From Maritimibacter sp. DP1N21-5 (lineage in GTDB: Bacteria > Pseudomonadota > Alphaproteobacteria > Rhodobacterales > Rhodobacteraceae): a DNA stretch of 64,000 bases. The notes beneath the pieces were generated by a model that saw only the letters and a program-made list of their open reading frames with translations, had not been told where the DNA came from and did not search any database. The number at the start of each line of letters is the position of its first letter. The first letter of the stretch is position 1. Of this stretch, positions 1 to 64,000 are shown in pieces. The position numbers and the translations under genes were made by a program. Location: positions 1-64,000 of the forward strand of contig NZ_JAHUZF010000001.1 of NCBI RefSeq assembly GCF_019218295.1. The letters are read 5' to 3'.

Positions 1-3000
1 TCGCCCAGCACACGGTTGTCGCCGTCGCCAAGCTCGGCCGTGTCCGACCCGCCACCAAGGATCACCCGGTCCTGACCCGCGCCCGAGGTGACCGTGTCGT
101 CGCCATCCGTCGCCAGCCAGTCCGAGGTCAGCCGACCCACGGCCTCCCATTCTCCGGCGTCGCCCAGCACCGCATTGTCGCCCTCGCCGACATGAAGCAC
201 ATCGGCGCCCATGCCACCGAAGACCACATCGTCGCCGGTGCCGGTCGTGATCTCATCGGCACCGCCAAGAGTCTCGGAGAGGCTCGTGAGAACCTCGTCC
301 CCGGTCCAGTCGTTCGTGCCGTAGTCGCCCAGAACGCGGTGGTCGCCATTGCCCAGCGTCGCCTTGTCTGCGCCGCCGCCAAGGATCACCCGCGATCCGC
401 CGTGGCCCAGCGTCACGACGTCGTCGCCGTCGCCCGCCGTCACGTCCGACGTCAGCGTTCCCGCCGCGTCGAAACGTCCTGCATCGCCCAGCACGCTATG
501 CGCGCCGTCGCCCAGGTCGACCGTGTCGCCGCCGACACCCGCCAGCACGACCATGTCCCCGTTCCCGCCGGTGATCGCGTCCGCGCCGCCCTTGTCGTCG
601 TCGAGCGTCTCGATCACCTCGCCCGAGGTCCAGTCCATCGCGCCCGCGTCACCGATCACCCGGTTGTCGCCATTACCAAGCGTCGCGCCATCCGCGCCAC
701 CGCCAAGGATCACCCGGTTGTCGCCGTTTCCGACGGTCACGCTGTCGTCGCCATCCTGCGCGCTCCAGTCGGAGCGAAGCGTGCCCGCGCTGTCGAAGCT
801 CCCGAAGTCGCCCAGGATCACGTTGTCGCCGTCGCCGCCGTCGATCACGTCGCCCGCGTCGCCGCCCATGAGGATGTCGTCGCCACTGCCCGAGGTCAGC
901 GTGTCCACTCCCGTGCCTTCCGCCGTGGTCGCGACCGTCGTGCCCGAGGTCCGGCGCGTCACCGTGCCGGTATCGCCCAGCCCGATCACGCCGCCGTTCC
1001 CGGCGGTCAGCCGGTCAGCCCCCGTGCCCAGTAGGGCAATCGCCGCACCGGCGGTGATGGTCACGACATCGTCCCCGCCGGTCGTTCCCGTCGCTTCGGC
1101 CACATCGCCATCATCGGCGCTGTCGCGATAGTGGCGGATCGTGCCGTCGTCGCCCAGGATCACATCGGCCCCATCGGTCGAGGAGATCGTATCCGCGCCA
1201 AGCCCGCCGATGATCAGGTCATCGCCCGCGCCGCCAATGATCGTATCGTCTCCGGCATAATCGCCAGAAACCGCCGTCAGAAGCACGCCGTCGTCGAGGA
1301 TCTCGATGCTGCCGTTATCGCCAAGGACATAGCTCGTGGCATCGGACAGCGTCACATGGTCCGCCCCGCCGCCCATCACGGCATTGAGGAACCCGGTTCC
1401 GGCGTTCACCGTATCGTCCCCGTCGCTCGCGTCCGAGGCATCGGCGCTGATCTTGGCGACCGCCGCGATCTGTGCCCGGATGCGCGCGTCGTTCTCGAGG
1501 TCTTCCGGCGTCGCGCCCGGCCCCGGCGGGATATAGCTCCGCGCTGCCAGAAGCGCCGCCGGATCGAGCGTCAGCACCCCGTTGTCACCCAGCAGGATGA
1601 GCCCGCCCGAGCCCGCGGTGATCCGGTCGTCGCCCGCGCCGCCGATCACGATGTCGGTGATGTCGGTGCCCGTGCCATTGCCCACGGTGATGATGTCGTC
1701 GCCGTCATGCGCCGTCACGATCCCGGTGATCGTCGAATTGATCACGTCGATGGTGCCAAGATCGCCCAGCACGATGTCGCTGCCCAGCCCGGTGGTCAGG
1801 GTGTCGTTGCCCTCGCCCCCGATGACGAGGTCGTTGCCCTCGCCCGTGGTCACGATATCGTCGCCGCCCGCCGAAGAGGACTTCGACTGCGCGAAGGTCA
1901 CCGCATCCGACAGCCGCGCCCCGCGCAGGATGCCGAAGTCGCCCAGAACCGTGTTCGATCCCTGAAGGTCGATCACCGTCTCGGCCCCGGCCGAAGAGCC
2001 GCCCGCGATCAGGATATCGTTGCCCGCATCGCCGCCCAGCGTATCGGTGCCGGCATTGAGCGAAGTGTCGTACTGAGTGTCGACGCTCTCGATCAGCAGG
2101 TTCTGCGCTACGGTGAGCTGGGCGAAATCGCCCACCACCGCGTCGTTTCCGTCGCCGCCCGACAGCGTGTCGCCACCGCCGCCGCCCAGAAGAAGGTCCG
2201 CCCCGGTGCCGCCCCGGATGACATCGTCACCATCGGCAAGGTCACGCGCCGACAGGATCACCGCCTGCCCGAAATAAGTGACCGGGTCGAAGTCGTCGAT
2301 GGTCAGCACCTGCGCGCCCGCGACCGTCGTGATGTCGAGAAGCCCGCCGACGAGGATATCCACGCCCTTGCCGCCGGTGATCGTGTCATTCCCCATACCG
2401 CCCACGATCAGGTCGTTGCCCAACTGGCCGTGCAGCGTGTCGTTGCCGGCGCCGCCGACCAGAACGTCGGTCCCGTCGCGCAGCGCCAGCGTGTCGATCC
2501 CGGCGTTGCCGGTTTGCCCGGCCTCGCCCGCCGCCGCGCCCCAGCCCCAGAGGGTGGAAACCGCCGCATTGGTTTCGAGCCGGTCGCTCCCCGCGCCGCC
2601 CTCGACCAGCGCATCGGCACCGCCCGCGATGGTCACGGTGTCGTCGCCCGCGCCCGACAGCACCCGGATCACTCCGGTCGCGCCGGACCCTGCGATGATC
2701 TTGTCCGCCCCGCCGCCGGTCAGCACGACATGGTTGCCGCCGCCCAGTGTCACGGTCTCGGCCTCGCTCGCCGCCTTGATCTGGGTCGCGCGGGTGTAGT
2801 CGGCCAGCACGCCCGCAAGGCTCAGCTTCACCGCGTTCCCGTTCGCGTCGGTCCCGTTGTAGTTCTGCTGCGCGCCCGCGCCCGTCACGGTGCCATCGGC
2901 ATTGATACCCAGAAGCGCGCGCACCTTCGCATCGGTCAGCCCGCCGGTGGCGAACTCGGTCAGGAAGACGTCGCGCATCCCCATGTCGCTGTCACCGATG

Positions 3001-6000
3001 AAGATGACGTTGCCGCCCTTGATGTCCACGGTCTCGGACCCGGCCTCGCCGAAGATGACATAGGTCCCCTTGGCATTCGGGCCCGAGGTGATCCGGTCGT
3101 TGCCCGCCCCCGCGAAGACCACGGTGATCCCGTTGTCGGGCAGCTTGATCGTGTCGTTGCCGTCTCCGGCGTAAACCACGACCGGCTTGCCCGCGCCGCT
3201 GGTGTAAAGCCCCGACAGGTCCACGGTGTTGTCGCCATTGCCCGCCGGAATGATGATCCCGCCCGCGTCCTCGCTGAAGCTCCCCGACAGGCTGCCCTGC
3301 TGGTTGGTGAGCTGCACCTGGATCGGTGAATTGGGCCCGCTGAGCGTGATCCGGTCGTTGCCATCCTGCGTGAGGTTCGACATCGAGTTGCCGATGTTGG
3401 ACCCGACTGCAAGGATCGCGGTCTCGCCCGCCGCGATATCGCCCGCCACGCGCGGCGGCAGCTCGAAGCCCCCGAAGGTCAGCGACTCGTTGATGTCCAC
3501 CACCGTATGGCGCCACTTGAGGTCGATGGAGAAAAGCCCGAGGTCGATGGAAATCCCGGCCCAGACCTTGAGGAAGAAATAGACGTCGAAACGCCCCTCG
3601 AAGAGATAGCCGAGCGTCTTGGACGGATCGTCGATCGAGGCGTCGAGGATCGCGACAAGCTCCGGGATGCGCAGCTTGCCGTCGTCGTTCGGGTCGTTGA
3701 ACGAGATCGCGATATTCGCCCCGCCGCCCGCTTCCAGCCCGGCGATGCCAAGGTTCAGCGCCGCATAGATGTCGAAGCCCAGGTCGAGGAACGGCCCGGC
3801 ATCGAGGAAAACCCCGTCCAGAAGCCGCTCGGGATCGAGCGTGTTGACGAAGTTCACGATCCCCGACAGGTCATAACCCGCCGTGAGCCCGGCATAGGCA
3901 TGGGCCCCGATCTCGAAGCGGAACGCGCCCGAGATGATGTCGCTCACCCAACCCGGTGCGCCGATCTCGTTCAGCATCAGATCGACAAGGCTCGTGCGCG
4001 GGAAATCGAGGTTCAGAAGCGTCGCGTGCACCTTGATCAGGTCGACCTGATCGAATTTCCCGGTCAGCAGGTTGATCGCCGAGAAGGGGTCCGACAGCAG
4101 CGGGATCTCGATGGCGAAGCCCTGCTTGAGATTGCCGAAGACACCGAAGGGATTGCCGTTCGACCCCGAGGTGGGCGTCGCGCTTCCCGTGTCCCGCGTC
4201 GCGGTGGAGGCATCGAGTCCGCCACCGCTGCCACGTGCGCCACCCGCCTCGTCGCCCGAGACCGACGAAATCAGGTCGAAGTCGCCAAAGATGAACTGCC
4301 CGCCGGTCGCGTCGAGGGTATCGACGAACTGGTCGATCTGGATGATCGTGTCGCTGATCGACTTGACCACGCCAAAGATCGGGAAGGCCGCCGCCAGCGC
4401 ATCGGTTACGAAGCTGAACGGCACCTCGTTGAGCCAGCCAAGCGCATCGGCCAGCGGGTCGATGAAGGTCTTGATCGGCGTCACGATGGGCTCGATGAAG
4501 GCCTCGTAGATGACGTTCGCGTCGATCCGCACGTTCTTGAACGACAGCTCGTCAAAGACGAAGCCCTCGCCGCTCAGGCTCGCGTAGTGCCCGGCCACCA
4601 CAAGCTCGGTGCGCACCGAGGGGATCAGCGGCGACCCGGCGATGAGCAGCGGGTCCCCCGTCGTCGGGTCGAGGATGTTGGCCTCCAGCCCGATCTGGAT
4701 GTCGATATCGGCGGTGAAGCTGAAGGCGATCAGCTGCGAGGCGTCGATCTTGGTGACATAGAGCGCCTTCTCGAAATCGAGGTCGGCCCCCGCCCCGGTC
4801 TTGGCCTGAATGCCCGACAGGTCCATCGCGATCTCGTCCGCGCCGACCGCGTCGCCCGGCGACACGATGGTCAGACCCTGATCGCCGTAAAGTGCCGCCC
4901 CCAGCGTGGCCGAGACCTTGGCCGTGCCCTCGCCGTTGCCTTCGCCGATGAAGCTCCCGTTCTCTTCCGTCACCGCGTCGGCATTGACGCCCAGCACGCC
5001 CAGAAGCTTGGCCGAGCCCTGGAAGCTGCCCGCGTCCGCGAGCACGCCAATGGTGATCTCGTCATGGTCGGTGTCGTTGAGCAGGAAGAACCCGTTCTTG
5101 TTCAGCCCGAAGCCAAGGTTCACCGTGTAATCAAGCGCCACGCGCACCCGCGAGCCCTGTTTCACATCCAGCTCGAAGCCCGGAATCCCCAGCTCGAAGG
5201 CGATGTCGAGCATCTCGTCAAAGATCGTCGCGCCGAAGTTGATCGTGCCGTAGAGATAGCTCTCGTCCAGCGCCCCGTCGGTGTTCAACGCCGCCTGAAT
5301 GAAGGTGATCGGCTCATTGCCCGCGTTGAACCACTCGTTCAGCTTGTCGTTGAGGAACCCGGTCATCAGGTCCACGGTGGTCGGCATCGAGCCGTCGGCC
5401 TTCGGCGTCTCGGCCGCGACCCGCACGCTTTCCAGAACGTTGAACCGGAAGTCATCGAAGAAGGTGACCGCCGACCCGATGGCATCGCCCACCACCGGCA
5501 GGGTGATGTTGCCCAGATACTCGTCGAACATCGACTGCATCCGGTTCAGGATCATGTCGAGCCCGTCGAGCACCGCGATGGGATCGTTGAGGAAGGCGAG
5601 AACGTTGAAATCCGCGAGGAAGGCGGTGATATCCGCCACCGACGGGAGGTTCAGCGTGAAGTCCCCGGTGATCCCCTCGCCCTGCGACAGCGCGATCACG
5701 TCGCCCGAGAAGGCCGCGAGCGGGTCCGAGACGAAGCTGGCGAGGTCCACGGCGCCCCCCGTCGTGATCAGGTCCGCGTCATAGCGCAGCCCGTGATCCG
5801 CCGGGTTGAGAAAACCGATGTTGTCCTGGAACGGCAGGTCGATCAGAAGACCCACCGCCACGTCGAGGTTGATGAGGTCGAGGAACGACCGCCCGCTGTC
5901 CGTGGCAAGGTCGATCAGATCGGCGAGGTTGTATTCCCCGTCGTGCGCGTCCCCGTCCACGTCGTTGAAACCGACATTCACATGCGCCGGATCCGTGCTG

Positions 6001-9000
6001 CCCTGCCCGGCGGTCAGCATCGCGGTCCCGTTCACCACGCCGACCGAAAGCGGCCCCAGTGCGAGCTTGAGGTTAAGGCCATTTTCCGCCCCGGCAGAAA
6101 GCGTGAGGCTCAGCCCGGTCGCCTCGGTGTCGAGGAAGAGCCGCGGCTTGCCCAGCGTCTGACTCTCCGTCAGCGCCTCGCCCAGCATGTCGCCGGTATG
6201 CGGCAACCCGTCTGCGGTCAGCCCCAGCATCCGGCCCGCGTTGGACCCGCCAAGTTCGGTAACGGTGAAGCGCACCTCGTGCGACACATCCACGCCCGAC
6301 ACGCCGAAGACGATGGCGTCCTTGCCGATGGCTTGCGCGAAATTCGTGCCGACCAGCGTCACCACGTCGCCGATCACCTCGGCCCGCACCAGCTGGCTCG
6401 CGGGCAGGGTCCAGCCGCCGACCGACGTGGCCGCCACTTCGCGCCGGTCGATGTCGAGCGCATCCAGCGCCGCGTTGATCGCCGCGGCCAGCGCCTCCGC
6501 CGTGTCCCGCCCGGCATCCGCCGCCAGCACCACGTCGCCGCCCGCGCCAAGGCTGTCGCCATCCGCCCCGAAGGCAATATGGAACGACAGCGCCGCGCCG
6601 AAATCCGCAAACCCCGCATCAAGCGCCAGAACCGCCGGCTCGAAATCGCCCGGAACGGCCGGCTCTGCGGCCTCGGCCAGCGCCGTTTCGCCCCCGAACA
6701 TCGCCGTCACGTCCTCGGCGTCGATCAGGAAGCTGTTCCCATCGGCCAGCGTGATCTGCCCGGTCGCCGGATCGAAGGTGAAGCTCACGTGCGTTCCGAC
6801 CGCCGTCTGCAGCGCGTCGTTGATCCGGGTCACGAGATCGCCCAGCGTCTCGGCCCCCTCGGTATCCACGTTCACCGTTTTCGACTGGCCCGTCGTCACA
6901 TCGTTCCAGCGGATGCGCAGGTCGTTCGCACCCTCCGCCGACTGCACCAGGTTGGACACCGAACCAAGCCCGGTCAGCGCGGTGTCGAGCGTGGCAAGCT
7001 CCGGCGCGTCCAGAAGCACCTGCGACAGGTCGAGCCCGAAGGCGAAGTCCATCGACAGGTCCGGATCGAAGATCAGCGCCCCGTCGCCGCGCACGTCGGC
7101 AAGGTTGGTCAGGATATCGGCGGCATCCGCGCCGACGATGCTGGCCAGTTGATCCCCGATCAGCGACTTCAGGTCGAAGTTGAACGGCAGTTCCTCGGAG
7201 TAATCCTCGAGGAAGCGGAACGACAGCGCAAAGCCCAGCACCTTGGCATCGGCATCCCACGACAGCGTCACGGTATCCTCGCCAAAGACGCTCTCGAGCA
7301 TCGCGTCGAGCTTGTCGAGCCCCACCTGCGGCTCGTCGCGCATCTCCTGCATCTGCTCGGTCAGGTCCTTTGCGAAGTCGATCGTGTCGAGCAGCGAGAA
7401 GTTCAGAAGCGGAATGTTCTGGTCGAGGAAGGGCAGCTTTTCCTTCAGCGCCTCCCCGGTAAGCGACACGAGGTCGAGGATGGTCTCCAGACTGTCGAGG
7501 ATATCGCCCTCGCCCAGCGTCGTCAGCGCCCGGACCTGTTCGGCCCCCGGCCCCAGCAGATCCCAGCCGAAGCCCGCCAGAGGATCGGTGAGATCGTCGA
7601 TGGACAGCGAAACCCCGTCGAGGATCCCTTCGTTGATCCCGGAAATCCCCACCACGTCCAGCTTCACGTCGCCGAGCTGGATGAACATCTGCGACAGGAC
7701 CTCGTCGGCCCCCACCACATAGGCATCGGCATCCACGCGCCGCACCGCGTCTGCGGTCGTCGCCGCATCGCCACCCGCAGTCAACGCATGACCCGCCCCA
7801 TCGGTCACGATCCCGCCCTGAAGGTCCGTGCGCCCGACCAGTCGGTTGAGCCCCCCGGCCATGTCTCCCGCACCATCCGCATCCGTATGTAGAAACGCGT
7901 CGATGATATTGGTCAGGCTCACCCGGTCGTTGAACATCGCGTCGGCATCGGTGCCGACCACGGTCATGTCGAACTGGGTGTCCAGCATCATGAAGTTCTG
8001 GGAGGCATCAGACGCCCCGACCCGCAGGCCCGCAATCCCAAGGTCCGCGCTCCCGGTGATGTTGGTCGCCTCGGCAGAGATATCCACCGACAGCCCCATA
8101 TCGAGGAAGAAGACGTTGTCCGACAGCGCCTTGCCCAGCGTCTTGGCAAGGGTGGTCTCGTCCTCGGCCGCCTCGATCTCCCGCCGCGCGGCCAGCGCGT
8201 TCTCGGGGCTCTCCGCCGCCGCCTTGTCCAGAAGCCCGGCGGCAAAGCCCAGAATGTCGATCCCGACCGAGGTGCCGAACGTCGCCGTCATTGCCGCCGA
8301 CAGCCGCGCCGACAGGCTCAGATCGGCGAGACCCGCGACCGGAACCCCGGACAGATCGAAGCTCGCGTTTCCGTCGCCCGTCCCGATGCTGGCATCGACC
8401 GTGAGCTCCTCGAGCCCCAGCACAAGCGCGCCGTCCTCGGTCAGCCGCAGGGTCGCATCGCCCATGCCCTCGATCCCGGCGAGCTTGACGTTCACGAACT
8501 CGATCAGCGAGGCAAGGTCGAAGGCCCGCGTCAGCTTCTCGGGATCGAGCCCGAACTTGATCGCCTCCTGCGCGTCGTCTTCCACCGCGAAGGTCAGCGC
8601 CCCGCCCGACACCGTAACCTCGACCGGCAGGCCCACATCGCCCACCGCCGCCATGATCGCATCCGCGATGTCCTGGAGGTTGGGTTCATTGGTGCCTGCG
8701 TCATACCAGCCGCTCGCAGGCTTCTCGACGATGATGTCGATGACCTCGCCACCCCGCTCGGCGCTGAAGACAAGCTGCTCGACGCCGACCATGGTCTCCG
8801 CGAAATCCGGCCCCGGCGTGGAGCTCCCCGTCTGTGCCGGAACGAGCCGCAGGCCATAGTCGGTCTCGGTCACCTGAAGCGTGATCCCGTCGAAGCCTGC
8901 GGTGAGCCCCGCCTGAAGCTGAAGCGGCAGATCGGCCTCGGCAATGCCTGTGCGCAGCGCCGTCAGGATCGTGAGCAGGTTCGCCCCGGTCCCCGCCGCA

Positions 9001-11312
9001 TTGAGCCAGCCGGTCTCCGGCTCGTCCACGGTGATGTCCACCGTCGCGCCGTCCACCTCGATCTGGAAGGTCAGCGTATCCTGTCCCTCGACCGCCGCGA
9101 CGAAACCCGCCGAAGGGGTCAGCGTCGACCCGCTCAGGGTAAAGGCCCCCGCCGTGTCGCCCAGAAGCGTGACGCCATAGCCACCCGGAACGGTCTGGAA
9201 GGTGCCCGTCGCATCGTAAAGGGACCCTTCGTCCAGCCCCAGCGTATCGAAGCCGAAAGACGTCAGAAGGCTCCCGTCCTGCTTGCGTGCCCCGGTGATC
9301 GCCACCGGATTCACCGTGCCCGCCCCGCCCGGCGAGGAAATCGTGATAACCAGCCCCACCGCCGCAACGGCATAGCCATAGGCCGACAGCGCCGCGTTCA
9401 AAAGCGCGGCGAGCGCCCCGGCCTTGTCCTCGTCACTCGCGTCCGGGTCCGACAGGGTCGCATCCCCGGCCACGTCGATGGGCAGCGTCAGCCCCGTGGA
9501 GGCCGAGGTCAGCACCCGAAGGTCGAACCCCGTCACGCCCGCGAGGCTCGCCGGATCGAAGTCGAAGCTGATCTCCGTGACCTCGTCCTGAATCGGGAAC
9601 ATGGTCGTGTCGTTCACGCCAAAGCCCAGACCCTCGGTCGAGACATGGAAGAGATCGTCGAAGGACGAGAAGATGTCACCGATCCCGCCGAGCAGCGTCG
9701 CAATCTCGATATCGGTAAAGGGAATGTCCACGTCGAACATGGCCGAACGCATCATGCCCGACACGACCGCGCCCAGATCGGACAGGAAGGCCGAGACCTG
9801 ATCCATCCCCATCGCGGCGAGGCTTTCGATGGCGTCTTCCAGCGTGGCGCGCAACTCGGCGTCGGCGACGCTGCCCGACAGGTCCACTTCCATCCCGACC
9901 TGCGCATCCGCGAGGAATTTCTGAAGCCGGTCCGCGACCGAGGCATCCGCCGCCAGCGTGCCCGACGACAGCGTGGACGACAGGGCGAGCGACATGGCGA
10001 AGCCATAGCTCGCCTCGGTCGCATCGGCCTCGGCCGACGAGAAGAAATCGAGCGCCCCGGACAGGTCGATCTGCGCCAGCGCATAGGCGGTGTCGTCCGC
10101 CACTTCCTCGAAGTCGGCGCCGCCCACCTCTCGGATCATCGGCGTGACGTCGAAGTCCACCGCGTCACCGAACCAGTCGAATCCGCCCGCGAAGCTGTAT
10201 CCAACCCCAAGGTCGGTGCCCGCCCCGAAGCCCACCTCGACCCGAATCTCCGCCGTGGAAATGGCGTCGATGCCAAGCGACAGCATCCCGAGCACGAGCG
10301 GATCGGTCATCCCGGACACGTCCAGAACGCCGCCGAACTCGGCCAGCGGAGCAAAGTCCAGCTCGTCGATATGAATCCCGAAGCCGTCGATAGCATTACC
10401 GGTGCCGGGGGTCACATAGCTCCCGATCTGGAAGGAAAAGCTCAGCGCGGGCGAGTCGAAATCAAGGTCGAAGCCCTGCGCCCCGGCCCCTGCCGCCCAG
10501 TCGAACAGCGCATCGAAGTCAAAGGCGATGCCCGGCAGCGTCACCTCAACATCGACCCGCGTCGGATCGGTCAGGTTCTGGTCAAAGGCGACCAGCGACT
10601 GGCCCCCCACCTCGATGTCCTCGAGCCGCACTTCGAAACCCGATCCCAGCAGCGCCTCGAAATAGGCGTTCGACGCCGTGTCGATCGCGGCCCGCAGTTC
10701 CGCTGCATCGAGCCCCTTGGCCTCGTAATCCGCCGGATCGGCCATGACGGCATCGACAAGGTCGCCAATGGCGGTGGACAGCGTGTCACCCGTGATCGTC
10801 GCCAGATTGAAGGTGGCCGCGATATCGGCCTCGGTGATCGGGCGCGCGGTATCCGCCGGGTTCGTCCAGAAGGGCGCAAGCGCATCGTTGATGTCCTCGG
10901 CCAGCGCCGCCTCGAAGGTGTCGCCGCCCTGATCGCCCAGAAGCCCCTCGATCGAGCGCAGCGACCCGGCCTGGAGTTCCGCGATCGCATCGCGCAGCGT
11001 GCCGATCATCTCGTCCAGACGGGCCGAGCTTTCGGTCCCTGCCGCCGCATTCGCTTCGGACAGCACGTCGAGCGTGGAGAGCGCACCGGAGGCAAGCGCA
11101 TCGAACTGATCGAGGAAGTCGCCGTAATCCGCGATCTGCTGTTCGATCATGTGGTGAACGCCGGAGACCAGCGTGACCACCTGATCCGTGCCCGAGATGT
11201 CCCAGCCGAGCGTCGCGTCCATCAGGACCCGTGGCTCCAAAGGCACAAGACCCTGCGCGATATCGACTTCCGTTCCGGACTCAGCCGTATCGCTCGCGTA
11301 ATCCCGCGCCAT
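1..11312 (-). CDS. Giant LEPR-XLL / RTX calcium-binding repeat protein (3' end outside window)
   Basis: One minus-strand frame is open from an ATG at 11312 to the left edge, at least 3770 codons; I checked the same frame at about 3717, 1071 and 3-11. The start has a GAGGCAGGG ribosome site just upstream. Residues about 25-33 read LEPRVLMDA, the LEPR-XLL motif found at the N-terminus of very large secreted repeat proteins. The middle is a long acidic region of low complexity without a domain I recognise. From about residue 2650 onward the protein is made of GGxGxD-type hemolysin calcium-binding repeats. Family knowledge suggests a type I-secreted adhesin or surface protein; a C-terminal secretion signal would lie outside the window, and no type I transporter is visible here. 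Many long plus-strand frames overlap it but are antisense by-products of GC-rich repeats. Confidence 0.85.
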   Translation of the reverse strand, partial: MARDYASDTAESGTEVDIAQGLVPLEPRVLMDATLGWDISGTDQVVTLVSGVHHMIEQQIADYGDFLDQFDALASGALSTLDVLSEANAAAGTESSARLDEMIGTLRDAIAELQAGSLRSIEGLLGDQGGDTFEAALAEDINDALAPFWTNPADTARPITEADIAATFNLATITGDTLSTAIGDLVDAVMADPADYEAKGLDAAELRAAIDTASNAYFEALLGSGFEVRLEDIEVGGQSLVAFDQNLTDPTRVDVEVTLPGIAFDFDALFDWAAGAGAQGFDLDFDSPALSFSFQIGSYVTPGTGNAIDGFGIHIDELDFAPLAEFGGVLDVSGMTDPLVLGMLSLGIDAISTAEIRVEVGFGAGTDLGVGYSFAGGFDWFGDAVDFDVTPMIREVGGADFEEVADDTAYALAQIDLSGALDFFSSAEADATEASYGFAMSLALSSTLSSGTLAADASVADRLQKFLADAQVGMEVDLSGSVADAELRATLEDAIESLAAMGMDQVSAFLSDLGAVVSGMMRSAMFDVDIPFTDIEIATLLGGIGDIFSSFDDLFHVSTEGLGFGVNDTTMFPIQDEVTEISFDFDPASLAGVTGFDLRVLTSASTGLTLPIDVAGDATLSDPDASDEDKAGALAALLNAALSAYGYAVAAVGLVITISSPGGAGTVNPVAITGARKQDGSLLTSFGFDTLGLDEGSLYDATGTFQTVPGGYGVTLLGDTAGAFTLSGSTLTPSAGFVAAVEGQDTLTFQIEVDGATVDITVDEPETGWLNAAGTGANLLTILTALRTGIAEADLPLQLQAGLTAGFDGITLQVTETDYGLRLVPAQTGSSTPGPDFAETMVGVEQLVFSAERGGEVIDIIVEKPASGWYDAGTNEPNLQDIADAIMAAVGDVGLPVEVTVSGGALTFAVEDDAQEAIKFGLDPEKLTRAFDLASLIEFVNVKLAGIEGMGDATLRLTEDGALVLGLEELTVDASIGTGDGNASFDLSGVPVAGLADLSLSARLSAAMTATFGTSVGIDILGFAAGLLDKAAAESPENALAARREIEAAEDETTLAKTLGKALSDNVFFLDMGLSVDISAEATNITGSADLGIAGLRVGASDASQNFMMLDTQFDMTVVGTDADAMFNDRVSLTNIIDAFLHTDADGAGDMAGGLNRLVGRTDLQGGIVTDGAGHALTAGGDAATTADAVRRVDADAYVVGADEVLSQMFIQLGDVKLDVVGISGINEGILDGVSLSIDDLTDPLAGFGWDLLGPGAEQVRALTTLGEGDILDSLETILDLVSLTGEALKEKLPFLDQNIPLLNFSLLDTIDFAKDLTEQMQEMRDEPQVGLDKLDAMLESVFGEDTVTLSWDADAKVLGFALSFRFLEDYSEELPFNFDLKSLIGDQLASIVGADAADILTNLADVRGDGALIFDPDLSMDFAFGLDLSQVLLDAPELATLDTALTGLGSVSNLVQSAEGANDLRIRWNDVTTGQSKTVNVDTEGAETLGDLVTRINDALQTAVGTHVSFTFDPATGQITLADGNSFLIDAEDVTAMFGGETALAEAAEPAVPGDFEPAVLALDAGFADFGAALSFHIAFGADGDSLGAGGDVVLAADAGRDTAEALAAAINAALDALDIDRREVAATSVGGWTLPASQLVRAEVIGDVVTLVGTNFAQAIGKDAIVFGVSGVDVSHEVRFTVTELGGSNAGRMLGLTADGLPHTGDMLGEALTESQTLGKPRLFLDTEATGLSLTLSAGAENGLNLKLALGPLSVGVVNGTAMLTAGQGSTDPAHVNVGFNDVDGDAHDGEYNLADLIDLATDSGRSFLDLINLDVAVGLLIDLPFQDNIGFLNPADHGLRYDADLITTGGAVDLASFVSDPLAAFSGDVIALSQGEGITGDFTLNLPSVADITAFLADFNVLAFLNDPIAVLDGLDMILNRMQSMFDEYLGNITLPVVGDAIGSAVTFFDDFRFNVLESVRVAAETPKADGSMPTTVDLMTGFLNDKLNEWFNAGNEPITFIQAALNTDGALDESYLYGTINFGATIFDEMLDIAFELGIPGFELDVKQGSRVRVALDYTVNLGFGLNKNGFFLLNDTDHDEITIGVLADAGSFQGSAKLLGVLGVNADAVTEENGSFIGEGNGEGTAKVSATLGAALYGDQGLTIVSPGDAVGADEIAMDLSGIQAKTGAGADLDFEKALYVTKIDASQLIAFSFTADIDIQIGLEANILDPTTGDPLLIAGSPLIPSVRTELVVAGHYASLSGEGFVFDELSFKNVRIDANVIYEAFIEPIVTPIKTFIDPLADALGWLNEVPFSFVTDALAAAFPIFGVVKSISDTIIQIDQFVDTLDATGGQFIFGDFDLISSVSGDEAGGARGSGGGLDASTATRDTGSATPTSGSNGNPFGVFGNLKQGFAIEIPLLSDPFSAINLLTGKFDQVDLIKVHATLLNLDFPRTSLVDLMLNEIGAPGWVSDIISGAFRFEIGAHAYAGLTAGYDLSGIVNFVNTLDPERLLDGVFLDAGPFLDLGFDIYAALNLGIAGLEAGGGANIAISFNDPNDDGKLRIPELVAILDASIDDPSKTLGYLFEGRFDVYFFLKVWAGISIDLGLFSIDLKWRHTVVDINESLTFGGFELPPRVAGDIAAGETAILAVGSNIGNSMSNLTQDGNDRITLSGPNSPIQVQLTNQQGSLSGSFSEDAGGIIIPAGNGDNTVDLSGLYTSGAGKPVVVYAGDGNDTIKLPDNGITVVFAGAGNDRITSGPNAKGTYVIFGEAGSETVDIKGGNVIFIGDSDMGMRDVFLTEFATGGLTDAKVRALLGINADGTVTGAGAQQNYNGTDANGNAVKLSLAGVLADYTRATQIKAASEAETVTLGGGNHVVLTGGGADKIIAGSGATGVIRVLSGAGDDTVTIAGGADALVEGGAGSDRLETNAAVSTLWGWGAAAGEAGQTGNAGIDTLALRDGTDVLVGGAGNDTLHGQLGNDLIVGGMGNDTITGGKGVDILVGGLLDITTVAGAQVLTIDDFDPVTYFGQAVILSARDLADGDDVIRGGTGADLLLGGGGGDTLSGGDGNDAVVGDFAQLTVAQNLLIESVDTQYDTSLNAGTDTLGGDAGNDILIAGGSSAGAETVIDLQGSNTVLGDFGILRGARLSDAVTFAQSKSSSAGGDDIVTTGEGNDLVIGGEGNDTLTTGLGSDIVLGDLGTIDVINSTITGIVTAHDGDDIITVGNGTGTDITDIVIGGAGDDRITAGSGGLILLGDNGVLTLDPAALLAARSYIPPGPGATPEDLENDARIRAQIAAVAKISADASDASDGDDTVNAGTGFLNAVMGGGADHVTLSDATSYVLGDNGSIEILDDGVLLTAVSGDYAGDDTIIGGAGDDLIIGGLGADTISSTDGADVILGDDGTIRHYRDSADDGDVAEATGTTGGDDVVTITAGAAIALLGTGADRLTAGNGGVIGLGDTGTVTRRTSGTTVATTAEGTGVDTLTSGSGDDILMGGDAGDVIDGGDGDNVILGDFGSFDSAGTLRSDWSAQDGDDSVTVGNGDNRVILGGGADGATLGNGDNRVIGDAGAMDWTSGEVIETLDDDKGGADAITGGNGDMVVLAGVGGDTVDLGDGAHSVLGDAGRFDAAGTLTSDVTAGDGDDVVTLGHGGSRVILGGGADKATLGNGDHRVLGDYGTNDWTGDEVLTSLSETLGGADEITTGTGDDVVFGGMGADVLHVGEGDNAVLGDAGEWEAVGRLTSDWLATDGDDTVTSGAGQDRVILGGGSDTAELGDGDNRVLG
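99..1073 (-). repeat. Tandem 324-bp (108-residue) RTX repeat units
   Basis: Inside the giant gene, the codon for the first Asp of a GDD motif recurs at 99, 423, 747 and 1071, exactly 324 bp apart. A second anchor, the SD[W/V] motif, recurs at 117, 441 and 765 with the same spacing. Each unit holds two calcium-binding repeat blocks, a VLGD or VIGD turn and a linker such as DWT[S/G]. A looser fifth copy has its GDD at 1416, 345 bp away. The array probably continues past the left edge. Confidence 0.8.
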
Positions 11313-11654
11313 ATCCCTGCCTCACTTTTCGAGCGCACCTACTAATACTGGTGCGTTTACCCCTGCTCGCTCCCGGGTTTACAGGAGACCGCGTTGATCT
11401 GACTAGAACAATTTGATTCTTCGGTAAGAAATTCGCGCGGCAGATGCAAAAAATGGTTAACGCCCCCGTCCCCTCCGATGCACAGGGAGGACAAAGGCCC
11501 GTTTCAGCCCCTTGTCAGGCTAGCATCCCGGGCGACAAACGCAGGTTCAGGCCGCCAGCCCGCACCCGGGACGGCCGGTCCCAGATGCGGCATTCCGGCC
11601 ACAGTCACTCGCACCGGAGGGGATGACACAGCAGGTGGGCCCTGCCGGTCGAGG
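11313..11654. other. Intergenic region upstream of the giant RTX gene
   Basis: These 342 bases separate the scpB-like stop from the start of the giant gene, and both are read on the minus strand. The region must carry the promoter of the giant gene. It has an AT-richer patch around 11395-11465, but I could not pick a convincing -35/-10 pair. Short frames here have no recognisable product. Confidence 0.5.
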
Positions 11655-12239
11655 CTACCCCTGCCCCACGATCCCGGCATCGGCCAGCGCCTCCCACTCC
11701 GGCAGGTCCCGGAGCGAGCCAAGCCCGAAGGCCGCGAGGAAACCTTCGGTCGTGACAAAGGTATAGGGCGCGCCCCGTTTCGGCGCGCGCGGCCCGGTGC
11801 CGATCAGCCCCCGGTCATGGAGCCGCCCGATCACCTCCCGGCCGATTTCCTTGCCGAAGATCTCCGCCAACTCCTCCCGCGTGATCGGCTGGTGATAGGC
11901 GATGGCCGCCAGCACCGCGACGTCGAACTCCTTCAGGTCGAGCGCCCGGTCTGCCACATGGGCCGCCGCCCGCACCGCCTCGGCATATCCGGGACGGGTG
12001 CGCAGCATCCAGCCCTCGCCGACCTTCGCAACGGTAAAGGCCCGCTCCTCATAGGCGGCTTCCAGATCGCCAAGGATCAACTCGACCGAGACGGCATCCC
12101 CCACCACCCGCGCAAGGTCCTCCCGCGCGACCGGACCGGAGGCCGCGAAGAGCACAGCCTCCACCCGCCGCATCCACTCCTGCCAGCGCAGCGCGGGCGG
12201 CAGGTCCGAAAGCTCCCGGTCCATTTCCGCCATCGTCAC
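11655..12239 (-). CDS. scpB: ScpB-like segregation/condensation protein
   Basis: About 194 residues resembling ScpB, the winged-helix subunit of the SMC-ScpA-ScpB condensin. The sequence shows two winged-helix-like halves: an N-terminal part around WMRRVEAVLFAASGPV and a second with AAIAYHQPITREELAEIFGKEIG, both typical ScpB wording. It starts at a GTG (12239) overlapping the stop of the upstream DUF1403 gene, or at an ATG six bases further in (12233). No scpA or smc is nearby. The pairing with DUF1403 and an integrase next to par and rep genes fits a plasmid-borne accessory ScpB in replicon maintenance rather than the chromosomal copy; that role is inference. Confidence 0.75.
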   Translation of the reverse strand: MTMAEMDRELSDLPPALRWQEWMRRVEAVLFAASGPVAREDLARVVGDAVSVELILGDLEAAYEERAFTVAKVGEGWMLRTRPGYAEAVRAAAHVADRALDLKEFDVAVLAAIAYHQPITREELAEIFGKEIGREVIGRLHDRGLIGTGPRAPKRGAPYTFVTTEGFLAAFGLGSLRDLPEWEALADAGIVGQG

Positions 12240-13126
12240 AACCCGTAAAGCCGGAAGCTGTCGCGCCCGGTCAATTCGCGCACCGCGCCCAGCGATACCA
12301 GCCTGTCACACAGCCGCCGTGCCGCCCGATCCGGCATGGGCAGTGCCGCGGGCGCCACCGCATCCTGCCGCAGGAAGATCGCCACCGCCTCGTCCGAGGT
12401 CTTGGCCCGCAGCTTCGGCGCGACCTCGCGCAACCGCGCCGCGCTTTCGCCAAGCTCCGACGCCAGCCCCAGCGTGGCCAGCGCCCCGGTCCGCACTGCC
12501 ACATGAAACGCCCGCTGCAAATCGTCACCCCTCTGCGAAAAGGCCCTGGGCCGCAGATCGATGCTCAGCACCGGCAGGATATGCGACCAGCCAAGCGCCC
12601 GCGCCAGCACCGCCTCGGCCAGGATCAAGGCCCCGGTCTCGTCCCCAGGATGCGCGGCGACCATCGCCGCGAAACCCGCCGCCGCCTGCGCCACTGGCCC
12701 GCCCGTGGCGCGCCGGTCGAGGATCTCGGCGATCGCTTCCCGGTCGACGCCCGGCAGCACCCGCGCAAGTGACGCCACGCCGATGGGCCGCGCCACCGCC
12801 GCCTGCCAGCGCGACAGAACCTCACCCGCGGGTCCCGGGCTGTCGCCCTCTTGCGTAAAATGAACCGCATCGCGCAACTCGCGCGCCGTCTCCCTGCGCC
12901 CCGCACGGCGCACCGCGACCTCGGCAGCGGCCAGCGCCCGCCGGTCCCGCAGAAGCGCCCCGGGACACTGCGCCGCGCCCCGGCCATCGCCGCCCTCGGC
13001 CCGCAGGGCAAGGTCGAGCCGCGCCAATGCCGCCCCCGACAAAAACGCAACATCCTCCAGCGATTCCGCCCCGCCCCGCGTGACCCAACCGGGCTGTCGC
13101 GCTAGGATATCGTCATCGGACAGCAT
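12236..13126 (-). CDS. DUF1403 family protein
   Basis: A 296-residue Ala/Arg-rich protein of the DUF1403 type, a family of unknown function common on Rhodobacterales plasmids. I recognise it mainly by its content (for example the segment around GWSHILPVLSIDLRPR) and by its partner, an scpB-like gene whose start overlaps its stop by four bases, indicating translational coupling. No signal peptide, membrane segment or catalytic motif is visible. The likely role is plasmid maintenance or DNA organisation together with ScpB, but this is inferred only from gene association. Confidence 0.65.
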   Translation of the reverse strand: MLSDDDILARQPGWVTRGGAESLEDVAFLSGAALARLDLALRAEGGDGRGAAQCPGALLRDRRALAAAEVAVRRAGRRETARELRDAVHFTQEGDSPGPAGEVLSRWQAAVARPIGVASLARVLPGVDREAIAEILDRRATGGPVAQAAAGFAAMVAAHPGDETGALILAEAVLARALGWSHILPVLSIDLRPRAFSQRGDDLQRAFHVAVRTGALATLGLASELGESAARLREVAPKLRAKTSDEAVAIFLRQDAVAPAALPMPDRAARRLCDRLVSLGAVRELTGRDSFRLYGL

Positions 13127-13224
13127 CTCTCGGTTTCCCTCTCCGTCTCCCGGAAGCCTAACGCATCCCGGCGCTTTTCCAAGCTATTTCGCACCTGAAC
13201 CGCCGCGCTTTGGTGTATCGCTTT

Positions 13225-14061
13225 ATGTCCAATAATCTTGCGTCGCGCGCCCTGGCGCCCTACCCTCTCCCCAAACCCGAGGTTCCGATGCCAAGCGCCA
13301 ATACCACCAAGGCCTATGCCGCCGACTGGACCCACTACGCCCGCTGGTGCCGCGCCACCGGGACCGCGCCCCTGCCGCCCGATCCCGAGGCCCTGGCGGC
13401 CTACGTCGACAGCCTCCACGGGACCCTCAGCCCGCCCAGCATCGACCGGCGGCTCGCGGGGCTTCGCTGGAGTTTCGCCGCGCGCGGGATGCCGCTCGAG
13501 GACGCGACCCTGCGCCGGCTTCGTCCTTCAGAACCGCAAGACCACCATCCGGCCCGCAAGGATGCCCTAAGCGAAGACGATGTCGCCGCCATGGTCGCCA
13601 CCCTGCCCCGGGACCTGCGCGGAATGCGCGACCGGGCGATTCTCTGCCTTGGTCACGCGGCGGGCCTCGGGCGCGGCCAGTTGGTCGGGCTCGATCTTGT
13701 GTCGGAGGCAACTCCGGACGCGGATGGCGACGCGCGGGGACATGTGAAGGTGCAGGCGACCCATGTGACCCTGATCTTGCCCGGATCGACGCGAGACATA
13801 CCCTGCGCAGCGAAACCCGACCTTTGCCCCCAGAGGGCGCTCGCCCTCTGGCTTCGGTTCTCCCGGATCGACAGCGGGCCGCTCTTTCGGCGCTGCTCGC
13901 GTGACGGGACCCGGGCCTTGGAAGGACGCCTGAACGACCGCCACGTGGCCCGTCTGATCAAGCGTTGCGCGGTTGCAGCCGGGCTTCGCCCCGACTTGTC
14001 AGATGCCGAAACGCGCGCGCAGTTCTCCGGGCTTTCGTTGCGAGCAGAGCGAAACGCCTGA
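13225..14061 (+). pseudogene. Decayed tyrosine recombinase/integrase, C-terminus missing
   Basis: The N-terminal half looks like a phage-type integrase core-binding domain (ANTTKAYAADWTHYARWCR). The catalytic domain follows but is damaged. The box I motif normally reading GxRxxE is GLGRGQ, so the catalytic Arg and the Glu are lost. The box II motif normally HSLRAG reads LSLRAERNA and is followed at once by a stop, so the His is lost and the Tyr-bearing C-terminus is absent. The start is uncertain: ATG 13225 or ATG 13288, the latter with a better ribosome site. It is divergent from DUF1403 and ends next to a stem-loop. It is probably a dead relative of integrases that travel with DUF1403/ScpB on plasmids. 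Confidence 0.7.
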
Positions 14062-14068
14062 TTTGTCG

Positions 14069-14111
14069 AAGCGGCGCTTTACTATCCAAATTTAAACGTA
14101 AAGCGCCGCTT
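14069..14111. terminator. Perfect 14-bp inverted repeat between convergent genes
   Basis: The arms at 14069-14082 (AAGCGGCGCTTTAC) and 14098-14111 are perfectly complementary, around a 15-base AT-rich loop. The element lies between the end of the broken integrase and the end of parB, which converge here. It is best read as a bidirectional terminator, although there is no clear T-run. TATCCAA is repeated at 14083 and 14111, so a recombination scar is the alternative. Confidence 0.5.
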
Positions 14112-14120
14112 ATCCAACCC

Positions 14121-14139
14121 ACGTTTCGCCGCGAAACGT
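14121..14139. repeat. parS-like palindrome, copy 1
   Basis: ACGTTTCGCCGCGAAACGT is a perfect 19-bp inverted repeat with one central base; its core is GTTTCGC-S-GCGAAAC. It overlaps the parB stop codon. It is one of five copies found only in the par locus and is a candidate ParB-binding centromere site. Confidence 0.65.
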
Positions 14140-15227
14140 CAGCGTTTCGGCGAGGACATCAGCCGCTTGACCTCGTCCGCAAGCGTTCTCATCACGTCAT
14201 ACGACAGCCGGTCCCCGGTCATGCGCAGGATCCAGTCCTGCCCTTCCCGCTCGATCGCGATCGAAATGTCGGTGTCCGTCACCCGCGTCCGGCCGGCCGA
14301 GGTGCGCGGCGGGCGGCCGACGCGCGGCGTGTTTTCCCGGGTCGCTTCAAGCTCGGTCAGGACCGTGTCGAGAAGCAGCCGCTCCTCCTCCGCCGACTCG
14401 ACGCGGACCCCTTCCAGCGCCGTGCGCAGCCGCTCTTCCCCGCCGGATCGTAGCGCCGTCGCCAGTCGCAGCCCTTCCTTCTCCCGCAGCATGTCCGGGA
14501 ACTGGAGCATGTCGCCTAGCTCCTCGAAGATGAGCGCGAAGGACCGGACCTTGGACCGCTTGGCGCGGGAGGCCGAGGCGAAAAGCGCCTCGACGGCAGC
14601 CTCGACATTCACGAAAGCCCCCTGCTGGGCTGACAGGACCGAGATCCGGCCGCGTTCGAAATGCGACAGCTCGGCCCGCACCTCGTTCTCCTCGACCATC
14701 GCGACGAAGGTGCCGCCCAGCACCTCGGGGTCGCGGATCACGGCGGGGATCGTGGTATGCGTTTCGCCGCGAAACATCTCACGCAGGTTCTCGGTCGCGC
14801 GGTAGCGGCGGTAACCGGACAGGAGGCCATAGCGCGGGCCGTCACCGGGGTTGGGAAGCTCATAAAGCTCGATGGGCATCCGCAGGCCATGCTTAAGGAT
14901 GGAGCGCCCGAGTTCCTCGAGGTCCTCGGCGTCGATCACCATCCGGTCGCGGATCATCGCAATGGGATTGATGTCTTCGAGCGGCACTTCAAGGATCAGA
15001 CGCCCCGCCTCCTCCGCATCCCGCAGCCGCCCCGCATCGGCCCGATCCCGCGCGGCTCGCGCGCGTTCCTCGGAGGACCGGAGATCAGCGGATTGCACGC
15101 TGTCGGCAGCGACCTGTGCGATGGGGGCCGAGAGCGGCGAACGGGCCCCGGTTTCGCGGCGAAACTCGTCTTCGAGTTGGGACAGGGTTTCGGCGGTGGG
15201 CGTTTCAAGCTTGCGTCGTTTGGCCAT
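14139..15227 (-). CDS. parB: ParB-family plasmid partitioning protein
   Basis: A 362-residue ParB/RepB-type partition protein that would bind centromere sites and load onto plasmid DNA. Residues about 85-185 form the ParB/Srx CTPase-like domain, with the GYRRYRA motif (GxRR) and the EENEVRAELSHFERG region typical of plasmid ParB proteins. The C-terminal part would hold the dimerisation domain. The start follows the parA stop by three bases and has a strong GGAGG site (lysine codons then GGAGGCTTGATCC). It forms an operon with parA. Three parS-like palindromes lie within or at the end of this gene. Confidence 0.9.
   Translation of the reverse strand: MAKRRKLETPTAETLSQLEDEFRRETGARSPLSAPIAQVAADSVQSADLRSSEERARAARDRADAGRLRDAEEAGRLILEVPLEDINPIAMIRDRMVIDAEDLEELGRSILKHGLRMPIELYELPNPGDGPRYGLLSGYRRYRATENLREMFRGETHTTIPAVIRDPEVLGGTFVAMVEENEVRAELSHFERGRISVLSAQQGAFVNVEAAVEALFASASRAKRSKVRSFALIFEELGDMLQFPDMLREKEGLRLATALRSGGEERLRTALEGVRVESAEEERLLLDTVLTELEATRENTPRVGRPPRTSAGRTRVTDTDISIAIEREGQDWILRMTGDRLSYDVMRTLADEVKRLMSSPKR
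14761..14775. repeat. parS-like palindrome, copy 2 (inside parB)
   Basis: GTTTCGCCGCGAAAC, a perfect 15-bp palindrome around one central base, lies within the parB coding sequence. It is identical in core to copy 1. Confidence 0.65.
15151..15165. repeat. parS-like palindrome, copy 3 (inside parB, near its start)
   Basis: GTTTCGCGGCGAAAC is the same 15-bp palindrome with the central base on the other strand. It lies in the N-terminal coding part of parB. Confidence 0.65.
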
Positions 15228-15230
15228 GGA

Positions 15231-16622
15231 TCAAGCCTCCTTTGCTTCGGCCAGCTCGGCCTGTTGGTCGCGCCACCAGGCCCCGAGGATCAGGGACTTG
15301 ACCTCGGCCCATGTGCCATCGAACGTTTCCCGGCCACGGACATAGGTCTCGCGGTTGAAGTCGCGATAGTCGGTTTCGTAGATGCCCGAGACCTGTTCCC
15401 CGGCCTGTCCAACCATGGCGGTCAGCTCCTGCCGGTAGGCGGTCATGAAATCCCCGAAGTAAGCCTGGATCACGTTCGCCAGATCGGTCTGCTGGTTCGC
15501 GTCGAAACGGGTGATGATCGCGCGCACCGCGTCCCATTCGAAGCGCATCTCGGGCAGGCCGTCGCGCCGGCGAACCCGGTTTTCGCCCTCTTCGATGGAG
15601 GCGAAGGTGGAATAGATCATGTCGAAGAACCGACCCGTGGAGTCGAACTCGAGAAAGCTCGCACCGAGCGGCACCAGAAGGATGTCGGCGGCGGAGAGCG
15701 CGTTGATGGTGAGATAGCCGAGCGCGGGCGGCGTATCGAGGAAGACGATGTCGTAGTCGTCGAGGATCCCGCCGTCGTCCAACGCGTTCAGAAGCCCGTC
15801 CCAGAGCGCCCAAGAGCGGTGCTGCATTCGCCAGACCGGCACCTGGAACTCGGCCCAGTAGAGGTTGAGCTGCGCCCCGATGAGGTCGATGTTCGGCCAA
15901 TGCGTCGACTGGATGACGTTTCGCGGCGAAACGTTCAGCGCCTCGGTCAGGGTTTCGTCGAGGGGGAAGGGGGCGTCGCCGGCGGCCGCTCGAACCTCGT
16001 TCTCGGCCATCAGGGACTTCGCGAAGTCGCGCGCGATGAGGGGGAAAGCGGTCATCCATTCATCCTCGACCTTGCCCCCGAGGATCGAGGTCATGGAGCC
16101 CTGACTATCGAGGTCGATCACCAAGACTTTGTAACCGTCGAGTGCGGCGCTCATCGCGAGATGCGCGGCGGTCGACGTCTTGCCCACGCCACCCTTGAAG
16201 TTGGCGACGGCGACGACCTTGGCGGGAAGGCCTTCGGGCCGCCAGGACTTGTAGGCCTTGCCGGCGGCACCCTCGGTCGCGAAGTGATCGCGCAGGATCA
16301 GGACCTCCTCGAGCGTGAACCACTTCGCGTTCGATTCGCCGTCGCCCTGGGGCAGGTCGGGATTGGCCTTGAGCACCCGGCGCAGGTGGGCGGGCGCGAC
16401 CGGGATCAGATACTTGGTGATCTCCCAGATCGAGAACTTGCGCAGGCGCTTCTGACCGTCGGGCGCGTAGCCCCGCTTGGCAAGGTCGTCGCGGCCCCGG
16501 GTCGCAAAGGCGGCTGCTTTCGCGAATCGGGCGGTCTCGATAGGGTCAGCCAGACGTTTCGCGGCGAAACGCGGGTCGATATTGAAATAGGGAGGAAGAT
16601 CCTGCCGGGGCGGTTGTTTCAT
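15231..16622 (-). CDS. parA: ParA-family partitioning ATPase
   Basis: A 463-residue ParA-type ATPase that segregates the replicon together with ParB. The deviant Walker A motif is KGGVGKTS, preceded by VVAVANF, and the downstream ATPase motif is DIVFLDTPPALG. A roughly 170-residue N-terminal extension carries the MerR-like helix-turn-helix region typical of plasmid ParA proteins (WEITKYL followed by an HLRRVLKANPDLP segment), suggesting autoregulation. I prefer ATG 16622 with AGGCACCAGGCA upstream over the longer frame to 16730. It is divergent from rep and is followed by parB. Confidence 0.9.
   Translation of the reverse strand: MKQPPRQDLPPYFNIDPRFAAKRLADPIETARFAKAAAFATRGRDDLAKRGYAPDGQKRLRKFSIWEITKYLIPVAPAHLRRVLKANPDLPQGDGESNAKWFTLEEVLILRDHFATEGAAGKAYKSWRPEGLPAKVVAVANFKGGVGKTSTAAHLAMSAALDGYKVLVIDLDSQGSMTSILGGKVEDEWMTAFPLIARDFAKSLMAENEVRAAAGDAPFPLDETLTEALNVSPRNVIQSTHWPNIDLIGAQLNLYWAEFQVPVWRMQHRSWALWDGLLNALDDGGILDDYDIVFLDTPPALGYLTINALSAADILLVPLGASFLEFDSTGRFFDMIYSTFASIEEGENRVRRRDGLPEMRFEWDAVRAIITRFDANQQTDLANVIQAYFGDFMTAYRQELTAMVGQAGEQVSGIYETDYRDFNRETYVRGRETFDGTWAEVKSLILGAWWRDQQAELAEAKEA
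15918..15932. repeat. parS-like palindrome, copy 4 (inside parA)
   Basis: GTTTCGCGGCGAAAC within parA. The perfect inverted repeat extends to 19 bp (15916-15934), as in copy 1. Confidence 0.65.
16556..16570. repeat. parS-like palindrome, copy 5 (near parA start)
   Basis: GTTTCGCGGCGAAAC inside the 5' end of parA. It is the copy closest to the promoter and origin region. Confidence 0.65.
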
Positions 16623-16654
16623 TGCCTGGTGCCTCTCAATGTTCGCTGTTTTCT

Positions 16655-16684
16655 GCGATATCGCGAAAACTATCGCACATGCGA
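16655..16684 (-). promoter_or_regulatory. Twin palindromes in the parA promoter region (candidate operator)
   Basis: GCGATATCGC at 16655-16664 and TCGCACATGCGA at 16673-16684 are adjacent inverted repeats 33-62 bases upstream of the parA start. Such sites upstream of parA are usually bound by ParA itself for autorepression; here that is inferred from position and symmetry. Confidence 0.45.
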
Positions 16685-16831
16685 GGGCCCAAGTGAATCG
16701 ATTTGGGGAGGGTGCGGCAATGATCCTCAATATATTGATAGAACGCGAACGGGTTGTTTAGGATTCTTTCAGGTTCTTTAGAGACTTTGCCTCAGGATTA
16801 TTACGTTATCCCAGCAGGTTAAGAGGCATTC

Positions 16832-17101
16832 GGTACCCAGATACAGGGTCTCGGGGACCTGCATGCGGTGCGAAGGGCACCCGTTTGCAGGATAAGCGAG
16901 GCCGATTCGCAGGTTAGCCGGGCTGATTCGCGGAGAAACACCTGATTTGCGCTGAAATAGGCCCTGTCGCGCGATCGAGGGCTCGGGGCAGGGGAGGGAG
17001 CATCCCGTAGATGGGTCCCTTTGGCGAACGCCAGGACCGCTTGGGCACCCGGATACAGGACGGCCGATGAGGTGCCAAGACGGTTCTTGATCGCGGGTGC
17101 C
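16832..17101. other. Candidate replication origin with iteron-like repeats
   Basis: The region between parA and rep (16623-17185) has no credible gene. It holds three direct copies of a 17-bp motif, GGYACCCRKWTRCAGGR, at 16832, 16876 and 17044, and a degenerate inverted copy at 17085-17101. Other short repeats are GATTCGC near 16903 and 16925. Rep_3 initiators bind iterons next to their own gene, so this is the likely oriV. The spacings of 44 and 168 bases are irregular, which tempers the call. Confidence 0.5.
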
Positions 17102-17185
17102 TTTTCGCGGACAATGTGGAAAACAACAGGCGACCGGCCCGACACAAAGACGGGACACCACGGCCAGCCGGACAAGAGCAGGCAT

Positions 17186-18397
17186 ATGGACGAGATCGAA
17201 CGGGACAGGTTGACCGGATCGCTTCGGCGCGGGGCGGTGAAGAAGCATGTGGCAGCGATCCACGTGTCGGGGAAATTGACCCTACTCCAGCGGAAGTTGT
17301 CGAATGTGCTTCTTCTGAACGCCTATGACACGCTGGTCACGCAGCGCCGCCACCAGATCGACGCGCGCACGCTGTGCATGATGATCGGCTACAACTCGAA
17401 CGACTTCGACACGCTGAAGGACAGCCTGAAGGGCCTGGTGGAGACGGTCGCCGAATGGGACATGCTCGACGAGGAGGGACGGCAGGAGTGGGGGGTGTCG
17501 TCGCTCCTCTCCTATGCCAAGCTCAAGGGGGGCGTCTGCGAATACGCCTATTCCGACGCGCTGGCCGAGAAGATGCACGATCCCAAGGTCTTTGCGCTGA
17601 TCAACCTCAACATCCAGCGGCGGTTCACGAGCGGTCATGCGCTGGCGCTCTATGAGAACTGCTATCGTTTCGTGCGGACGGGGAGCACCGGGTGGTGGGA
17701 GCTCGATCTTTTCCGGCGGCTGATGGGGGTCGCGGACAGTGCCTATTACGAGACGTTCAAGCATCTGAACGCCAAGATCATCAAGCCAGCGGTGGCGGAG
17801 GTGAACAAGACCTCGAACATCGTGCTTACGCCCGAGACGCGCAAGATGGGGCGTCAGGTGACGGCGATCCGCTTCCTGATCTCCGAGAACCCGCAGCTTG
17901 CCATCCTCGGGCTCGATGACGGCGAGGGGCTGCGCAACACGCCGGTCTATGCCCGGCTGCGGGGGCTGGGGGTGAGCGACCGGCTGGCGCGGCAGTGGAT
18001 CGGTGAGCATGGCGAGGATTACGTGCGGCTCAAGGTCGACTATGTCGCGGGGCAGGAGGGGGTGCGCAATCCGGTGAGTTACCTGACGGCGGCGATCAAG
18101 GCGGATTACCGGCCGGAAGGGCAGGGGGGCGCGACTGTGCCGCGGCCGGCGGCGTCGGTGGTGCCGAGCGCCCCGACGAGCACGCGGGCCAAGCGGCTGG
18201 CGGTGATCCGGGGTCTGGTCGAAGCCCGGTCGCCCACGCAGCGGGACGCGGACAAGCGCATGTTCCTGTCGCGGCTCGACGGTGCCAAACGGGCGGACTT
18301 CGAGCGGCACGGCTGGATGAGCGCGCTCAACGCAGAAGGGATTGCGGCGTTCTGGGCCGAGTTAGAGCCTGATGCCTTTGAGGCCGACGAGGTATGA
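17186..18397 (+). CDS. Rep_3-family (RepB-type) plasmid replication initiator
   Basis: A 403-residue initiator expected to bind iterons and open the origin. The N-terminal winged helix begins with the typical Rep_3 wording LLQRKLSNVLLLNAYDTL, followed by TLKDSLKGLVETV and, in the second winged helix, WWELDLFRRLMGV. The C-terminal third is Ala/Arg-rich and variable. The chosen ATG has AGCAGG upstream; the frame is open further upstream but lacks a better start. It is divergent from parAB, the arrangement known for Roseobacter plasmids with single-protein replicases. Confidence 0.85.
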   Translation: MDEIERDRLTGSLRRGAVKKHVAAIHVSGKLTLLQRKLSNVLLLNAYDTLVTQRRHQIDARTLCMMIGYNSNDFDTLKDSLKGLVETVAEWDMLDEEGRQEWGVSSLLSYAKLKGGVCEYAYSDALAEKMHDPKVFALINLNIQRRFTSGHALALYENCYRFVRTGSTGWWELDLFRRLMGVADSAYYETFKHLNAKIIKPAVAEVNKTSNIVLTPETRKMGRQVTAIRFLISENPQLAILGLDDGEGLRNTPVYARLRGLGVSDRLARQWIGEHGEDYVRLKVDYVAGQEGVRNPVSYLTAAIKADYRPEGQGGATVPRPAASVVPSAPTSTRAKRLAVIRGLVEARSPTQRDADKRMFLSRLDGAKRADFERHGWMSALNAEGIAAFWAELEPDAFEADEV

Positions 18398-18402
18398 GGG
18401 GT

Positions 18403-18434
18403 CTGGCGGCGCAGCCGATCGAGGCGGCCGCCAG
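18403..18434. terminator. Stem-loop between convergent rep and SnoaL-like genes
   Basis: CTGGCGGC at 18403-18410 pairs perfectly with 18427-18434 across a 16-base loop. It sits between two gene ends (18397 and 18447) and is likely a bidirectional terminator. It also marks the border between the replication block and the catabolic cluster. Confidence 0.5.
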
Positions 18435-18446
18435 CCGAAACAGGGT

Positions 18447-19004
18447 CTATTCCGCCGCGTAATGCGTCGCCCAGTTCTGGTAGCAGTCGTAGCTTTCGGG
18501 ATAGTCCGACACGCGGCGGTCGCCATAGGCGCGCATCCGTTTGTCTGATCCGAGCGCTTCGCCGTATTCCTCGACCGGGACGTAGTAGAGGAACTTCAGG
18601 AGCCGCGACTGGAACTGCCATTTCCCGTTGGTGCGGACATATTCGTCCTCGTAGCGGAGAGAGCCCACCAGGGTCTGGCCATTGCGGTGGGCTTCGGCGT
18701 GGCAGAAGACCTCGCCCTTGCCCTTGTTAGGGTCGTTCGGGTCGATCTCGATGATCGCGTCGTGGGTCCAGTGGACCGAGATGTCGAGCACCTCGAATCG
18801 CTTGCGATACATCTCCATGATCCCGTCGATGCCTTCGCCCACCATCATGCCGTCGGCCGAGCGCACGGTGGCATCCTCGGTGAAGATCGAGCGCAGGAGC
18901 GGCACGTCGCGGTCGTCGCAGGATTTGCAGTATTGCGCGATGATGTGCAGGATTTCGTTGCGGCTTTCGAGCCGGTCGATGCGGTCGAGAATGTCGTCGG
19001 TCAT
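18447..19004 (-). CDS. SnoaL-like / NTF2-fold protein
   Basis: A 185-residue protein of the nuclear transport factor 2 (SnoaL_4-type) fold. The N-terminus (IDRLESRNEILHIIAQYCKSCDDRD) and the segment FTEDATVRSADG are characteristic. Members include small hydroxylating-dioxygenase beta subunits, dehydratases and isomerases; a Rieske oxygenase alpha subunit lies in the same cluster at 22819, so a beta-subunit-like role is possible but the genes are not adjacent. It is the last gene of the minus-strand run that starts at 21850. Confidence 0.7.
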   Translation of the reverse strand: MTDDILDRIDRLESRNEILHIIAQYCKSCDDRDVPLLRSIFTEDATVRSADGMMVGEGIDGIMEMYRKRFEVLDISVHWTHDAIIEIDPNDPNKGKGEVFCHAEAHRNGQTLVGSLRYEDEYVRTNGKWQFQSRLLKFLYYVPVEEYGEALGSDKRMRAYGDRRVSDYPESYDCYQNWATHYAAE

Positions 19005-19034
19005 GGTTGGTCCTCCCAGTTGGTTGTCACCGGG

Positions 19035-20192
19035 TCAGAGGGTCGCCTCTGTCCCGAAAATCAGTGTCGCTTGTGACGACAGCACGCCGCCGTTGCCGTG
19101 GCTCACGGCGATCTCGGTGCCGGGCACCTGCCGTTCGCCCGCCTCGCCGCGTAATTGGCGGACGGCTTCGACCATGGTGAAGAGGCCGTACATGCCGGGG
19201 TGATTGCACGACAGGCCGCCGCCGTTGGTGTTCACGGGCAGCGCGCCGCCGGGGGCGATGGTGCCGGAGGCGACGAAGCGCCCGCCTTCGCCCTTGGGGC
19301 AGAACCCGAGGTCCTCGAGGAAGAGGATCGTGTTGATGGTGAAGGCGTCGTAGAGCTGCACCACGTCCACGTCGGCGGGCGTGATCCGGGCTGCGGCCAT
19401 GGCGCGGGGGCCGGAGATGGCCGCGCCGGTGGTGGTGAGGTCGGGCATCGCCGCGATTTCCTTGTGCGTCACGGTCGCGGCCCCGCCCAGAAGCGGGATC
19501 GGGGCGCGGGTGTCGCGGGCGCGGTCCATGCGGGTCATGACGACCGCCGCCGCCCCGTCGGTGACGAGGCAACAGTCGGAGACCGAGAGCGGGGAAGAAA
19601 TGATGCGGGCCGAGAGGAGCGCGTCGAGGGTGGTTTCGTCGCGAACGAAGGCTTCGGGATTCTTCTGCGCCCAGGCCCGGGCAGAGAGCGCGACATGGGC
19701 GAGGTCCTCGCGCGTCGTGCCGAAGTCGTGCATGTGGCGCGCGGTGGCGAGGGCGTAGCCGCCTACAGGCATCCTTGCGCCGTGCGGCGTTTCATAGGGC
19801 GAGGCGCGGAGCGCCGAGACGAGCTTGCCCGCGTTCGAGCGCTGGTTCGAGCCATAGGTGATGAGCGCCACGTCGATGAGGCCCGCGTTGAGGGCGAGAG
19901 CGGCGTGGATCGCGTGGCAGAGAAAGGCCGAGCCGCCCGTGCGGTTGTTGTCCACGATGGCGGGGGTGATGCCGAAGTATTCGGCCATGGCGAGCCCGCC
20001 CAGGTAGTCGTCGGGGAGCGCCACGAAGAGCCCGTCGACATCGGCGATTGAGAGCCCCGCGTCATCCAACGCGCGGTATCCCGCTTCCGCCGCCATTTCG
20101 AGGGCGGAGAAGCCGGGGCAGGTGCCGAGCCCGAAGGTCGAGGCGCCGACGACGGCGGTGCGGCCACGGGGGAAGGCGTCGGACCAGCTCAT
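19035..20192 (-). CDS. Thiolase-family protein (SCP-x-like acetyl-CoA acyltransferase)
   Basis: A 385-residue thiolase-fold protein of the non-condensing SCP-x/lipid-transfer type. Features include DVVQLYDAFTINTILFLEDLGFCPKG and the C-terminal NTNGGGLSCNHPGMYGLF and VSHGNGGVLSSQ motifs. The usual early nucleophile Cys is replaced in this subfamily by GGSAFLCHAI. Proteins of this type act in side-chain cleavage of branched or steroid-like acyl-CoAs, often as a complex with a DUF35 OB-fold protein; such a gene overlaps it by four bases at 20189. Substrate unknown. Confidence 0.8.
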   Translation of the reverse strand: MSWSDAFPRGRTAVVGASTFGLGTCPGFSALEMAAEAGYRALDDAGLSIADVDGLFVALPDDYLGGLAMAEYFGITPAIVDNNRTGGSAFLCHAIHAALALNAGLIDVALITYGSNQRSNAGKLVSALRASPYETPHGARMPVGGYALATARHMHDFGTTREDLAHVALSARAWAQKNPEAFVRDETTLDALLSARIISSPLSVSDCCLVTDGAAAVVMTRMDRARDTRAPIPLLGGAATVTHKEIAAMPDLTTTGAAISGPRAMAAARITPADVDVVQLYDAFTINTILFLEDLGFCPKGEGGRFVASGTIAPGGALPVNTNGGGLSCNHPGMYGLFTMVEAVRQLRGEAGERQVPGTEIAVSHGNGGVLSSQATLIFGTEATL

Positions 20193-20560
20193 GTCGCCGG
20201 CTCGAAGATGACCGTCGGGATGTCGCCTTCCGTGACAACGCGCGCGGTCACGGCGTCGCCGATGGCGACTTGCGCCGGGTCTGCGCCGGGCATGTGCGAC
20301 AGCATCCGCCCGCCTTCCTCGAGGTCGACCAGAACGATCACGCTCGCCGGTTCCGGCGGGCGTTTCGGCTGGATCGTGACCGCATGGATGGTGCCGCGTC
20401 CCGACATCGGCTCGAACCCGCCGAGCGCCCCGCCATGACCCGGCGCACGCAGGCGCGGGGGGAAGACGGCACGGCCCGAAAGGGGATCGCGTTGCAGCAT
20501 GAAGCGGCCTTCGGCCAGATGGGCGAGATAGGCGGCCTCGGGGGCGGTGGTATCGGTCAC
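20189..20560 (-). CDS. DUF35-type OB-fold acyl-CoA-associated protein lacking zinc cysteines
   Basis: A 123-residue partner of SCP-x-like thiolases. The C-terminal OB-fold (GRGTIHAVTI ... ASVIVLVDLEEGGRMLSHM) is typical. The N-terminal rubredoxin-like zinc ribbon normally has four cysteines around a YPPR motif; here the equivalent stretch FMLQRDPLSGRAVFPPR has none, so no zinc can be bound in the usual way. The gene overlaps the thiolase start by four bases, supporting a two-protein complex. Confidence 0.75.
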   Translation of the reverse strand: MTDTTAPEAAYLAHLAEGRFMLQRDPLSGRAVFPPRLRAPGHGGALGGFEPMSGRGTIHAVTIQPKRPPEPASVIVLVDLEEGGRMLSHMPGADPAQVAIGDAVTARVVTEGDIPTVIFEPAT

Positions 20561-20569
20561 GGCAAGCCC

Positions 20570-21850
20570 TCAGATGATCTTGTTGGCCCGCAAGTCTTCG
20601 ATCTGGGCGTCGGTCAAGGTCAAGCGTTCCCGCAGGATCGCTTCGGTGTTCTCGCCCAGAAGCGGCGGCGCATTGGGATAGACGACCGGCGTGTCGGAGA
20701 ACTTCAGCGGGCTGCCGACGACTTTGACATCGCCCATGACCGGGTGATTGAGCGTCACGAACATGCCGCGCAGCGCAAGCTGTTCGTCACGTTCGATGTC
20801 CTCCATATCGTTGATCGGCCCGCAGGAGACCTTGGCCGCGTTGATCGTGTCCATCCAGTGCTTCTTGCCGTGGTGGGACAGTGCCTCGGTCATGTCGCGG
20901 GTGAGGTCCTTGCGGTTGGCGAGACGGTCGCGCGACCGTTGATACTTCGTGTCGGTCGCCCATTCGGGATGGCCGAGCACCTCGGCCAGACGCGCGAACT
21001 CGCGGTCGTTGAAGGTCGCGATGAGGATATGCCCGTCCTTGACCGCAAAGACCCCGTTCGGCACCGCGGTCGGGTGGTCATTGCCCGTTCGAGGCAGGGG
21101 GGCCCGGGAGTTGAGCCAGGCCGAGAGCGAGTTCAAGAGAAGCGCGACCTGGCTGTCGAAAAGCGCGATGTCCACATGTTGACCGGTGCCGGACTTCTCG
21201 CGATGGAGGAGGGCTGCGAGGATGCCGATGACCGCGTTGTTCCCCGCCGTGATATCGGCGATGGGCACGCCCACCCGCATTGGTCCGGCACCGGTCATGC
21301 CGTCGGGCAGGCCGGTCACGGCCATCTGGCCGCCCATCGCCTGCACGAGATAGTCGTAGCCCGACCGGTCGCTATAGGGACCCGTCTGGCCGAAGCCGGT
21401 GATCGAGCAATAGACGAGCCGGGGGTTGATCGCCTTCAGGTCCTCGTAGCCGAGGCCGTATTTGGCGAGCGTTCCGGTGCGGAAATTTTCGATGAAGACA
21501 TCGGTCTCGCGGATCAGACCCTTGAGGATCTCGGCCCCTTCGGGTTTCGCGAAGTCGAGGGTCAGCGATTTCTTGCCCCGGTTCACCGTCTGGAAATAGG
21601 TCGATTGCTCGAGTTCCGTGCTGGGCGACGTCACCCAGGGCGGGCCGAGCGTGCGCAGGTCGTCGCCTTCGCCCACCCGTTCGATCTTGATCACGTCGGC
21701 GCCGAGATCGGCGAGTGTCTGGCCTGCGAGCGGGCCGGCGACGACGCGCGAGAGGTCAAGAACGCGGGTGCCCGCGAGGATGCCCTTGGTCGGGGTGCCT
21801 GCGCCTTGTTCAGCGGACTCAGCGGGTCGATTCGATCTGTCGTCCAACAT
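20570..21850 (-). CDS. CaiB/BaiF family III CoA-transferase
   Basis: A 426-residue family III CoA-transferase that would move CoA from a donor thioester to the pathway carboxylic acid. Seen: RVLDLSRVVAGPLAGQTLADLGADVIKIE at the N-terminus, VFIENFRTGTLAKYGLGYEDL, and the catalytic Asp region SGYDYLVQAMGG. The start at ATG 21850 has a strong GGGAGGA site seven bases upstream; the frame runs on to 22765 but antisense to the next gene. It heads a minus-strand operon with the DUF35, thiolase and SnoaL-like genes. A GTATAC box lies in its promoter region. Confidence 0.85.
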   Translation of the reverse strand: MLDDRSNRPAESAEQGAGTPTKGILAGTRVLDLSRVVAGPLAGQTLADLGADVIKIERVGEGDDLRTLGPPWVTSPSTELEQSTYFQTVNRGKKSLTLDFAKPEGAEILKGLIRETDVFIENFRTGTLAKYGLGYEDLKAINPRLVYCSITGFGQTGPYSDRSGYDYLVQAMGGQMAVTGLPDGMTGAGPMRVGVPIADITAGNNAVIGILAALLHREKSGTGQHVDIALFDSQVALLLNSLSAWLNSRAPLPRTGNDHPTAVPNGVFAVKDGHILIATFNDREFARLAEVLGHPEWATDTKYQRSRDRLANRKDLTRDMTEALSHHGKKHWMDTINAAKVSCGPINDMEDIERDEQLALRGMFVTLNHPVMGDVKVVGSPLKFSDTPVVYPNAPPLLGENTEAILRERLTLTDAQIEDLRANKII

Positions 21851-21937
21851 GTTCCTCCCAGTTTTCCTTCCGGCGTTTCGTGGTCGCCGACCCTGCAGGG
21901 TGTGCCCTGTGGGGTTTATGCATAAGCGTGTTTCTGG

Positions 21938-21968
21938 GTATACAATAGGACGGCAGTCATATACATGT
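21938..21968. promoter_or_regulatory. GntR-type box in divergent promoter (CoA-transferase / SDR)
   Basis: GGGTATACAATA (GTATAC core at 21938-21943) and a weaker CATATACATG at 21958 lie in the 195-base divergent region. The same GTATAC-type motif appears in the three other divergent promoters of the cluster and fits a FadR-type GntR operator. Confidence 0.5.
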
Positions 21969-22045
21969 AAAGCCGGATCGTAGGGAATGGACATCCGGAT
22001 GGCATGCGCGGACGCTGATCGGGTGAATATGGGAGGACTTGGGCC

Positions 22046-22807
22046 ATGGATCTGGGCCTTGAGGGACTGAAGGCGGCCGTATCGGGCGGCTCGCGTGGCA
22101 TTGGCCGGGCGATTGCGGGATTGCTTGCCGAAGAAGGCTGTGACGTGTCGATCTGCGCGCGCGGGCAGGAGAAGATCGACGAGGCCGTGAAGGAATTCCA
22201 AGGTCACGGCGTGCGGGCCATGGGCCGTGCGCTTCAGGGCCGGGACGGCGAGGCGGTGCGCGGCTGGATGCGCGACACGGTCGAGGAACTGGGCGGGCTC
22301 GATCTGTTCGTCGCGAATCTCTCGGCCGGGGGCGGCACCGATGACGAACGCTATTGGTACCGGAACTTCGAGATCGACCTGATGAGCGCGACGCGCTCGG
22401 TCGAGGAGGCCTATCCCTCGCTCAAGAAAAGTGAGAACGCGAGCATCCTGATCATCGCGACCATGGCAGCGAGCGAGACCTTTGTCGCGCCGATGGCCTA
22501 TAACAGCATGAAGGCGGCGCTGATCACCTGGTCCAAGCAGCTGGCCGAGTTCTACGCGCCCAAGGGCATCCGGGTGAATTGCCTGTCGCCGGGGCCGACG
22601 ATGTTCCCGGGGTCGAACTGGGAAATGATCAAGGTGGCGCGGTCGCGCACCTTCACCAATGCCCTGCGCCAGCAACCGACGCGCCGCATGGGCGAAGCCG
22701 AGGAAATCGCCAGGGCCGCCGTGTTCCTGGCAAGCCCCGCTGCACGCTGGTGCGTGGGCTCGCATCTGCTGGTGGACGGCGGGTTCACCAAGGGCGTTCA
22801 GTTCTAA
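22046..22807 (+). CDS. SDR-family oxidoreductase
   Basis: A 253-residue classical short-chain dehydrogenase. The NAD(P) motif is SGGSRGIG at residues 14-21 and the catalytic Tyr-Lys pair is YNSMK. It ends with LLVDGGFTKGVQF, nearly the same ending as the SDR at 36960 (IVDGGFTKRVQF), so the two are close paralogs on opposite strands. It has a GGGAGGA ribosome site and heads the plus operon of Rieske oxygenase, MaoC, ThuA and hydrolase. Probably oxidises a hydroxyl made by ring hydroxylation or hydration. Confidence 0.85.
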   Translation: MDLGLEGLKAAVSGGSRGIGRAIAGLLAEEGCDVSICARGQEKIDEAVKEFQGHGVRAMGRALQGRDGEAVRGWMRDTVEELGGLDLFVANLSAGGGTDDERYWYRNFEIDLMSATRSVEEAYPSLKKSENASILIIATMAASETFVAPMAYNSMKAALITWSKQLAEFYAPKGIRVNCLSPGPTMFPGSNWEMIKVARSRTFTNALRQQPTRRMGEAEEIARAAVFLASPAARWCVGSHLLVDGGFTKGVQF

Positions 22808-22818
22808 GGGAGGATGAG

Positions 22819-24102
22819 ATGACCATTCACCGTATTCAGCCGGGCGACTTCACCAAGACCCCGATCGAAAAAACCGAAGACCCCGATTTCGGAACCGGGA
22901 TGATCCCGAAGGAGCGCTACACCTCGCCCGACTTCATGGCGAAGGAATGGGACCGGCTCTGGACCAAGGTCTGGCTCTGGGGCTGTGCCTCCGAGGATAT
23001 CGAGGAACCGGGCGACTATATCGTGACCTCGATCGGCAAGGAGGAGATCATCCTCACCCGTCAGCACGACGGCACGGCGCGCGGGTTCTACAACGTCTGC
23101 CAGCACCGGGGAAACCGGATCATGATGGGGCAGGGGAACGCGACGAGCTTCAAGTGCAACTATCACCATTGGGAATACCGGATCTCGGGCGAGTTCGAGA
23201 ACATCCCCGACATCGAGACCTTCCCCCAAGGCGCGCCGCCCTGCGGCGGGCTGACCGAGGTGCGGGTGGAGGAGTGGAACGGCTTCGTCTTCTTCTGTCT
23301 CGACCCCGACGGCGAGAGTTTCGATGACTTCATCCATCCGCTGAAAGAACACCTCGGGCCATATCACTTTGACCGCATGGTGAAGGTGACGGACTGGACG
23401 GTGGAGTGGAACTGCAACTGGAAGACCAGCGTGGATGCCTTCAACGAGAGCTATCACGTGCAGGGCATTCACCCGGAGCTGCTTTATTACATCGAGGACA
23501 AGTTCCTCCAGATCGACACCTACGAGAAGCACAACCGCTATCTCATCCCGTTCTCGACCATCAGCCACCGGGTGAACGAGACGACGGAGATTCCGCATTT
23601 GATCAAGCACGCGATGAAGGCGGCGGGCATGGACCCGGCGGATTTCGACGGGCGGGTGAGCGAGGTGCGGCTCGCGTTGCAGGAGTTCAAGCGCAAGAAC
23701 GGGCCCGCGATGGGGCTCGATTACTCGGACCTCAACGACGAGCAGCTCACGGACGATTATCACTACATGATCTTCCCCAATATCACGATGAACACCCATG
23801 CCGACGACCTCATGCTGTTTCGGCAGCGCCCGCATGAGACCGATCCGGACAAGATGTATTTCGATGCGCAGATGTTCAGACTCCTGAAGGCCGACGAGGA
23901 ACGGCCGCGGAAGCCCCGGAACGAGCGGTTCAAACATGGCGAACGGAGCATGGGGCTGGTTATCGACCAGGATGCCGCGAACCTGCCGGGGGTGCAGCGG
24001 GGCATGCATTCGGCGGCCTTCGAGGGGCTCTGGCTTGGCGATCAGGAGCTGCGCATCCGCCATTTCCACAAGGTGCTGATGGACTATGTTGGAGAGGACT
24101 AA
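22819..24102 (+). CDS. Rieske non-heme iron oxygenase, alpha subunit
   Basis: A 427-residue ring-hydroxylating oxygenase large subunit. The Rieske [2Fe-2S] ligands are C94, H96, C113 and H116 (CQHRG ... CNYHHW). The mononuclear iron site is E210-x2-H213-x4-H218 within NWKTSVDAFNESYHVQGIH. Full length for the family. Electron transfer would need a reductase and possibly a ferredoxin; a Rieske ferredoxin is encoded at 26172 on the other strand. The ATG at 22819 follows GGGAGGATGAG; an earlier ATG at 22814 stops after two codons. The substrate is unknown. Confidence 0.9.
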   Translation: MTIHRIQPGDFTKTPIEKTEDPDFGTGMIPKERYTSPDFMAKEWDRLWTKVWLWGCASEDIEEPGDYIVTSIGKEEIILTRQHDGTARGFYNVCQHRGNRIMMGQGNATSFKCNYHHWEYRISGEFENIPDIETFPQGAPPCGGLTEVRVEEWNGFVFFCLDPDGESFDDFIHPLKEHLGPYHFDRMVKVTDWTVEWNCNWKTSVDAFNESYHVQGIHPELLYYIEDKFLQIDTYEKHNRYLIPFSTISHRVNETTEIPHLIKHAMKAAGMDPADFDGRVSEVRLALQEFKRKNGPAMGLDYSDLNDEQLTDDYHYMIFPNITMNTHADDLMLFRQRPHETDPDKMYFDAQMFRLLKADEERPRKPRNERFKHGERSMGLVIDQDAANLPGVQRGMHSAAFEGLWLGDQELRIRHFHKVLMDYVGED

Positions 24103-24559
24103 GTCGGACGTAAGCCCCGCGCGGAAATGGGAGGATCTGGAGATCGGGGAGGAAACCCGGTCTTCGCCGCTGAGCGTGAGCGCCGAGGACATCATGGAGT
24201 TCGCGGGGCGCTATGACCCGCAATATTTCCACAACGACCCCGAGGCGGCAAAGCAGTCGCTCTTTGGCGAGTTGGTGGCGTCGGGTATTCACACCGCCGC
24301 GCTCTGGCGGATCATGGATCACGAGGTGAACGGCAACGTCGACTGGGTCTGCGGGGTGCAGTGGGACGACGTGCGCTGGCGCAAGGCGGTGCGCGCGGGC
24401 GATACGCTCACCGCCGCGTCGCGGGTCGCGTCCAAGCGTGTGTCCAACAGCCGCCCCGGCGTGGGGCTAGCCGTGCTCGACCATTGGGTGACCAATCAGG
24501 ACGGCGACGTGGTGTTTTCGTTTTCGTCCACCGATCTCGTTTACCGGCGGGCGGAATGA
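24086..24559 (+). CDS. MaoC-like (R)-enoyl-CoA hydratase
   Basis: A 157-residue hot-dog-fold MaoC-type dehydratase. The hydratase-2 motif is visible: FAGRYDPQYFHNDPEAA with the Asp and His of the catalytic dyad, followed by GELVASGIHTAALW. It would hydrate an enoyl-CoA or act as a thioester-binding partner. The start overlaps the end of the Rieske gene by 17 bases and its stop overlaps the next start (ATGA), so translation is coupled. Confidence 0.85.
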   Translation: MLERTKSDVSPARKWEDLEIGEETRSSPLSVSAEDIMEFAGRYDPQYFHNDPEAAKQSLFGELVASGIHTAALWRIMDHEVNGNVDWVCGVQWDDVRWRKAVRAGDTLTAASRVASKRVSNSRPGVGLAVLDHWVTNQDGDVVFSFSSTDLVYRRAE

Positions 24560-25299
24560 GCCGGGTCGATGTGCTCCTGATCACCGGCGGGCCGTGGCAC
24601 GACATGGACCACGCGCGGCTGGAGCTCTTGGGCTTCATGGCCGAGGTCGAGGCGCTTCGCGTGACCGTGCGCGACCGCTATGACGCGGGCGATATCGCGG
24701 CGGCGGATATGATCGTGACCTATACCTGCAATTTGATGCCGGACGCGGAGGCGCGCGCCGCGTTGCGCGGGTTTCTTCAGGCCGGCGGGCGGTGGTTCGC
24801 GCTGCATGGCACGAACAGCCGGATGGTGCTGGACGGTGATGCGCCGGTGGTCTGCCCGTCCTTGCCTGAAGCGATGCGCGACATGCTGGGGAGCCAGTTC
24901 GCCGCCCATCCGGCGCCGGGGATGTTCAAGGTCACGCCGACCGACGCCGATCACCCGCTCATTGCCGGGATCGGGCCGTTTCGGGTGGCGGACGAGCAAT
25001 ACCTTCAGCACCACGAACCGGGCAACGACGTGTTGCTCACCACCACATTCAAGGGCGAGACGCCGCTCTTTGCCGAGGCCGAGTGGCCGGAGCAGGAGCA
25101 TCAGGTGATGTATCTGCGCGACGTGGGGGCGGGGGCGGTGCTCTACCTCACGCTCGGGCATACGCGGGGGCGTTATGACATGCGGCCGCTGACCGAGGAT
25201 TACCCCTTCGTCGAGCGGGGATCATGGCCGCATCCGGTGTTTCGGCAACTTGTGCGCCGGGGCATCCGCTGGGCTGCGAAGGAAGGGATTTACGCATGA
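24556..25299 (+). CDS. ThuA-like domain protein (class I glutamine amidotransferase-like fold)
   Basis: A 247-residue ThuA-type protein (trehalose-utilization family fold). Seen: VLLITGGPWHDMDHARLEL at the start, ADMIVTYTC, GRWFALHGTN and the C-terminal LYLTLGHTRGRYD followed by PVFRQLVRRGIRWA. The biochemical role of most ThuA-like proteins is unsettled; some act in sugar or cyclitol metabolism. Overlaps both neighbours by four bases. A second ThuA-like gene lies at 36108 in the same regulon. Confidence 0.8.
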   Translation: MSRVDVLLITGGPWHDMDHARLELLGFMAEVEALRVTVRDRYDAGDIAAADMIVTYTCNLMPDAEARAALRGFLQAGGRWFALHGTNSRMVLDGDAPVVCPSLPEAMRDMLGSQFAAHPAPGMFKVTPTDADHPLIAGIGPFRVADEQYLQHHEPGNDVLLTTTFKGETPLFAEAEWPEQEHQVMYLRDVGAGAVLYLTLGHTRGRYDMRPLTEDYPFVERGSWPHPVFRQLVRRGIRWAAKEGIYA

Positions 25300-26168
25300 C
25301 ATTGATGTGGATCGAAGACGGCGCGACCGCGATGGATTGGACCATGGACGATGGCGTGCGGATCGTGGGCGAGGCCTTTGGCGATCCGTCCGCTCCCTCT
25401 GTCCTGCTGATCCATGGTGGTGGGCAGACGCGTTACGCCTGGAGCCGGGTCGCGAAACGGCTGGGCCGGGCGGGGTATTACGCGGTGGCCATCGACCTGC
25501 GCGGCCATGGCGAAAGCGACTGGGACGAGGCGCAGGACTACAGGACCGAACGCTTCGGTCAGGATACGGCGACGATTGCGCGCAGCTTTGCCGTGCCGCC
25601 GGTGCTGGTGGGCGCGTCGCTGGGCGGCAATTCCGGGATGTTCGCGGTCGGGCGGTTCGCGCCAGAAGCGTTTCGCGGGCTGGTGCTGGTCGACATCACG
25701 CCGCAGATCGACGCGAAGGGGTCCGAGAAGGTCACGGGCTTTCTGGGCGAGCGGATGGACGAAGGATTCGCGAGCTTCGAGGAGGCCGCCGCCGCGATTG
25801 CCGCCTATCTGCCGGAGCGGCGCGGGCGGGCATCGAACATCGACAGCCTTGCACGCTACCTGCGGCAAAGGCCCGACGGGCGCTATCGCTGGCACTGGGA
25901 CCCCGCGTTCATCGAAGGCCGAGCATCTTCGCGGCTCCGGCCCGAGACGGTTGCCGAGCTGAACGAGGCGCTGGCGGCGATCCGGGTGCCGGTGCTCCTG
26001 GTGCGGGGATCGAACAGCGAATTGGTGAACGACGAGAGCGTGGCAGCGTTCCTGCGGGTGAAGCCCGAGGCGCGGTTCGTCGACGTCACCGGGGCCGGGC
26101 ACATGATCGTGGGCGACCGCAATGACGTATTCGCGGAAACGCTGGACGGGTTCCTGAAAGACCTGTGA
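25296..26168 (+). CDS. Alpha/beta hydrolase
   Basis: A 290-residue alpha/beta-hydrolase. The oxyanion segment LLIHGGGQTRYAW, the nucleophile elbow GASLGG with Ser about 108, and a C-terminal His in GAGHMIVGD are all present; the acid is probably the Asp in the LVRGSNSELVNDES segment. It may cleave an ester, a C-C bond of a diketone or a thioester. Its start overlaps the ThuA stop (ATGA). Last gene of the plus operon; it converges on the Rieske ferredoxin gene with a three-base gap. Confidence 0.85.
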   Translation: MTLMWIEDGATAMDWTMDDGVRIVGEAFGDPSAPSVLLIHGGGQTRYAWSRVAKRLGRAGYYAVAIDLRGHGESDWDEAQDYRTERFGQDTATIARSFAVPPVLVGASLGGNSGMFAVGRFAPEAFRGLVLVDITPQIDAKGSEKVTGFLGERMDEGFASFEEAAAAIAAYLPERRGRASNIDSLARYLRQRPDGRYRWHWDPAFIEGRASSRLRPETVAELNEALAAIRVPVLLVRGSNSELVNDESVAAFLRVKPEARFVDVTGAGHMIVGDRNDVFAETLDGFLKDL

Positions 26169-26171
26169 GGA

Positions 26172-26498
26172 TCAGCGGGCGGGTTTGACGAGGACTCGCC
26201 TGCCTTCGACCTTGACCTCGAACTTCGGCAGGTTCGGGCAATTGGTCTTGGCCTGACCCGTGCGGAAGTTGAAGCGCGCGCCGTGGTGGGGGCAGATGAT
26301 GTCGTCGCCCTCCACGGGCCCGCCTTCGAGCTTGCCCATGCTATGGGTGCAGAAGCCGGAAAAGGCGACGATGTCGCCCGCTGCATTGCGGGCGAGCATG
26401 ACGTCCTGTGATCCGATCGAGGTGAAGAAGACGCCCTTCTGCGGCACCTGCATGGTGGAGCAGGCGTCCTTGAAGTCCTTTTCGCCGGTCGGGATCAT
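26172..26498 (-). CDS. Rieske [2Fe-2S] ferredoxin
   Basis: A 108-residue ferredoxin-type Rieske protein. Cluster ligands are C50, H52, C69 and H72 (FCTHSMG ... CPHHGARFNFRTG), with the ferredoxin-like FNFRTG ending, unlike oxygenase N-terminal domains. It probably delivers electrons to the Rieske oxygenase at 22819. The start is ATG 26498 or GTG 26501, immediately after the acyl-CoA dehydrogenase stop, so it is translated in the same operon. Confidence 0.85.
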   Translation of the reverse strand: MIPTGEKDFKDACSTMQVPQKGVFFTSIGSQDVMLARNAAGDIVAFSGFCTHSMGKLEGGPVEGDDIICPHHGARFNFRTGQAKTNCPNLPKFEVKVEGRRVLVKPAR

Positions 26499-26501
26499 CA
26501 C

Positions 26502-27665
26502 TCAGCTTGCCCGTTGGTTGAAGCGCCGCCCGACCATGGCCGAGGCGATGTTCACCTTCTGGATGTCGATGGCACCGCCGGCAATCCCCCAGCCCCAGCT
26601 GTCGCGCAGGCGCCGTTCCATCGGGTATTCCTTGGAGTAACCGTAGCCGCCCATGAGCTGCACGGCTGTGCCCGTCACCTCGCGGCTGATTTCGTTCGCG
26701 AAACATTTGGCGAGCGACGAATCGAGGATCGAGGGCATCCCGTCCTCGGCGTTCTTGGCGGCGCGGTGGATGAGCAGGCGAGCGGCTTCTACCCGCAGCT
26801 TCATCTCGGCCAGCTTGATCTGCACGCCCTGAAATTCCACGATGGGGCGGCCGAATTGCTTGCGCTCCTGCACGTAAGTCAGCACGTCATCGAGCGCGCC
26901 GGAGGCCTGACCCAGCGACATGGTGGCGTTGCCGCAGCGTTCGAGGTCGAAGGCCTCCATCAGTTTCTTGAAGCCGCCGCCGGGCACGATGATGTGGTCG
27001 AGCGGCAGTTCGATGTTGTCGAAATAGAGGTCCGAAGACGGCACGCCGCGAAAGCCCATCAGTTCTTCCTGCGGGCCGAAGGACAGGCCGGGCGTGTCCT
27101 TTTCCACATAGACCGCGCCGATGCCCTTGGCCCCCGGCACATCGTCGAACCGGCAATAGACCACATAGCCGTCGGCGTGACCGCCGCCCGAACACCAGCG
27201 TTTGGTGCCATTGAGGATCACCTTGTCCCCGACGACTTTCGCGTTGGTGCGCAGGTCGGTGAGCGCCGAGCCCGCATCGGGTTCCGACATCGACACGGCG
27301 ACGACGATTTCACCGGCACAGACGCGCGGGATGACCTTTTCGCGCAAGGATTCGGGGGCGAAGTGTTCGATGGCGCGGACCGGACCGACGCAGCTTTCAA
27401 AGACCGGGAAGGCGACGGCGGACGAGATCTTGGCAAACTCCTCGACCACCAGCAGGGCTTCGAGATTGCCAAGCCCCAAGCCGCCATACTGTTCGGCCAC
27501 ATTGATCCCGAGGAACCCCATGTCTGCGTAGCGTTTGAGCCATTCGTGCGGCACGGGTTCGCACTTTTCCTCAAGCTCCTTGGCCAGTTCCGGCAGCTGT
27601 TCCTGAGCGAAACGCCGCGCGGCCTCTTGCAGGCTTTTCTGATCTTCGGTCAGCTGGAAGTCCAT
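26502..27665 (-). CDS. Acyl-CoA dehydrogenase
   Basis: A 387-residue FAD-dependent acyl-CoA dehydrogenase. Characteristic segments are the N-terminal helical domain (LTEDQKSLQEAARRFAQEQ), GFLGINVAEQYGGLGLGNLEALLV, the middle-domain SMSEPDAGSALTDL motif, and QLMGGYGYSKEYPMERRLRDSW. It would introduce the 2,3-double bond in the pathway acyl-CoA. The ATG at 27665 has GGGAGGAG upstream; a longer frame to 27812 runs into the divergent promoter. GntR-type boxes lie just upstream. Confidence 0.9.
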   Translation of the reverse strand: MDFQLTEDQKSLQEAARRFAQEQLPELAKELEEKCEPVPHEWLKRYADMGFLGINVAEQYGGLGLGNLEALLVVEEFAKISSAVAFPVFESCVGPVRAIEHFAPESLREKVIPRVCAGEIVVAVSMSEPDAGSALTDLRTNAKVVGDKVILNGTKRWCSGGGHADGYVVYCRFDDVPGAKGIGAVYVEKDTPGLSFGPQEELMGFRGVPSSDLYFDNIELPLDHIIVPGGGFKKLMEAFDLERCGNATMSLGQASGALDDVLTYVQERKQFGRPIVEFQGVQIKLAEMKLRVEAARLLIHRAAKNAEDGMPSILDSSLAKCFANEISREVTGTAVQLMGGYGYSKEYPMERRLRDSWGWGIAGGAIDIQKVNIASAMVGRRFNQRAS

Positions 27666-27686
27666 CTGGCCACACTCCTCCCGGTC

Positions 27687-27745
27687 TGTGAATACAAAAA
27701 CAGGTCTTTTCATATACAAGAAAATCTGGGATGAGTATAGACAAT
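27687..27745. promoter_or_regulatory. GntR-type boxes in divergent promoter (acyl-CoA dehydrogenase / E1 alpha)
   Basis: Three related motifs occur in this 145-base region: TGTGAATACAAA at 27687, TTTCATATACAAG at 27708 and GTATAGACAA at 27735. They share the TAYACAR half-site with the sites near 21938, 32724 and 37764. Confidence 0.45.
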
Positions 27746-27810
27746 CGCGAGACAAGCGAAAATTTGTGCGCGTCTGCCGGGTGACGGCGGGGCCGAAATG
27801 GGAGGACGAC

Positions 27811-28776
27811 ATGCAACAGAGCCCGGAACAGATCCGGCAGGCCTATCGCCAGATGCGGCTTATCCGCGAGTTCGAGGAACGCCTGCATATCGAGAACCCC
27901 AAAGGCGAGATCGCCGGGTTCACGCATCTCTATTCCGGGCAGGAGGCGATTGCGGTCGGCGTCTGCGAGAACCTGCGCGACGGGGATTACATCATTTCGA
28001 CGCACCGCGGGCATGGGCATTGTCTGGCCAAGGGCTGCGACCCGCGCGGCATGATGCACGAAATTTACGGGCGCGCCGATGGGCTCGGCAAGGGGCGTGG
28101 CGGATCCATGCATATCGCCGACCTCGACAAGGGCATGCTGGGCGCAAACGGGATTGTCGGCGCGGGGCAACCCATCGCGGTGGGCGCGGCGCTCGCCTGC
28201 AAGGCCAAGGGCGACGGGTCGGTGTCGGTGAGTTTTACCGGCGACGGCGCGTCGAACCAGGGCACGGTGTTCGAGGCGATGAACATGGCGGTGGTGCTGA
28301 AGCTGCCGAAGGTCTTTGTGCTGGAAAACAACGGCTATTCGGAACATACCGGGGCGTCCTACGGCATCGGATCGGACCTCAAGACCCGGACCGAAGGCTT
28401 CGGTATCCCGGTCTACGAGGCCGACGGTTTCGATTACTTCTCGGTCTATGACGCGGCGCGCGAGGCGATCGAGGCGGCACGGGCAGGCAATGGTCCGGTC
28501 GCCGTGCTGGCCACGGCCACGCGGTATTTCGGCCATTTCGAGGGCGATCCGCAGAACTACCGCGCCAAGGACGAGGTGAAGAACTTCCGCGAGACCGTCG
28601 ATGCGATGAAGACCATCCGCGAGAAGGTAACAGGGGCGGGCATCTTTACCGCCGAAGAACTGGACGAGATTGACGCCGAGGTCCTCGCGCTGATCGACAG
28701 TGCCGTGGAGAGTGCCCGCAACGGGCCGGTGCCGGGCGCGGACATCATGATGTCCGACGTCTATCTGGACTATTGA
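27811..28776 (+). CDS. 2-oxoacid (acetoin/pyruvate-type) dehydrogenase E1 component, alpha subunit
   Basis: A 321-residue thiamin-diphosphate-dependent E1 alpha. The TPP motif begins with GDGASNQG at about residue 144 and ends with LENNGYSE, the standard spacing. The region YSGQEAIAVGVC and STHRGHGHCLAKG are typical of AcoA/PdhA-like proteins. Ribosome site GGGAGGA. It is followed by E1 beta and E2, with E3 at 38801 in the same regulon, so a full complex is present. Small size and lack of a regulatory loop favour an acetoin- or specialised 2-oxoacid-cleaving complex over the housekeeping pyruvate dehydrogenase; the substrate is inferred only by class. Confidence 0.85.
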   Translation: MQQSPEQIRQAYRQMRLIREFEERLHIENPKGEIAGFTHLYSGQEAIAVGVCENLRDGDYIISTHRGHGHCLAKGCDPRGMMHEIYGRADGLGKGRGGSMHIADLDKGMLGANGIVGAGQPIAVGAALACKAKGDGSVSVSFTGDGASNQGTVFEAMNMAVVLKLPKVFVLENNGYSEHTGASYGIGSDLKTRTEGFGIPVYEADGFDYFSVYDAAREAIEAARAGNGPVAVLATATRYFGHFEGDPQNYRAKDEVKNFRETVDAMKTIREKVTGAGIFTAEELDEIDAEVLALIDSAVESARNGPVPGADIMMSDVYLDY

Positions 28777-28787
28777 GGGGGGACGAC

Positions 28788-29798
28788 ATGGCACAGATGT
28801 CGATGCGCGACGCGCTCAATCAGGCGTTGCACGAGGAAATGGAACGCGATCACCGCGTGATCGTCATGGGCGAGGACGTGGCCGGTGGTTCTGGCGGCAC
28901 TTCGGGGAATATCGAGGCGGCGGGGGGCATCTTTGGCGTCACGAAAGGGCTCAAGACGAAGTTCGGCGGGGATCGCGTGATCGACACGCCGATCTCGGAA
29001 AGCGCCATCGTGGGGCTTGCGAACGGGGCCGCGCTTGCGGGCCTGCGCCCGGTGGCGGAACTGATGTTCGCGGATTTCGTCGGCGTGTCGCTTGACCAGA
29101 TCTTCAACCAGATGGCCAAGTTTCGCTACATGTTCGGCGGCAAGGCGACGACGCCTGTCGTGCTGCGCATGGCGATGGGCGCGGGGATGAATGCCGCCGC
29201 GCAACACAGCCAGACGATCTATCCGATGCTGTCGGCCATTCCGGGGCTGAAGGTCTGCGTGCCGTCCACGCCGGCGGATGCGAAAGGCATGATGAAACAG
29301 GCCATTCGCGACGACGATCCGGTGATCTTTTTCGAACACAAGGCGCTTTACTCCCGCAAGGGCGAGGTGCCGGAGGGCGAGTTTCTGACCCCCTTCGGCG
29401 AGGCGGCGTTGGTGCGCGAGGGTAAGGATGCGACGGTGGTGACGCTGGGCCGGATGGTGCCCTTTGCGATGAAGGCGGCCGAGAAGCTGGAGGCCGACGG
29501 GATCACCGTGGACCTCATCGATATGCGCACGACCTCGCCCATCGACGAGGAGACGATCCTTGAAAGTCTGTCGCAGACCGGTCGGCTCGTGGTGGTCGAT
29601 GAATCGAACCCGATCTGTTCGATTGCCTCGGAAGTGGCGTCCATCGCCGTGACCAAGGGGTTCCACGACCTGCGAGCGCCCGTGCAGAAGATCACCGCGC
29701 CGCATACGCCGGTGCCCTTCGCCCGTGAGCTTGAACGCATGTATGTGCCCAGCCCCAACGATATCGAAGCGGCGGTGCGCGCCGTGCTGGAGGTGTGA
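28788..29798 (+). CDS. 2-oxoacid (acetoin/pyruvate-type) dehydrogenase E1 component, beta subunit
   Basis: A 336-residue E1 beta subunit. Seen: MRDALNQALHEEMERDHRVIVMGEDVA, the TPP-binding side DTPISESAIVGLANGAALAGLRPV, the K/R-rich PVQKITAPHTPVPFA segment, and DLIDMRTTSPIDEETI. The ATG at 28788 is preceded by GAGGGGGGAC; the frame also allows a TTG at 28773 overlapping the E1 alpha stop, which I reject. Its stop lies two bases before the E2 start, so the three genes form one operon. Confidence 0.88.
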   Translation: MAQMSMRDALNQALHEEMERDHRVIVMGEDVAGGSGGTSGNIEAAGGIFGVTKGLKTKFGGDRVIDTPISESAIVGLANGAALAGLRPVAELMFADFVGVSLDQIFNQMAKFRYMFGGKATTPVVLRMAMGAGMNAAAQHSQTIYPMLSAIPGLKVCVPSTPADAKGMMKQAIRDDDPVIFFEHKALYSRKGEVPEGEFLTPFGEAALVREGKDATVVTLGRMVPFAMKAAEKLEADGITVDLIDMRTTSPIDEETILESLSQTGRLVVVDESNPICSIASEVASIAVTKGFHDLRAPVQKITAPHTPVPFARELERMYVPSPNDIEAAVRAVLEV

Positions 29799-29800
29799 AG

Positions 29801-31222
29801 ATGACCCAGATTACGCCGATCACACTGCCCAAATGGGGTCTTGAGATGTCCGAGGGCACGGTCACGGGCTGGCATCTGAAACCGGGGGACAGCGCCGAAA
29901 AGGGCGCGGAGCTGGTGGATGTCGAGACCGACAAGATCGTCAACTGCGTCGAGTTGGACGCGCCGGGGACCCTGCGCCGGATTTTGGTGGACGAGGGCGA
30001 GGTCGCCCCGGTCGGGGCACTCATCGCCGTCATGGCGGATGAGAGCGTCGAGGAGGCAGCGATCGACGCTTTCGTTGCGGAATTCAAGCCGGTGGATGCG
30101 AGTTTCGAGCCGTCGGAGGGCGAGGACAAACCGGCGAAAGCCGAGGCGGCGCCCACGCCGGAAGCGCCAAAGTCAGAGGTGAAAGCCACGCCGCTCGCCC
30201 GTCGCACGGCAGAGCAGTCGGGGGTCGACCTGAGTGCGGTGCAGGGATCGGGCCACAAGGGCAAGGTCATGCGCGACGATGTGGCGAAGGCCGGCTCCAG
30301 TAGCGGGGTCTCGAAGAAGTCCGCCGAAGAGGTGCGGGCTGAGAACGCGGGCGTCCATGCCAGCCCCATCGCGGTGAAATTCGCCAATGAGGTCGGCCTT
30401 GGGCTGTCCGGGCTGAAGGGCACCGGGCGCAAAGGCCGGGTCTCGCTTGGCGATGCAGAAGAGGCGGCGATTGCGGCTGGTATCTGGTCGCGTCCGGCAA
30501 AGGTCGCGCGCGGTGTCGTAGATGTGGCGGGACCGGCCTCTGGCAGCGAGCAGCCGTTCACGGGGATGCGCAAATCCATCGCCAGGGCGCTGGTGCATTC
30601 CAAGCAGACCGTGCCGCATTTCTACACCACCGTCGATCTGCGGGTCGATGCGCTCATGGATCTGCGCAAGGGCATGAACGCGGCGGGGGAGGGGGCCAAG
30701 ATCTCGGTCAACGACTTCCTCATCCGGGCCTGCGGTGTCGCGCTCGGCCAGCATCCGGGCGTGAACGTGCATGTGTCGGACGTGGGCGTGACGCTGTTCG
30801 ACAGTGCCGATGTGTCGGTCGCGGTGGCGATCGAGGGCGGGCTCATCACGCCGGTTCTGCGCGACGTGGGCAACCGGGGGCTTCGTGACATCGCTGCGGG
30901 AGCGGCCGATCTGGCCGCGCGCGCCCGGTCGCGGGAGCTGACGGCGGAGGAACTGAAGGGCGGGACCTTCACGCTCTCGAACCTCGGCATGTTCGGGGTG
31001 CGCGAGTTCGACGCGATCATAAACCCGCCGCAGGGGGCGATCCTCGCCGTCGGCGGGCCGCGTCGCGAGGCGGTCGAGCTGCCGGACGGTGGCGTGGGCT
31101 TTGCCACGATGACCTCGGCCACGCTGTCGGCGGATCACCGGGCCATCGACGGCGCGCTCGCTGCACAGTTCCTGGCCACGCTCAAGGGGCTGGTCGAGGA
31201 CCCGATGCGGCTGCTTCAGTAA
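29801..31222 (+). CDS. Dihydrolipoamide acyltransferase E2 with two E3-binding-like domains
   Basis: A 473-residue E2 core of the 2-oxoacid dehydrogenase complex. The order is a lipoyl domain (lipoyl Lys at about residue 45 in ETDKIV), an acidic Pro/Ala/Lys linker, a peripheral subunit-binding domain at about 129-161 (ATPLARRTAEQSGVDL ... GKVMRDDV), a second such domain at about 185-220 (HASPIAVKFANEVGLGL ... GRVSLGD), and the catalytic domain ending with the SADHRAIDG motif. Two subunit-binding domains in a row are unusual; E2 proteins normally have one. Confidence 0.88.
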   Translation: MTQITPITLPKWGLEMSEGTVTGWHLKPGDSAEKGAELVDVETDKIVNCVELDAPGTLRRILVDEGEVAPVGALIAVMADESVEEAAIDAFVAEFKPVDASFEPSEGEDKPAKAEAAPTPEAPKSEVKATPLARRTAEQSGVDLSAVQGSGHKGKVMRDDVAKAGSSSGVSKKSAEEVRAENAGVHASPIAVKFANEVGLGLSGLKGTGRKGRVSLGDAEEAAIAAGIWSRPAKVARGVVDVAGPASGSEQPFTGMRKSIARALVHSKQTVPHFYTTVDLRVDALMDLRKGMNAAGEGAKISVNDFLIRACGVALGQHPGVNVHVSDVGVTLFDSADVSVAVAIEGGLITPVLRDVGNRGLRDIAAGAADLAARARSRELTAEELKGGTFTLSNLGMFGVREFDAIINPPQGAILAVGGPRREAVELPDGGVGFATMTSATLSADHRAIDGALAAQFLATLKGLVEDPMRLLQ

Positions 31223-31224
31223 GG

Positions 31225-31252
31225 TTGATACCTGCGAATAGCGGTATATATT
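31225..31252 (+). promoter_or_regulatory. Sigma-70-like promoter of ccdAB
   Basis: TTGATA at 31225-31230 and TATATT at 31247-31252 with a 16-base spacer, just after the E2 stop. It is followed by a 7-bp inverted repeat, TTGGCGG at 31251 with CCGCCAA at 31276, whose loop encloses the AGGGGAG ribosome site and whose right arm touches the start codon. This may be the CcdA operator or a translation-masking hairpin. Confidence 0.55.
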
Positions 31253-31281
31253 GGCGGTAGACCTTTAGGGGAGTGCCGCCA

Positions 31282-31536
31282 ATGCCCTCTGCCGCCAAAC
31301 GCAAGACGTCGCTGTCGCTGGATGCTGTCGCCCTGGACGAAGCCAAGGCGCTCGGCCTCAATGTCTCGGCGCTCGCCGACGAGGCTTTGCGCGAGGCGGT
31401 TCGGCGGGAACAGGCCCGGCGATGGGTCGAGGAAAACGCTGAAGCTTTCGCCGCGCAGCGCAAGTGGCATGAGGAACATGGGCATCCCGCACTCGACATC
31501 ATGGCCGGTCCGGGGGCTGATACGTGGAGGAGATAA
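31282..31536 (+). CDS. ccdA: CcdA-like antitoxin
   Basis: An 84-residue CcdA-type antitoxin: a short ribbon-helix-helix N-terminus (KRKTSLSLDAVALDEAKALGL) that would bind the operator, and a C-terminal toxin-binding tail rich in Glu, Ala and Trp (RRWVEENAEAFAAQRKWHEEHG). The ATG at 31282 has AGGGGAG eight bases upstream; the GTG at 31273 is too close to it. It overlaps the toxin gene by 13 bases. It has its own promoter between the E2 gene and the regulator gene. Confidence 0.8.
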   Translation: MPSAAKRKTSLSLDAVALDEAKALGLNVSALADEALREAVRREQARRWVEENAEAFAAQRKWHEEHGHPALDIMAGPGADTWRR

Positions 31537-31814
31537 GCCGTTTCGACATCGTCGAGGCAGGCGGAACGCTTTACGTCGTCGTCGAGAGCGACATCCTTCC
31601 GCCCGACAATGCCGTGGTCGTCATTCCCTTGCTCAGGGGCTATCCGGGGCTGCCGCGCCTGAATCCGACGATTGCGTTCAAGGGTGACACTTACGTTCTG
31701 GCCACGCGCCTGATCGTTGCGGTCGTAAGGCCCGCTTTGACCGTCGTCGGCAGCGCAGAGGCGCAGGCGGATGACATCACCCGCGCCCTGGATATGCTGC
31801 TTTACGGCTTCTGA
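31524..31814 (+). CDS. ccdB: CcdB-like toxin
   Basis: A 96-residue CcdB-family protein, a DNA gyrase poison that kills cells which lose the replicon. It begins with a GTG and reads SRFDIVEAGGTLYVVVESD, followed by AVVVIPLLRGYPGLPRLNPTIAFKGDTYVLATRLIVAV, the typical CcdB beta-barrel pattern. It ends with a LDMLLYGF helix close to the usual C-terminal gyrase-contacting helix; the W-G-I end of the F-plasmid protein is replaced by YGF. Length is normal. It converges on the GntR gene with a three-base gap. Confidence 0.78.
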   Translation: MEEISRFDIVEAGGTLYVVVESDILPPDNAVVVIPLLRGYPGLPRLNPTIAFKGDTYVLATRLIVAVVRPALTVVGSAEAQADDITRALDMLLYGF

Positions 31815-31817
31815 GGA

Positions 31818-32501
31818 TCAGCCGGCGTTGACGGCCTTCGCCTCGCGGTCGCCCATGGCGATATATTCGGCCAGCACGTCGCCCTGCACGTTGGTGTGCT
31901 TGCGGAACAGCTCGGCGGCCTGATCGTATTCGCCCGCGACGATGGCCTCCATGATGGCCTCGTGGTCCTTGAGGTTGTTCTCGGACCGGCCCGGATAGCC
32001 AAGCTGGAAGCGGCGGTAGGGGACCAGCTTGATGCCGAGGCGATTGGTCGTCTCGATCAGCTCGTGGTTATGCGTGCCCTCGATCACCATGAGGTGGAAG
32101 CGGCGGGACAGCGTGTAATACTTGTCGTGGTTCCCGGCCTCGTAGGCTTCGACCGATTGCTCGTGCAGCTTGCGCAGTGCCTGACGTTCCTGCGGAGTCA
32201 TGCGGCGGGCGGCGAATTTCGCGCAGATGCCTTCGAGCTCGGACATTACCTCGAAAAGGCGGATCATGTCGGAAAGGTCGATCTGCGTGACGATGGCGCC
32301 CTGACGGGGCTTTTTCTCGACGAGACCTGATTGGATCAGTTGCAACATCGCCTCGCGCACGGGCGTGCGAGAGACCGAGAACCGCCGCGCAAGCGCCTCT
32401 TCATCGAGGGAGGCGCCCGGGGGGAGCCGGCCTGTAAAGATGTCGTTTTCCAGTGAAAGTCTCACGGATTCTGCGTGGGTCAGGCCTGCGGTCTTTGCCA
32501 T
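31818..32501 (-). CDS. GntR-family (FadR/FCD-type) transcription regulator
   Basis: A 227-residue regulator with an N-terminal winged helix (LENDIFTGRLPPGASLDEEALARRFSVSRTPVREAMLQLIQSGLVE) and a C-terminal FCD ligand-binding domain; Asp and His candidates for its metal site occur in the RRFHLMVIEGTHNHEL and LKDHEAIMEAI segments. Such regulators respond to carboxylic acids or CoA esters. It lies in the centre of the 18-44 kb catabolic cluster, divergent from the VOC gene, and GTATAC-type boxes occur in its own promoter and three others. I infer it is the cluster repressor. Confidence 0.85.
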   Translation of the reverse strand: MAKTAGLTHAESVRLSLENDIFTGRLPPGASLDEEALARRFSVSRTPVREAMLQLIQSGLVEKKPRQGAIVTQIDLSDMIRLFEVMSELEGICAKFAARRMTPQERQALRKLHEQSVEAYEAGNHDKYYTLSRRFHLMVIEGTHNHELIETTNRLGIKLVPYRRFQLGYPGRSENNLKDHEAIMEAIVAGEYDQAAELFRKHTNVQGDVLAEYIAMGDREAKAVNAG

Positions 32502-32745
32502 GTCAGTGCGTTCCTTCTGTGAGGCACCCCGGTTTCAGATGAATTTTCCGGTGTTTCGTATTTTTAGAATAGCATTTCACATACCGAAATATCCAGCCTT
32601 GGATTCGATAAAAACCCCCTTCAAAGGTCTTAGTTTCGGAGCGTTGCGTTGAAGTCGCGCTCAAACTTGGGTTGAGGATACAACAAAGATTCTCGTTTCT
32701 AGTATGCTCACAAGATGATAACCGTATACAAAATGGGAGGAGCCT
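32502..32745. promoter_or_regulatory. Divergent gntR / VOC promoter region with GTATAC box
   Basis: This AT-richer region of 244 bases holds CCGTATACAAAA (GTATAC at 32724-32729) 17 bases before the VOC start, GGATACAACA at 32677 and AGTATGCTCACAAG at 32701. The position close to the start codon of the VOC gene fits repression by the adjacent GntR protein and autoregulation. Confidence 0.5.
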
Positions 32746-33288
32746 ATGAGCCGGATTTTCGACGAGGTGCGCCAGATCGGCTATGTGACCGACGACATGG
32801 AACGCACGCTCAGGTTTCTGCACAAGACGGCGGGGATCGGCCCGTGGTTCGTCGCCTGGGACATTCCGGTGCCGGAATGCCGCTATCGTGGACAGCCGCT
32901 CGACATCAGGATCGACGCGGCGCTGGCCAATTCGGGCGGCGTCCAGATCGAGGTGATCCAGCAGCACAGCCCGGACCCCAGCATCTACACCGAGTTCGCG
33001 GAAAAACACGGCTTCGGCCTTGTTTCGCAGCATCTGTCGTCCTGGTCGGAGCGCTATGACGAGGTCATGCGCGAGGCCAAGGCGGCGGGCTACCAGACGG
33101 CGCAGGAGGGGCGGTCGGTTCATGGGCGCTTTGTCTACTACAGCCACCCGGACGAGTCGGATTTCGTCTTCGAGGTGTCCGAGCTGACGCCGGGACGACG
33201 GTCGATGTTCGACCAGATTCGCGAGGCGGCGGTGAATTGGGACGGGTCCGACCCGATCCGCGACGGCTGGCCGGAACCGAAGGATTGA
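32746..33288 (+). CDS. VOC-fold (glyoxalase/epimerase-like) protein
   Basis: A 180-residue protein of the vicinal oxygen chelate fold, close in style to methylmalonyl-CoA epimerase-type or lyase VOC proteins: an opening RQIGYVTDDMERTLRFLHKTAGIGPWFVA, then VQIEVIQQHSPDPSIYTEF, and a C-terminal segment with VYYSHPDESDFVFEVSEL. Candidate metal ligands are the Glu and His residues in those segments. The ribosome site is GGGAGGAG. It is followed by an SDR gene 12 bases on. It may isomerise or cleave an oxygenated intermediate. Confidence 0.75.
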   Translation: MSRIFDEVRQIGYVTDDMERTLRFLHKTAGIGPWFVAWDIPVPECRYRGQPLDIRIDAALANSGGVQIEVIQQHSPDPSIYTEFAEKHGFGLVSQHLSSWSERYDEVMREAKAAGYQTAQEGRSVHGRFVYYSHPDESDFVFEVSELTPGRRSMFDQIREAAVNWDGSDPIRDGWPEPKD

Positions 33289-33299
33289 GGGAGAGAGAC

Positions 33300-34094
33300 A
33301 TGCGTTTGAACGGAAAACGGGCGGTCATCATCGGGGCCGCGGGCGAGGGCAACCTCGGGCAGGTGGTGGCGCGGCAGTTCGCGGCGGAGGGCGCGAGCGT
33401 GCTGGTCGCCGGGCGTCACGAAGAGCCGCTCGCGGCGTTGGCGGAGGAGATCGGGGGGCATTACGCGATTGCCGACATCTGTGACGAAGGGCAGCTTGCC
33501 GCGCTCGGGCAGGCGGCGGTCGACAAGATGGGTGGTCTAGACATCGCGGTGAATGCAACCGGGTGGGGGCTGCTGACGCCCTTCCTCGACACCACGCGGG
33601 AAGAGCTCGAGCGCATGGTGGCGCTTCAGTTCGTCGGGCCCTACCAGTTCTTTCAGGCGATGCTGCGGGTGATGGACGACGGTGGGTCGATCGTGCAGGT
33701 CTCGAGCGCGACGGCGAAGATCATGATGGAGGATCACGCCGCCTATATGGGCACGAAGGCGGGGATCGACCACGTGGTGCGCTGCATCGCGAACGAATTC
33801 GGGGCGCGCGGCATCCGGGCCAACTCCGTCGCGCCGGGGTTCACCGCCTCGCCGATGACGGAACGCGCGGCGCGCAATCCGGCGGTGGTCGGGGCCTTCG
33901 CCAAGGAATATCCGCTGGGCCGTGTGGGCACGCTCGACGATACGGCGGAGGCGATCACCTGGCTCTGCACGGACGGGTGTTTCATCACGGGCGAAGTGGT
34001 TCAGGTGAACGGTGGCGTCACGCTGCGCCGGAACCCGACCAATGCCGAGATCGTGGCAGCGGCGAAAGCGGCCAAGGCGGCGCGGGAGGCGTAA
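33300..34094 (+). CDS. SDR-family oxidoreductase
   Basis: A 264-residue short-chain dehydrogenase. The cofactor motif is GAAGEGNLG, longer than the classic TGxxxGIG and closer to divergent SDR types; the catalytic pair is YMGTK, with a Ser in VQVSSATAK. It ends with GEVVQVNGGVTL and an alanine/lysine-rich tail. The ATG at 33300 follows GGGAGAGAG. It forms a two-gene operon with the VOC gene. Confidence 0.82.
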   Translation: MRLNGKRAVIIGAAGEGNLGQVVARQFAAEGASVLVAGRHEEPLAALAEEIGGHYAIADICDEGQLAALGQAAVDKMGGLDIAVNATGWGLLTPFLDTTREELERMVALQFVGPYQFFQAMLRVMDDGGSIVQVSSATAKIMMEDHAAYMGTKAGIDHVVRCIANEFGARGIRANSVAPGFTASPMTERAARNPAVVGAFAKEYPLGRVGTLDDTAEAITWLCTDGCFITGEVVQVNGGVTLRRNPTNAEIVAAAKAAKAAREA

Positions 34095-34134
34095 GGGCCC
34101 GTCCCGGCCTTGTCCTGCGGCGCGAAATGCGAAG

Positions 34135-34153
34135 CCCCGGATCAGGTCCGGGG
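34135..34153. terminator. Hairpin after the VOC-SDR operon
   Basis: CCCCGGA at 34135-34141 pairs with TCCGGGG at 34147-34153 over a five-base loop, 40 bases after the SDR stop. No clear T-run follows. The remainder of the 34095-34443 gap holds only a possible small gene. Confidence 0.45.
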
Positions 34154-34168
34154 CGCGTGCTCTCGCGC

Positions 34169-34357
34169 TCAATCGCCCTTGAGCGGATCGGCTTCGGGAT
34201 CAGGTTTGTCGATCTCGTCCGCGTCGGTCTGTCCGGTCGCGGACTGGAACCTGGGCCCCGAGCGTTTGCCGACGCGGGACTTGCGCGAACCGACAGAGGC
34301 CGGCTTGTCGAGAAACTCGGCAAGGTCGAATTTCGGTTTCATGGAAAACATAGCCAT
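34169..34357 (-). CDS. Possible small basic/acidic hypothetical protein
   Basis: A 62-codon frame beginning at ATG 34357 with GGAGA ten bases upstream. The product has a lysine/arginine-rich middle (RKSRVGKRSG) and an acidic end (TDADEIDKPDPEADPLKGD), and the codons use G or C at most third positions as neighbouring genes do. I do not recognise it. It stands alone between the SDR and acyl-CoA synthetase ends and could be spurious. Confidence 0.4.
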   Translation of the reverse strand: MAMFSMKPKFDLAEFLDKPASVGSRKSRVGKRSGPRFQSATGQTDADEIDKPDPEADPLKGD

Positions 34358-34443
34358 GGTCAGTCTCCGTTCTGTTGCGGCGACGGACGTGACGCTTATC
34401 CATACTTGGGGACGAAGGCACCAGATTGTAAGGGCGACCGGGA

Positions 34444-36111
34444 CTAGCTCGCCTTCGCGCGCAGCTTCGGGTCGATCTTCTCATCCGCCGAGAAGTCTCG
34501 CGGGAGTTTGAATTTCTGTATCTTGGTGGTGGACATGGGCCAGTCCGATACGATCCGCACGTAGCGCGGAATCTTGTAGCTGGCGATATGGCCGAGGCAG
34601 AAATCGACAACCTCTTCCGGGGTGAGTGTCGCGCCCGGCGCCAGTTCGACAAAGGCGGCGGCGACCTCGAACAGGTGGTCGTCGGGGACGCCGATGACCT
34701 GCGCGATCTGGATGTCGGGATGGGCGCAGAGGAAAGTTTCGATCTCGAGCGCGGCGACGTTTTCGCCGCCGATCTTGAGCATGTCCTTCAGCCGCCCGTC
34801 ATAGACGATGCGCCCGTCGGGCCGCACGATGCCCATGTCGCCGGTGCGGAGCCACCCGTCCACGAGAGTCTTTTCCGTCTGCTCCGCATCCTTGTAATAG
34901 CCGTCGAAAAGCGCCCAGCCGGAGAGCCAGATTTCGCCGCGTTCGCCCGGCGGAAGGTCGGCGAGGGTTTCGGGGTCCACCGCCTTTGCACCGAGCCCGT
35001 CGAAAGGGCGGCCCGAGACCACGGCGGCATCGGCCTGCGGATCGGCGGGGTCGGTGTAGCAGGGCACGCCGGTCGCCTCGGTCAGGCCATAGGCGTTGAT
35101 GTAGTGCGACTGCGGGAAGAGCCGCATGTATTTCTCGATCGTCTCGGCGGGTCCGACCGTGTGCAGATAGCGCAGCGCCGAGAGGTCACGGGTCTGGAAG
35201 TCCGGGTGGTTGATCACGCCGTTCACGAGGGTTGGGAAGGAGAGGTAGCCGAAGGTCACATGCTCTTCTTCCATCAGGCGCAGCGCTTCGCCGGGATCGA
35301 AATGCGCGGTGCCGATCTGCGCGGCGCCCGAGGCACGGCAGGCGGCCATGGGAAGCATGGTGGACATGTGGAAGAAGGGCAGCGGGTTCATCACGGAGTC
35401 GCCGGGCTTCAGGTCGAAGCGTTCGGCAAAGGCGGCGCCGATCATGCCGAGCGTGCGGTGGTTCAGCATGCAGGCCTTTGGGTGGGCCGTGGTGCCCGAG
35501 GAATACATCATGAGCGCATGGGCATCGGGGGACACCGCATCGCGGGCGGAGGCGACCCTGTCGTCGGTGATCCGCGCGCCCGCGTCGAGGAAGGCGGTCT
35601 GGTTCGGCCAGCCGTGGTCGCGGCTGTCGGAAATGTTGAAGATGGCGCGCAGGCCCGGCGCGTCTTGCAGCTCGAGCGCCCCGCCGCGCCAGTCGGCGAG
35701 CGACGGATACATACGGCACAGCATGGCGTGGAAATCCATGTGCGGCATGGCATGGCCACCGATGAAGAGCACGTCCATGTCGGAGTGCGAGATCGCATAG
35801 GCGAGATCGTCGTCCTTGAAGCGCGCGTTGATCGTGAGCGCGGTCGCCCCGATCATCCCGCAGGCATAGAAGAGCCGGACGTAATCGGCGCAATTGGGCA
35901 TGAGGATGCCGATATGGGCGCCGGGTTTCACCCCGGCCGCGATCAGCCCCTTGGCCCAGAGCATCGCCTCGGCGTCAAGTTCCGCCCAGGTGAGCCGGGT
36001 CCCGTCGATGAGAAGCCCGGTGGCCTCCGGCCATTTCCGCGCGGCCTCGGCCAGAGTCTGGGCCGAGGTCAAACGGCCTGCGGCTACGACGGCGTCGGAA
36101 GGGTGGGTCAT
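34444..36111 (-). CDS. AMP-dependent acyl-CoA synthetase
   Basis: A 555-residue adenylate-forming ligase that would activate a carboxylic acid as its CoA ester. The P-loop reads MMYSSGTTAHPKA, where the usual Gly before the His/Pro is Ala. The GLTEATG motif, GWLRTGDMG, the hinge DGRLKDMLKIGGENV, and the C-terminal catalytic Lys in TKIQKFKLP are all present. The start ATG 36111 overlaps the stop of the ThuA-like gene (ATGA). It is the last gene of the SDR-ThuA-ligase operon. Confidence 0.88.
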   Translation of the reverse strand: MTHPSDAVVAAGRLTSAQTLAEAARKWPEATGLLIDGTRLTWAELDAEAMLWAKGLIAAGVKPGAHIGILMPNCADYVRLFYACGMIGATALTINARFKDDDLAYAISHSDMDVLFIGGHAMPHMDFHAMLCRMYPSLADWRGGALELQDAPGLRAIFNISDSRDHGWPNQTAFLDAGARITDDRVASARDAVSPDAHALMMYSSGTTAHPKACMLNHRTLGMIGAAFAERFDLKPGDSVMNPLPFFHMSTMLPMAACRASGAAQIGTAHFDPGEALRLMEEEHVTFGYLSFPTLVNGVINHPDFQTRDLSALRYLHTVGPAETIEKYMRLFPQSHYINAYGLTEATGVPCYTDPADPQADAAVVSGRPFDGLGAKAVDPETLADLPPGERGEIWLSGWALFDGYYKDAEQTEKTLVDGWLRTGDMGIVRPDGRIVYDGRLKDMLKIGGENVAALEIETFLCAHPDIQIAQVIGVPDDHLFEVAAAFVELAPGATLTPEEVVDFCLGHIASYKIPRYVRIVSDWPMSTTKIQKFKLPRDFSADEKIDPKLRAKAS

Positions 36112-36938
36112 GCGTTTGCCTTTTCCCCGCGCGCCCAGGCGGCGGCGTCCTCGCTGGTCACCCAGTCGATGGCGTTGCGCAATAGGCGGCGGAAGTTGTC
36201 GTTGCCGAAGGTCGCGCCGTCGTTGCCCATCTGGATCGTCACGGTCGGCGCATTGCCGGAGCGCTTGGCCCAGGCGACGAGGTTCGTGCCGGGGCCGTGG
36301 TCCCAGCCGTCGCGGGTCCACATCCGGGCCTCGAGCGCGTTCTTGGCGGAATAGAAATTTTCTTGGGTAAAGCCGAAATCTGCGGTCAGAAGGGGCACGA
36401 TGTCATCTTCGAGCGTCTCGAACAGATAAAGCTCGTCGGTGATCTCGAACCCGTCCTCGAGACCTGCCGTCACAGGATGGGTGCCGACGGGCGTGGCCTT
36501 GTAGGTCGCCGGAAAGACATAGCCGGAGTCCGGGTAATCGCGTCCCTTGTAGGTGCCGGGCTGGTAGAAGAACCGCGCCCCGATCGCCTCGGCATAGTCG
36601 TCCCATGTGGGCCAGCCCGCCACGGCATGGTGCAGAAACACCATCGGCTTGCCCGCGTCGAGGAGGTCGCGAAACCCGGTCTTCATCGCCTCGGACGGGT
36701 CCACCATGAGGGGCGGTTTCGGCGTTTTGAACTGGATCCCCGGCACGTCGTAGAACACCAGCGCGCCGAAGTCCGCACAGCCCGCAGGCGACAGCATCGC
36801 CGCCGTCGCGGGCTGTTCCACATGGGTCCAGGTCATGCCGCGCATCGCGTCCCACATCGCGAAGAAGGCGCTCGTGTCGAAGGGATGCCCCTTGGTCGAC
36901 ACGAGCACGTTCAGGGGGGCGTCGTAGCGGATGACCAC
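36108..36938 (-). CDS. Second ThuA-like domain protein
   Basis: A 276-residue ThuA-family protein. Seen: NVLVSTKGHPFDTSAFFAMW, ALVFYDVPGIQF, KPMVFLHHAVAGWPTWDDYAEAIGARF and a C-terminal NDNFRRLLRNAIDWV. It is longer than the ThuA-like protein at 24556 and differs clearly from it, so they are not recent duplicates. Role unknown; its operon partners suggest it acts on the same acid that the ligase activates or on a product of it. Confidence 0.78.
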   Translation of the reverse strand: MVIRYDAPLNVLVSTKGHPFDTSAFFAMWDAMRGMTWTHVEQPATAAMLSPAGCADFGALVFYDVPGIQFKTPKPPLMVDPSEAMKTGFRDLLDAGKPMVFLHHAVAGWPTWDDYAEAIGARFFYQPGTYKGRDYPDSGYVFPATYKATPVGTHPVTAGLEDGFEITDELYLFETLEDDIVPLLTADFGFTQENFYSAKNALEARMWTRDGWDHGPGTNLVAWAKRSGNAPTVTIQMGNDGATFGNDNFRRLLRNAIDWVTSEDAAAWARGEKANA

Positions 36939-36959
36939 GGGGCTATCCTCTGAACGGCC

Positions 36960-37721
36960 TTAGAACTGGACGCGCTTGGTGAAGCCACCGTCCACGATCA
37001 GGTTGGTGCCCGTGACCCAGCTTGCCGCGTCCGAGGCGAGGAAGGCGATGCATTTCGCCACCTCGTCGGCCTCGCCCATCCGCCCGTCGGGTTGCTGCGC
37101 CATGATCGAGTTGAAGAAGGCCTCGTCGTTCTGGCGGATCTGGTCCCAGCTGCCGCCTTCGATGAGGATCGGGCCGGGGGACACGACGTTGAGGCGGATG
37201 CCGCGCTTGGCGTGGGCCTGGCTCAGTTGCTTGGCGTAGGTGATGAGCGAGGCCTTGATCGCGTTGTAGGGCATGGGCGCGATGAAGGTTTCCACGGCGG
37301 CGGTGGTCGAGATGAAGACAACGCTGGCGTTGCCCGATGCTTTCAGCGCCGGGAAGAGCGCGTCGAAGCCGCGCACGCAACCCATGAGGTCGATCTCGAA
37401 GGCTTTGTACCAGGACTTCTCGCCCTCCATGCCGCCGCCCGCCGACACGCCGGGGACGAAGATGTCGCAGCCACCAAGTGCTTCGGCGGCGTCCGTGAGC
37501 CACTTCTGGTAACCCTCGACGTCCTTCACGTTGGCGGTGCCGCCGATGATCTTGGTGCCGTAGCCCTCGAGCTCTTTCGCGGTCTTGTCCACGTCGTCCT
37601 GCGAGCGCGCGCAGAAGGCGATGTCGCAGCCCTCGGCCGCGAGAATTTCGACGAGCGCGCGGCAGATGCCCTTGGTCGCGCCGGTGACGATGGCTTTCTT
37701 GCCCTTGAGGCCAAGGTCCAT
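36960..37721 (-). CDS. SDR-family oxidoreductase (paralog of the 22046 gene)
   Basis: A 253-residue classical SDR. The nucleotide-binding motif is TGATKGIC, with Cys replacing the last Gly of TGxxxGIG; the catalytic pair is YNAIK. It shares length, start (MDLGLKGKKA versus MDLGLEGLKA) and end (GGFTKRVQF versus GGFTKGVQF) with the SDR at 22046. First gene of the minus-strand ThuA/ligase operon. A perfect GntR-type box lies 43-52 bases upstream of the start. Confidence 0.85.
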   Translation of the reverse strand: MDLGLKGKKAIVTGATKGICRALVEILAAEGCDIAFCARSQDDVDKTAKELEGYGTKIIGGTANVKDVEGYQKWLTDAAEALGGCDIFVPGVSAGGGMEGEKSWYKAFEIDLMGCVRGFDALFPALKASGNASVVFISTTAAVETFIAPMPYNAIKASLITYAKQLSQAHAKRGIRLNVVSPGPILIEGGSWDQIRQNDEAFFNSIMAQQPDGRMGEADEVAKCIAFLASDAASWVTGTNLIVDGGFTKRVQF

Positions 37722-37763
37722 GATGTTCCTCCCATGCTCGGCCGTATTGGCCCGATAGATAAG

Positions 37764-37938
37764 CTGTATACAGAAAGACGAAAACGCACCCGGTTTGCAA
37801 CCCCAAAGTTTCCCATGAGATTCAGGCGGGCCGGCGGCTATCCTGAATCAATCTCAATGAAATAAGGGGTATCTGCGGGGTTACTGCTGTATGCAGAAAC
37901 ATGCCTATTTACACACAACTAGTGAATTCCCTATACAG
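37764..37938. promoter_or_regulatory. GntR-type boxes in divergent promoter (SDR / enoyl-CoA hydratase)
   Basis: CTGTATACAG at 37764-37773 is a perfect 10-bp palindrome near the SDR start. CTGTATGCAG at 37887-37896 differs by one base, and CCCTATACAG at 37929-37938 by two; both lie upstream of the enoyl-CoA hydratase operon. Between them, GATTCAGG (37819) and CCTGAATC (37842) form an 8-bp stem. These are the best examples of the motif shared by all four divergent promoters of the cluster. Confidence 0.6.
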
Positions 37939-37960
37939 GAAAGCGGGAGGACAGCGCAGA

Positions 37961-38014
37961 ATGACCATCGACCTGACCAGGGAGTCGCAGGTGAACCGGG
38001 GCCTTTCCTCATGA
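37961..38014 (+). CDS. Possible 17-residue leader peptide coupled to enoyl-CoA hydratase
   Basis: A small frame starts at ATG 37961 ten bases after a strong GGGAGGA site and ends with a TGA that overlaps the ATG of the next gene (ATGA). The enoyl-CoA hydratase start has no good ribosome site of its own. The product (MTIDLTRESQVNRGLSS) is not recognised. It is either a coupling leader or the remnant of a deleted first gene. Confidence 0.4.
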   Translation: MTIDLTRESQVNRGLSS

Positions 38015-38799
38015 GTGCCGGGGAACTTGTCATCACCACCGTGGACGGACCCGTAGCGGAGCTTCGTCTCAATCGCCCCCAGGCGCTCAACGCGCTTGAT
38101 CTTCCCTTGGCGCGCGCGCTGGCGGCGGCGGTGGATGAGATTTCCGGGCGGGCCGATGTTCGCGCTGTCCTCATCACCGCCGAGGGGCGGGGCTTCGTTG
38201 CCGGTGGCGACGTGAGCGCCATGGCCGCCGATCCGCAGCGCGGACACGAGGTGGTGGACGATCTTCTCGCCGTGCTGAACCCGGCCATTCTGGCTCTGCG
38301 CAACGGCCCGCCGGTCATCGCTGCCGTGCGTGGCGTCGCGGCTGGAGCGGGGCTGTCGCTTCTGGCGGGGGCCGATCTCGTGGTGCTGGACGAGGCGGCG
38401 AAGCTCGTCTTTGCCTACGATCAGGTAGCCGGGGTCGCCGATTGCGGGGGAAGCTGGTTCCTCACGCACAAGATCGGGCGGGGTCGGATCATGGAGATGC
38501 TGCTGCTTGGGCGCCCGATGACGCCCCAGACCGCGCTGGCGCTCGGGCTGGTCACGGAACTCGCGCCCGAAGCCGAAGTCGAGGCGCGGGCGCGCGAGAT
38601 GGCCGCCAGGGTCGCCCGTGGGCCGACCGCGAGTTTCAACCACGTGCGCGCGCTGGTCGATGCCGCGGCACATGCGACACTCGTCGACCAGCTCGCCGCC
38701 GAACGCGCGGCTTTCGTGGCCGCCGCCCAGTCGGACGATTTCCGCGAAGGTGTCGCGGCCTTCACCGCGCGGCGCAAACCGGAGTTCAAGGGATATTAG
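38011..38799 (+). CDS. Enoyl-CoA hydratase/isomerase family protein
   Basis: A 262-residue crotonase-fold protein. Seen: LNRPQALNALDLPLARAL, the oxyanion-hole segments FVAGGDVSAMA and AVRGVAAGAGLSLLAGADLVV, and VADCGGSWFLTHKIG in place of the usual PDxGGS region, with an Asp as in isomerase-type members and no classic first Glu. Hydratase, isomerase or hydrolase activity are all possible. First full gene of the operon with E3, AKR, GMC and flavoprotein genes. Translation appears coupled to the upstream mini-frame. Confidence 0.82.
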   Translation: MSAGELVITTVDGPVAELRLNRPQALNALDLPLARALAAAVDEISGRADVRAVLITAEGRGFVAGGDVSAMAADPQRGHEVVDDLLAVLNPAILALRNGPPVIAAVRGVAAGAGLSLLAGADLVVLDEAAKLVFAYDQVAGVADCGGSWFLTHKIGRGRIMEMLLLGRPMTPQTALALGLVTELAPEAEVEARAREMAARVARGPTASFNHVRALVDAAAHATLVDQLAAERAAFVAAAQSDDFREGVAAFTARRKPEFKGY

Positions 38800-38800
38800 A

Positions 38801-40225
38801 ATGGCAGACTACGACGTGATCATCATCGGCGGCGGGCCGGGCGGCTATACCGCCGCGATCCGCGCCGCGCAGCTGGGCCAGAAGGTGGCGGTGGTAGAGC
38901 GGGAGCACTTGGGCGGGATCTGTTCGAACTGGGGCTGCATCCCGACCAAGGCGCTCCTGCGGTCGGCCGAGATGCTGACGACCGCGGGGCATATGGCCGA
39001 CTACGGGATCAAGCTGACAGGCAAGGCGACGCCGGATGTGGGTGCCATCGTCGCGCGTTCGCGCGGGATTGCCGAGCGGATGGCGGGGGGCGTGGGAATG
39101 CTCCTCAGGAAGAACAAGGTGGATGTGATCTGGGGGCAAGCCAGCCTCACCGGTCCCGGCAGTGTCGAGGTCACGTCGCCCAAGGAGGCACGACAGCCGC
39201 AGGCCCCGCTGCCCAAGGGCGCCAAGGGACCGGGGCAGTACACGGCAAAGAATGTGGTGATCGCTACCGGCGCACGGCCGCGTGCGCTTCCGGGGATGGA
39301 GCCGGACGGGAACCGCATCTGGACCTATTTCGAGGCATTGGTGCCTGCGGACGTGCCGAAGTCGCTCGTCATCGTCGGGTCGGGCGCCATCGGGATCGAG
39401 TTCGCGAGTTTCTATGCCGCGATGGGCACGCAGGTGACGGTGGTCGAGCTTCTGCCGCGCATCCTGCCGGTGGAAGATGAAGAGGTCTCGGCCTTCGTGG
39501 CGAAGGCCCTGACCAAACGCGGGATTGCGCTGCGCACGGGCATGGGCGTCGAGGGCGTGACCACGGGCAAGAAGGACGTGACCGTGACCCTCGCGGGTGG
39601 CGAGACGATCAAGGCGGAGCGGCTATTGTCCGCTGCCGGGGTTGTGGCCAACACCGAGGGGCTGGGGCTGGAAGCACTTGGCGTCACGATGGAGCGTGGC
39701 GTGATCGCGGTGGACGGGGCCGGGCGCACGAATGTGCCGGGCGTCTGGGCCATCGGCGACATCACTGGTGCGCCGATGCTCGCGCACAAGGCCGAGCACG
39801 AGGCGGTGATCTGTGTCGAGGCGATCGCGGGCAATCATCCCCACGCGATGCGGCGCGACCGTATTCCCGGCTGCACCTATTCCGATCCGCAGGTGGCGAG
39901 TGTGGGTCTGACCGAGGCGGCGGCCAAGGCGGCGGGGCGGTCGGTCAAGGTGGGCAAGTTTCCCTTCATAGGCAACGGCAAGGCCATCGCGATGGGCGAG
40001 GATCAGGGCATGGCCAAGGTGATCTTCGATGCCGGGACCGGCGAATTGCTGGGCGCCCATCTGGCAGGGCCCGAGGTCACGGAACTGATCGCGGGTTTCG
40101 TCACGGCGATGGAGCTGGAGGCGACCGAGGCCGAGATATTCGACATCGTCTTCCCGCATCCGACGATTTCCGAGGTTGTGAAAGAAGCCGCGCTGGCCGC
40201 CTATGGCCGGGCCATCAATATCTGA
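38801..40225 (+). CDS. lpdA: Dihydrolipoyl dehydrogenase (E3)
   Basis: A 474-residue FAD/NAD disulfide oxidoreductase that reoxidises the lipoyl group of E2. N-terminal FAD motif IIIGGGPGGYTAAIRAAQLG, redox-active disulfide in CSNWGC, NAD motif VIVGSGAIGIEFASFYAAMG and the C-terminal His-Glu pair in HPTISEVVKEA. An insertion of about 18 residues (around KEARQPQAPLPKGAKGPGQ) precedes the NAD domain. It starts two bases after the hydratase stop. It very likely serves the E1/E2 complex encoded at 27811-31222. Confidence 0.92.
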   Translation: MADYDVIIIGGGPGGYTAAIRAAQLGQKVAVVEREHLGGICSNWGCIPTKALLRSAEMLTTAGHMADYGIKLTGKATPDVGAIVARSRGIAERMAGGVGMLLRKNKVDVIWGQASLTGPGSVEVTSPKEARQPQAPLPKGAKGPGQYTAKNVVIATGARPRALPGMEPDGNRIWTYFEALVPADVPKSLVIVGSGAIGIEFASFYAAMGTQVTVVELLPRILPVEDEEVSAFVAKALTKRGIALRTGMGVEGVTTGKKDVTVTLAGGETIKAERLLSAAGVVANTEGLGLEALGVTMERGVIAVDGAGRTNVPGVWAIGDITGAPMLAHKAEHEAVICVEAIAGNHPHAMRRDRIPGCTYSDPQVASVGLTEAAAKAAGRSVKVGKFPFIGNGKAIAMGEDQGMAKVIFDAGTGELLGAHLAGPEVTELIAGFVTAMELEATEAEIFDIVFPHPTISEVVKEAALAAYGRAINI

Positions 40226-40237
40226 GGAGGACGGCGC

Positions 40238-41176
40238 ATGGAGTATCGTAATCTCGGGCGGTCGGGGCTGAAGGTTTCGGCGGTCGGACTGGGCTGCAAC
40301 AACTTCGGCTGGACCATCGACGAGGCGCAGAGCCGCGCCGTGGTGGATGCCGCCATCGACGCCGGGGTGACGTTTCTGGACACCGCCAATGTCTATGGCG
40401 GCGGCGGCAAGTCCGAGACGATGCTGGGCAATATCCTCGGGGACAAGCGGCAGAAGGTGCTCCTGTCCACGAAGGTTGGGCTGGAGATGCCGGACGGCAC
40501 CAAGGGCGGCAGCCGGTGGAACGTCATGGCCTCAGTCGAGGACAGTCTGAGGCGGCTCAAGACCGATTACATCGACCTGTATCAGCTTCACTGGTCGGAT
40601 CCCTCGACCCCCATCGACGAGACGCTGCGCGCGTTCGACGACCTGATCCGGGACGGCAAGGTGCGCTATGTCGGGGCCTGCAACCTTGCGGCCTGGGAAG
40701 TGGTCGAGGCCGAGTATCTGGCGCGGGAGCTTGGCACGCATCGGTTCGTTTCCATTCAGGACGAACTGAGCCTCCTCGTGCGCGGGAAGGAAAAGACGCT
40801 GCTGCCGGCACTCGACCGCTATGGCGTCGGGTTTCTGCCCTACTTCCCGCTCGCCTCGGGTCTGCTCACGGGCAAATACAAGCGTGAGGAGGGCGTGCCG
40901 GAAGGAAGCCGTTTCGCAAAACTCGACCGGATGGCGACGCGCTATCTCACCGAGGCCAACTGGGACAAGACCGAGGCGCTCATGGCGTTCTGCGAGGCTC
41001 GGGGGAAATCGCTGGTCGAACTGGCGTTCTCCTGGCTCCTGACCCGACCCACTGTGGCGAGCGTCATGGCAGGCGCGACGAAGCCCGAGCAAGTCACGGC
41101 GAATGTGGCGGCGACGGGTTGGGTGCTGAGTGCCGAGGATCTGGCCGAGATCGACCGGATCACGGGCGATGCCTGA
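40238..41176 (+). CDS. Aldo/keto reductase
   Basis: A 312-residue NADPH-dependent aldo/keto reductase of the YajO/Kv-beta-like group. The catalytic tetrad is visible: Asp and Tyr in FLDTANVYGGGGKSE, Lys in LLSTKVG, and His in YQLHWSDP. It ends shortly after the phosphate-binding SVMAGATKPEQVTANV segment. It has a GAGGAGGAC ribosome site. The GMC gene starts inside its last codons. Confidence 0.88.
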   Translation: MEYRNLGRSGLKVSAVGLGCNNFGWTIDEAQSRAVVDAAIDAGVTFLDTANVYGGGGKSETMLGNILGDKRQKVLLSTKVGLEMPDGTKGGSRWNVMASVEDSLRRLKTDYIDLYQLHWSDPSTPIDETLRAFDDLIRDGKVRYVGACNLAAWEVVEAEYLARELGTHRFVSIQDELSLLVRGKEKTLLPALDRYGVGFLPYFPLASGLLTGKYKREEGVPEGSRFAKLDRMATRYLTEANWDKTEALMAFCEARGKSLVELAFSWLLTRPTVASVMAGATKPEQVTANVAATGWVLSAEDLAEIDRITGDA

Positions 41177-42788
41177 GACTTACGACTACATCGTCGTGGG
41201 CGCGGGGTCGGCGGGTTGCGTCGTCGCCGCGCGTCTTTCGGAAGACCCCAAGGCGCGGGTCCTGATCCTCGAGGCGGGGCCGGAAGACAAGGCCTTCTGG
41301 ATCACGCCGCCGATGGGATACCCCATGCTGTTCACCGATCCGCGCGTGAACTGGATGTTCGAAAGCGAGCCGGAGCCGGAGCTCAGGAACCGCAGGATGT
41401 ATCACCCGCGCGGCAAGGTGCTGGGCGGGTCGAGCGCGATCAACGGGATGCTTTATATCCGCGGGCACCGCGAGGATTACGACCTCTGGCGGCAGATGGG
41501 GAACACCGGCTGGGGCTGGGAGGATGTGCTGCCCTATTTCAAGAAGGCCGAGGACAATGTGCGCGGCGCTGACGATTTCCACGGTGTCGGCGGGCCGCTT
41601 AGGGTGTCGGATCAGGCGGGCGGGTCGCCCGTGGCCGATGCCATCGTCGCGGCGGCGGTCGAGGCAGGGATCCCGCGCAACCCGGATTTCAACGGGGCCG
41701 AGCAGGAGGGCGTGGGATATTTCCAGACCACGACCAAGGACCGCAAGCGCTGGTCCTCCGCGCGCGCCTATCTGCACCCGGCGCGGGGACGGTCGAACCT
41801 CATCGTGGTGACGGGCGGTCATCTGACGCGGGTTCTGCTGGACGGCAAGCGGGCGGTGGGGATCGAATACCGGACGGCCAAGGGGATCGAAACGGCGCGG
41901 CTTTCGGACCGGGGCGAGGTGGTGCTGTCGGGCGGGGCCTTTGGCTCGCCGCAGATGCTGCAACTGTCGGGCATCGGTCCGGCGGGGCATCTGGCCGAGA
42001 GGGGCGTGCCCGTGGTGCATGATCTGCCCGGCGTGGGCGAGAACCTGCGCGACCATTTCTACTGCTCGCTCATGTTCAAATGCCGGGAGCCGATTACGAT
42101 CAACGAACTGGCCAATTCCAAACTGAAGCAGGTGATCGCCGGGGCGCAATATGTTCTGGCCAGACGCGGGCCGCTCGCGTCCAACGGTATCTTTGCGGGG
42201 ATTTTCATGCGGTCCTCGCCGGACAAGCATCGTCCCGACATTCAGGTGAACACCAACATGTGGACCGTGGCGAGCCGGACGAAATCGGGGATGAAGGCGC
42301 ATGATCATCCGGGCTTCACGATGAGCCCTGTGCACCTCGACCCTCGTGCGGTCGGCACCCTGCGGCTGGCGAGCGCCGACCCGATGGCCGCGCCCGCGAT
42401 CCGGCAGAACTTCTTCGAGGATCCGGTGGACCGGGCGACGATGGTGCGGGCGGTGGAACTGATCCGCGACATCGCGCGGCAACCGGCGTTGGCGGGGTTC
42501 ATGGAGGAAGAGATCGCGCCGGGGCCGGGTGTCGATGGGCCCGAGGCGATCGAGGACTGGCTGCGTGGTGCTGCGATTGCCAACCTGCACCCGGTTGGCT
42601 CCTGCATGATGGGGCCTGACGCGGGGCAGGGGGCGGTCGTGGATGCGCGGCTGCGGGTTCACGGGATCGACGGGCTGCGCGTTGCCGATGCCTCGATCAT
42701 GCCGCGCCTGCCGGCGGGCAACACCAATGCGCCCTGCATCATGATCGGCGAGAAATGCGCCGACATGATCAAGGCGAACGCGAGATAG
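41169..42788 (+). CDS. GMC-family (choline dehydrogenase-like) oxidoreductase
   Basis: A 539-residue FAD-dependent alcohol dehydrogenase. FAD motif [24 protein letters not shown] signature [19 protein letters not shown], second signature [16 protein letters not shown], and the C-terminal active site [11 protein letters not shown] with [24 protein letters not shown] 41169 overlaps the AKR stop by eight bases; an upstream in-frame start (41130) lies inside the AKR gene. It probably oxidises an alcohol group of a pathway compound. Confidence 0.9.
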
Positions 42789-42797
42789 GGGGCTGAC

Positions 42798-44168
42798 ATG
42801 GCCGACAATGATTTCGACGTGATCGTGGTGGGCGCGGGCGGCGCGGGGCTGGCGGCGGCGTCCGAGGCGACGGCGCAGGGCGCGCGGGTGCTCCTGCTCG
42901 AGGCGGGCGCGCGGGCCGGAGGATCGACGCGGCTGTCGGGCGGCGTGTTCTGGGCGTCGAACACCTCGCTCCAAAGGCGGGCCGGGATCGAGGACAACCC
43001 GGACGACCAGTTCCACTACTACATGACGGTCAATCAATACAAAGTGGAGCCGGCGCTGGTGCGGCGCTACTGCGACCTGTCGGGGCCGACCTTTGAATGG
43101 CTCGTCGGCATGGGCGCGAGTTCTCCGCTCGAAAATCTTTATGTCTCGGGCGTCGACAAGCTGCCACGCGGGCATCGGGCGGAGCGACATGGCGAGGATA
43201 TTGCGGACGCGCTCGAGGGCTCCTTGTCGGGGCGGAGCGTGGACCTTGCGACGCATACCCGTGTCGAGGGGCTCGTCATGCGGGACGGGCGCTGCGCGGG
43301 CGTGCGGGTTGGGGGCGAAGAGGTCACGGCGGGGGCGGTGATCATCGCCTCGGGCGGCTTCGGGAACAACCGGCGGCTCTGGGCCGAGCTCTATCCGTCA
43401 GCGGCGAAACAGGGGGCGCTCGCTTGGTATATCGGCGCCGACGAATGCCGGGGCGACGGGATCGAAATGGCACGCGGGATCGGCGCGGATATCGCCGGGC
43501 TGAACCGGGGGCTGCTCCTGATGACACCGGGGTTCGCCGAGGATCTGGAGCCATACCTGCCGCCGTGGCTCATGCATGTGAACCACGAGGGGCGGCGGTT
43601 CATCGACGAGGCGACGGAATATTCCGTGCTCTCCGAGGTGCTGGGCGAACAGACGGCCGGCGAGTGTTTCGCGATTTTCGACGAGGCGGCCCGGGCAGAG
43701 GCCAAGGCGCATCCCGCGCCCAACTGGGCGGCGGATCGGCTGGCGGGGTTCGCGGCGAACGGCAAGCTGAAATCGGCGGCGACCCTTGCCGAACTGGCTG
43801 AGGAACTGGGGATTAGGGCAGGAGCGCTGGAAGCGACGGCCGAGCACTATTCCGAAGACGCCCGCGCCGGGGTGGACAGCCAGTATTTCAAGGCAGCCAC
43901 CCATCTGCGCCCGGTCGAGACGGGGCCGTTCTATGGCGCGCGTATCCGGCCAGCCGTGGTTTGCTGGACCGGCACCGGCCTTCGCATCGACGCGGAGGCG
44001 CGGGTTCTGGGGCTCGACAATCGGCCGATCCCGGCGCTTTTCGCGGCAGGCGAGACGACCGGGGGCTTCGCGGGACCCTGTTACGCAGGCGGCGGTGCGT
44101 CGGTCGGGAGCGCGGTGATCTTCGGGCGCGTGGCCGGGGGGAACGCGGCGCGGCTTTCCATGCACTGA
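42798..44168 (+). CDS. FAD-dependent oxidoreductase (fumarate reductase/ketosteroid dehydrogenase-like)
   Basis: A 456-residue FAD_binding_2 family flavoprotein. FAD motif DVIVVGAGGAGLAAASEATAQG with EAGARAGGSTRLSGG, the SGGFGNNRRLW segment, and the C-terminal GETTGGFAGPCYAGGGASVGSAVIFGRVAG. Relatives include tricarballylate dehydrogenase, 3-ketosteroid dehydrogenases and flavocytochrome c; the substrate cannot be told. Last gene of the operon beginning at 38011. Confidence 0.85.
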   Translation: MADNDFDVIVVGAGGAGLAAASEATAQGARVLLLEAGARAGGSTRLSGGVFWASNTSLQRRAGIEDNPDDQFHYYMTVNQYKVEPALVRRYCDLSGPTFEWLVGMGASSPLENLYVSGVDKLPRGHRAERHGEDIADALEGSLSGRSVDLATHTRVEGLVMRDGRCAGVRVGGEEVTAGAVIIASGGFGNNRRLWAELYPSAAKQGALAWYIGADECRGDGIEMARGIGADIAGLNRGLLLMTPGFAEDLEPYLPPWLMHVNHEGRRFIDEATEYSVLSEVLGEQTAGECFAIFDEAARAEAKAHPAPNWAADRLAGFAANGKLKSAATLAELAEELGIRAGALEATAEHYSEDARAGVDSQYFKAATHLRPVETGPFYGARIRPAVVCWTGTGLRIDAEARVLGLDNRPIPALFAAGETTGGFAGPCYAGGGASVGSAVIFGRVAGGNAARLSMH

Positions 44169-44186
44169 CGCGGGCGCTGCGCCGGG

Positions 44187-45161
44187 TTACTGCTTTGACA
44201 GATACCGTGCGACGTCGCGGGCGAAATAGGTGATGATGATGTCTGCGCCGGCGCGCTTGATCGAGCCGAGGGATTCGAGCACGCAGGCCATTTCGTCGAG
44301 CGCGCCGGCCTGGGCTGCGAACTTGATCATCGCGTATTCACCGCCCACGTGATAGGCAACGAGGGGCAGATCGCTCATCTCGCGCAGGTCGCGCAGCACG
44401 TCGAGGTATGGGAGCGCCGGCTTCACCATCAGGAAATCCGCGCCTTCCATCTCGTCGATCTCGGACTCGCGCCGGGCTTCGCGACGGTTCATCGGGTCCA
44501 TCTGATAGGCCTTGCGGTCACCGTCGAGCTCGGATCCCGCCGCGGCGCGGAAGGGACCGTAGAAGGCGGAGGCGAACTTCGACGAATAGGACATGATCGG
44601 GATATGGGCGAAACCAGCGGCGTCGAGCGCGCTGCGCATCGCTTCGATCTGGCCGTCCATCATGGCCGAGGGGGCGACCATGTCGGCCCCGGCCTGGGCG
44701 GCGATCACGGCCTGTTTGCCGAGGTTCTCGCAGGTCATGTCGTTGTCCACGTCGCCGTCATGGACGACGCCGCAATGCCCGTGGTCGGTGTATTCGCAGA
44801 AACAGTTGTCGGTGATGACGATCATCTCGGGCACGGCGGCCTTGGCGGTGCGCGTCATGCGCGCCATCAGCCCGCCGGGGTCGAGCGTGTCGCTGCCGGT
44901 CGCGTCCTTGTGGTGCGAGATCCCGAAGAGCATCACCGCACGCACGCCGTCCGCCGCGATGGCGCGGATTTCCTCGGCAAGGCCGCTTTCAGGGATGCGG
45001 TTGAGGCCGGGCATGGTCTCGATCGCCATGGGCCGGTCGATGCCTTCGTCCACGAAGACGGGATAGATGAAATCGTCGAGCGTCAGGCGGGTTTCCTGAA
45101 CCATGCGGCGAAGTTGCGGGGTGCGGCGCAGGCGGCGCATTCTGTGCATCGGTTGGGTCAT
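44187..45161 (-). CDS. hemB: Porphobilinogen synthase (5-aminolevulinate dehydratase)
   Basis: A 324-residue HemB that condenses two 5-aminolevulinate molecules to porphobilinogen in tetrapyrrole synthesis. The Schiff-base lysines are K195 ([15 protein letters not shown]) and K247 ([12 protein letters not shown]). The metal site carries three cysteines, C120, C122 and C130 ([11 protein letters not shown]), the zinc-type arrangement. It is full length. A core biosynthetic gene on a replicon with plasmid-type maintenance genes is notable. It converges on the catabolic operon and is not linked to other heme genes here. Confidence 0.93.
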
Positions 45162-45348
45162 GTCGGCCTGTTCTCTGATGTCTGAGCCGCATCGCGATCC
45201 GGTGAGCCCGGCGCCCGGCTTTTCCCGCGCTCCTTACCAGTCTTCAGCCCGTTCGCGCAAGCGAGGGCGAGGCGAACTGGGCTATCGTCAGGGAGGTGCG
45301 CGCGGGTCTATCCTTGCAGGAAGCGTTACTGGCAGAGGGAGCGACAGG

Positions 45349-45744
45349 ATGAAAATCACCCGATCGGGCACCACGCCCTCAAGACCCGGCCCAGAGGAGT
45401 GGTTCACCGGCAAAGTGCGTATCGACTCCCTGTTTCAGGCGGAAGCGCCCGGCCGGGCGGTCGGTGTCCACGTGACGTTCGAGCCCGGCGCGCGCACGGC
45501 CTGGCACACGCATCCGGCGGGCCAGACGCTGATCGTCACCTTCGGGCGCGGGCGGGTGCAGCGCGAGGGCGGACCTGTCGAAGAGATCTGTCCGGGCGAT
45601 GTCGTCTGGTTCCCGGCGGGCGAGAAACACTGGCACGGCGCTGCGCCGGAGACGGCGATGAGCCATATCGCCATTCAGGAAGCGGTGGACGGAAGCACCG
45701 TCACCTGGATGGAGAAGGTCGCCGACAGGGATTACGACGGCTGA
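45349..45744 (+). CDS. Cupin-domain protein
   Basis: A 131-residue single-domain cupin. Motif 1 is [22 protein letters not shown] and motif 2 is [20 protein letters not shown], giving the usual three His and one further ligand for a metal. Similar proteins in operons act as small decarboxylases, isomerases or sensors. ATG 45349 follows GAGGGAGCGACAGG. It is followed by a hydrolase and an MBL-fold gene on the same strand. Confidence 0.85.
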
Positions 45745-45859
45745 CGAAGGCCTTCGGGATGCTTCTGCGCGTCCGCCGCAGAGGGGTTGCGCGTCTGCTC
45801 ACCTTTCCCGCCCCGGCACGCTTGTGTATCAGCACGGGGAAGCAGAGCGGAGCGATGAG

Positions 45860-46735
45860 ATGGACGGGAGCGCACCCACCGAGGCCACATGGGTCGTCGA
45901 TGACCTGACCTATGCCGGGCTGGTCTGGGGCCCAGAGGACGGGACGCCGGTTCTGGCGCTCCACGGCTGGATGGATCACGCCGGGAGTTTCGCGGAACTT
46001 GCACCGCGCCTGACCGGCTGCCGTGTCGTCGCGCTCGACCTGAGCGGGCAGGGGTTGAGCGGGCATCGCGCGGCGCATGCGACCTATAACATCTGGGACG
46101 ACCTGCCGCAGATCGCGGGACTGCTCGACCAGATGGGATGGGACCGCTGCGTATTGGTCGGTCATTCTCGCGGGGCCAATATCGCGTCGCTCTTTGCGGC
46201 GGCCCAGCCGGAACGGGTGCGCGGCGTGATCGCCATCGACTCGCTCACGGTGGAGCCTGCCGATCCCGAGAACACGGTCGCGACTTTGCGCGCCTTTGTC
46301 GAAGAGACGCGGGCGCGCAGGACCCGGCCTTCGCGGACCTTCGCCTCGCGGGACGACTATGTCGCGCGGCGGGTAGCGCAGGGCAATTCCGCCGTCACCT
46401 CCGAGGCGCTGGCGGATCGGGCGCTGGAGCGCGTGGAGGGCGGCGTGCAGTTGCGCGGCGACCCTCGGCTCTTCGCGAGTTCCGCGATGCGGCTTGGGCG
46501 TCGGGATGTCGAAAACGTGCTCCGGGCCATCGCCTGTCCGGTGCTCAACATCTGGGGCGATGCGGGGCTTTTGCAGAAACGTACGAAGGCGCAGGAGGTT
46601 GTCGCGGCGGCGCGGACCCTGATCGCGGATTACGAAGTGCTGGAGATTGCGGGCGACCACCATCTTCACCTCGTCCCCGAAACCGCCGAGCGGATCGCCA
46701 CGGCGGCGCTGGCCTTCATCGCGCGGCTCGAGTGA
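45860..46735 (+). CDS. Alpha/beta hydrolase
   Basis: A 291-residue alpha/beta-hydrolase. Oxyanion region LALHGWMDHAGSF, nucleophile elbow VGHSRGANIASLFAAAQPERV, Asp candidate in CPVLNIWGDAGL and His in IAGDHHLHLVPE. It has no signal peptide. An in-frame GTG at 45824 would add 12 residues; ATG 45860 with GGAGCG upstream is preferred. Substrate not inferable. Confidence 0.85.
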   Translation: MDGSAPTEATWVVDDLTYAGLVWGPEDGTPVLALHGWMDHAGSFAELAPRLTGCRVVALDLSGQGLSGHRAAHATYNIWDDLPQIAGLLDQMGWDRCVLVGHSRGANIASLFAAAQPERVRGVIAIDSLTVEPADPENTVATLRAFVEETRARRTRPSRTFASRDDYVARRVAQGNSAVTSEALADRALERVEGGVQLRGDPRLFASSAMRLGRRDVENVLRAIACPVLNIWGDAGLLQKRTKAQEVVAAARTLIADYEVLEIAGDHHLHLVPETAERIATAALAFIARLE

Positions 46736-46848
46736 TCCGGCGGATGGAGAAACCTATGTCGGATATGCGGGAAATAGACCAAGTCCGGGCCTGACCTCGG
46801 CGCCGGAACATGTCAGAAGTCCCGGGACTGAGGATGAAAGGGCATGAC

Positions 46849-47922
46849 ATGACCGCGACGACACGTTCCGACACACCCGCCACGAACGGGCCGCTTCAGT
46901 TTCCCTTCGACGAAATGCCCGCCTTCGGTGACGTGGTGGAAATCGCGGAAGGGATCCTGTGGATGCGCCTGCCGCTGCCCTATCTGCTCGATCACGTGAA
47001 CATCTATTTCATCCGCGACGGCGAGGGCTGGGCGATCATCGACACCGGCATTCGCACCGAAGAGGCAATGACAACGCTGGAGAATTTCCTTGCCGGACCG
47101 CTTGAGGGCGCGCCTGTCACGCGGGTGATAGTGACCCATGCACACCCGGATCACGTGGGGCTGGCCGGCTGGCTTTGCGAGAGGTTCGACGCACCGCTTC
47201 TCACCAGTTACTCGACCTACATGGGGGTGCGCGTGATTTCGCAGGGACGGTCGGACGCCGACACGCGCAATTCCTTCAGCTTCTATCGCAGCCACGGGAT
47301 GAGCGAGGAATTGGCGAGCCTCGTCGCCATTCGCGGCAACGAATACCTCAAGCACGTCTATCCCATGCCGCTTCAGTTCCTGCGTCTCGTGATGGCGGAT
47401 GTGTTGGAGATCGGCGGGCGCAGCTTTCGGGTGATGACGGGCGAGGGCCATGCGCAGGAGCAGGTGATGCTTTATTGCGAGGCCGAGAAGCTGTTCTTCG
47501 CAGCCGATCAGGTGATCGAACGCATCTCGCCCAACATCAGCGTCTTCGAGGGTGACCCCAACGGCGATCCCCTCGGGCATTACCTGCGCTCGCTCCGGCT
47601 GATCCGGTCCGAGATTCCCGACGACGTTCTGGTGCTCTCCGGTCATCGCCGGCCGTTCTACGGGCTCCATGCCCGCTGCACCGAGCTGGAAGCGCATCAC
47701 GAGGAGCGTTGCGATCTGATCCGCGAGGCCTGTGCCCGGCGGCCGCATACGGTGGCCGATCTGGTGCCGATCCTCTTCACGCGCAAGCTTGACCCGCACC
47801 AGATGAGCTTTGCCTTCACCGAGACGCTGGCCCATGTGAACCGGCTGGTGCGCCGGGGCGAGATCGAGAGCCGGAGCGAGGGCGACCGCGTGGTGCATGT
47901 GCCAGCCGGGGGCGGTCAGTAG
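46849..47922 (+). CDS. Metallo-beta-lactamase-fold hydrolase
   Basis: A 357-residue MBL-fold protein. The metal motif is THAHPDHVGLAGWL (HxHxDH), with further ligands in GEGHAQEQVMLY and in the FAADQVI segment; a C-terminal winged-helix-like extension (TVADLVPILF ... ETLAHVNRLVRRGEI) is typical of the LACTB2-like subgroup. Starts at 46810 and 46834 are also in frame; 46849 has AAAGGG at good distance. Its end overlaps the convergent glutamine-synthetase-like gene by seven bases. Confidence 0.85.
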   Translation: MTATTRSDTPATNGPLQFPFDEMPAFGDVVEIAEGILWMRLPLPYLLDHVNIYFIRDGEGWAIIDTGIRTEEAMTTLENFLAGPLEGAPVTRVIVTHAHPDHVGLAGWLCERFDAPLLTSYSTYMGVRVISQGRSDADTRNSFSFYRSHGMSEELASLVAIRGNEYLKHVYPMPLQFLRLVMADVLEIGGRSFRVMTGEGHAQEQVMLYCEAEKLFFAADQVIERISPNISVFEGDPNGDPLGHYLRSLRLIRSEIPDDVLVLSGHRRPFYGLHARCTELEAHHEERCDLIREACARRPHTVADLVPILFTRKLDPHQMSFAFTETLAHVNRLVRRGEIESRSEGDRVVHVPAGGGQ

Positions 47923-49373
47923 AGGTTGAAATACTCCGCCTGTTCCCACTCCGACACCGTCGCGAGGTAGCGTTGCCATTCGGCGCGTTTGAGGTGGGAG
48001 AGATAGGACTTCAGCCCGGGGCCAAGGGCGCGGACGAAAAGATCGCTGGTCTCGAAGGCCGTGATGGCGGCGACGAGGCTGTCGGGAAGCGGCGCGTTGT
48101 CGGCGTCATAGGGCGTGGCGGTGGGCGGGGGCGCGCTGCGCCCCTGCGTGATCCCGTCGAGCCCGGCGAGGATCTGCGAGGCGAGTGCGTAATAGGGGTT
48201 CGCCGTGGTGTCCGCGACCCGGTTCTCGATCCGTGAGGCGGGGTCGCCGGCCATGAGGAGGGCGCGCAGCATCGCGCCCCGGTTGTCGGTGCCCCACTGG
48301 ATACGGTTGGGCGCAAGCTGGAACTCGGAGAACCGCTTGTAGCTGTTCACGGTGGGATTGGTCAGGAGACAACAGGCCCCGGCATGGACGAGCAGCCCCG
48401 CGACCCAGGCGGAGGCGGTGTCGGTCAGTGTGCCGTCGGTGTCCGGTGTGAACACGTTGCGGCCATCCTTCAGGAGTGACTGGTGGATGTGCCAGCCGCT
48501 TGCCGCGGCATGGGGGACGCGGGGTTTGGCCATGAAGCTCGCGTGCAGGCCCTGCGCCTGGCAGACCTCTTTGACCATGGTGCGAAAAAGCACGAAACGG
48601 TCGGCCTGGGTCAGGGGGTCGGAGGCGTCGAAGGTGAACTCGAACTGGCTCGGCCCCATTTCGATTTCCATCGACCGGGGGGCGAGGCCCATCGCTTCGG
48701 CATGGCGGCGCAGCGTGTCGAGGAGCGGCTCGACCTGGCCATAGCGCGTGGCGGACAGATAGGACCAGCCCTGCGTCAGGTTGCGGGTCCGGATCGGTGC
48801 GGGCGGCATGGTGGAGGCGTCGTGGTCGAGGGACGTGTCCGTCACCTCGAAGACCTGAAATTCGACTTCGAGGCCCATGACGGACTGAAACCCTGCCTCC
48901 CCTAGAAGCGCGATGGACCGGCGCAGCACATTGCGCGGCGCGACCGACACGGGCGTTCCATCGGTGAAGGCGAGGTCGCACATCAGGATGCCGGAATGCG
49001 GCGCATAGGGGAGCGGAGTCAGCGCATCGGGATCAGGCACGAGAAGCACATCCGCCGATCCGGTGAGCGGGGTTCCGTCGAGCGTAAGATCGCCGTTCCA
49101 GATGTCGAAGACCGTCCGGTTCGCCGTGTCCTTCAGGAGCACGGTCGACGGCACGGAAAGGCCGTTCTCGAAGACCGAGGACAGCGTGCGCGCGGCAACC
49201 GTCTTGCCACGAAGGAGCCCGTGCTGGTCGGGAAAGAGGACGCGGATCGTTTCGAGCCCGGCGGCTGCCACCTCGGACAAAAGGCCTGCGGCTCGGGTGA
49301 TCTGCGCCTCGGTCAAAAGGCCCCGGCGCGCGAGTTTGCCTGCGCGCAGATGGGCCGCGGCGTCGTCTTTCAT
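47916..49373 (-). CDS. Glutamine synthetase-like ligase (probable gamma-glutamyl-amine synthetase type)
   Basis: A 485-residue protein with the glutamine synthetase fold: N-terminal beta-grasp (IRVLFPDQHGLLRGKTV), MGLEVEFQVFEV metal-binding segment, EMGPSQFEFTF, the SGWHIHQSLL ATP/metal region, NSYKRFSEFQLAPNRIQWG and RIENRVADTTANPYYALASQILAG. It differs from housekeeping GlnA and resembles enzymes that gamma-glutamylate amines (PuuA, IpuC, TdnQ/AtdA1 types). Its ATG overlaps the stop of the Rieske catalytic gene, so the two are coupled. Together they suggest that an amine is glutamylated before or with oxygenation. Confidence 0.85.
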   Translation of the reverse strand: MKDDAAAHLRAGKLARRGLLTEAQITRAAGLLSEVAAAGLETIRVLFPDQHGLLRGKTVAARTLSSVFENGLSVPSTVLLKDTANRTVFDIWNGDLTLDGTPLTGSADVLLVPDPDALTPLPYAPHSGILMCDLAFTDGTPVSVAPRNVLRRSIALLGEAGFQSVMGLEVEFQVFEVTDTSLDHDASTMPPAPIRTRNLTQGWSYLSATRYGQVEPLLDTLRRHAEAMGLAPRSMEIEMGPSQFEFTFDASDPLTQADRFVLFRTMVKEVCQAQGLHASFMAKPRVPHAAASGWHIHQSLLKDGRNVFTPDTDGTLTDTASAWVAGLLVHAGACCLLTNPTVNSYKRFSEFQLAPNRIQWGTDNRGAMLRALLMAGDPASRIENRVADTTANPYYALASQILAGLDGITQGRSAPPPTATPYDADNAPLPDSLVAAITAFETSDLFVRALGPGLKSYLSHLKRAEWQRYLATVSEWEQAEYFNLY

Positions 49374-50584
49374 ACGGTCGCATCCCAGGGGCAGGTGGAG
49401 CGGCGGGCGAGGTCGGCCTGATGGCTCGCCGTCTCCCAGTCGGCGGTGTCCCCGATGGCGTCGTTCGACAGCGGGCCCCGGATCATCGCGGCGTCGGCGT
49501 CCTGCATCGGGAGACCCGCTTCGCCGGTCTCGAGCGCGTCCATCGCACGGCGCAGGAGCCGGCGATAGCGGATGATCGCCACGTCCGATCGCCCGAGGTG
49601 TTCCTGCGTCCGGTCCTGGATCGCGCCCATGCCTTCGACTGCCCATTGGTCGTGCACGTTGATATCGAGCCCCATGCCCGTATAGGTCAGCCGCGCCTGT
49701 TCCTCGGGGTCGTATTGATAGTCGTTCGCCCGGTTCTTGAGCGGCGCATAATCCGGCAGGCGATGTTCCTTGAGACGCTGTTCGCGCATCAGGTCCTTGT
49801 TCACCGGCTTGTCGAAGCTCGTGAAGACGGTGAACCAATATGTGGTCACGTCATCCACCGGGACGTGCCACTGGGTGATGGTCATTTCCCGCGACATGGG
49901 AATGCAGATCGCGTCGGGGAAGATCTGGTTCGTCACGCGGACATGGGTGCGCCCGTCCTCCATATGACGGAGCGCGGTGATCTTCAGCCCGTAGTCGGTG
50001 TCATCCACCTGAATGTCCGGGCGGGGGTAATCGCGCAGGAGCTTGGTCATCGGAATTTCGGTCGTGCCCGCCTTGTCCCGGAACTGCCGGCCATAGCCTT
50101 CGGACGGGTCCTCGTCCTCGAGGAAGCGGTGCAGGAACGAGGCATGGGCCGGGTCGATACCGATTTCGAGCGCCTGGAGCCAATTGCATTCCCACAGGCC
50201 CTTGAAGGCGAAGACATGGGTCTCGGGCGCGCGGAAACAGTCGAAGTTCGGGAAGGGCGGGGGCGCGCCTTCGCCGAGATAGGCCCAGACCGCACCGGCG
50301 CGGATGTCCACCGGATAGGTGGGGCCCCCTTCGTCGATTTCGATCTCGTCCGAGGCGGGATAATGCGTGGGCGGCTCGTCCGGCGCGACAAAGCGCGTGG
50401 CGAGGTGCGGCTGGTCGCCTTGGACAAGCACCAGCCGTTCCCCCATGAGATTGACAGGCACCAAGGGCCCGTGCGCCAGTTCGTCGACAAGCGCCGCGGG
50501 CTGCCAGTACTGGCGCAGCACGGCGCCCGCCGGGGTTCCGGGGCCGATGCGGGTCAGGCGGTCGTTCAGGGCGGCGCTGATCAT
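49370..50584 (-). CDS. Rieske oxygenase catalytic-domain protein without the [2Fe-2S] ligands
   Basis: A 404-residue protein like phthalate-dioxygenase/LigX-type oxygenase alpha subunits. Its N-terminus is normal (LTRIGPGTPAGAVLRQYWQPAAL), but after VNLMGERLVLVQGD the sequence goes via about 30 unrelated residues to PVDIRAGAVWAYLG; the CxH and CxxH cluster motifs are absent. The mononuclear iron site is intact: D144-x2-H147-x4-H152 after ECNWLQALE. The neighbouring gene 50581-50979 encodes exactly the missing type of Rieske domain and overlaps it by four bases. It probably works as the catalytic half of a two-protein oxygenase. Confidence 0.8.
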   Translation of the reverse strand: MISAALNDRLTRIGPGTPAGAVLRQYWQPAALVDELAHGPLVPVNLMGERLVLVQGDQPHLATRFVAPDEPPTHYPASDEIEIDEGGPTYPVDIRAGAVWAYLGEGAPPPFPNFDCFRAPETHVFAFKGLWECNWLQALEIGIDPAHASFLHRFLEDEDPSEGYGRQFRDKAGTTEIPMTKLLRDYPRPDIQVDDTDYGLKITALRHMEDGRTHVRVTNQIFPDAICIPMSREMTITQWHVPVDDVTTYWFTVFTSFDKPVNKDLMREQRLKEHRLPDYAPLKNRANDYQYDPEEQARLTYTGMGLDINVHDQWAVEGMGAIQDRTQEHLGRSDVAIIRYRRLLRRAMDALETGEAGLPMQDADAAMIRGPLSNDAIGDTADWETASHQADLARRSTCPWDATV

Positions 50585-50979
50585 GGGCGCTCCTCCGTCG
50601 AAGGGTTATCGGCCGGGGCGGTTGCTGCAAGGTCCGCGCCGATCAGCGCAAAGATCTCGCCGTCGATTTCGCGGACCGGGATCATCGGCACCCGGATCTG
50701 TTCATGCATGCGCGACCCTTCCGGTTCGGCGGGCTGTTCGACGCATTGGCCGGTGCGGTCGAAATGCCAGCCGTGGAACGGGCAGCGCAGTCCGTTGTCT
50801 TCGAGCCGACCATAGCACAGGTCGGCGCCCCGGTGCGGACAGTTCCGCCCGATGAGGCCGAGCGCGCCGGTGTTGTCGCGAAACAGAACGAGCCGCTTGC
50901 CCGCGAGCGAGACGGGGATCAGGGGCCGGGGCCGGTCAAGGTCGGCGCTGGCAGCGATGCGGACCCAGTCTTCGGACAT
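50581..50979 (-). CDS. Stand-alone oxygenase-type Rieske domain protein
   Basis: A 132-residue protein with cluster ligands C47, H49, C66 and H69 (NCPHRGADLCYGRLEDNGLRCPFHGWHFD). The GLRCPFHGWHFDRTGQC wording and the downstream IRVPMIPVREIDGEIFALIG match the N-terminal domain of ring-hydroxylating oxygenases more than free Rieske ferredoxins. It has AGGAGGG ten bases before the ATG and is the first gene of the operon, followed by the ligand-less catalytic protein and the glutamine-synthetase-like gene. An IclR gene is divergent. Confidence 0.85.
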   Translation of the reverse strand: MSEDWVRIAASADLDRPRPLIPVSLAGKRLVLFRDNTGALGLIGRNCPHRGADLCYGRLEDNGLRCPFHGWHFDRTGQCVEQPAEPEGSRMHEQIRVPMIPVREIDGEIFALIGADLAATAPADNPSTEERP

Positions 50980-51003
50980 CGGATCGGTTCCCTCCTTGCG
51001 AAA

Positions 51004-51020
51004 TGTGCGTTTATCGCACA
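51004..51020. promoter_or_regulatory. Inverted repeat, candidate IclR operator
   Basis: TGTGCG-TTTAT-CGCACA has perfect 6-bp arms around a five-base spacer. It lies in the 97-base region between the Rieske-domain gene start (50979) and the IclR start (51077), so it could control both. Confidence 0.55.
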
Positions 51021-51076
51021 GAACAATCATTATATGAACTGTGCCACCGGCTCTCCGGCCTGTCAAAGGGGAAGCG

Positions 51077-51829
51077 ATGACCGAGAAAACGTTCGCCGCG
51101 ACACTTGCCAAGGGGCTCACGGTGCTCGGCTGTTTCGAGGCGCAGTCCGGTCCCCTGACCTTGCCCGCGCTCGGCGTCGCGACGGGGTTCGACCGGGCCA
51201 CGCTGCGCCGTCTGGTGCTGACGCTCGAGGCGGAAGGGTTTCTGGTGCGCGACGGCCGGGGGTTCCGGCTCGCGCCGCGTGTGCTGACGCTTGGCGGGGG
51301 GTATCTGACCGGGCTGGACGTGGGCCGGCGGGTGCAGCCCGTCCTGCGCCACGCCGCCGATGCGCTGAACCTCGAGGTCGCGCTCGCGACGCTGGATCGG
51401 GGCCGGGCGGTCTATGTGGACAGGGCCGCGCCTGCGAGTGCGCGGGTCACGCTCGGCCTGTCGGTCGGGAGCACCTTGCCGCTGCTCCACACGGCGGTGG
51501 GACGGATGCTTCTGGCACGGGCGGGATCGGGGGCCATGGAGACGGCGCTGTCGGCACCGATACCGCGCCATACGGAGGCGACTGTCACCGACGCGACGAC
51601 GCTGCGCGAGGAGATTGTCTCCGTGGGAATACAGGAGTACGCGGTCGTCTCCGGCGAGTTCGAGGCGGGCGCGGCAGGGGTCGCGGTGCCGGTCGGGGCC
51701 CTGGGCGATGTGCCCTTCACACTGTCGACCACCGCCTCGACCAACAGGCTGAGCGACCCGGAGACGCTGGATCAGGTGCTCGATGTCCTGCGTCAGGCCA
51801 GCCTGTCCATCGGGCGCATCGGGGCGTGA
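51077..51829 (+). CDS. IclR-family transcription regulator
   Basis: A 250-residue IclR-type regulator: N-terminal winged helix (AKGLTVLGCFEAQSGPLTLPALGVATGFDRATLRRLVLTLEAEGFL) and C-terminal effector domain (LPLLHTAVGRMLLA, ... EYAVVSGEFEAGAAGVAVPV). It is divergent from the split Rieske/glutamine-synthetase operon and probably controls it in response to the substrate. The ATG at 51077 has AAAGGGGAAG upstream. Confidence 0.87.
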   Translation: MTEKTFAATLAKGLTVLGCFEAQSGPLTLPALGVATGFDRATLRRLVLTLEAEGFLVRDGRGFRLAPRVLTLGGGYLTGLDVGRRVQPVLRHAADALNLEVALATLDRGRAVYVDRAAPASARVTLGLSVGSTLPLLHTAVGRMLLARAGSGAMETALSAPIPRHTEATVTDATTLREEIVSVGIQEYAVVSGEFEAGAAGVAVPVGALGDVPFTLSTTASTNRLSDPETLDQVLDVLRQASLSIGRIGA

Positions 51830-51953
51830 CGGGACTGCCTGGCGGGGCTTTTGTACGGTGGGTCATTCAACGTGTTGAAAGACTATCGCCGGGCCGCGCA
51901 ACTTTCTGGCGCTGACGATTGAAACCGTCGTCTCGGGGGGCGCCCGACGGCAT

Positions 51954-52121
51954 ATGATGGCAATCACGCCGGCGGGGGAGAGCCTGTTCGGTAAGGCGTC
52001 GCTTCGTTCCGAGGGAACCTACCGGCGGCACGAAAAAGCCTATGGGGTCGAATGCTTGTCAGAGATCTTGGTGCTCTTGCCCGATCTTCGGGTCGTTGCG
52101 GAGGAGACCTATTTTCGCTGA
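51954..52121 (+). pseudogene. MarR-like C-terminal fragment
   Basis: A 55-codon frame reads MAITPAGESLFGKASLRSEG and ends with a YGVECLSEILVLLPDL-like helix, which resembles the wing and dimerisation helix of MarR-family regulators. No helix-turn-helix part precedes it in any frame; a stop in the same frame lies just before 51890. It may be a remnant left next to the intact MarR gene at 52132. The rest of the 51830-52131 gap shows nothing I recognise. Confidence 0.4.
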
Positions 52122-52131
52122 CGCGTGGCTG

Positions 52132-52635
52132 TCAGTCGTCGAGCCAGGAAGCGCCGATCGACACGCGGTCGGCGAGCTTGTTGTGAAGCGTCGCGAGCAC
52201 CCGGTAGAAGGTTTCGAGGTCGTCCTTCGGGATGCCTTCGACCACCTCTTCGTTGAGGGGCATCGACAAGGCACGGATCGAGGCGATCATCTCGTGGCCC
52301 TTGGAGGTCAGGGTGATCGCGTTCATTCGCCGGTCGCCGGGCACGCGCTTGCGTTCGAGACAGCCCTGTTTTTCCAGTGACTTCACCAGTTTGGCGATGG
52401 CGGATTTCTTCATCGCGAGGTTTTCGGCCAGATCGTTCTGCGAGATGCCAGGATTCACCCAGATCAGGCTCAGGATCCCGATCGACCCGGTTTCGAGGTT
52501 GAGGGGCCCCCGGATCGACGCGCCGACCGAGCGCAGCATGGAATGAAGGTTGCGGATCATGAAGGGCATGTCCTGCGCCAAAGGGCCCAGGATGATCCGT
52601 GACTTGCCGGTTTTCTGTTGGTCGTTCACATTCAT
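52132..52635 (-). CDS. MarR-family transcription regulator
   Basis: A 167-residue MarR-type regulator with the winged-helix segment WVNPGISQNDLAENLAMKKSAIAKLVKSLEKQGCLERKRVPGDRRMNAITLTSKG. It is divergent from the dehydratase-like/CoA-transferase/TRAP/P450 run and probably represses it, releasing it on binding an aromatic or acid ligand. The start is uncertain: ATG 52635 has AAGGGG directly adjacent, which is too close, and an upstream frame remains open to 52692. Confidence 0.85.
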   Translation of the reverse strand: MNVNDQQKTGKSRIILGPLAQDMPFMIRNLHSMLRSVGASIRGPLNLETGSIGILSLIWVNPGISQNDLAENLAMKKSAIAKLVKSLEKQGCLERKRVPGDRRMNAITLTSKGHEMIASIRALSMPLNEEVVEGIPKDDLETFYRVLATLHNKLADRVSIGASWLDD

Positions 52636-52697
52636 CCCCTTCGCGCGAACAAGGTCCACAATTCGCGCAAACAATGCAAGACGTTGACGCAAACATG

Positions 52698-52716
52698 TGG
52701 TTCATTTAGTGAACCA
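52698..52716. promoter_or_regulatory. Inverted repeat, candidate MarR operator
   Basis: TGGTTCA-TTTAG-TGAACCA has perfect 7-bp arms with a five-base spacer. It lies between the MarR gene and the divergent dehydratase-like gene, 18 bases before the GGGAGGA-led start at 52735. MarR dimers usually bind such repeats. Confidence 0.6.
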
Positions 52717-52734
52717 AGTAGCAGGGAGGACAGG

Positions 52735-53664
52735 ATGCGAACAGGTGTTCTCGGCTTTGGCGTGCCTTACGGTGTGCTCGCGTCCGTCGGGCTCGAGCCG
52801 GTCGACGTCACGCTGCGGCAGGCGCGGGCAGGGACGGCGGCCGACCGCTATATCGAGTGTTTCATGGACCCATTCGCGGTGTCGGTTCTGCGCGGACTGG
52901 CGGCGGGCGATTTCGACGACCTCGGCGCGCTGATCTTTCTGCGGGAAAGCCCCGGCGCGATGATCGCCTGCCAATATGCCTTTGAACTGGCGCGGCGGGG
53001 GGTGATCCCGAAAAGCGCGCCGGTGCCCGTGATGCTGAACATCCTGCCCGCGGATCATCCGGCGGCGGACCGGTTCAACCGGGCCGAACTGGCGCGGCTG
53101 GTGGAGGTGCTGACGGCTTTGGGCTGGGTGCCGGACGAAGGCGTGAAGGCTCCGTCGGAGCGCTTCGACGCGCTGCTCGCGGCGCAAGCGGAGGGGGTCG
53201 TCTCCGGGGCGGATGCCTTCGACATCCGGGCAGGACGGCGCGATGAGCCACGGCCCCATCGGGCGCAGGGTCCTCGGCTCGCCCTTTTGGGGGCGCCGTT
53301 TGGCAACTCGGTGCTTCACGCCGCGCTGGACCGGATCGGGCACCTCGTGCTCGACCAGCAGGCGCTGGATCAGGCCTGTGCCGCGCGAGGCCGGGGGTTG
53401 GACGCCGCCCTTACGGCGCAGGCGGCGAACCCCTTCGCCGCGCGTCAGCCGAAGCCCCTCTATCTGCCGGGCATCGCGGCGGCATTGACAGAACATCGGA
53501 TCGACAGGGTCGTCTGGCAGGTGGACCCCCATGACGATCTCTGGGGCTGGCTCATGCCGCAGGTGCGCGACCTCTGCGCGGGGCAGGGCGTGGGCTTTGC
53601 CGATCTGGGCTTTCTGCCACGATGGCCGACGCCCGGCGACATCGTGATCGGGAAGGGCGTCTGA
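52735..53664 (+). CDS. 2-hydroxyacyl-CoA dehydratase-family (HGD-D-like) protein, smaller subunit
   Basis: A 309-residue protein that I place in the HGD-D/benzoyl-CoA-reductase-subunit family by pattern: an opening GVLGFGVPYGVL, a Cys in YIECFMDPFAVSVL where family members have their first cluster Cys, then DDLGALIFLRES where the second Cys would be expected, and a C-terminal RIDRVVWQVDPHDDLWGWL in place of the third. Only one of the expected three cluster ligands seems kept. Its stop overlaps the start of the larger partner by one base (TGATG). Confidence 0.6.
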   Translation: MRTGVLGFGVPYGVLASVGLEPVDVTLRQARAGTAADRYIECFMDPFAVSVLRGLAAGDFDDLGALIFLRESPGAMIACQYAFELARRGVIPKSAPVPVMLNILPADHPAADRFNRAELARLVEVLTALGWVPDEGVKAPSERFDALLAAQAEGVVSGADAFDIRAGRRDEPRPHRAQGPRLALLGAPFGNSVLHAALDRIGHLVLDQQALDQACAARGRGLDAALTAQAANPFAARQPKPLYLPGIAAALTEHRIDRVVWQVDPHDDLWGWLMPQVRDLCAGQGVGFADLGFLPRWPTPGDIVIGKGV

Positions 53665-54929
53665 TGGCCTACGAACCGTTGTCCGTTTCCGCCGAGGCGA
53701 TGGGATACCAGCGCGTCTGGACCAAATCCCTGCGGTCGCAGATCGAAGGCGGGGCGAAGTTCGCCTTCGTCAACGCCGACACTCCGCATGAGATTTTCCA
53801 TGCCATGGGCATGCCGGTCGTCGTCAATCAATGGTGGTCATCGGTCATCGCGGCCAAGCAGTTGTCGACCTATACGCTCGATCGCGGGGCTGAGATGGGG
53901 TTTCACGACAGCCTCGCAAAATACTCGGCGATGGGCGTGATCTCCGCGCTGGACGGCGACCCGGAGCATCAGCCCTGGGGCGGTCTGCCCGCCCCCGCGA
54001 TCCTCTGCGCGCGGCAATCGTCGGACGACCAGCAACGCCTGTTCCAGATGTATGCCGACAAGGTGGGCGCGCGGCTTGCGCTGCTGCATGCCCCGGCGGC
54101 GGCGGAGAACCTGAATGACTGGTGGGTGCGGGCGCGCGACGATTGGGAAATGCTCTACGGCACCGCGCGGCTCGACCTGATGCAGGCGCAGATCGTGGAG
54201 TTGATCGGGCAGGTGGAGGAGATCACGGGGCGGGATTTCGACCACGCGGGCTTCGGCGCCTACATGGAGCGGATCGAACAGCAGGAGCTGATCTTCGAGG
54301 ACGCGAGCCGGATGATCGCGGGGGCCGAACGGATGCCTGTGCGGATCGGCGAGCAGATCCCCAACGTGATGATCCCGCAGTGGCACCGGGGGTCGGACTG
54401 GGCAGTGGCCCATGCCGAACGGTTCCGCGACGCGGTGGGCGAACGCATCGCCGCCGGGCGCGCGGTGGTCGAGGACGAGCGCGTCCGCATGATGTGGATC
54501 GGCGCGGGGCTGTGGTTCGACACGCGCTTCTACACCGCCTTCGAAGAAGACTTCGGCGCGGTCTTTGCCTGGTCGATGTATCTGCCCTTCGCCGCCGATG
54601 GCTATATCCGCCGCGCCAAGGGCGATTACCTGCGGGCTCTCGCCGCGCGCGTCGTGACCATGAACGAACAGCTCCATCAGGCGCCCTGGGCCAATGCCTG
54701 GCTCGTCAAACAGGCGCGGGACTACCGGATCGACCTTGCCGTGGTGCTGGTGCCCGAGGCGGACCGGCAGTCGGGATATGCGACCAACTTCATCACCGAG
54801 GACCTTCGGGCGGCCGGGGTCGAAGTGGTGGAGATCCACGCCGACATGGTCGATGCACGCAAATGGAACGGGGCACGGGCCAAGGCCGATGTGGCGGAGG
54901 CCATCCGACGTCTGCAGCCTGCGACATAA
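53664..54929 (+). CDS. 2-hydroxyacyl-CoA dehydratase-family (HGD-D) protein, larger subunit
   Basis: A 421-residue HGD-D family protein. The family layout is visible: KFAFVNADTPHEIFHAMGMPVV, a central helical part with WEMLYGTARLDLMQAQIVELIGQ, and the C-terminal YRIDLAVVLVPEADRQSG ... GVEVVEIHADMVDARKW. In active dehydratases the last region carries a cluster Cys near an RSC motif; here it is DRQSG. The other expected Cys positions also look replaced, apart from ILCARQSSDDQ. No ATP-dependent activator gene is in the window. An unusual, possibly cluster-less paralog. Confidence 0.72.
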   Translation: MAYEPLSVSAEAMGYQRVWTKSLRSQIEGGAKFAFVNADTPHEIFHAMGMPVVVNQWWSSVIAAKQLSTYTLDRGAEMGFHDSLAKYSAMGVISALDGDPEHQPWGGLPAPAILCARQSSDDQQRLFQMYADKVGARLALLHAPAAAENLNDWWVRARDDWEMLYGTARLDLMQAQIVELIGQVEEITGRDFDHAGFGAYMERIEQQELIFEDASRMIAGAERMPVRIGEQIPNVMIPQWHRGSDWAVAHAERFRDAVGERIAAGRAVVEDERVRMMWIGAGLWFDTRFYTAFEEDFGAVFAWSMYLPFAADGYIRRAKGDYLRALAARVVTMNEQLHQAPWANAWLVKQARDYRIDLAVVLVPEADRQSGYATNFITEDLRAAGVEVVEIHADMVDARKWNGARAKADVAEAIRRLQPAT

Positions 54930-54984
54930 TGTCATTGACTCACGGATAATAGTTCACAAAGATACATAATTAGGGAGGACGAGA

Positions 54985-56118
54985 ATGACGCGCGCGCTTG
55001 AAGGCTTCAGGGTCGTCGATTTCAGTCACGTGGTGGCCGGACCGCTGGCGACGCATTTCCTCGCCCTCAACGGCGCGCGGGTCATCAAGGTCGAGGCGCC
55101 GACCGGGGATCTTCTGCGCAACTACGCGCCGTCGCGCGATCAATGGGGCATGGCGCCCGCGTTCCGGGGCATCAACATCGGCAAGGACAGCGTGTCCCTC
55201 GACCTGAAGACCGACGCGGGTCTGGCCACCGCGAAGCGCTTGATGGCCGAGGCCGATATTGTTGTCGAAAACTTCCGGCCCGGCGTGATGGAGCGGTTGG
55301 GGCTGGGATACGAGGCTGCGCGGACGCTCAATCCCCGGATCATCTATTGTTCGGTCTCGGGCTTTGGCCAGACCGGCGAGATGCGCGACGTGGCCGCCAT
55401 CGACCAGATCGTTCAGAGCCTGTCGGGCCTCATGCGGCTGTCGGGGGAAGAGGGCGATCCCGCCATGCGGATCGGCTTTCCCATCGTGGACACCTATTCC
55501 GGGCTCCTCGCGGCCTTCGCGATCCAGACGGCGGTCATCCAGCGCGAACGCGGGCTGGTCGAGAGCCAGAACGTCGATGTCGCGATGCTCGACGCGACGC
55601 TCGTGATGCTGGCGTCAGTGGTCAATCCGCTGCTCATGGCGGGACAGAAACACATGCGCACCGGCAACCGTGGCTTCAGCCGTGCCCCGACCGCCGACAC
55701 CTTCGCCTGTCGCACGGGCGAGCTGACCGTCGGTGCGGTCGAGGATCATCACGTGGCGAAGATGCTGAAGGTCCTGGGTCTGACCGACCTGCTCGACGAT
55801 CCGCGTTTCGCAACGCGGATCGACCGGCTGAAGAACGCGGACGCCATGCGCGCGAAACTGGCCGAGTCATTCTCGACGCGCGACGCGCTCGATTGGGAAC
55901 ATGCGTTCCGGGCCGAGGGCCTGTCGGCAGCGAGGGTTATGGACGTGGAGGAGGCGGTGGCGATGCCGCATCTCGCGGAGCGGGGCCTGTTTCTGGAGGT
56001 GGCGGGCGAGCGGGTTCTGAACGCCGGCTTCCGTTTGGCGACCGGCAGTCCGGGAACCGACCGGGGCGCGCCCGAACTGGGGGCCCAGAACGAAAAGTTT
56101 CACAAGGCGGCGACCTGA
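54985..56118 (+). CDS. CaiB/BaiF family III CoA-transferase
   Basis: A 377-residue family III CoA-transferase. Seen: FRVVDFSHVVAGPLATHFLALNGARVIKVE, VVENFRPGVMERLGLGYEAA, and the catalytic Asp in AAIDQIVQSLSGLM. It has a GGGAGGA ribosome site. Its location directly after two HGD-D proteins resembles the FldA-FldB-FldC arrangement of anaerobes, in which the transferase loads CoA onto the dehydratase substrate. The gap before it (54930-54984) is AT-rich and may hold a promoter. Confidence 0.87.
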   Translation: MTRALEGFRVVDFSHVVAGPLATHFLALNGARVIKVEAPTGDLLRNYAPSRDQWGMAPAFRGINIGKDSVSLDLKTDAGLATAKRLMAEADIVVENFRPGVMERLGLGYEAARTLNPRIIYCSVSGFGQTGEMRDVAAIDQIVQSLSGLMRLSGEEGDPAMRIGFPIVDTYSGLLAAFAIQTAVIQRERGLVESQNVDVAMLDATLVMLASVVNPLLMAGQKHMRTGNRGFSRAPTADTFACRTGELTVGAVEDHHVAKMLKVLGLTDLLDDPRFATRIDRLKNADAMRAKLAESFSTRDALDWEHAFRAEGLSAARVMDVEEAVAMPHLAERGLFLEVAGERVLNAGFRLATGSPGTDRGAPELGAQNEKFHKAAT

Positions 56119-56154
56119 TCCCGCCGGATTTCAACGACCTTCAGGGAGGAGAAC

Positions 56155-57168
56155 ATGAAGGACCTAATCAAGACCACCTTGCTTGGCGCGCTCATGGCCA
56201 CGGCCGCGAGCGCCGCCTTTGCGGCCACCGAACTGCGCCTGTCGGTGGAAACGCCGCCCGGCCATGTGCGCAACCTCGCGGCCGAAAGATGGGCCGAGCT
56301 GATCGAGGAGAAATCCGGCGGCGAATTGACCGTCGAAGTGTTCCCGGCGGCACAGCTTTACAAATCCGCCGATGCGATCCGCGCGCTCGCCTCGGGCGCG
56401 CTCGACATGTCCATTCAGGCCAACGTGACGATGAGCCAGTTCGAGCCGAACCTGTCGTTCTCGATCCTGCCCGTCTTCTTCGGGCGCACGGCGGAGGAAG
56501 CGAACGCGATCCTTTCCGGTCCGATCGGTGACGAACTGGGTGAGATGATGGCGAAGAAGGGCATCAACGTGCCCGGCCCGGCCTTTCTCTTCGCGCCGCA
56601 GCACACCGCCTTTACCACCGACACTCCGGTCACGAGCTATGCCGATCTCTCCGGGCTGAAGCTCGCCACACCGCCGTCGCCGGTGGTCGTGGGCGTGCTC
56701 AAGGAAATGGGCGGCGCACCGCAGGCGGCGGCACGCTCGGAGATTCCGCTGATGCTGAGCCAGGGCCAGATCGACGGCATGGGTGGCGTGACCGAGCTTA
56801 CCATCACGGGCGGCAAGCTCTGGGAATCCGGCATTCAGAACGCCTTCGCCGACAATGCGGGCTGGGGCTATTACATGCCCGTGGTGTCGCAGCGCACGAT
56901 GGACAAGCTCTCGGAGGAGGAACAGGCCATCGTCCGTGACAGCTGGGCGGAAATCGTCGGCTGGGCGGCGGACCATGCGGCCGAGGAACTGGCGCAGGCC
57001 CGGGCGGTTCTGGCGGAGAACGGCGTCACCGTCGTGGACGCCGACCCGGCGGAGGTCGCGACCAAACGCGAAGAGCTTCTGGGTCTTCAGAACCAGATCG
57101 TCACGGAAGGGGGCATGGACGCCGCTTTCATCGAGCGTGTGACCGCCGCACTCGACGGCAACAGCTGA
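56155..57168 (+). CDS. dctP: TRAP transporter substrate-binding protein (DctP type)
   Basis: A 337-residue periplasmic binding protein. Residues 1-23 form a signal peptide ending in AAFA. The mature part begins TELRLSVETPPGHVRNLAAERWAELIEEKSGGELTVEVFPAAQLY, the standard DctP opening, and the conserved Arg/Pro-containing LKLATPPSPVVVGVLKEMGG segment follows. It binds an organic acid for the DctQM partners downstream. Confidence 0.92.
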   Translation: MKDLIKTTLLGALMATAASAAFAATELRLSVETPPGHVRNLAAERWAELIEEKSGGELTVEVFPAAQLYKSADAIRALASGALDMSIQANVTMSQFEPNLSFSILPVFFGRTAEEANAILSGPIGDELGEMMAKKGINVPGPAFLFAPQHTAFTTDTPVTSYADLSGLKLATPPSPVVVGVLKEMGGAPQAAARSEIPLMLSQGQIDGMGGVTELTITGGKLWESGIQNAFADNAGWGYYMPVVSQRTMDKLSEEEQAIVRDSWAEIVGWAADHAAEELAQARAVLAENGVTVVDADPAEVATKREELLGLQNQIVTEGGMDAAFIERVTAALDGNS

Positions 57169-57220
57169 CACCCGACGCGCTGCTCTGTTTCGGCGGGGCA
57201 GCGCCAACCACAGGTTTGCC

Positions 57221-57736
57221 ATGATCCCCCGAATCTTGAAGATCTGGTCTCGGGTCGAGGCCGTGCTGATCGGGCTTCTGCTCATCATCTCGCTGGCCAT
57301 CTTCCTGGGCGGCGGCGCGCTGCGCGTGTTCGCGCCGTCGCTCGCCATCGACTGGGCGACCGAGGTCTCGCTCTACTTCATCATCTGGGCCACCACGATT
57401 GCCGGGGCGGCCATCGTCGCGGAAGGGCGGCACATCCACACCGAGGTCTTCGTGGCCACGCTGGCCCCGGGTCCGCGCCGGGTGCTGGCCTGGGCGATGA
57501 CGATCCTGTCCATCGGCTTTGTCGCCGTCATGCTGATCTACGGCTGGCAGGCCTTCGACTTCGCGCTTCTGCTCGATGAACGGTCAGGCTCCTCGCTGCG
57601 CACGCCGCAGGGCTATGCGGTCTTCCTCGCGCTGCCTGTCGGCATGGCGCTCATGCTGATCCGGATCGCCCTGATGCTCCTGAACGGCCAGCAGCCGTTC
57701 GCGCATGAAACCGAATACCCGAGCCGCGGAGAATAA
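57221..57736 (+). CDS. dctQ: TRAP transporter small permease (DctQ type)
   Basis: A 171-residue membrane protein with four predicted helices (about residues 13-35, 48-66, 88-107 and 130-150). The segment WATEVSLYFIIWATTIAGAAIVAEGRHIHTEVF is typical for DctQ. It precedes the large permease by four bases. Confidence 0.88.
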   Translation: MIPRILKIWSRVEAVLIGLLLIISLAIFLGGGALRVFAPSLAIDWATEVSLYFIIWATTIAGAAIVAEGRHIHTEVFVATLAPGPRRVLAWAMTILSIGFVAVMLIYGWQAFDFALLLDERSGSSLRTPQGYAVFLALPVGMALMLIRIALMLLNGQQPFAHETEYPSRGE

Positions 57737-57740
57737 CGAC

Positions 57741-59018
57741 ATGGACGCTTTCCTCGGCCTCTTGGGGATGCTTGTGCTCATGGCAATGGGCGCCCCGATC
57801 TTCGTTGCGCTCGGCGCCACGGCGATGCTGATGATCTTTCTTGAAGGCAGGCCGCTCCTGGATGCCGCCGCGCATACGGTTTCGGGGCTGAACTCGGCCA
57901 CCTTTCTTGCGGTGCCGTTCTTCGTGCTCGCCGCGACCTTCATGCAGAAGGGCGGGATCGCGCGGATCATCATCGACGCGGCGGAAACCTGGGTTGGGCA
58001 TTTCCGGGGCGGGCTCGCGCTTGTCGCCGTGATCGCCACGACGCTCTTCGCCGCGATCTCGGGGTCGTCCGTCGTCACTGCGATGGCGATGGGGACCTTC
58101 CTGATCCCGGCGATGGTCGCGCGCAACTACGACCGACCCTTCGCGCTGGGTCTGGTGGGCGCGTCCGGTACGATGGGGATCCTGATCCCGCCGTCGCTGT
58201 CGATGATCCTCTACGGCCTCATCTCGGAACAAAGCGTGCCGCGCCTGTTTATCGCGGGCGTCATTCCGGGGCTCATTCAGGCGCTGCTGCTGGGGGCCTG
58301 GGTCGTCTTCTATTCGCGGCGAAAGGGCTATGCCTCGGGCGTGCGGGCGACGCGGGAGGAGTTCATCCGCAAGAACCTTCGCGCGGTGCCCGCCATTGCG
58401 ATCCCGGCCTTCGTCTTCATCGGGATCTACACCGGCTATACCACCGTCACGGAAAGCGCCGGTGTCGCCGCCATCGCGAGCGTGCTGATCGCGGTCTTCG
58501 TCTATCGCGAGGTCAGCCTGCGCGAGATCATGTCGATGACGGCCGAAGGGATGAAGTCGGCTTCGGCCGTGACCTTCATCGTCATGTTCGCGCTGCTCTT
58601 CGCGCATTGGATCACCGGCTCGGGCGTGCCGACGAAGATCGTGGAGTTTGCCATCGAGGCGGACCTGAAGCCCTGGCAGTTCCTGCTTGCGCTCAACATC
58701 CTGATGCTGATCCTCGGCATGTTCCTCGATGCCATCGCCGTCATGCTGATCGTGACGCCCATCGTGCTGCCGGTGCTCGCGCCCTTGGGGATCGACCCGG
58801 TTCACTTCGGGATCGTCCTGATCGTGAACATGGAGATCGCCTTCCTCACCCCGCCGATCGGTCTGAACCTCTTCGTCCTGTCGTCCATCGCCAAGGCGCC
58901 CATGTCCGAGGCGATGCGCGGCATGGTCCCCTTCGTCCTGATCATGGCGGCGTTTCTCATCCTTATTACCTATGTTCCAGAGATCACTCTATGGCTACCG
59001 AACAGATTGATGAACTGA
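57741..59018 (+). CDS. dctM: TRAP transporter large permease (DctM type)
   Basis: A 425-residue polytopic permease with the DctM signature segments VPFFVLAATFMQKGGIARIIIDAAE, FAAISGSSVVTAMAMG and GASGTMGILIPPSLSMILYG, and a C-terminal ILGMFLDAIAVMLIVTPIVLPVL. Start ATG 57741 is chosen because the upstream frame overlaps dctQ. The first P450 gene begins 28 bases before its stop. Confidence 0.92.
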   Translation: MDAFLGLLGMLVLMAMGAPIFVALGATAMLMIFLEGRPLLDAAAHTVSGLNSATFLAVPFFVLAATFMQKGGIARIIIDAAETWVGHFRGGLALVAVIATTLFAAISGSSVVTAMAMGTFLIPAMVARNYDRPFALGLVGASGTMGILIPPSLSMILYGLISEQSVPRLFIAGVIPGLIQALLLGAWVVFYSRRKGYASGVRATREEFIRKNLRAVPAIAIPAFVFIGIYTGYTTVTESAGVAAIASVLIAVFVYREVSLREIMSMTAEGMKSASAVTFIVMFALLFAHWITGSGVPTKIVEFAIEADLKPWQFLLALNILMLILGMFLDAIAVMLIVTPIVLPVLAPLGIDPVHFGIVLIVNMEIAFLTPPIGLNLFVLSSIAKAPMSEAMRGMVPFVLIMAAFLILITYVPEITLWLPNRLMN

Positions 59019-60196
59019 GGTCCGTGTGGGATCCCCACGATCCCGAAACCATCGAGACCTATCCCGCCGTCTGGCGCGCGCTGCGCGAAAGCCACCCGGT
59101 CGCATGGAGCGACAAGTGGGGCGGATTCTTTACCGTCATGCGATATGACGACATCCTGACGGTCGAGAAGGACCACGAGACCTTCACCGCGACGAAGCTG
59201 TCCATCGTGCCGGCCTCGCCCAAGCTGGGTCTGCCGCGGCTGCCCCTGCAAAAGGACCCGCCGGATAGCGAACGGTATCGCAAGGCGATGAACCCCTCGT
59301 TCAAGGCGAACAAGGTGCGCACCTTCGAGCCGCAGCTGTGCGCGCTGGTGGATCGGCTGTTCGAGGACGCCAAGGCGAGGGACGCGGCCAACGTGGATTT
59401 CCCGGTCCAGATCGGCGAGCCCATGAGCCAGGGCTCTCTGGGTCTTCTGGTTGGGTTCGACACGGAGGAGTCGCTCGAGATTGGGCGGCTGTCGGCGACC
59501 TATGTCCATGCCATTCAGGACCGCGACATGGGCACCGCCGCGCGGATGTCGAAGGGGGTCGATGCCTTCGCGATCAAGCTCGCGCAAAGCCGTCTGGCCG
59601 AGCCGCGCGATCCCGAGAGCGACATGGTCTCCTCGATCCTCGCGCATCCGGCCAAGGGCGAGCCCTTCACCGAGACCGAGCTTGCGGGGATGGTGCGGCT
59701 GCTGCTCGTCGGCGGGCATATCGCGTCACGCTGCCTGATGAATTCGCTCGCGTTCCATCTGGCGACGCACCCCGATCACGCGCAGCTTCTGCGCGACGAA
59801 CCCGAGGTTGGGGCGACCTTCCGCGATGAAATCCTGCGCTTCTACCCGGCGAACCAGAGCCTTGCCCGCGTCGCCGCGAAGGACACGGTTCTGGGCGGCA
59901 CCTTCATCAAGAAGGGCACGCCGGTCGCGATGAACTATGGCTCGGCCAACCGCGACCCGCGCGTCTTCGACGACCCCGAGACGTTCGACCCGCGCCGCAG
60001 CCCGAACCGGCACCTGACCTTCGGCTATTCGACCCACATGTGCATGGGGCAGGCGATGGCCAAGCTTCAACTCGAAGTGATGACCGACGCGCTACTTGCC
60101 CAGCCGGGCCTGACCATCGTCGGCACGCCGACCTGGGGGCGCTGGACGGAGTTCGGCATCAACACCCTGACACTCGACCTGCGAGGTAAGGCATGA
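58991..60196 (+). CDS. Cytochrome P450 with altered I-helix
   Basis: A 401-residue soluble bacterial P450. The heme-binding loop is FGYSTHMCMGQ with Cys about 351; the K-helix ExxR is EILR in RDEILRFYP; NRDPRVFDDPETFDPRR is the usual PERF-like part. The I-helix segment reads LLVGGHIASRC where most P450s have AGHETT or similar, so both the acid and the Thr used for oxygen activation appear replaced by Ile and Ala. No ferredoxin or ferredoxin reductase is adjacent. Overlaps dctM by 28 bases and the next P450 by four. Confidence 0.88.
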   Translation: MATEQIDELRSVWDPHDPETIETYPAVWRALRESHPVAWSDKWGGFFTVMRYDDILTVEKDHETFTATKLSIVPASPKLGLPRLPLQKDPPDSERYRKAMNPSFKANKVRTFEPQLCALVDRLFEDAKARDAANVDFPVQIGEPMSQGSLGLLVGFDTEESLEIGRLSATYVHAIQDRDMGTAARMSKGVDAFAIKLAQSRLAEPRDPESDMVSSILAHPAKGEPFTETELAGMVRLLLVGGHIASRCLMNSLAFHLATHPDHAQLLRDEPEVGATFRDEILRFYPANQSLARVAAKDTVLGGTFIKKGTPVAMNYGSANRDPRVFDDPETFDPRRSPNRHLTFGYSTHMCMGQAMAKLQLEVMTDALLAQPGLTIVGTPTWGRWTEFGINTLTLDLRGKA

Positions 60197-61371
60197 CGCA
60201 CAAGGCAGATTTCACCGTCCCCGAAACCGAGGATTTCGACAGTCCACACGCACTCTTCGCCGAGTTGCGCAGCCACTGCCCGGTGGCCTGGTCGGACGAC
60301 ATGGGCGGGTTCTGGGCGGTGACGAAACATGCCGACGCGCGGCAGGTTCTCGAGGACTGGGAGATGTTCACGACGACCGTGCAGAACGTCGTGCCGCGTG
60401 TCGCCACGACCCAGCGCCGACCGCCCCTGCACCTCGATCCGCCACACAACAAGCCCTATCGCAACGCGATCCAGCGGCACCTCACGCCCGGCAAGCTTGC
60501 CACGTGGGAAGCCGATCTGGAGCGGATGGTGGCCCGGTTTCTCGATCCCTGGATCGAGGCGGGTGGTGGCGACATCTGCAAGGACTTTTCCTTCCACCTG
60601 CCCATCGCCATGCTCGCACAGTTCTTCAACCTTGCGCCCGACAAGGCCGAATTGATCCGCGAAGTCGGCGCCGAGTTCAACATGGCCCTGCAACGGATGG
60701 ACTTCGACCTGCTGCGCGCCAAGTCGGACGAACTTTATGACATCGCCGCCGACCTGATCGCGGACCGCCACGCCAATCCGCGCGACCCGGAAACCGATCC
60801 GACGGCGAGCCTTCTGGCCGTGCGGGTCGAGGGCGAGCCGTTGCCCGACGACATGATCCTTGGCGCGCTTCGACAGTTCCTTCTGGTGGGGATCATCGCG
60901 CCCACGACATTCATCGGGTCGATGGCGGTGCACCTTGCGCGGCACCCGGAGCATCACGCGGAGCTGACCGCGACCCCGGATCTCGTGCCCGATGCGCTCG
61001 AAGAGCTTCTGCGCCTTTACACGCCCTATCGCGGGTTTGCCCGCACGGCGCGGGAGGACACCGAGATCGGGGGGTGCCCGATTGCCAAGGGCGACCCCGT
61101 GGCGATCGTCTTTACCTCGGCCAACCGGGACGCGGAGGTGTTTCCCGACCCCGACAGCTACCGGCTCGACCGCGAGGCGCGCGATCTCCTGACCTTCGGG
61201 CGCGGCCCGCACATGTGCCCCGGCGCACCGCTGGCACGGGTCCTCTTGCGCGAGACGTTGAAGCAGATCACGCAGAAGACCAAACGCCTGGTGCAGGTAG
61301 GCGAGATCGAGATGACCAACTGGCCGGAATACGGGCCGCTCAGCGTGTCCTTCGAGGTGGTGAAACGGTAG
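60193..61371 (+). CDS. Cytochrome P450
   Basis: A 392-residue P450. Heme loop FGRGPHMCPGAPLA with Cys about 342; ExxR in DALEELLRLYTPYRG; NRDAEVFPDPDSYRLDR. The I-helix is LLVGIIAPTTFIGS, which keeps Thr but has Pro before it. Its ATG overlaps the previous P450 stop (ATGA), so the pair is translated together. Clearly diverged from its neighbour, so not a recent duplication. The pair sits at the end of the MarR-flanked, TRAP-linked operon. Confidence 0.9.
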   Translation: MTHKADFTVPETEDFDSPHALFAELRSHCPVAWSDDMGGFWAVTKHADARQVLEDWEMFTTTVQNVVPRVATTQRRPPLHLDPPHNKPYRNAIQRHLTPGKLATWEADLERMVARFLDPWIEAGGGDICKDFSFHLPIAMLAQFFNLAPDKAELIREVGAEFNMALQRMDFDLLRAKSDELYDIAADLIADRHANPRDPETDPTASLLAVRVEGEPLPDDMILGALRQFLLVGIIAPTTFIGSMAVHLARHPEHHAELTATPDLVPDALEELLRLYTPYRGFARTAREDTEIGGCPIAKGDPVAIVFTSANRDAEVFPDPDSYRLDREARDLLTFGRGPHMCPGAPLARVLLRETLKQITQKTKRLVQVGEIEMTNWPEYGPLSVSFEVVKR

Positions 61372-61468
61372 GCGCGCGGCTCTCGCCCTGTTGAGCGGCT
61401 CCGTCCGTTTCTGCCTTGTCAGGGCAACGAAACCGATGGCCTCTCTGCCAGCGCGCTTGCCGCGTCCT

Positions 61469-61709
61469 TCACCCGCGCGACCAGCCAGCTTGTTCGACTT
61501 GAAGGCTTGGCGCGGCAGTCTGTGGCACGAAGGTCAGGTGAATGCCCGGCGCGCGCGTTGCGACACGGGCGTTCAGTTCCAGCATCACTGACATGAGGCT
61601 GTAGCCCGAAAGCATCAGGACAAATCTGGGGGTCGAAGTCGGCCGGTTCCTTCACCGTGGCCTCGACCAGATCGCGATGACCAACTTGCGATACCTCAGG
61701 CGGGTTCAC
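61469..61709 (-). pseudogene. LysR-type regulator fragment, frameshifted
   Basis: On the minus strand, one frame reads GHRDLVEATVKEPADFDP and another continues RFVLMLSGYSLMSVMLELNA followed by RVATRAPGIHLTFVPQ, which resembles the start of the effector domain of NahR/NodD-like LysR regulators. The helix-turn-helix part and most of the effector domain are gone. It lies in the gene-poor stretch after the P450 pair and could be the decayed regulator of a former operon. Confidence 0.4.
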
Positions 61710-62119
61710 CTACAAGTTCTGATGATACATGGCATCATGACATAAAATTTTTTGATAGTAATCAGAACCCTTGAGTTGCGTGGACGACCAATGAGCAGGG
61801 ATTCGTGTTTCAGTAATTTCCGACCAATTACGTATGGGAACTGTCCGTGAACCTGCCGATCCGCAAGGAGGAAGGATTTGAACCCGCGGCGATGGAGCCG
61901 GCACAGGATTTTCAGACCGCGATCTCCCCGGTCTCGGTCGGCGTGGGGATCAGCGTCGTGCCGCAAAGCGTTTCGCAGACCACGCGTCCGGGCGTGATCT
62001 ATCGCGAATGCACCCGGCGCGGACCCCGGCACCGCGCTGGGGGTGATGATATTTTTTAATGCCGCACCCGGTCTTGACGGCGCGCCGATCTCCATCGCAC
62101 GCTAGTCACCACTGCCTGT
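61710..62119. other. Gene-poor, partly AT-rich spacer before the thiamin-salvage operon
   Basis: No credible gene. The patch 61720-61850 is much richer in A and T than the surroundings and includes a run of six T at about 61750, preceded by ATGAT/ATCAT half-stems. A tRNA-like fragment lies at 61874-61930. This seems a boundary between unrelated modules. Confidence 0.5.
61874..61930 (-). pseudogene. tRNA-like remnant
   Basis: On the minus strand, GGGTTCAAATCC resembles a T-arm, a CGGC/GCCG hairpin upstream resembles a long variable arm, and GGTCTGAAAATCC resembles an anticodon arm of Ser- or Phe-type tRNA. The T stem and anticodon stem have mismatches and no clean acceptor or CCA is seen, so it is not a functional tRNA. 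It may be an attachment-site scar. Confidence 0.3.
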
Positions 62120-62854
62120 TCAATACCGCTCCAGGATCGCTCGGGCCCCTTGGCCCACGGCGGCGTGCAGGAGCACGGTCAGGATCGCCAGCACGATCAG
62201 CGCCGCGAACATCAGGTCCGTCTTGGCGCGGCCATTGGCCAGGAGCATCAGGTAGCCCAGGCCTTCGGATGCCCCCACCCATTCGCCGATGATCGCCCCG
62301 ATGGGCGCATAGACGGCCGCGAGGCGCAGCCCGCTGGCCAGACCGGGCAAGGCGGCGGGAATGCGGATGTGCCACATGATCCGCGTGCGGCTGGCCCCCA
62401 TCAACCGGGCAAGACCCTCCCAGTCGCGATTGGGACGCAGCAGCGCATCCAGAAACGACGAGGTGACCGGAAAGTAGATGATGATCAGCGCCATCACGAT
62501 CTTCGAGCCCTGCCCATAACCGAACCAGAGCGTCAGGATCGGCGCCAAGGCAAAGACCGGGATCGCCTGGCTGAAGACCAGAAGCGGGCGCACCAGTTGA
62601 CGGGCGAAGGACGAAGCAGCCAGCGCGATGGCCGACAGCGACCCCAGAAGCGTGCCCAGAACGAGGCCGACCAGCACCTCTTCAAATGTCACCAATGCGT
62701 GTTGGGCCAGCAGCATGCGGCTTTCCCACATCGTCTCGGCCACCAGCAGGGGACCCGGCAAGATGAAGCGCGGCAGGCCGGTGGCCCAGACCACAGCTTG
62801 CCAGAGCGCAAGACCCAGCATCGCCGAGAAGAGCAGCGTGCGCGTGCCGCTCAT
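62120..62854 (-). CDS. thiX: ABC transporter permease, ThiX-like
   Basis: A 244-residue permease of the nitrate/sulfonate/taurine/thiamin-precursor type with about six membrane helices. The EAA loop is visible around GLARLMGASRTRIMWHIRIPAALPGLASGLR, and LPRFILPGPLLVAETMWE is typical of the N-terminus. It overlaps the end of tenA by four bases. With TenA and an ATPase it fits the ThiXYZ system that imports formyl-aminopyrimidine precursors; a ThiY binding protein is not in the window. Confidence 0.8.
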   Translation of the reverse strand: MSGTRTLLFSAMLGLALWQAVVWATGLPRFILPGPLLVAETMWESRMLLAQHALVTFEEVLVGLVLGTLLGSLSAIALAASSFARQLVRPLLVFSQAIPVFALAPILTLWFGYGQGSKIVMALIIIYFPVTSSFLDALLRPNRDWEGLARLMGASRTRIMWHIRIPAALPGLASGLRLAAVYAPIGAIIGEWVGASEGLGYLMLLANGRAKTDLMFAALIVLAILTVLLHAAVGQGARAILERY

Positions 62855-63504
62855 CGTGCCACGCCGAACCCGGCCCAGGCGGCGTCGAAGAAGTCACGCT
62901 CCAGCGCCACGGCTCGGTGAAACAGCGCTTCGGCGCGTGCCTGCTCGTCCGGGGACAGGCCGGGCCAGATCCGGTCGAGTTGGTCGCGAAGGTAGGCAAC
63001 GACCCCGGCAAAGCCTTCGCCGGTGTGCAGGGTGATCCATTCCCCGTGCCAGAAAGGAAGGGACGCGGCGCGCTCGGAAAAGGGCGTGGCCCAATCGAGA
63101 TAGCTCCACTCGGCCACGACCAGGACGGCCAGCATGCATTCGTAGCGGCCGGTCTCGCGAGCCTCGGCCATGAGGTCCTGAAAGGCGCGGGTCACGGGCG
63201 CGGGACGGGCGTCAGGGGATACGCCCAAAGCGTCGAAACTGCGCAGGAAGTAGGTGTTCTCCGGCCCGGCAACTACCGCCAGGAACTGCGCGGCGGGCAC
63301 CGAGTCGGCGAGGCTTGGCGCCCGCGCTATGGCCGAAGCCAGAAGCCGCACGAAACCGTCGATGAAAAGGAAATCCTGTTGCAGGTAGCCGGCCATTTTC
63401 TCCGGCGGCAGGGTGCCCTCCGCCAGCGCACGGGTGAAAGGGTGGTCGGTCGCGGCGGTCCAGTCCGCCTCGGCGCCGGATTTCAGCAGGTCGGTGGGAC
63501 GCAA
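62851..63504 (-). CDS. tenA: TenA-family protein (aminopyrimidine aminohydrolase type)
   Basis: A 217-residue TenA/THI-4 helical protein that salvages thiamin breakdown products by releasing the pyrimidine. Seen: HPFTRALAEGTLPPEKMAGYLQQDFLFIDGFVRLLASAIARAP at the N-terminus and the C-terminal LFHRAVALERDFFDAAW. The position of the catalytic Cys of classical TenA reads VVAEWSYLDW with Ala, so it belongs with the Cys-less group in which a Glu is thought to act. Overlaps both transporter genes. Confidence 0.85.
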   Translation of the reverse strand: MRPTDLLKSGAEADWTAATDHPFTRALAEGTLPPEKMAGYLQQDFLFIDGFVRLLASAIARAPSLADSVPAAQFLAVVAGPENTYFLRSFDALGVSPDARPAPVTRAFQDLMAEARETGRYECMLAVLVVAEWSYLDWATPFSERAASLPFWHGEWITLHTGEGFAGVVAYLRDQLDRIWPGLSPDEQARAEALFHRAVALERDFFDAAWAGFGVAR

Positions 63505-64000
63505 GTTTCGTCCTTTCTCAATTCATCGAGCAGCCGGGCCTGCACCTTCAGGGTTTCGGGATCGCCCGACGCGCGCGGCACGCGGCCCGGTGGCGGGGGC
63601 AGGTCGTGCATCCCGCTTTCGGTCATCACCACGATCCTGTGGCCGAGGCGCGCAGCCTCGCCCGGGTCGTGGGTGACCAAAAGCACGGTGCGGCCCGCGA
63701 GGCTCTCGACCGTCAGTTCCTGTATCCGGGCGCGGGTGCGGGCGTCGAGGGCCGAGAACGGCTCGTCCAGCAGCACCACGGCGCGGTCTTCCATCAGCGT
63801 GCGGGCGAGTGCAGCGCGTTGGCGCTGGCCGCCGGAAAGCTCGGCAGGACGGCGCGCGGCCAAGGCCGCCATCCCGACCTGTTCAAGGACGCGCCGCAGT
63901 CGAGCGGGATCGGCGCTCTCACCGCGCAGCCGCGCGCCGAGGGTCGCATTCTCCATGACGGTCAGCCACGGGAGCAGCAGGTCGTCCTGCGCCATCAAGG
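63483..64000 (-). CDS. thiZ: ABC transporter ATP-binding protein, ThiZ-like (N-terminus outside window)
   Basis: The visible 172 residues hold the Q-loop MAQDDLLLPWLTVMEN, the signature LSGGQRQRAALARTL, Walker B VVLLDEPFSALD and the switch His in VTHDPGEAA. Walker A lies past the right edge. The end overlaps the tenA start by 22 bases. Because tenA and the ThiX-like permease follow, the ATPase probably energises import of thiamin pyrimidine precursors. Confidence 0.82.
   Translation of the reverse strand, partial: LMAQDDLLLPWLTVMENATLGARLRGESADPARLRRVLEQVGMAALAARRPAELSGGQRQRAALARTLMEDRAVVLLDEPFSALDARTRARIQELTVESLAGRTVLLVTHDPGEAARLGHRIVVMTESGMHDLPPPPGRVPRASGDPETLKVQARLLDELRKDETCVPPTC

Follow-up and report, generated by a model that had tools for sequence, protein, structure and literature searches.

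Rieske oxygenases are generally described with their cluster and iron in one chain, neighboring subunits feeding each other. In three-component Rieske oxygenases, ferredoxins carrying a further Rieske cluster dock transiently on an oxygenase whose alpha subunit has a Rieske cluster of its own. A two-chain enzyme occurs in Micromonas, for which Kunugi et al. are said to have reported in 2013 that each chain carries one metal center. This enzyme, the chlorophyllide a oxygenase of the eukaryotic alga Micromonas pusilla, acts in chlorophyll b synthesis, and the available excerpts of its description present it as a two-polypeptide Rieske oxygenase and mention no third protein (PMC9615114).

Among the known systems nearest to the locus considered here are the LigXa-type isophthalate dioxygenase and phthalate dioxygenase of Comamonas testosteroni KF1 (PDB 9ina, 7fjl), which hold their Rieske cluster in the same chain. 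Isophthalate dioxygenase is an alpha3 enzyme with 12.5 Å between the centers of neighboring subunits (PMC12445078, in part), and the portions of the literature consulted on these enzymes mention no third oxygenase protein of the kind described below. In the aniline and 1-naphthylamine dioxygenase systems (AtdA and NpaA), a glutamine-synthetase-like enzyme is encoded together with the Rieske oxygenase; according to the extracts available, AtdA3A4 and its Npa homologs form a two-component Rieske-type dioxygenase with amidotransferase-like and reductase genes in the cluster. Among the papers listed in searches of the open-license PMC literature, we found no bacterial split Rieske oxygenase and none with a dedicated third protein.

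Organization of the split locus

The locus lies in a 64,000-nt stretch of the genome of Maritimibacter sp. DP1N21-5 (the whole stretch analyzed, hereafter the window). An earlier note on this DNA had placed the cluster and catalytic domains of a Rieske oxygenase in separate, overlapping genes, and both ORFs, their domains, and the overlap were confirmed on the minus strand. The upstream gene (50581..50979; ATG at 50979, TGA ending at 50581) encodes a stand-alone, oxygenase-type Rieske protein of 132 aa, and the downstream gene (49370..50584; ATG at 50584, TGA ending at 49370) encodes a 404-aa catalytic (alpha) protein of the LigXa/phthalate-dioxygenase family that lacks a Rieske cluster. The stop of the former and the start of the latter share four bases (ATGA, 50581..50584, minus strand). 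The pair thus has the makeup of a Rieske oxygenase of two polypeptides. The same note had called such a version a new architecture, which overstates the case, as the M. pusilla enzyme precedes it (PMC9615114, in part).

A second ATGA overlap links the alpha stop to the start of a glutamine-synthetase-like gene (47916..49373, minus strand, 485 aa). Among solved glutamine synthetases its product is closest to NpaA1 (PDB 8wwu/8wwv/8x6z, 321 bits; next match 184), a protein that acts in aromatic-amine glutamylation. The presence of a glutamine-synthetase-like gene is shared with the AtdA/NpaA systems, from which the window differs in that its oxygenase is of the LigXa type and split across the cluster domain. 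Divergently oriented is an IclR-type gene (51041..51829, plus strand; nearest NCBIfam model PcaR/PcaU/PobR, below cut-off), possibly the regulator of the operon; an IclR-cluster gene is present in 35 of 81 neighborhoods. No reductase gene was found among the eight neighboring window genes scanned, nor did a motif screen find one beside the window's pair; its one candidate is at L029. Elsewhere in the window's genome there are 13 Fer2 matches.

The substrate is probably either an aromatic with a carboxylate group or the glutamylated form of an amine, made by the glutamine-synthetase-like enzyme of the operon. R234, a carboxylate-binding Arg of isophthalate dioxygenase, aligns to R216 of the window alpha, and the second carboxylate-binding residue, H257, is replaced by Q238 (roles as given in the available part of PMC12445078). 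A guess at the homarine pathway was dropped, the one listed paper that mentions both homarine and Rieske being judged unrelated.

A catalytic protein without a cluster and a separate cluster protein

The alpha protein matches LigXa_C (PF19301) at 104.7 bits, the one such match in the window's genome, and no Pfam Rieske model, in agreement with the earlier observation that it lacks both cluster motifs. Its iron site is intact as noted before: residues 133-155 (50120..50188, minus strand) hold D144, which corresponds to the bridging Asp, and H147 and H152, two Fe ligands, and D312 (49649..49651, minus strand) aligns to D337, the third Fe ligand of isophthalate dioxygenase (numbering from PMC12445078, in part). 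The 2-His-1-carboxylate site and bridging Asp are thus present and shared with isophthalate dioxygenase. A homolog search returned 7349 sequences at E 0.001; among the best 120, the window alpha included, these four residues are invariant and the Rieske CxH...CxxH motif occurs in none. D144, H147, and H152 are also invariant in 28 split and 64 fused alignment rows. An AF2 model of alpha (residues 149-172 at pLDDT <50) matches the catalytic fold of isophthalate dioxygenase 9ina with a TM-score of 0.80.

At the cluster-loop site, alpha retains a remodeled remnant (residues 61-88; 50321..50404, minus strand) with 10-19% mean identity between split and fused forms. The segment had been described as replaced by about 30 unrelated residues. 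These are residues ~61-88; in the alignment to fused relatives, the first cluster loop is unchanged in length but lacks the ligands, and a deletion of about 30 residues takes in the second loop. Alpha retains outer portions of the Rieske domain, and the small protein retains all of it.

The small protein carries the cluster ligand loops C47-P-H49 and C66-P-F-H69 (50773..50841, minus strand) and matches PF00355 at 72.9 bits. As had been proposed, it is of the oxygenase style: in the PDB it matches the Rieske portion of the Rieske oxygenase 7fhr best (99 bits), followed by other oxygenases at 75 and 70 bits, while the best ferredoxins reach about 30 bits. In size and Pfam family it could pass for a Rieske oxygenase ferredoxin, and three-component oxygenases such as carbazole dioxygenase likewise have a separate small Rieske protein. 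However, in the PDB comparison its sequence is not nearer to such ferredoxins than to oxygenase Rieske domains, and its partner, unlike the alpha of a three-component oxygenase, has no cluster. Its cluster loops are as conserved between split and fused forms (86-94% mean identity) as among fused forms (86-93%), whereas the Rieske base is 37-50% identical between split and fused forms and 70-78% among fused forms. The 16 residues past the second cluster loop are intermediate (76% split vs. fused, 84% fused vs. fused). Conserved loops on a diverged base suggest that the docking tip has been held and the base freed, the pattern to be expected of a pair that restores the electron route normally running between subunits.

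Distribution of the split form and an associated orphan protein

The adjacency of the two genes was checked in other genomes. The Rieske gene lies directly upstream of alpha in all 29 split loci (the window included), which come from many genera and from isolates as well as MAGs. The four-base overlap is common to 21 of them, and the other eight have gaps of 8-66 bases. Fused one-chain homologs with intact motifs make up 66 of the 95 loci, among them L041 of Maritimibacter harenae. The locus set excludes L081-L085, which come from the window's own genome or are short duplicates of L095-L098, and the 28 other split loci contain two near-identical pairs (L008/L009 and L011/L102). In a survey of 390 genomes with up to four candidates scored per genome, 43 were positive with one match each at E <= 1e-60, of which 6 were contiguous and 37 interrupted where the Rieske region lies.

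On the tree of catalytic domains, the split form occupies one side of a single branch (28 rows, SH-aLRT 99) and stands beside one-chain orthologs; this tree, like the identity and residue counts, omits L034 and L043, whose starts were misplaced, and L095, whose alpha contains a stop. With a single, very long row as outgroup, the placement of the split clade inside the fused forms depends on rooting. The Rieske tree, which retains L095, rests on few columns and carries a long-branch warning; it likewise places the split form on one side of one branch (29 rows, support 97), with the window protein among its split counterparts. Recruitment of the Rieske gene from another family was considered and rejected, as the protein shares up to 67% identity with Rieske domains from fused members of the LigXa family. 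Against four same-genus relatives, rough dN/dS estimates (dS 0.75-2.6), which span 0.05-0.22 in the Rieske gene and 0.09-0.15 in alpha, indicate that both are under purifying selection. In one relative (G004), alpha is interrupted by a stop codon.

An orphan protein, referred to here as X, accompanies the split form: a profile search found it in 28 of the 28 other split loci, L095 and the Roseobacter sp. GAI101 locus L002 included, and in 0 of the 66 fused loci, up from 18 loci in a cluster-based count. The profile was partly built from 13 of the 28; derivation from split loci leaves the fused count unaffected. In the window's genome a search that scored all 43 candidates did not find X, and with filters off the best profile match in the window had an E-value of 0.41, with nothing at the operon. 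Nor was X found in 385 class-level genomes (up to eight candidates per genome), among which the window's own is the only known split genome. With no X found there, the window's oxygenase may operate in another way or be on its way to decay.

Pfam gave no match for three X proteins, and NCBIfam gave a single chance match for 13. A tautomerase-like neighbor scanned alongside the three did match Pfam. PF03479 was absent among 108 X proteins, where five chance families appeared at E <= 10 (HMMER filters drop most matches above about 0.1), and gave one match, below cut-off, in 31 relatives. Compared with PPC/DUF296 chains, X has 10-12% identity and weak Foldseek TM-scores of about 0.24-0.43, faintly suggesting a PPC/DUF296-like fold. 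X probably represents a new subunit of the oxygenase or a factor in its assembly.

Function and origin of the two-protein arrangement

The two-protein arrangement is real and conserved, and a private deletion beside an unrelated Rieske gene, or an assembly or annotation artifact, is scarcely credible. Fused homologs with intact motifs are indeed common, yet this copy sits in a whole clade; the same arrangement recurs across many genera, in isolates and MAGs alike, the best 120 homologs are all without the motif, the gene adjacency is universal among split loci, and the Rieske protein belongs with its split counterparts and the family's fused domains. The simple deletion that the earlier note had named as its refutation is thereby dismissed. 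It is highly improbable that alpha has become a degenerate or regulatory pseudo-oxygenase, with the Rieske protein a leftover fragment and the pair devoid of oxygenase chemistry. The deletion that removed the cluster loop, the lack of X in the window's genome, and the interrupted alpha of G004 would fit such decay, but the Fe ligands and bridging Asp are invariant among the best 120 of 7349 sequences, dN/dS is low across the two genes, and the split form is a single clade spanning many genera.

A more serious alternative, although we regard it as unlikely, is that the Rieske protein is a mobile ferredoxin whose docking is transient, lasting for the transfer of one electron to the iron, with no stable heteromer. 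The protein is small and stands alone, the base that packs within the chain in fused enzymes has diverged, and oxygenase-ferredoxin complexes of carbazole dioxygenase are among the structure matches listed. On the other side, by sequence it is an oxygenase Rieske domain, its cluster tip is constrained as in fused enzymes, and the gene overlap in most split loci suggests coupled translation and a fixed stoichiometry. We consider a working Rieske oxygenase, with cluster and catalytic domains on two proteins, the likely and best explanation.

In such a two-protein oxygenase, a reductase would pass electrons to the stand-alone Rieske protein, whose cluster-bearing tip would dock on alpha at the site taken by the neighboring subunit's Rieske tip in an ordinary alpha3 enzyme; D144 would then bridge to, and the electrons feed, the iron held by H147, H152, and D312. 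The emptied Rieske base would persist in alpha as a structural remnant. The split would have arisen once, from a one-chain ancestor. As alpha keeps the outer Rieske parts and the small protein the whole domain, the simplest route would be that the Rieske-coding part was duplicated and complementary losses came afterward; a plain cut fits less well. In most carriers the dedicated X would take part, probably in assembly or scaffolding, and the window's genome would have lost it. More tentatively, and with the odds somewhat against it, these proteins may form a three-protein bacterial class, in which a detached cluster carrier serves a cluster-less catalytic trimer and a PPC-like scaffold X replaces the covalent link, the window lineage representing a further, scaffold-free stage. 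If so, electron delivery would be loaded and docked apart from catalysis.

With the split form comes X, a protein family that has no name and whose occurrence follows it from genome to genome. A bacterial split across many genera makes the one-chain rule testable, with same-genus fused orthologs as natural controls, and a detached cluster donor could be swapped, titrated, or mutated while the active site is left untouched.

Separate catalytic and Rieske genes

Three genes on the minus strand of the window, joined end to start by ATGA overlaps, encode a 132-aa Rieske protein (ORF at 50581-50979; Pfam Rieske, PF00355), a 404-aa catalytic protein referred to as alpha (ORF at 49370-50584; Pfam LigXa_C) and a 485-aa glutamine-synthetase-like (GS-like) protein (47916-49373; ORF and sequence match). 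Divergent from this operon is an IclR-type regulator, assigned by sequence match (51041-51829, plus strand). Against Pfam, alpha scores 104.7 bits with LigXa_C and matches no Rieske model, which together with the ORFs confirms the earlier note's claim of a cluster-less catalytic protein overlapping a Rieske gene by four bases. In sequence searches, the nearest solved structures of alpha are isophthalate dioxygenase (9ina) and phthalate dioxygenase (7fjl), and the stretches aligned to 9ina (residues 5-55 and 90-368) skip the cluster. The Rieske protein is nearest to the Rieske part of the oxygenase 7fhr (99 bits), with ferredoxins far lower (about 30 bits).

As described in excerpts of PMC12445078, isophthalate dioxygenase is an alpha3 trimer with 12.5 Å between cluster and iron of neighbouring subunits, Fe ligands H177, H182 and D337, a bridging D174, and R234 holding a substrate carboxylate. 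In the alignment these residues correspond to H147, H152, D312, D144 and R216 of alpha (H257 is replaced by Q238), all five being invariant in the best 120 of 7349 sequences, the window's own included; the iron site proposed earlier (D144, H147, H152) is thus kept. The predicted alpha structure (pLDDT 85.7, pTM 0.88; residues 149-172 poorly modelled) matches 9ina with a TM of 0.80.

Distribution and origin of the split form

The split oxygenase is a conserved form. The homologue search with alpha returned 7349 sequences at E 0.001, and none of the best 120, each standing for a 90% cluster, carries a Rieske motif. A script sorted 95 loci (the window, 9 regions, 5 further loci and 80 loci of named genomes that ranked best among 571 relatives) into 29 split and 66 fused ones. 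Each of the 29 split loci has its Rieske gene immediately upstream of alpha, with a 4-base overlap in 21 and 8-66 bases between them in 8, bearing out the conserved pairing named beforehand as a check. At order level, 43/390 genomes match alpha at E <= 1e-60; judged by match extent, 6 are split (contiguous over residues 1-404) and 37, starting at residue 76-89, are fused-like, with no second match at this threshold in any of the 43 (scoring covered at most four candidates in each genome). At class level, 31/385 genomes match, contiguously in the window's own genome only, and 2 of the other 30 are partial. Within the window's genus, 3 genomes have the fused form and 4 others the split form. Alpha of one same-genus relative (L085/L095) has one in-frame stop, its open frame ending near residue 355, either a pseudogene or a sequencing error.

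In the catalytic-domain tree, the 28 split rows fall into a single group (SH-aLRT 99) adjoining fused Mameliella sequences; its nesting within fused forms depends on rooting, because a single, very long row serves as outgroup. The Rieske-part tree also separates split from fused (support 97), with few columns and a long-branch warning. By alignment, the Rieske domain is complete in the stand-alone protein, whereas alpha retains its two outer parts and is missing about 30 residues, the second cluster loop among them. Duplication of the Rieske-coding stretch followed by complementary loss would be the simplest history.

Neighbouring genes and substrate

Tied to the split oxygenase across loci is a third family of proteins, X, whose members are about 150-230 aa long and have no Pfam/NCBIfam family assigned; 261 homologues match at E <= 0.001. 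Sequence search places it downstream of split alpha in L001-L018, L029 and L095-L103 (e.g., L002, Roseobacter sp. GAI101, 8721-9413), and its fold might be PPC/DUF296-like. X appears to have been lost from the window operon, because the GS-like gene overlaps a convergent metallo-beta-lactamase-fold gene (46810-47922) by 7 bases (47916-47922) where same-genus relatives carry X.

Among solved structures, the GS-like protein is nearest to NpaA1 (321 bits; next 184), which, according to source excerpts, glutamylates aromatic amines, and the regulator is PcaR-like, scoring below that model's cut-off. Together with the conserved R216, these suggest that the substrate is an aromatic compound with a carboxylate group, perhaps a gamma-glutamylated amine. 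Screening by motif revealed no reductase gene next to the Rieske/alpha pair; ferredoxin-domain matches occur elsewhere in the genome. Split loci L008, L009, L011, L014 and L016 carry a GS-like gene and, on the opposite strand, a gene resembling tautomerases (for L009, Pfam assigns CHMI), and TRAP-transporter-like genes, recognized by eye, adjoin L008, L009, L011 and L014; such neighbours may hint at the substrate. By family match, the window also encodes a 2-hydroxyglutaryl-CoA dehydratase D-component-like protein (53622-54929) followed by a family III CoA-transferase (54985-56118), a pair preceded by a gene at 52618-53664, as well as the TRAP transporter proteins DctP and DctM (56155-59018) and, past these, a cytochrome P450 (60193-61371).

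Two chains and the probable electron path

Kunugi et al. (2013) are reported to have placed each metal centre of Micromonas chlorophyllide a oxygenase on a chain of its own. Like the window pair, this is a two-polypeptide Rieske oxygenase, for which excerpts of PMC9615114 (on Micromonas pusilla) suggest a trimer of dimers and report activity with the reductase VanB. The "new architecture" of the earlier note therefore stands only in part: the two-polypeptide form is known, but our searches of open-licence literature listed no bacterial split Rieske oxygenase and no third protein. A 2025 review, as excerpted, places both metal centres within each alpha subunit (PMC12445004).

Mean identity in the cluster loops is 86-94% between stand-alone and fused forms and 86-93% among fused forms, whereas in the Rieske base it is 37-50% versus 70-78%, and in the 16 residues past the second cluster loop 76% versus 84%. 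The cluster-loop remnant of alpha is 10-19% identical to fused forms, and its kept Rieske-base parts 58-61% (fused among themselves, 78-79%). Across the Rieske and alpha genes, dN/dS against four same-genus relatives is 0.05-0.22, indicating purifying selection, the values being rough because dS is 0.75-2.6. The tip of the Rieske protein, which would lie opposite the neighbouring iron, is kept, and the packing base is free to change; the contact between Rieske protein and alpha may be either a stable complex or transient docking. Judged from the conserved loops, the diverged base and the purifying selection on both genes, the pair most likely restores the usual route of electrons between subunits.
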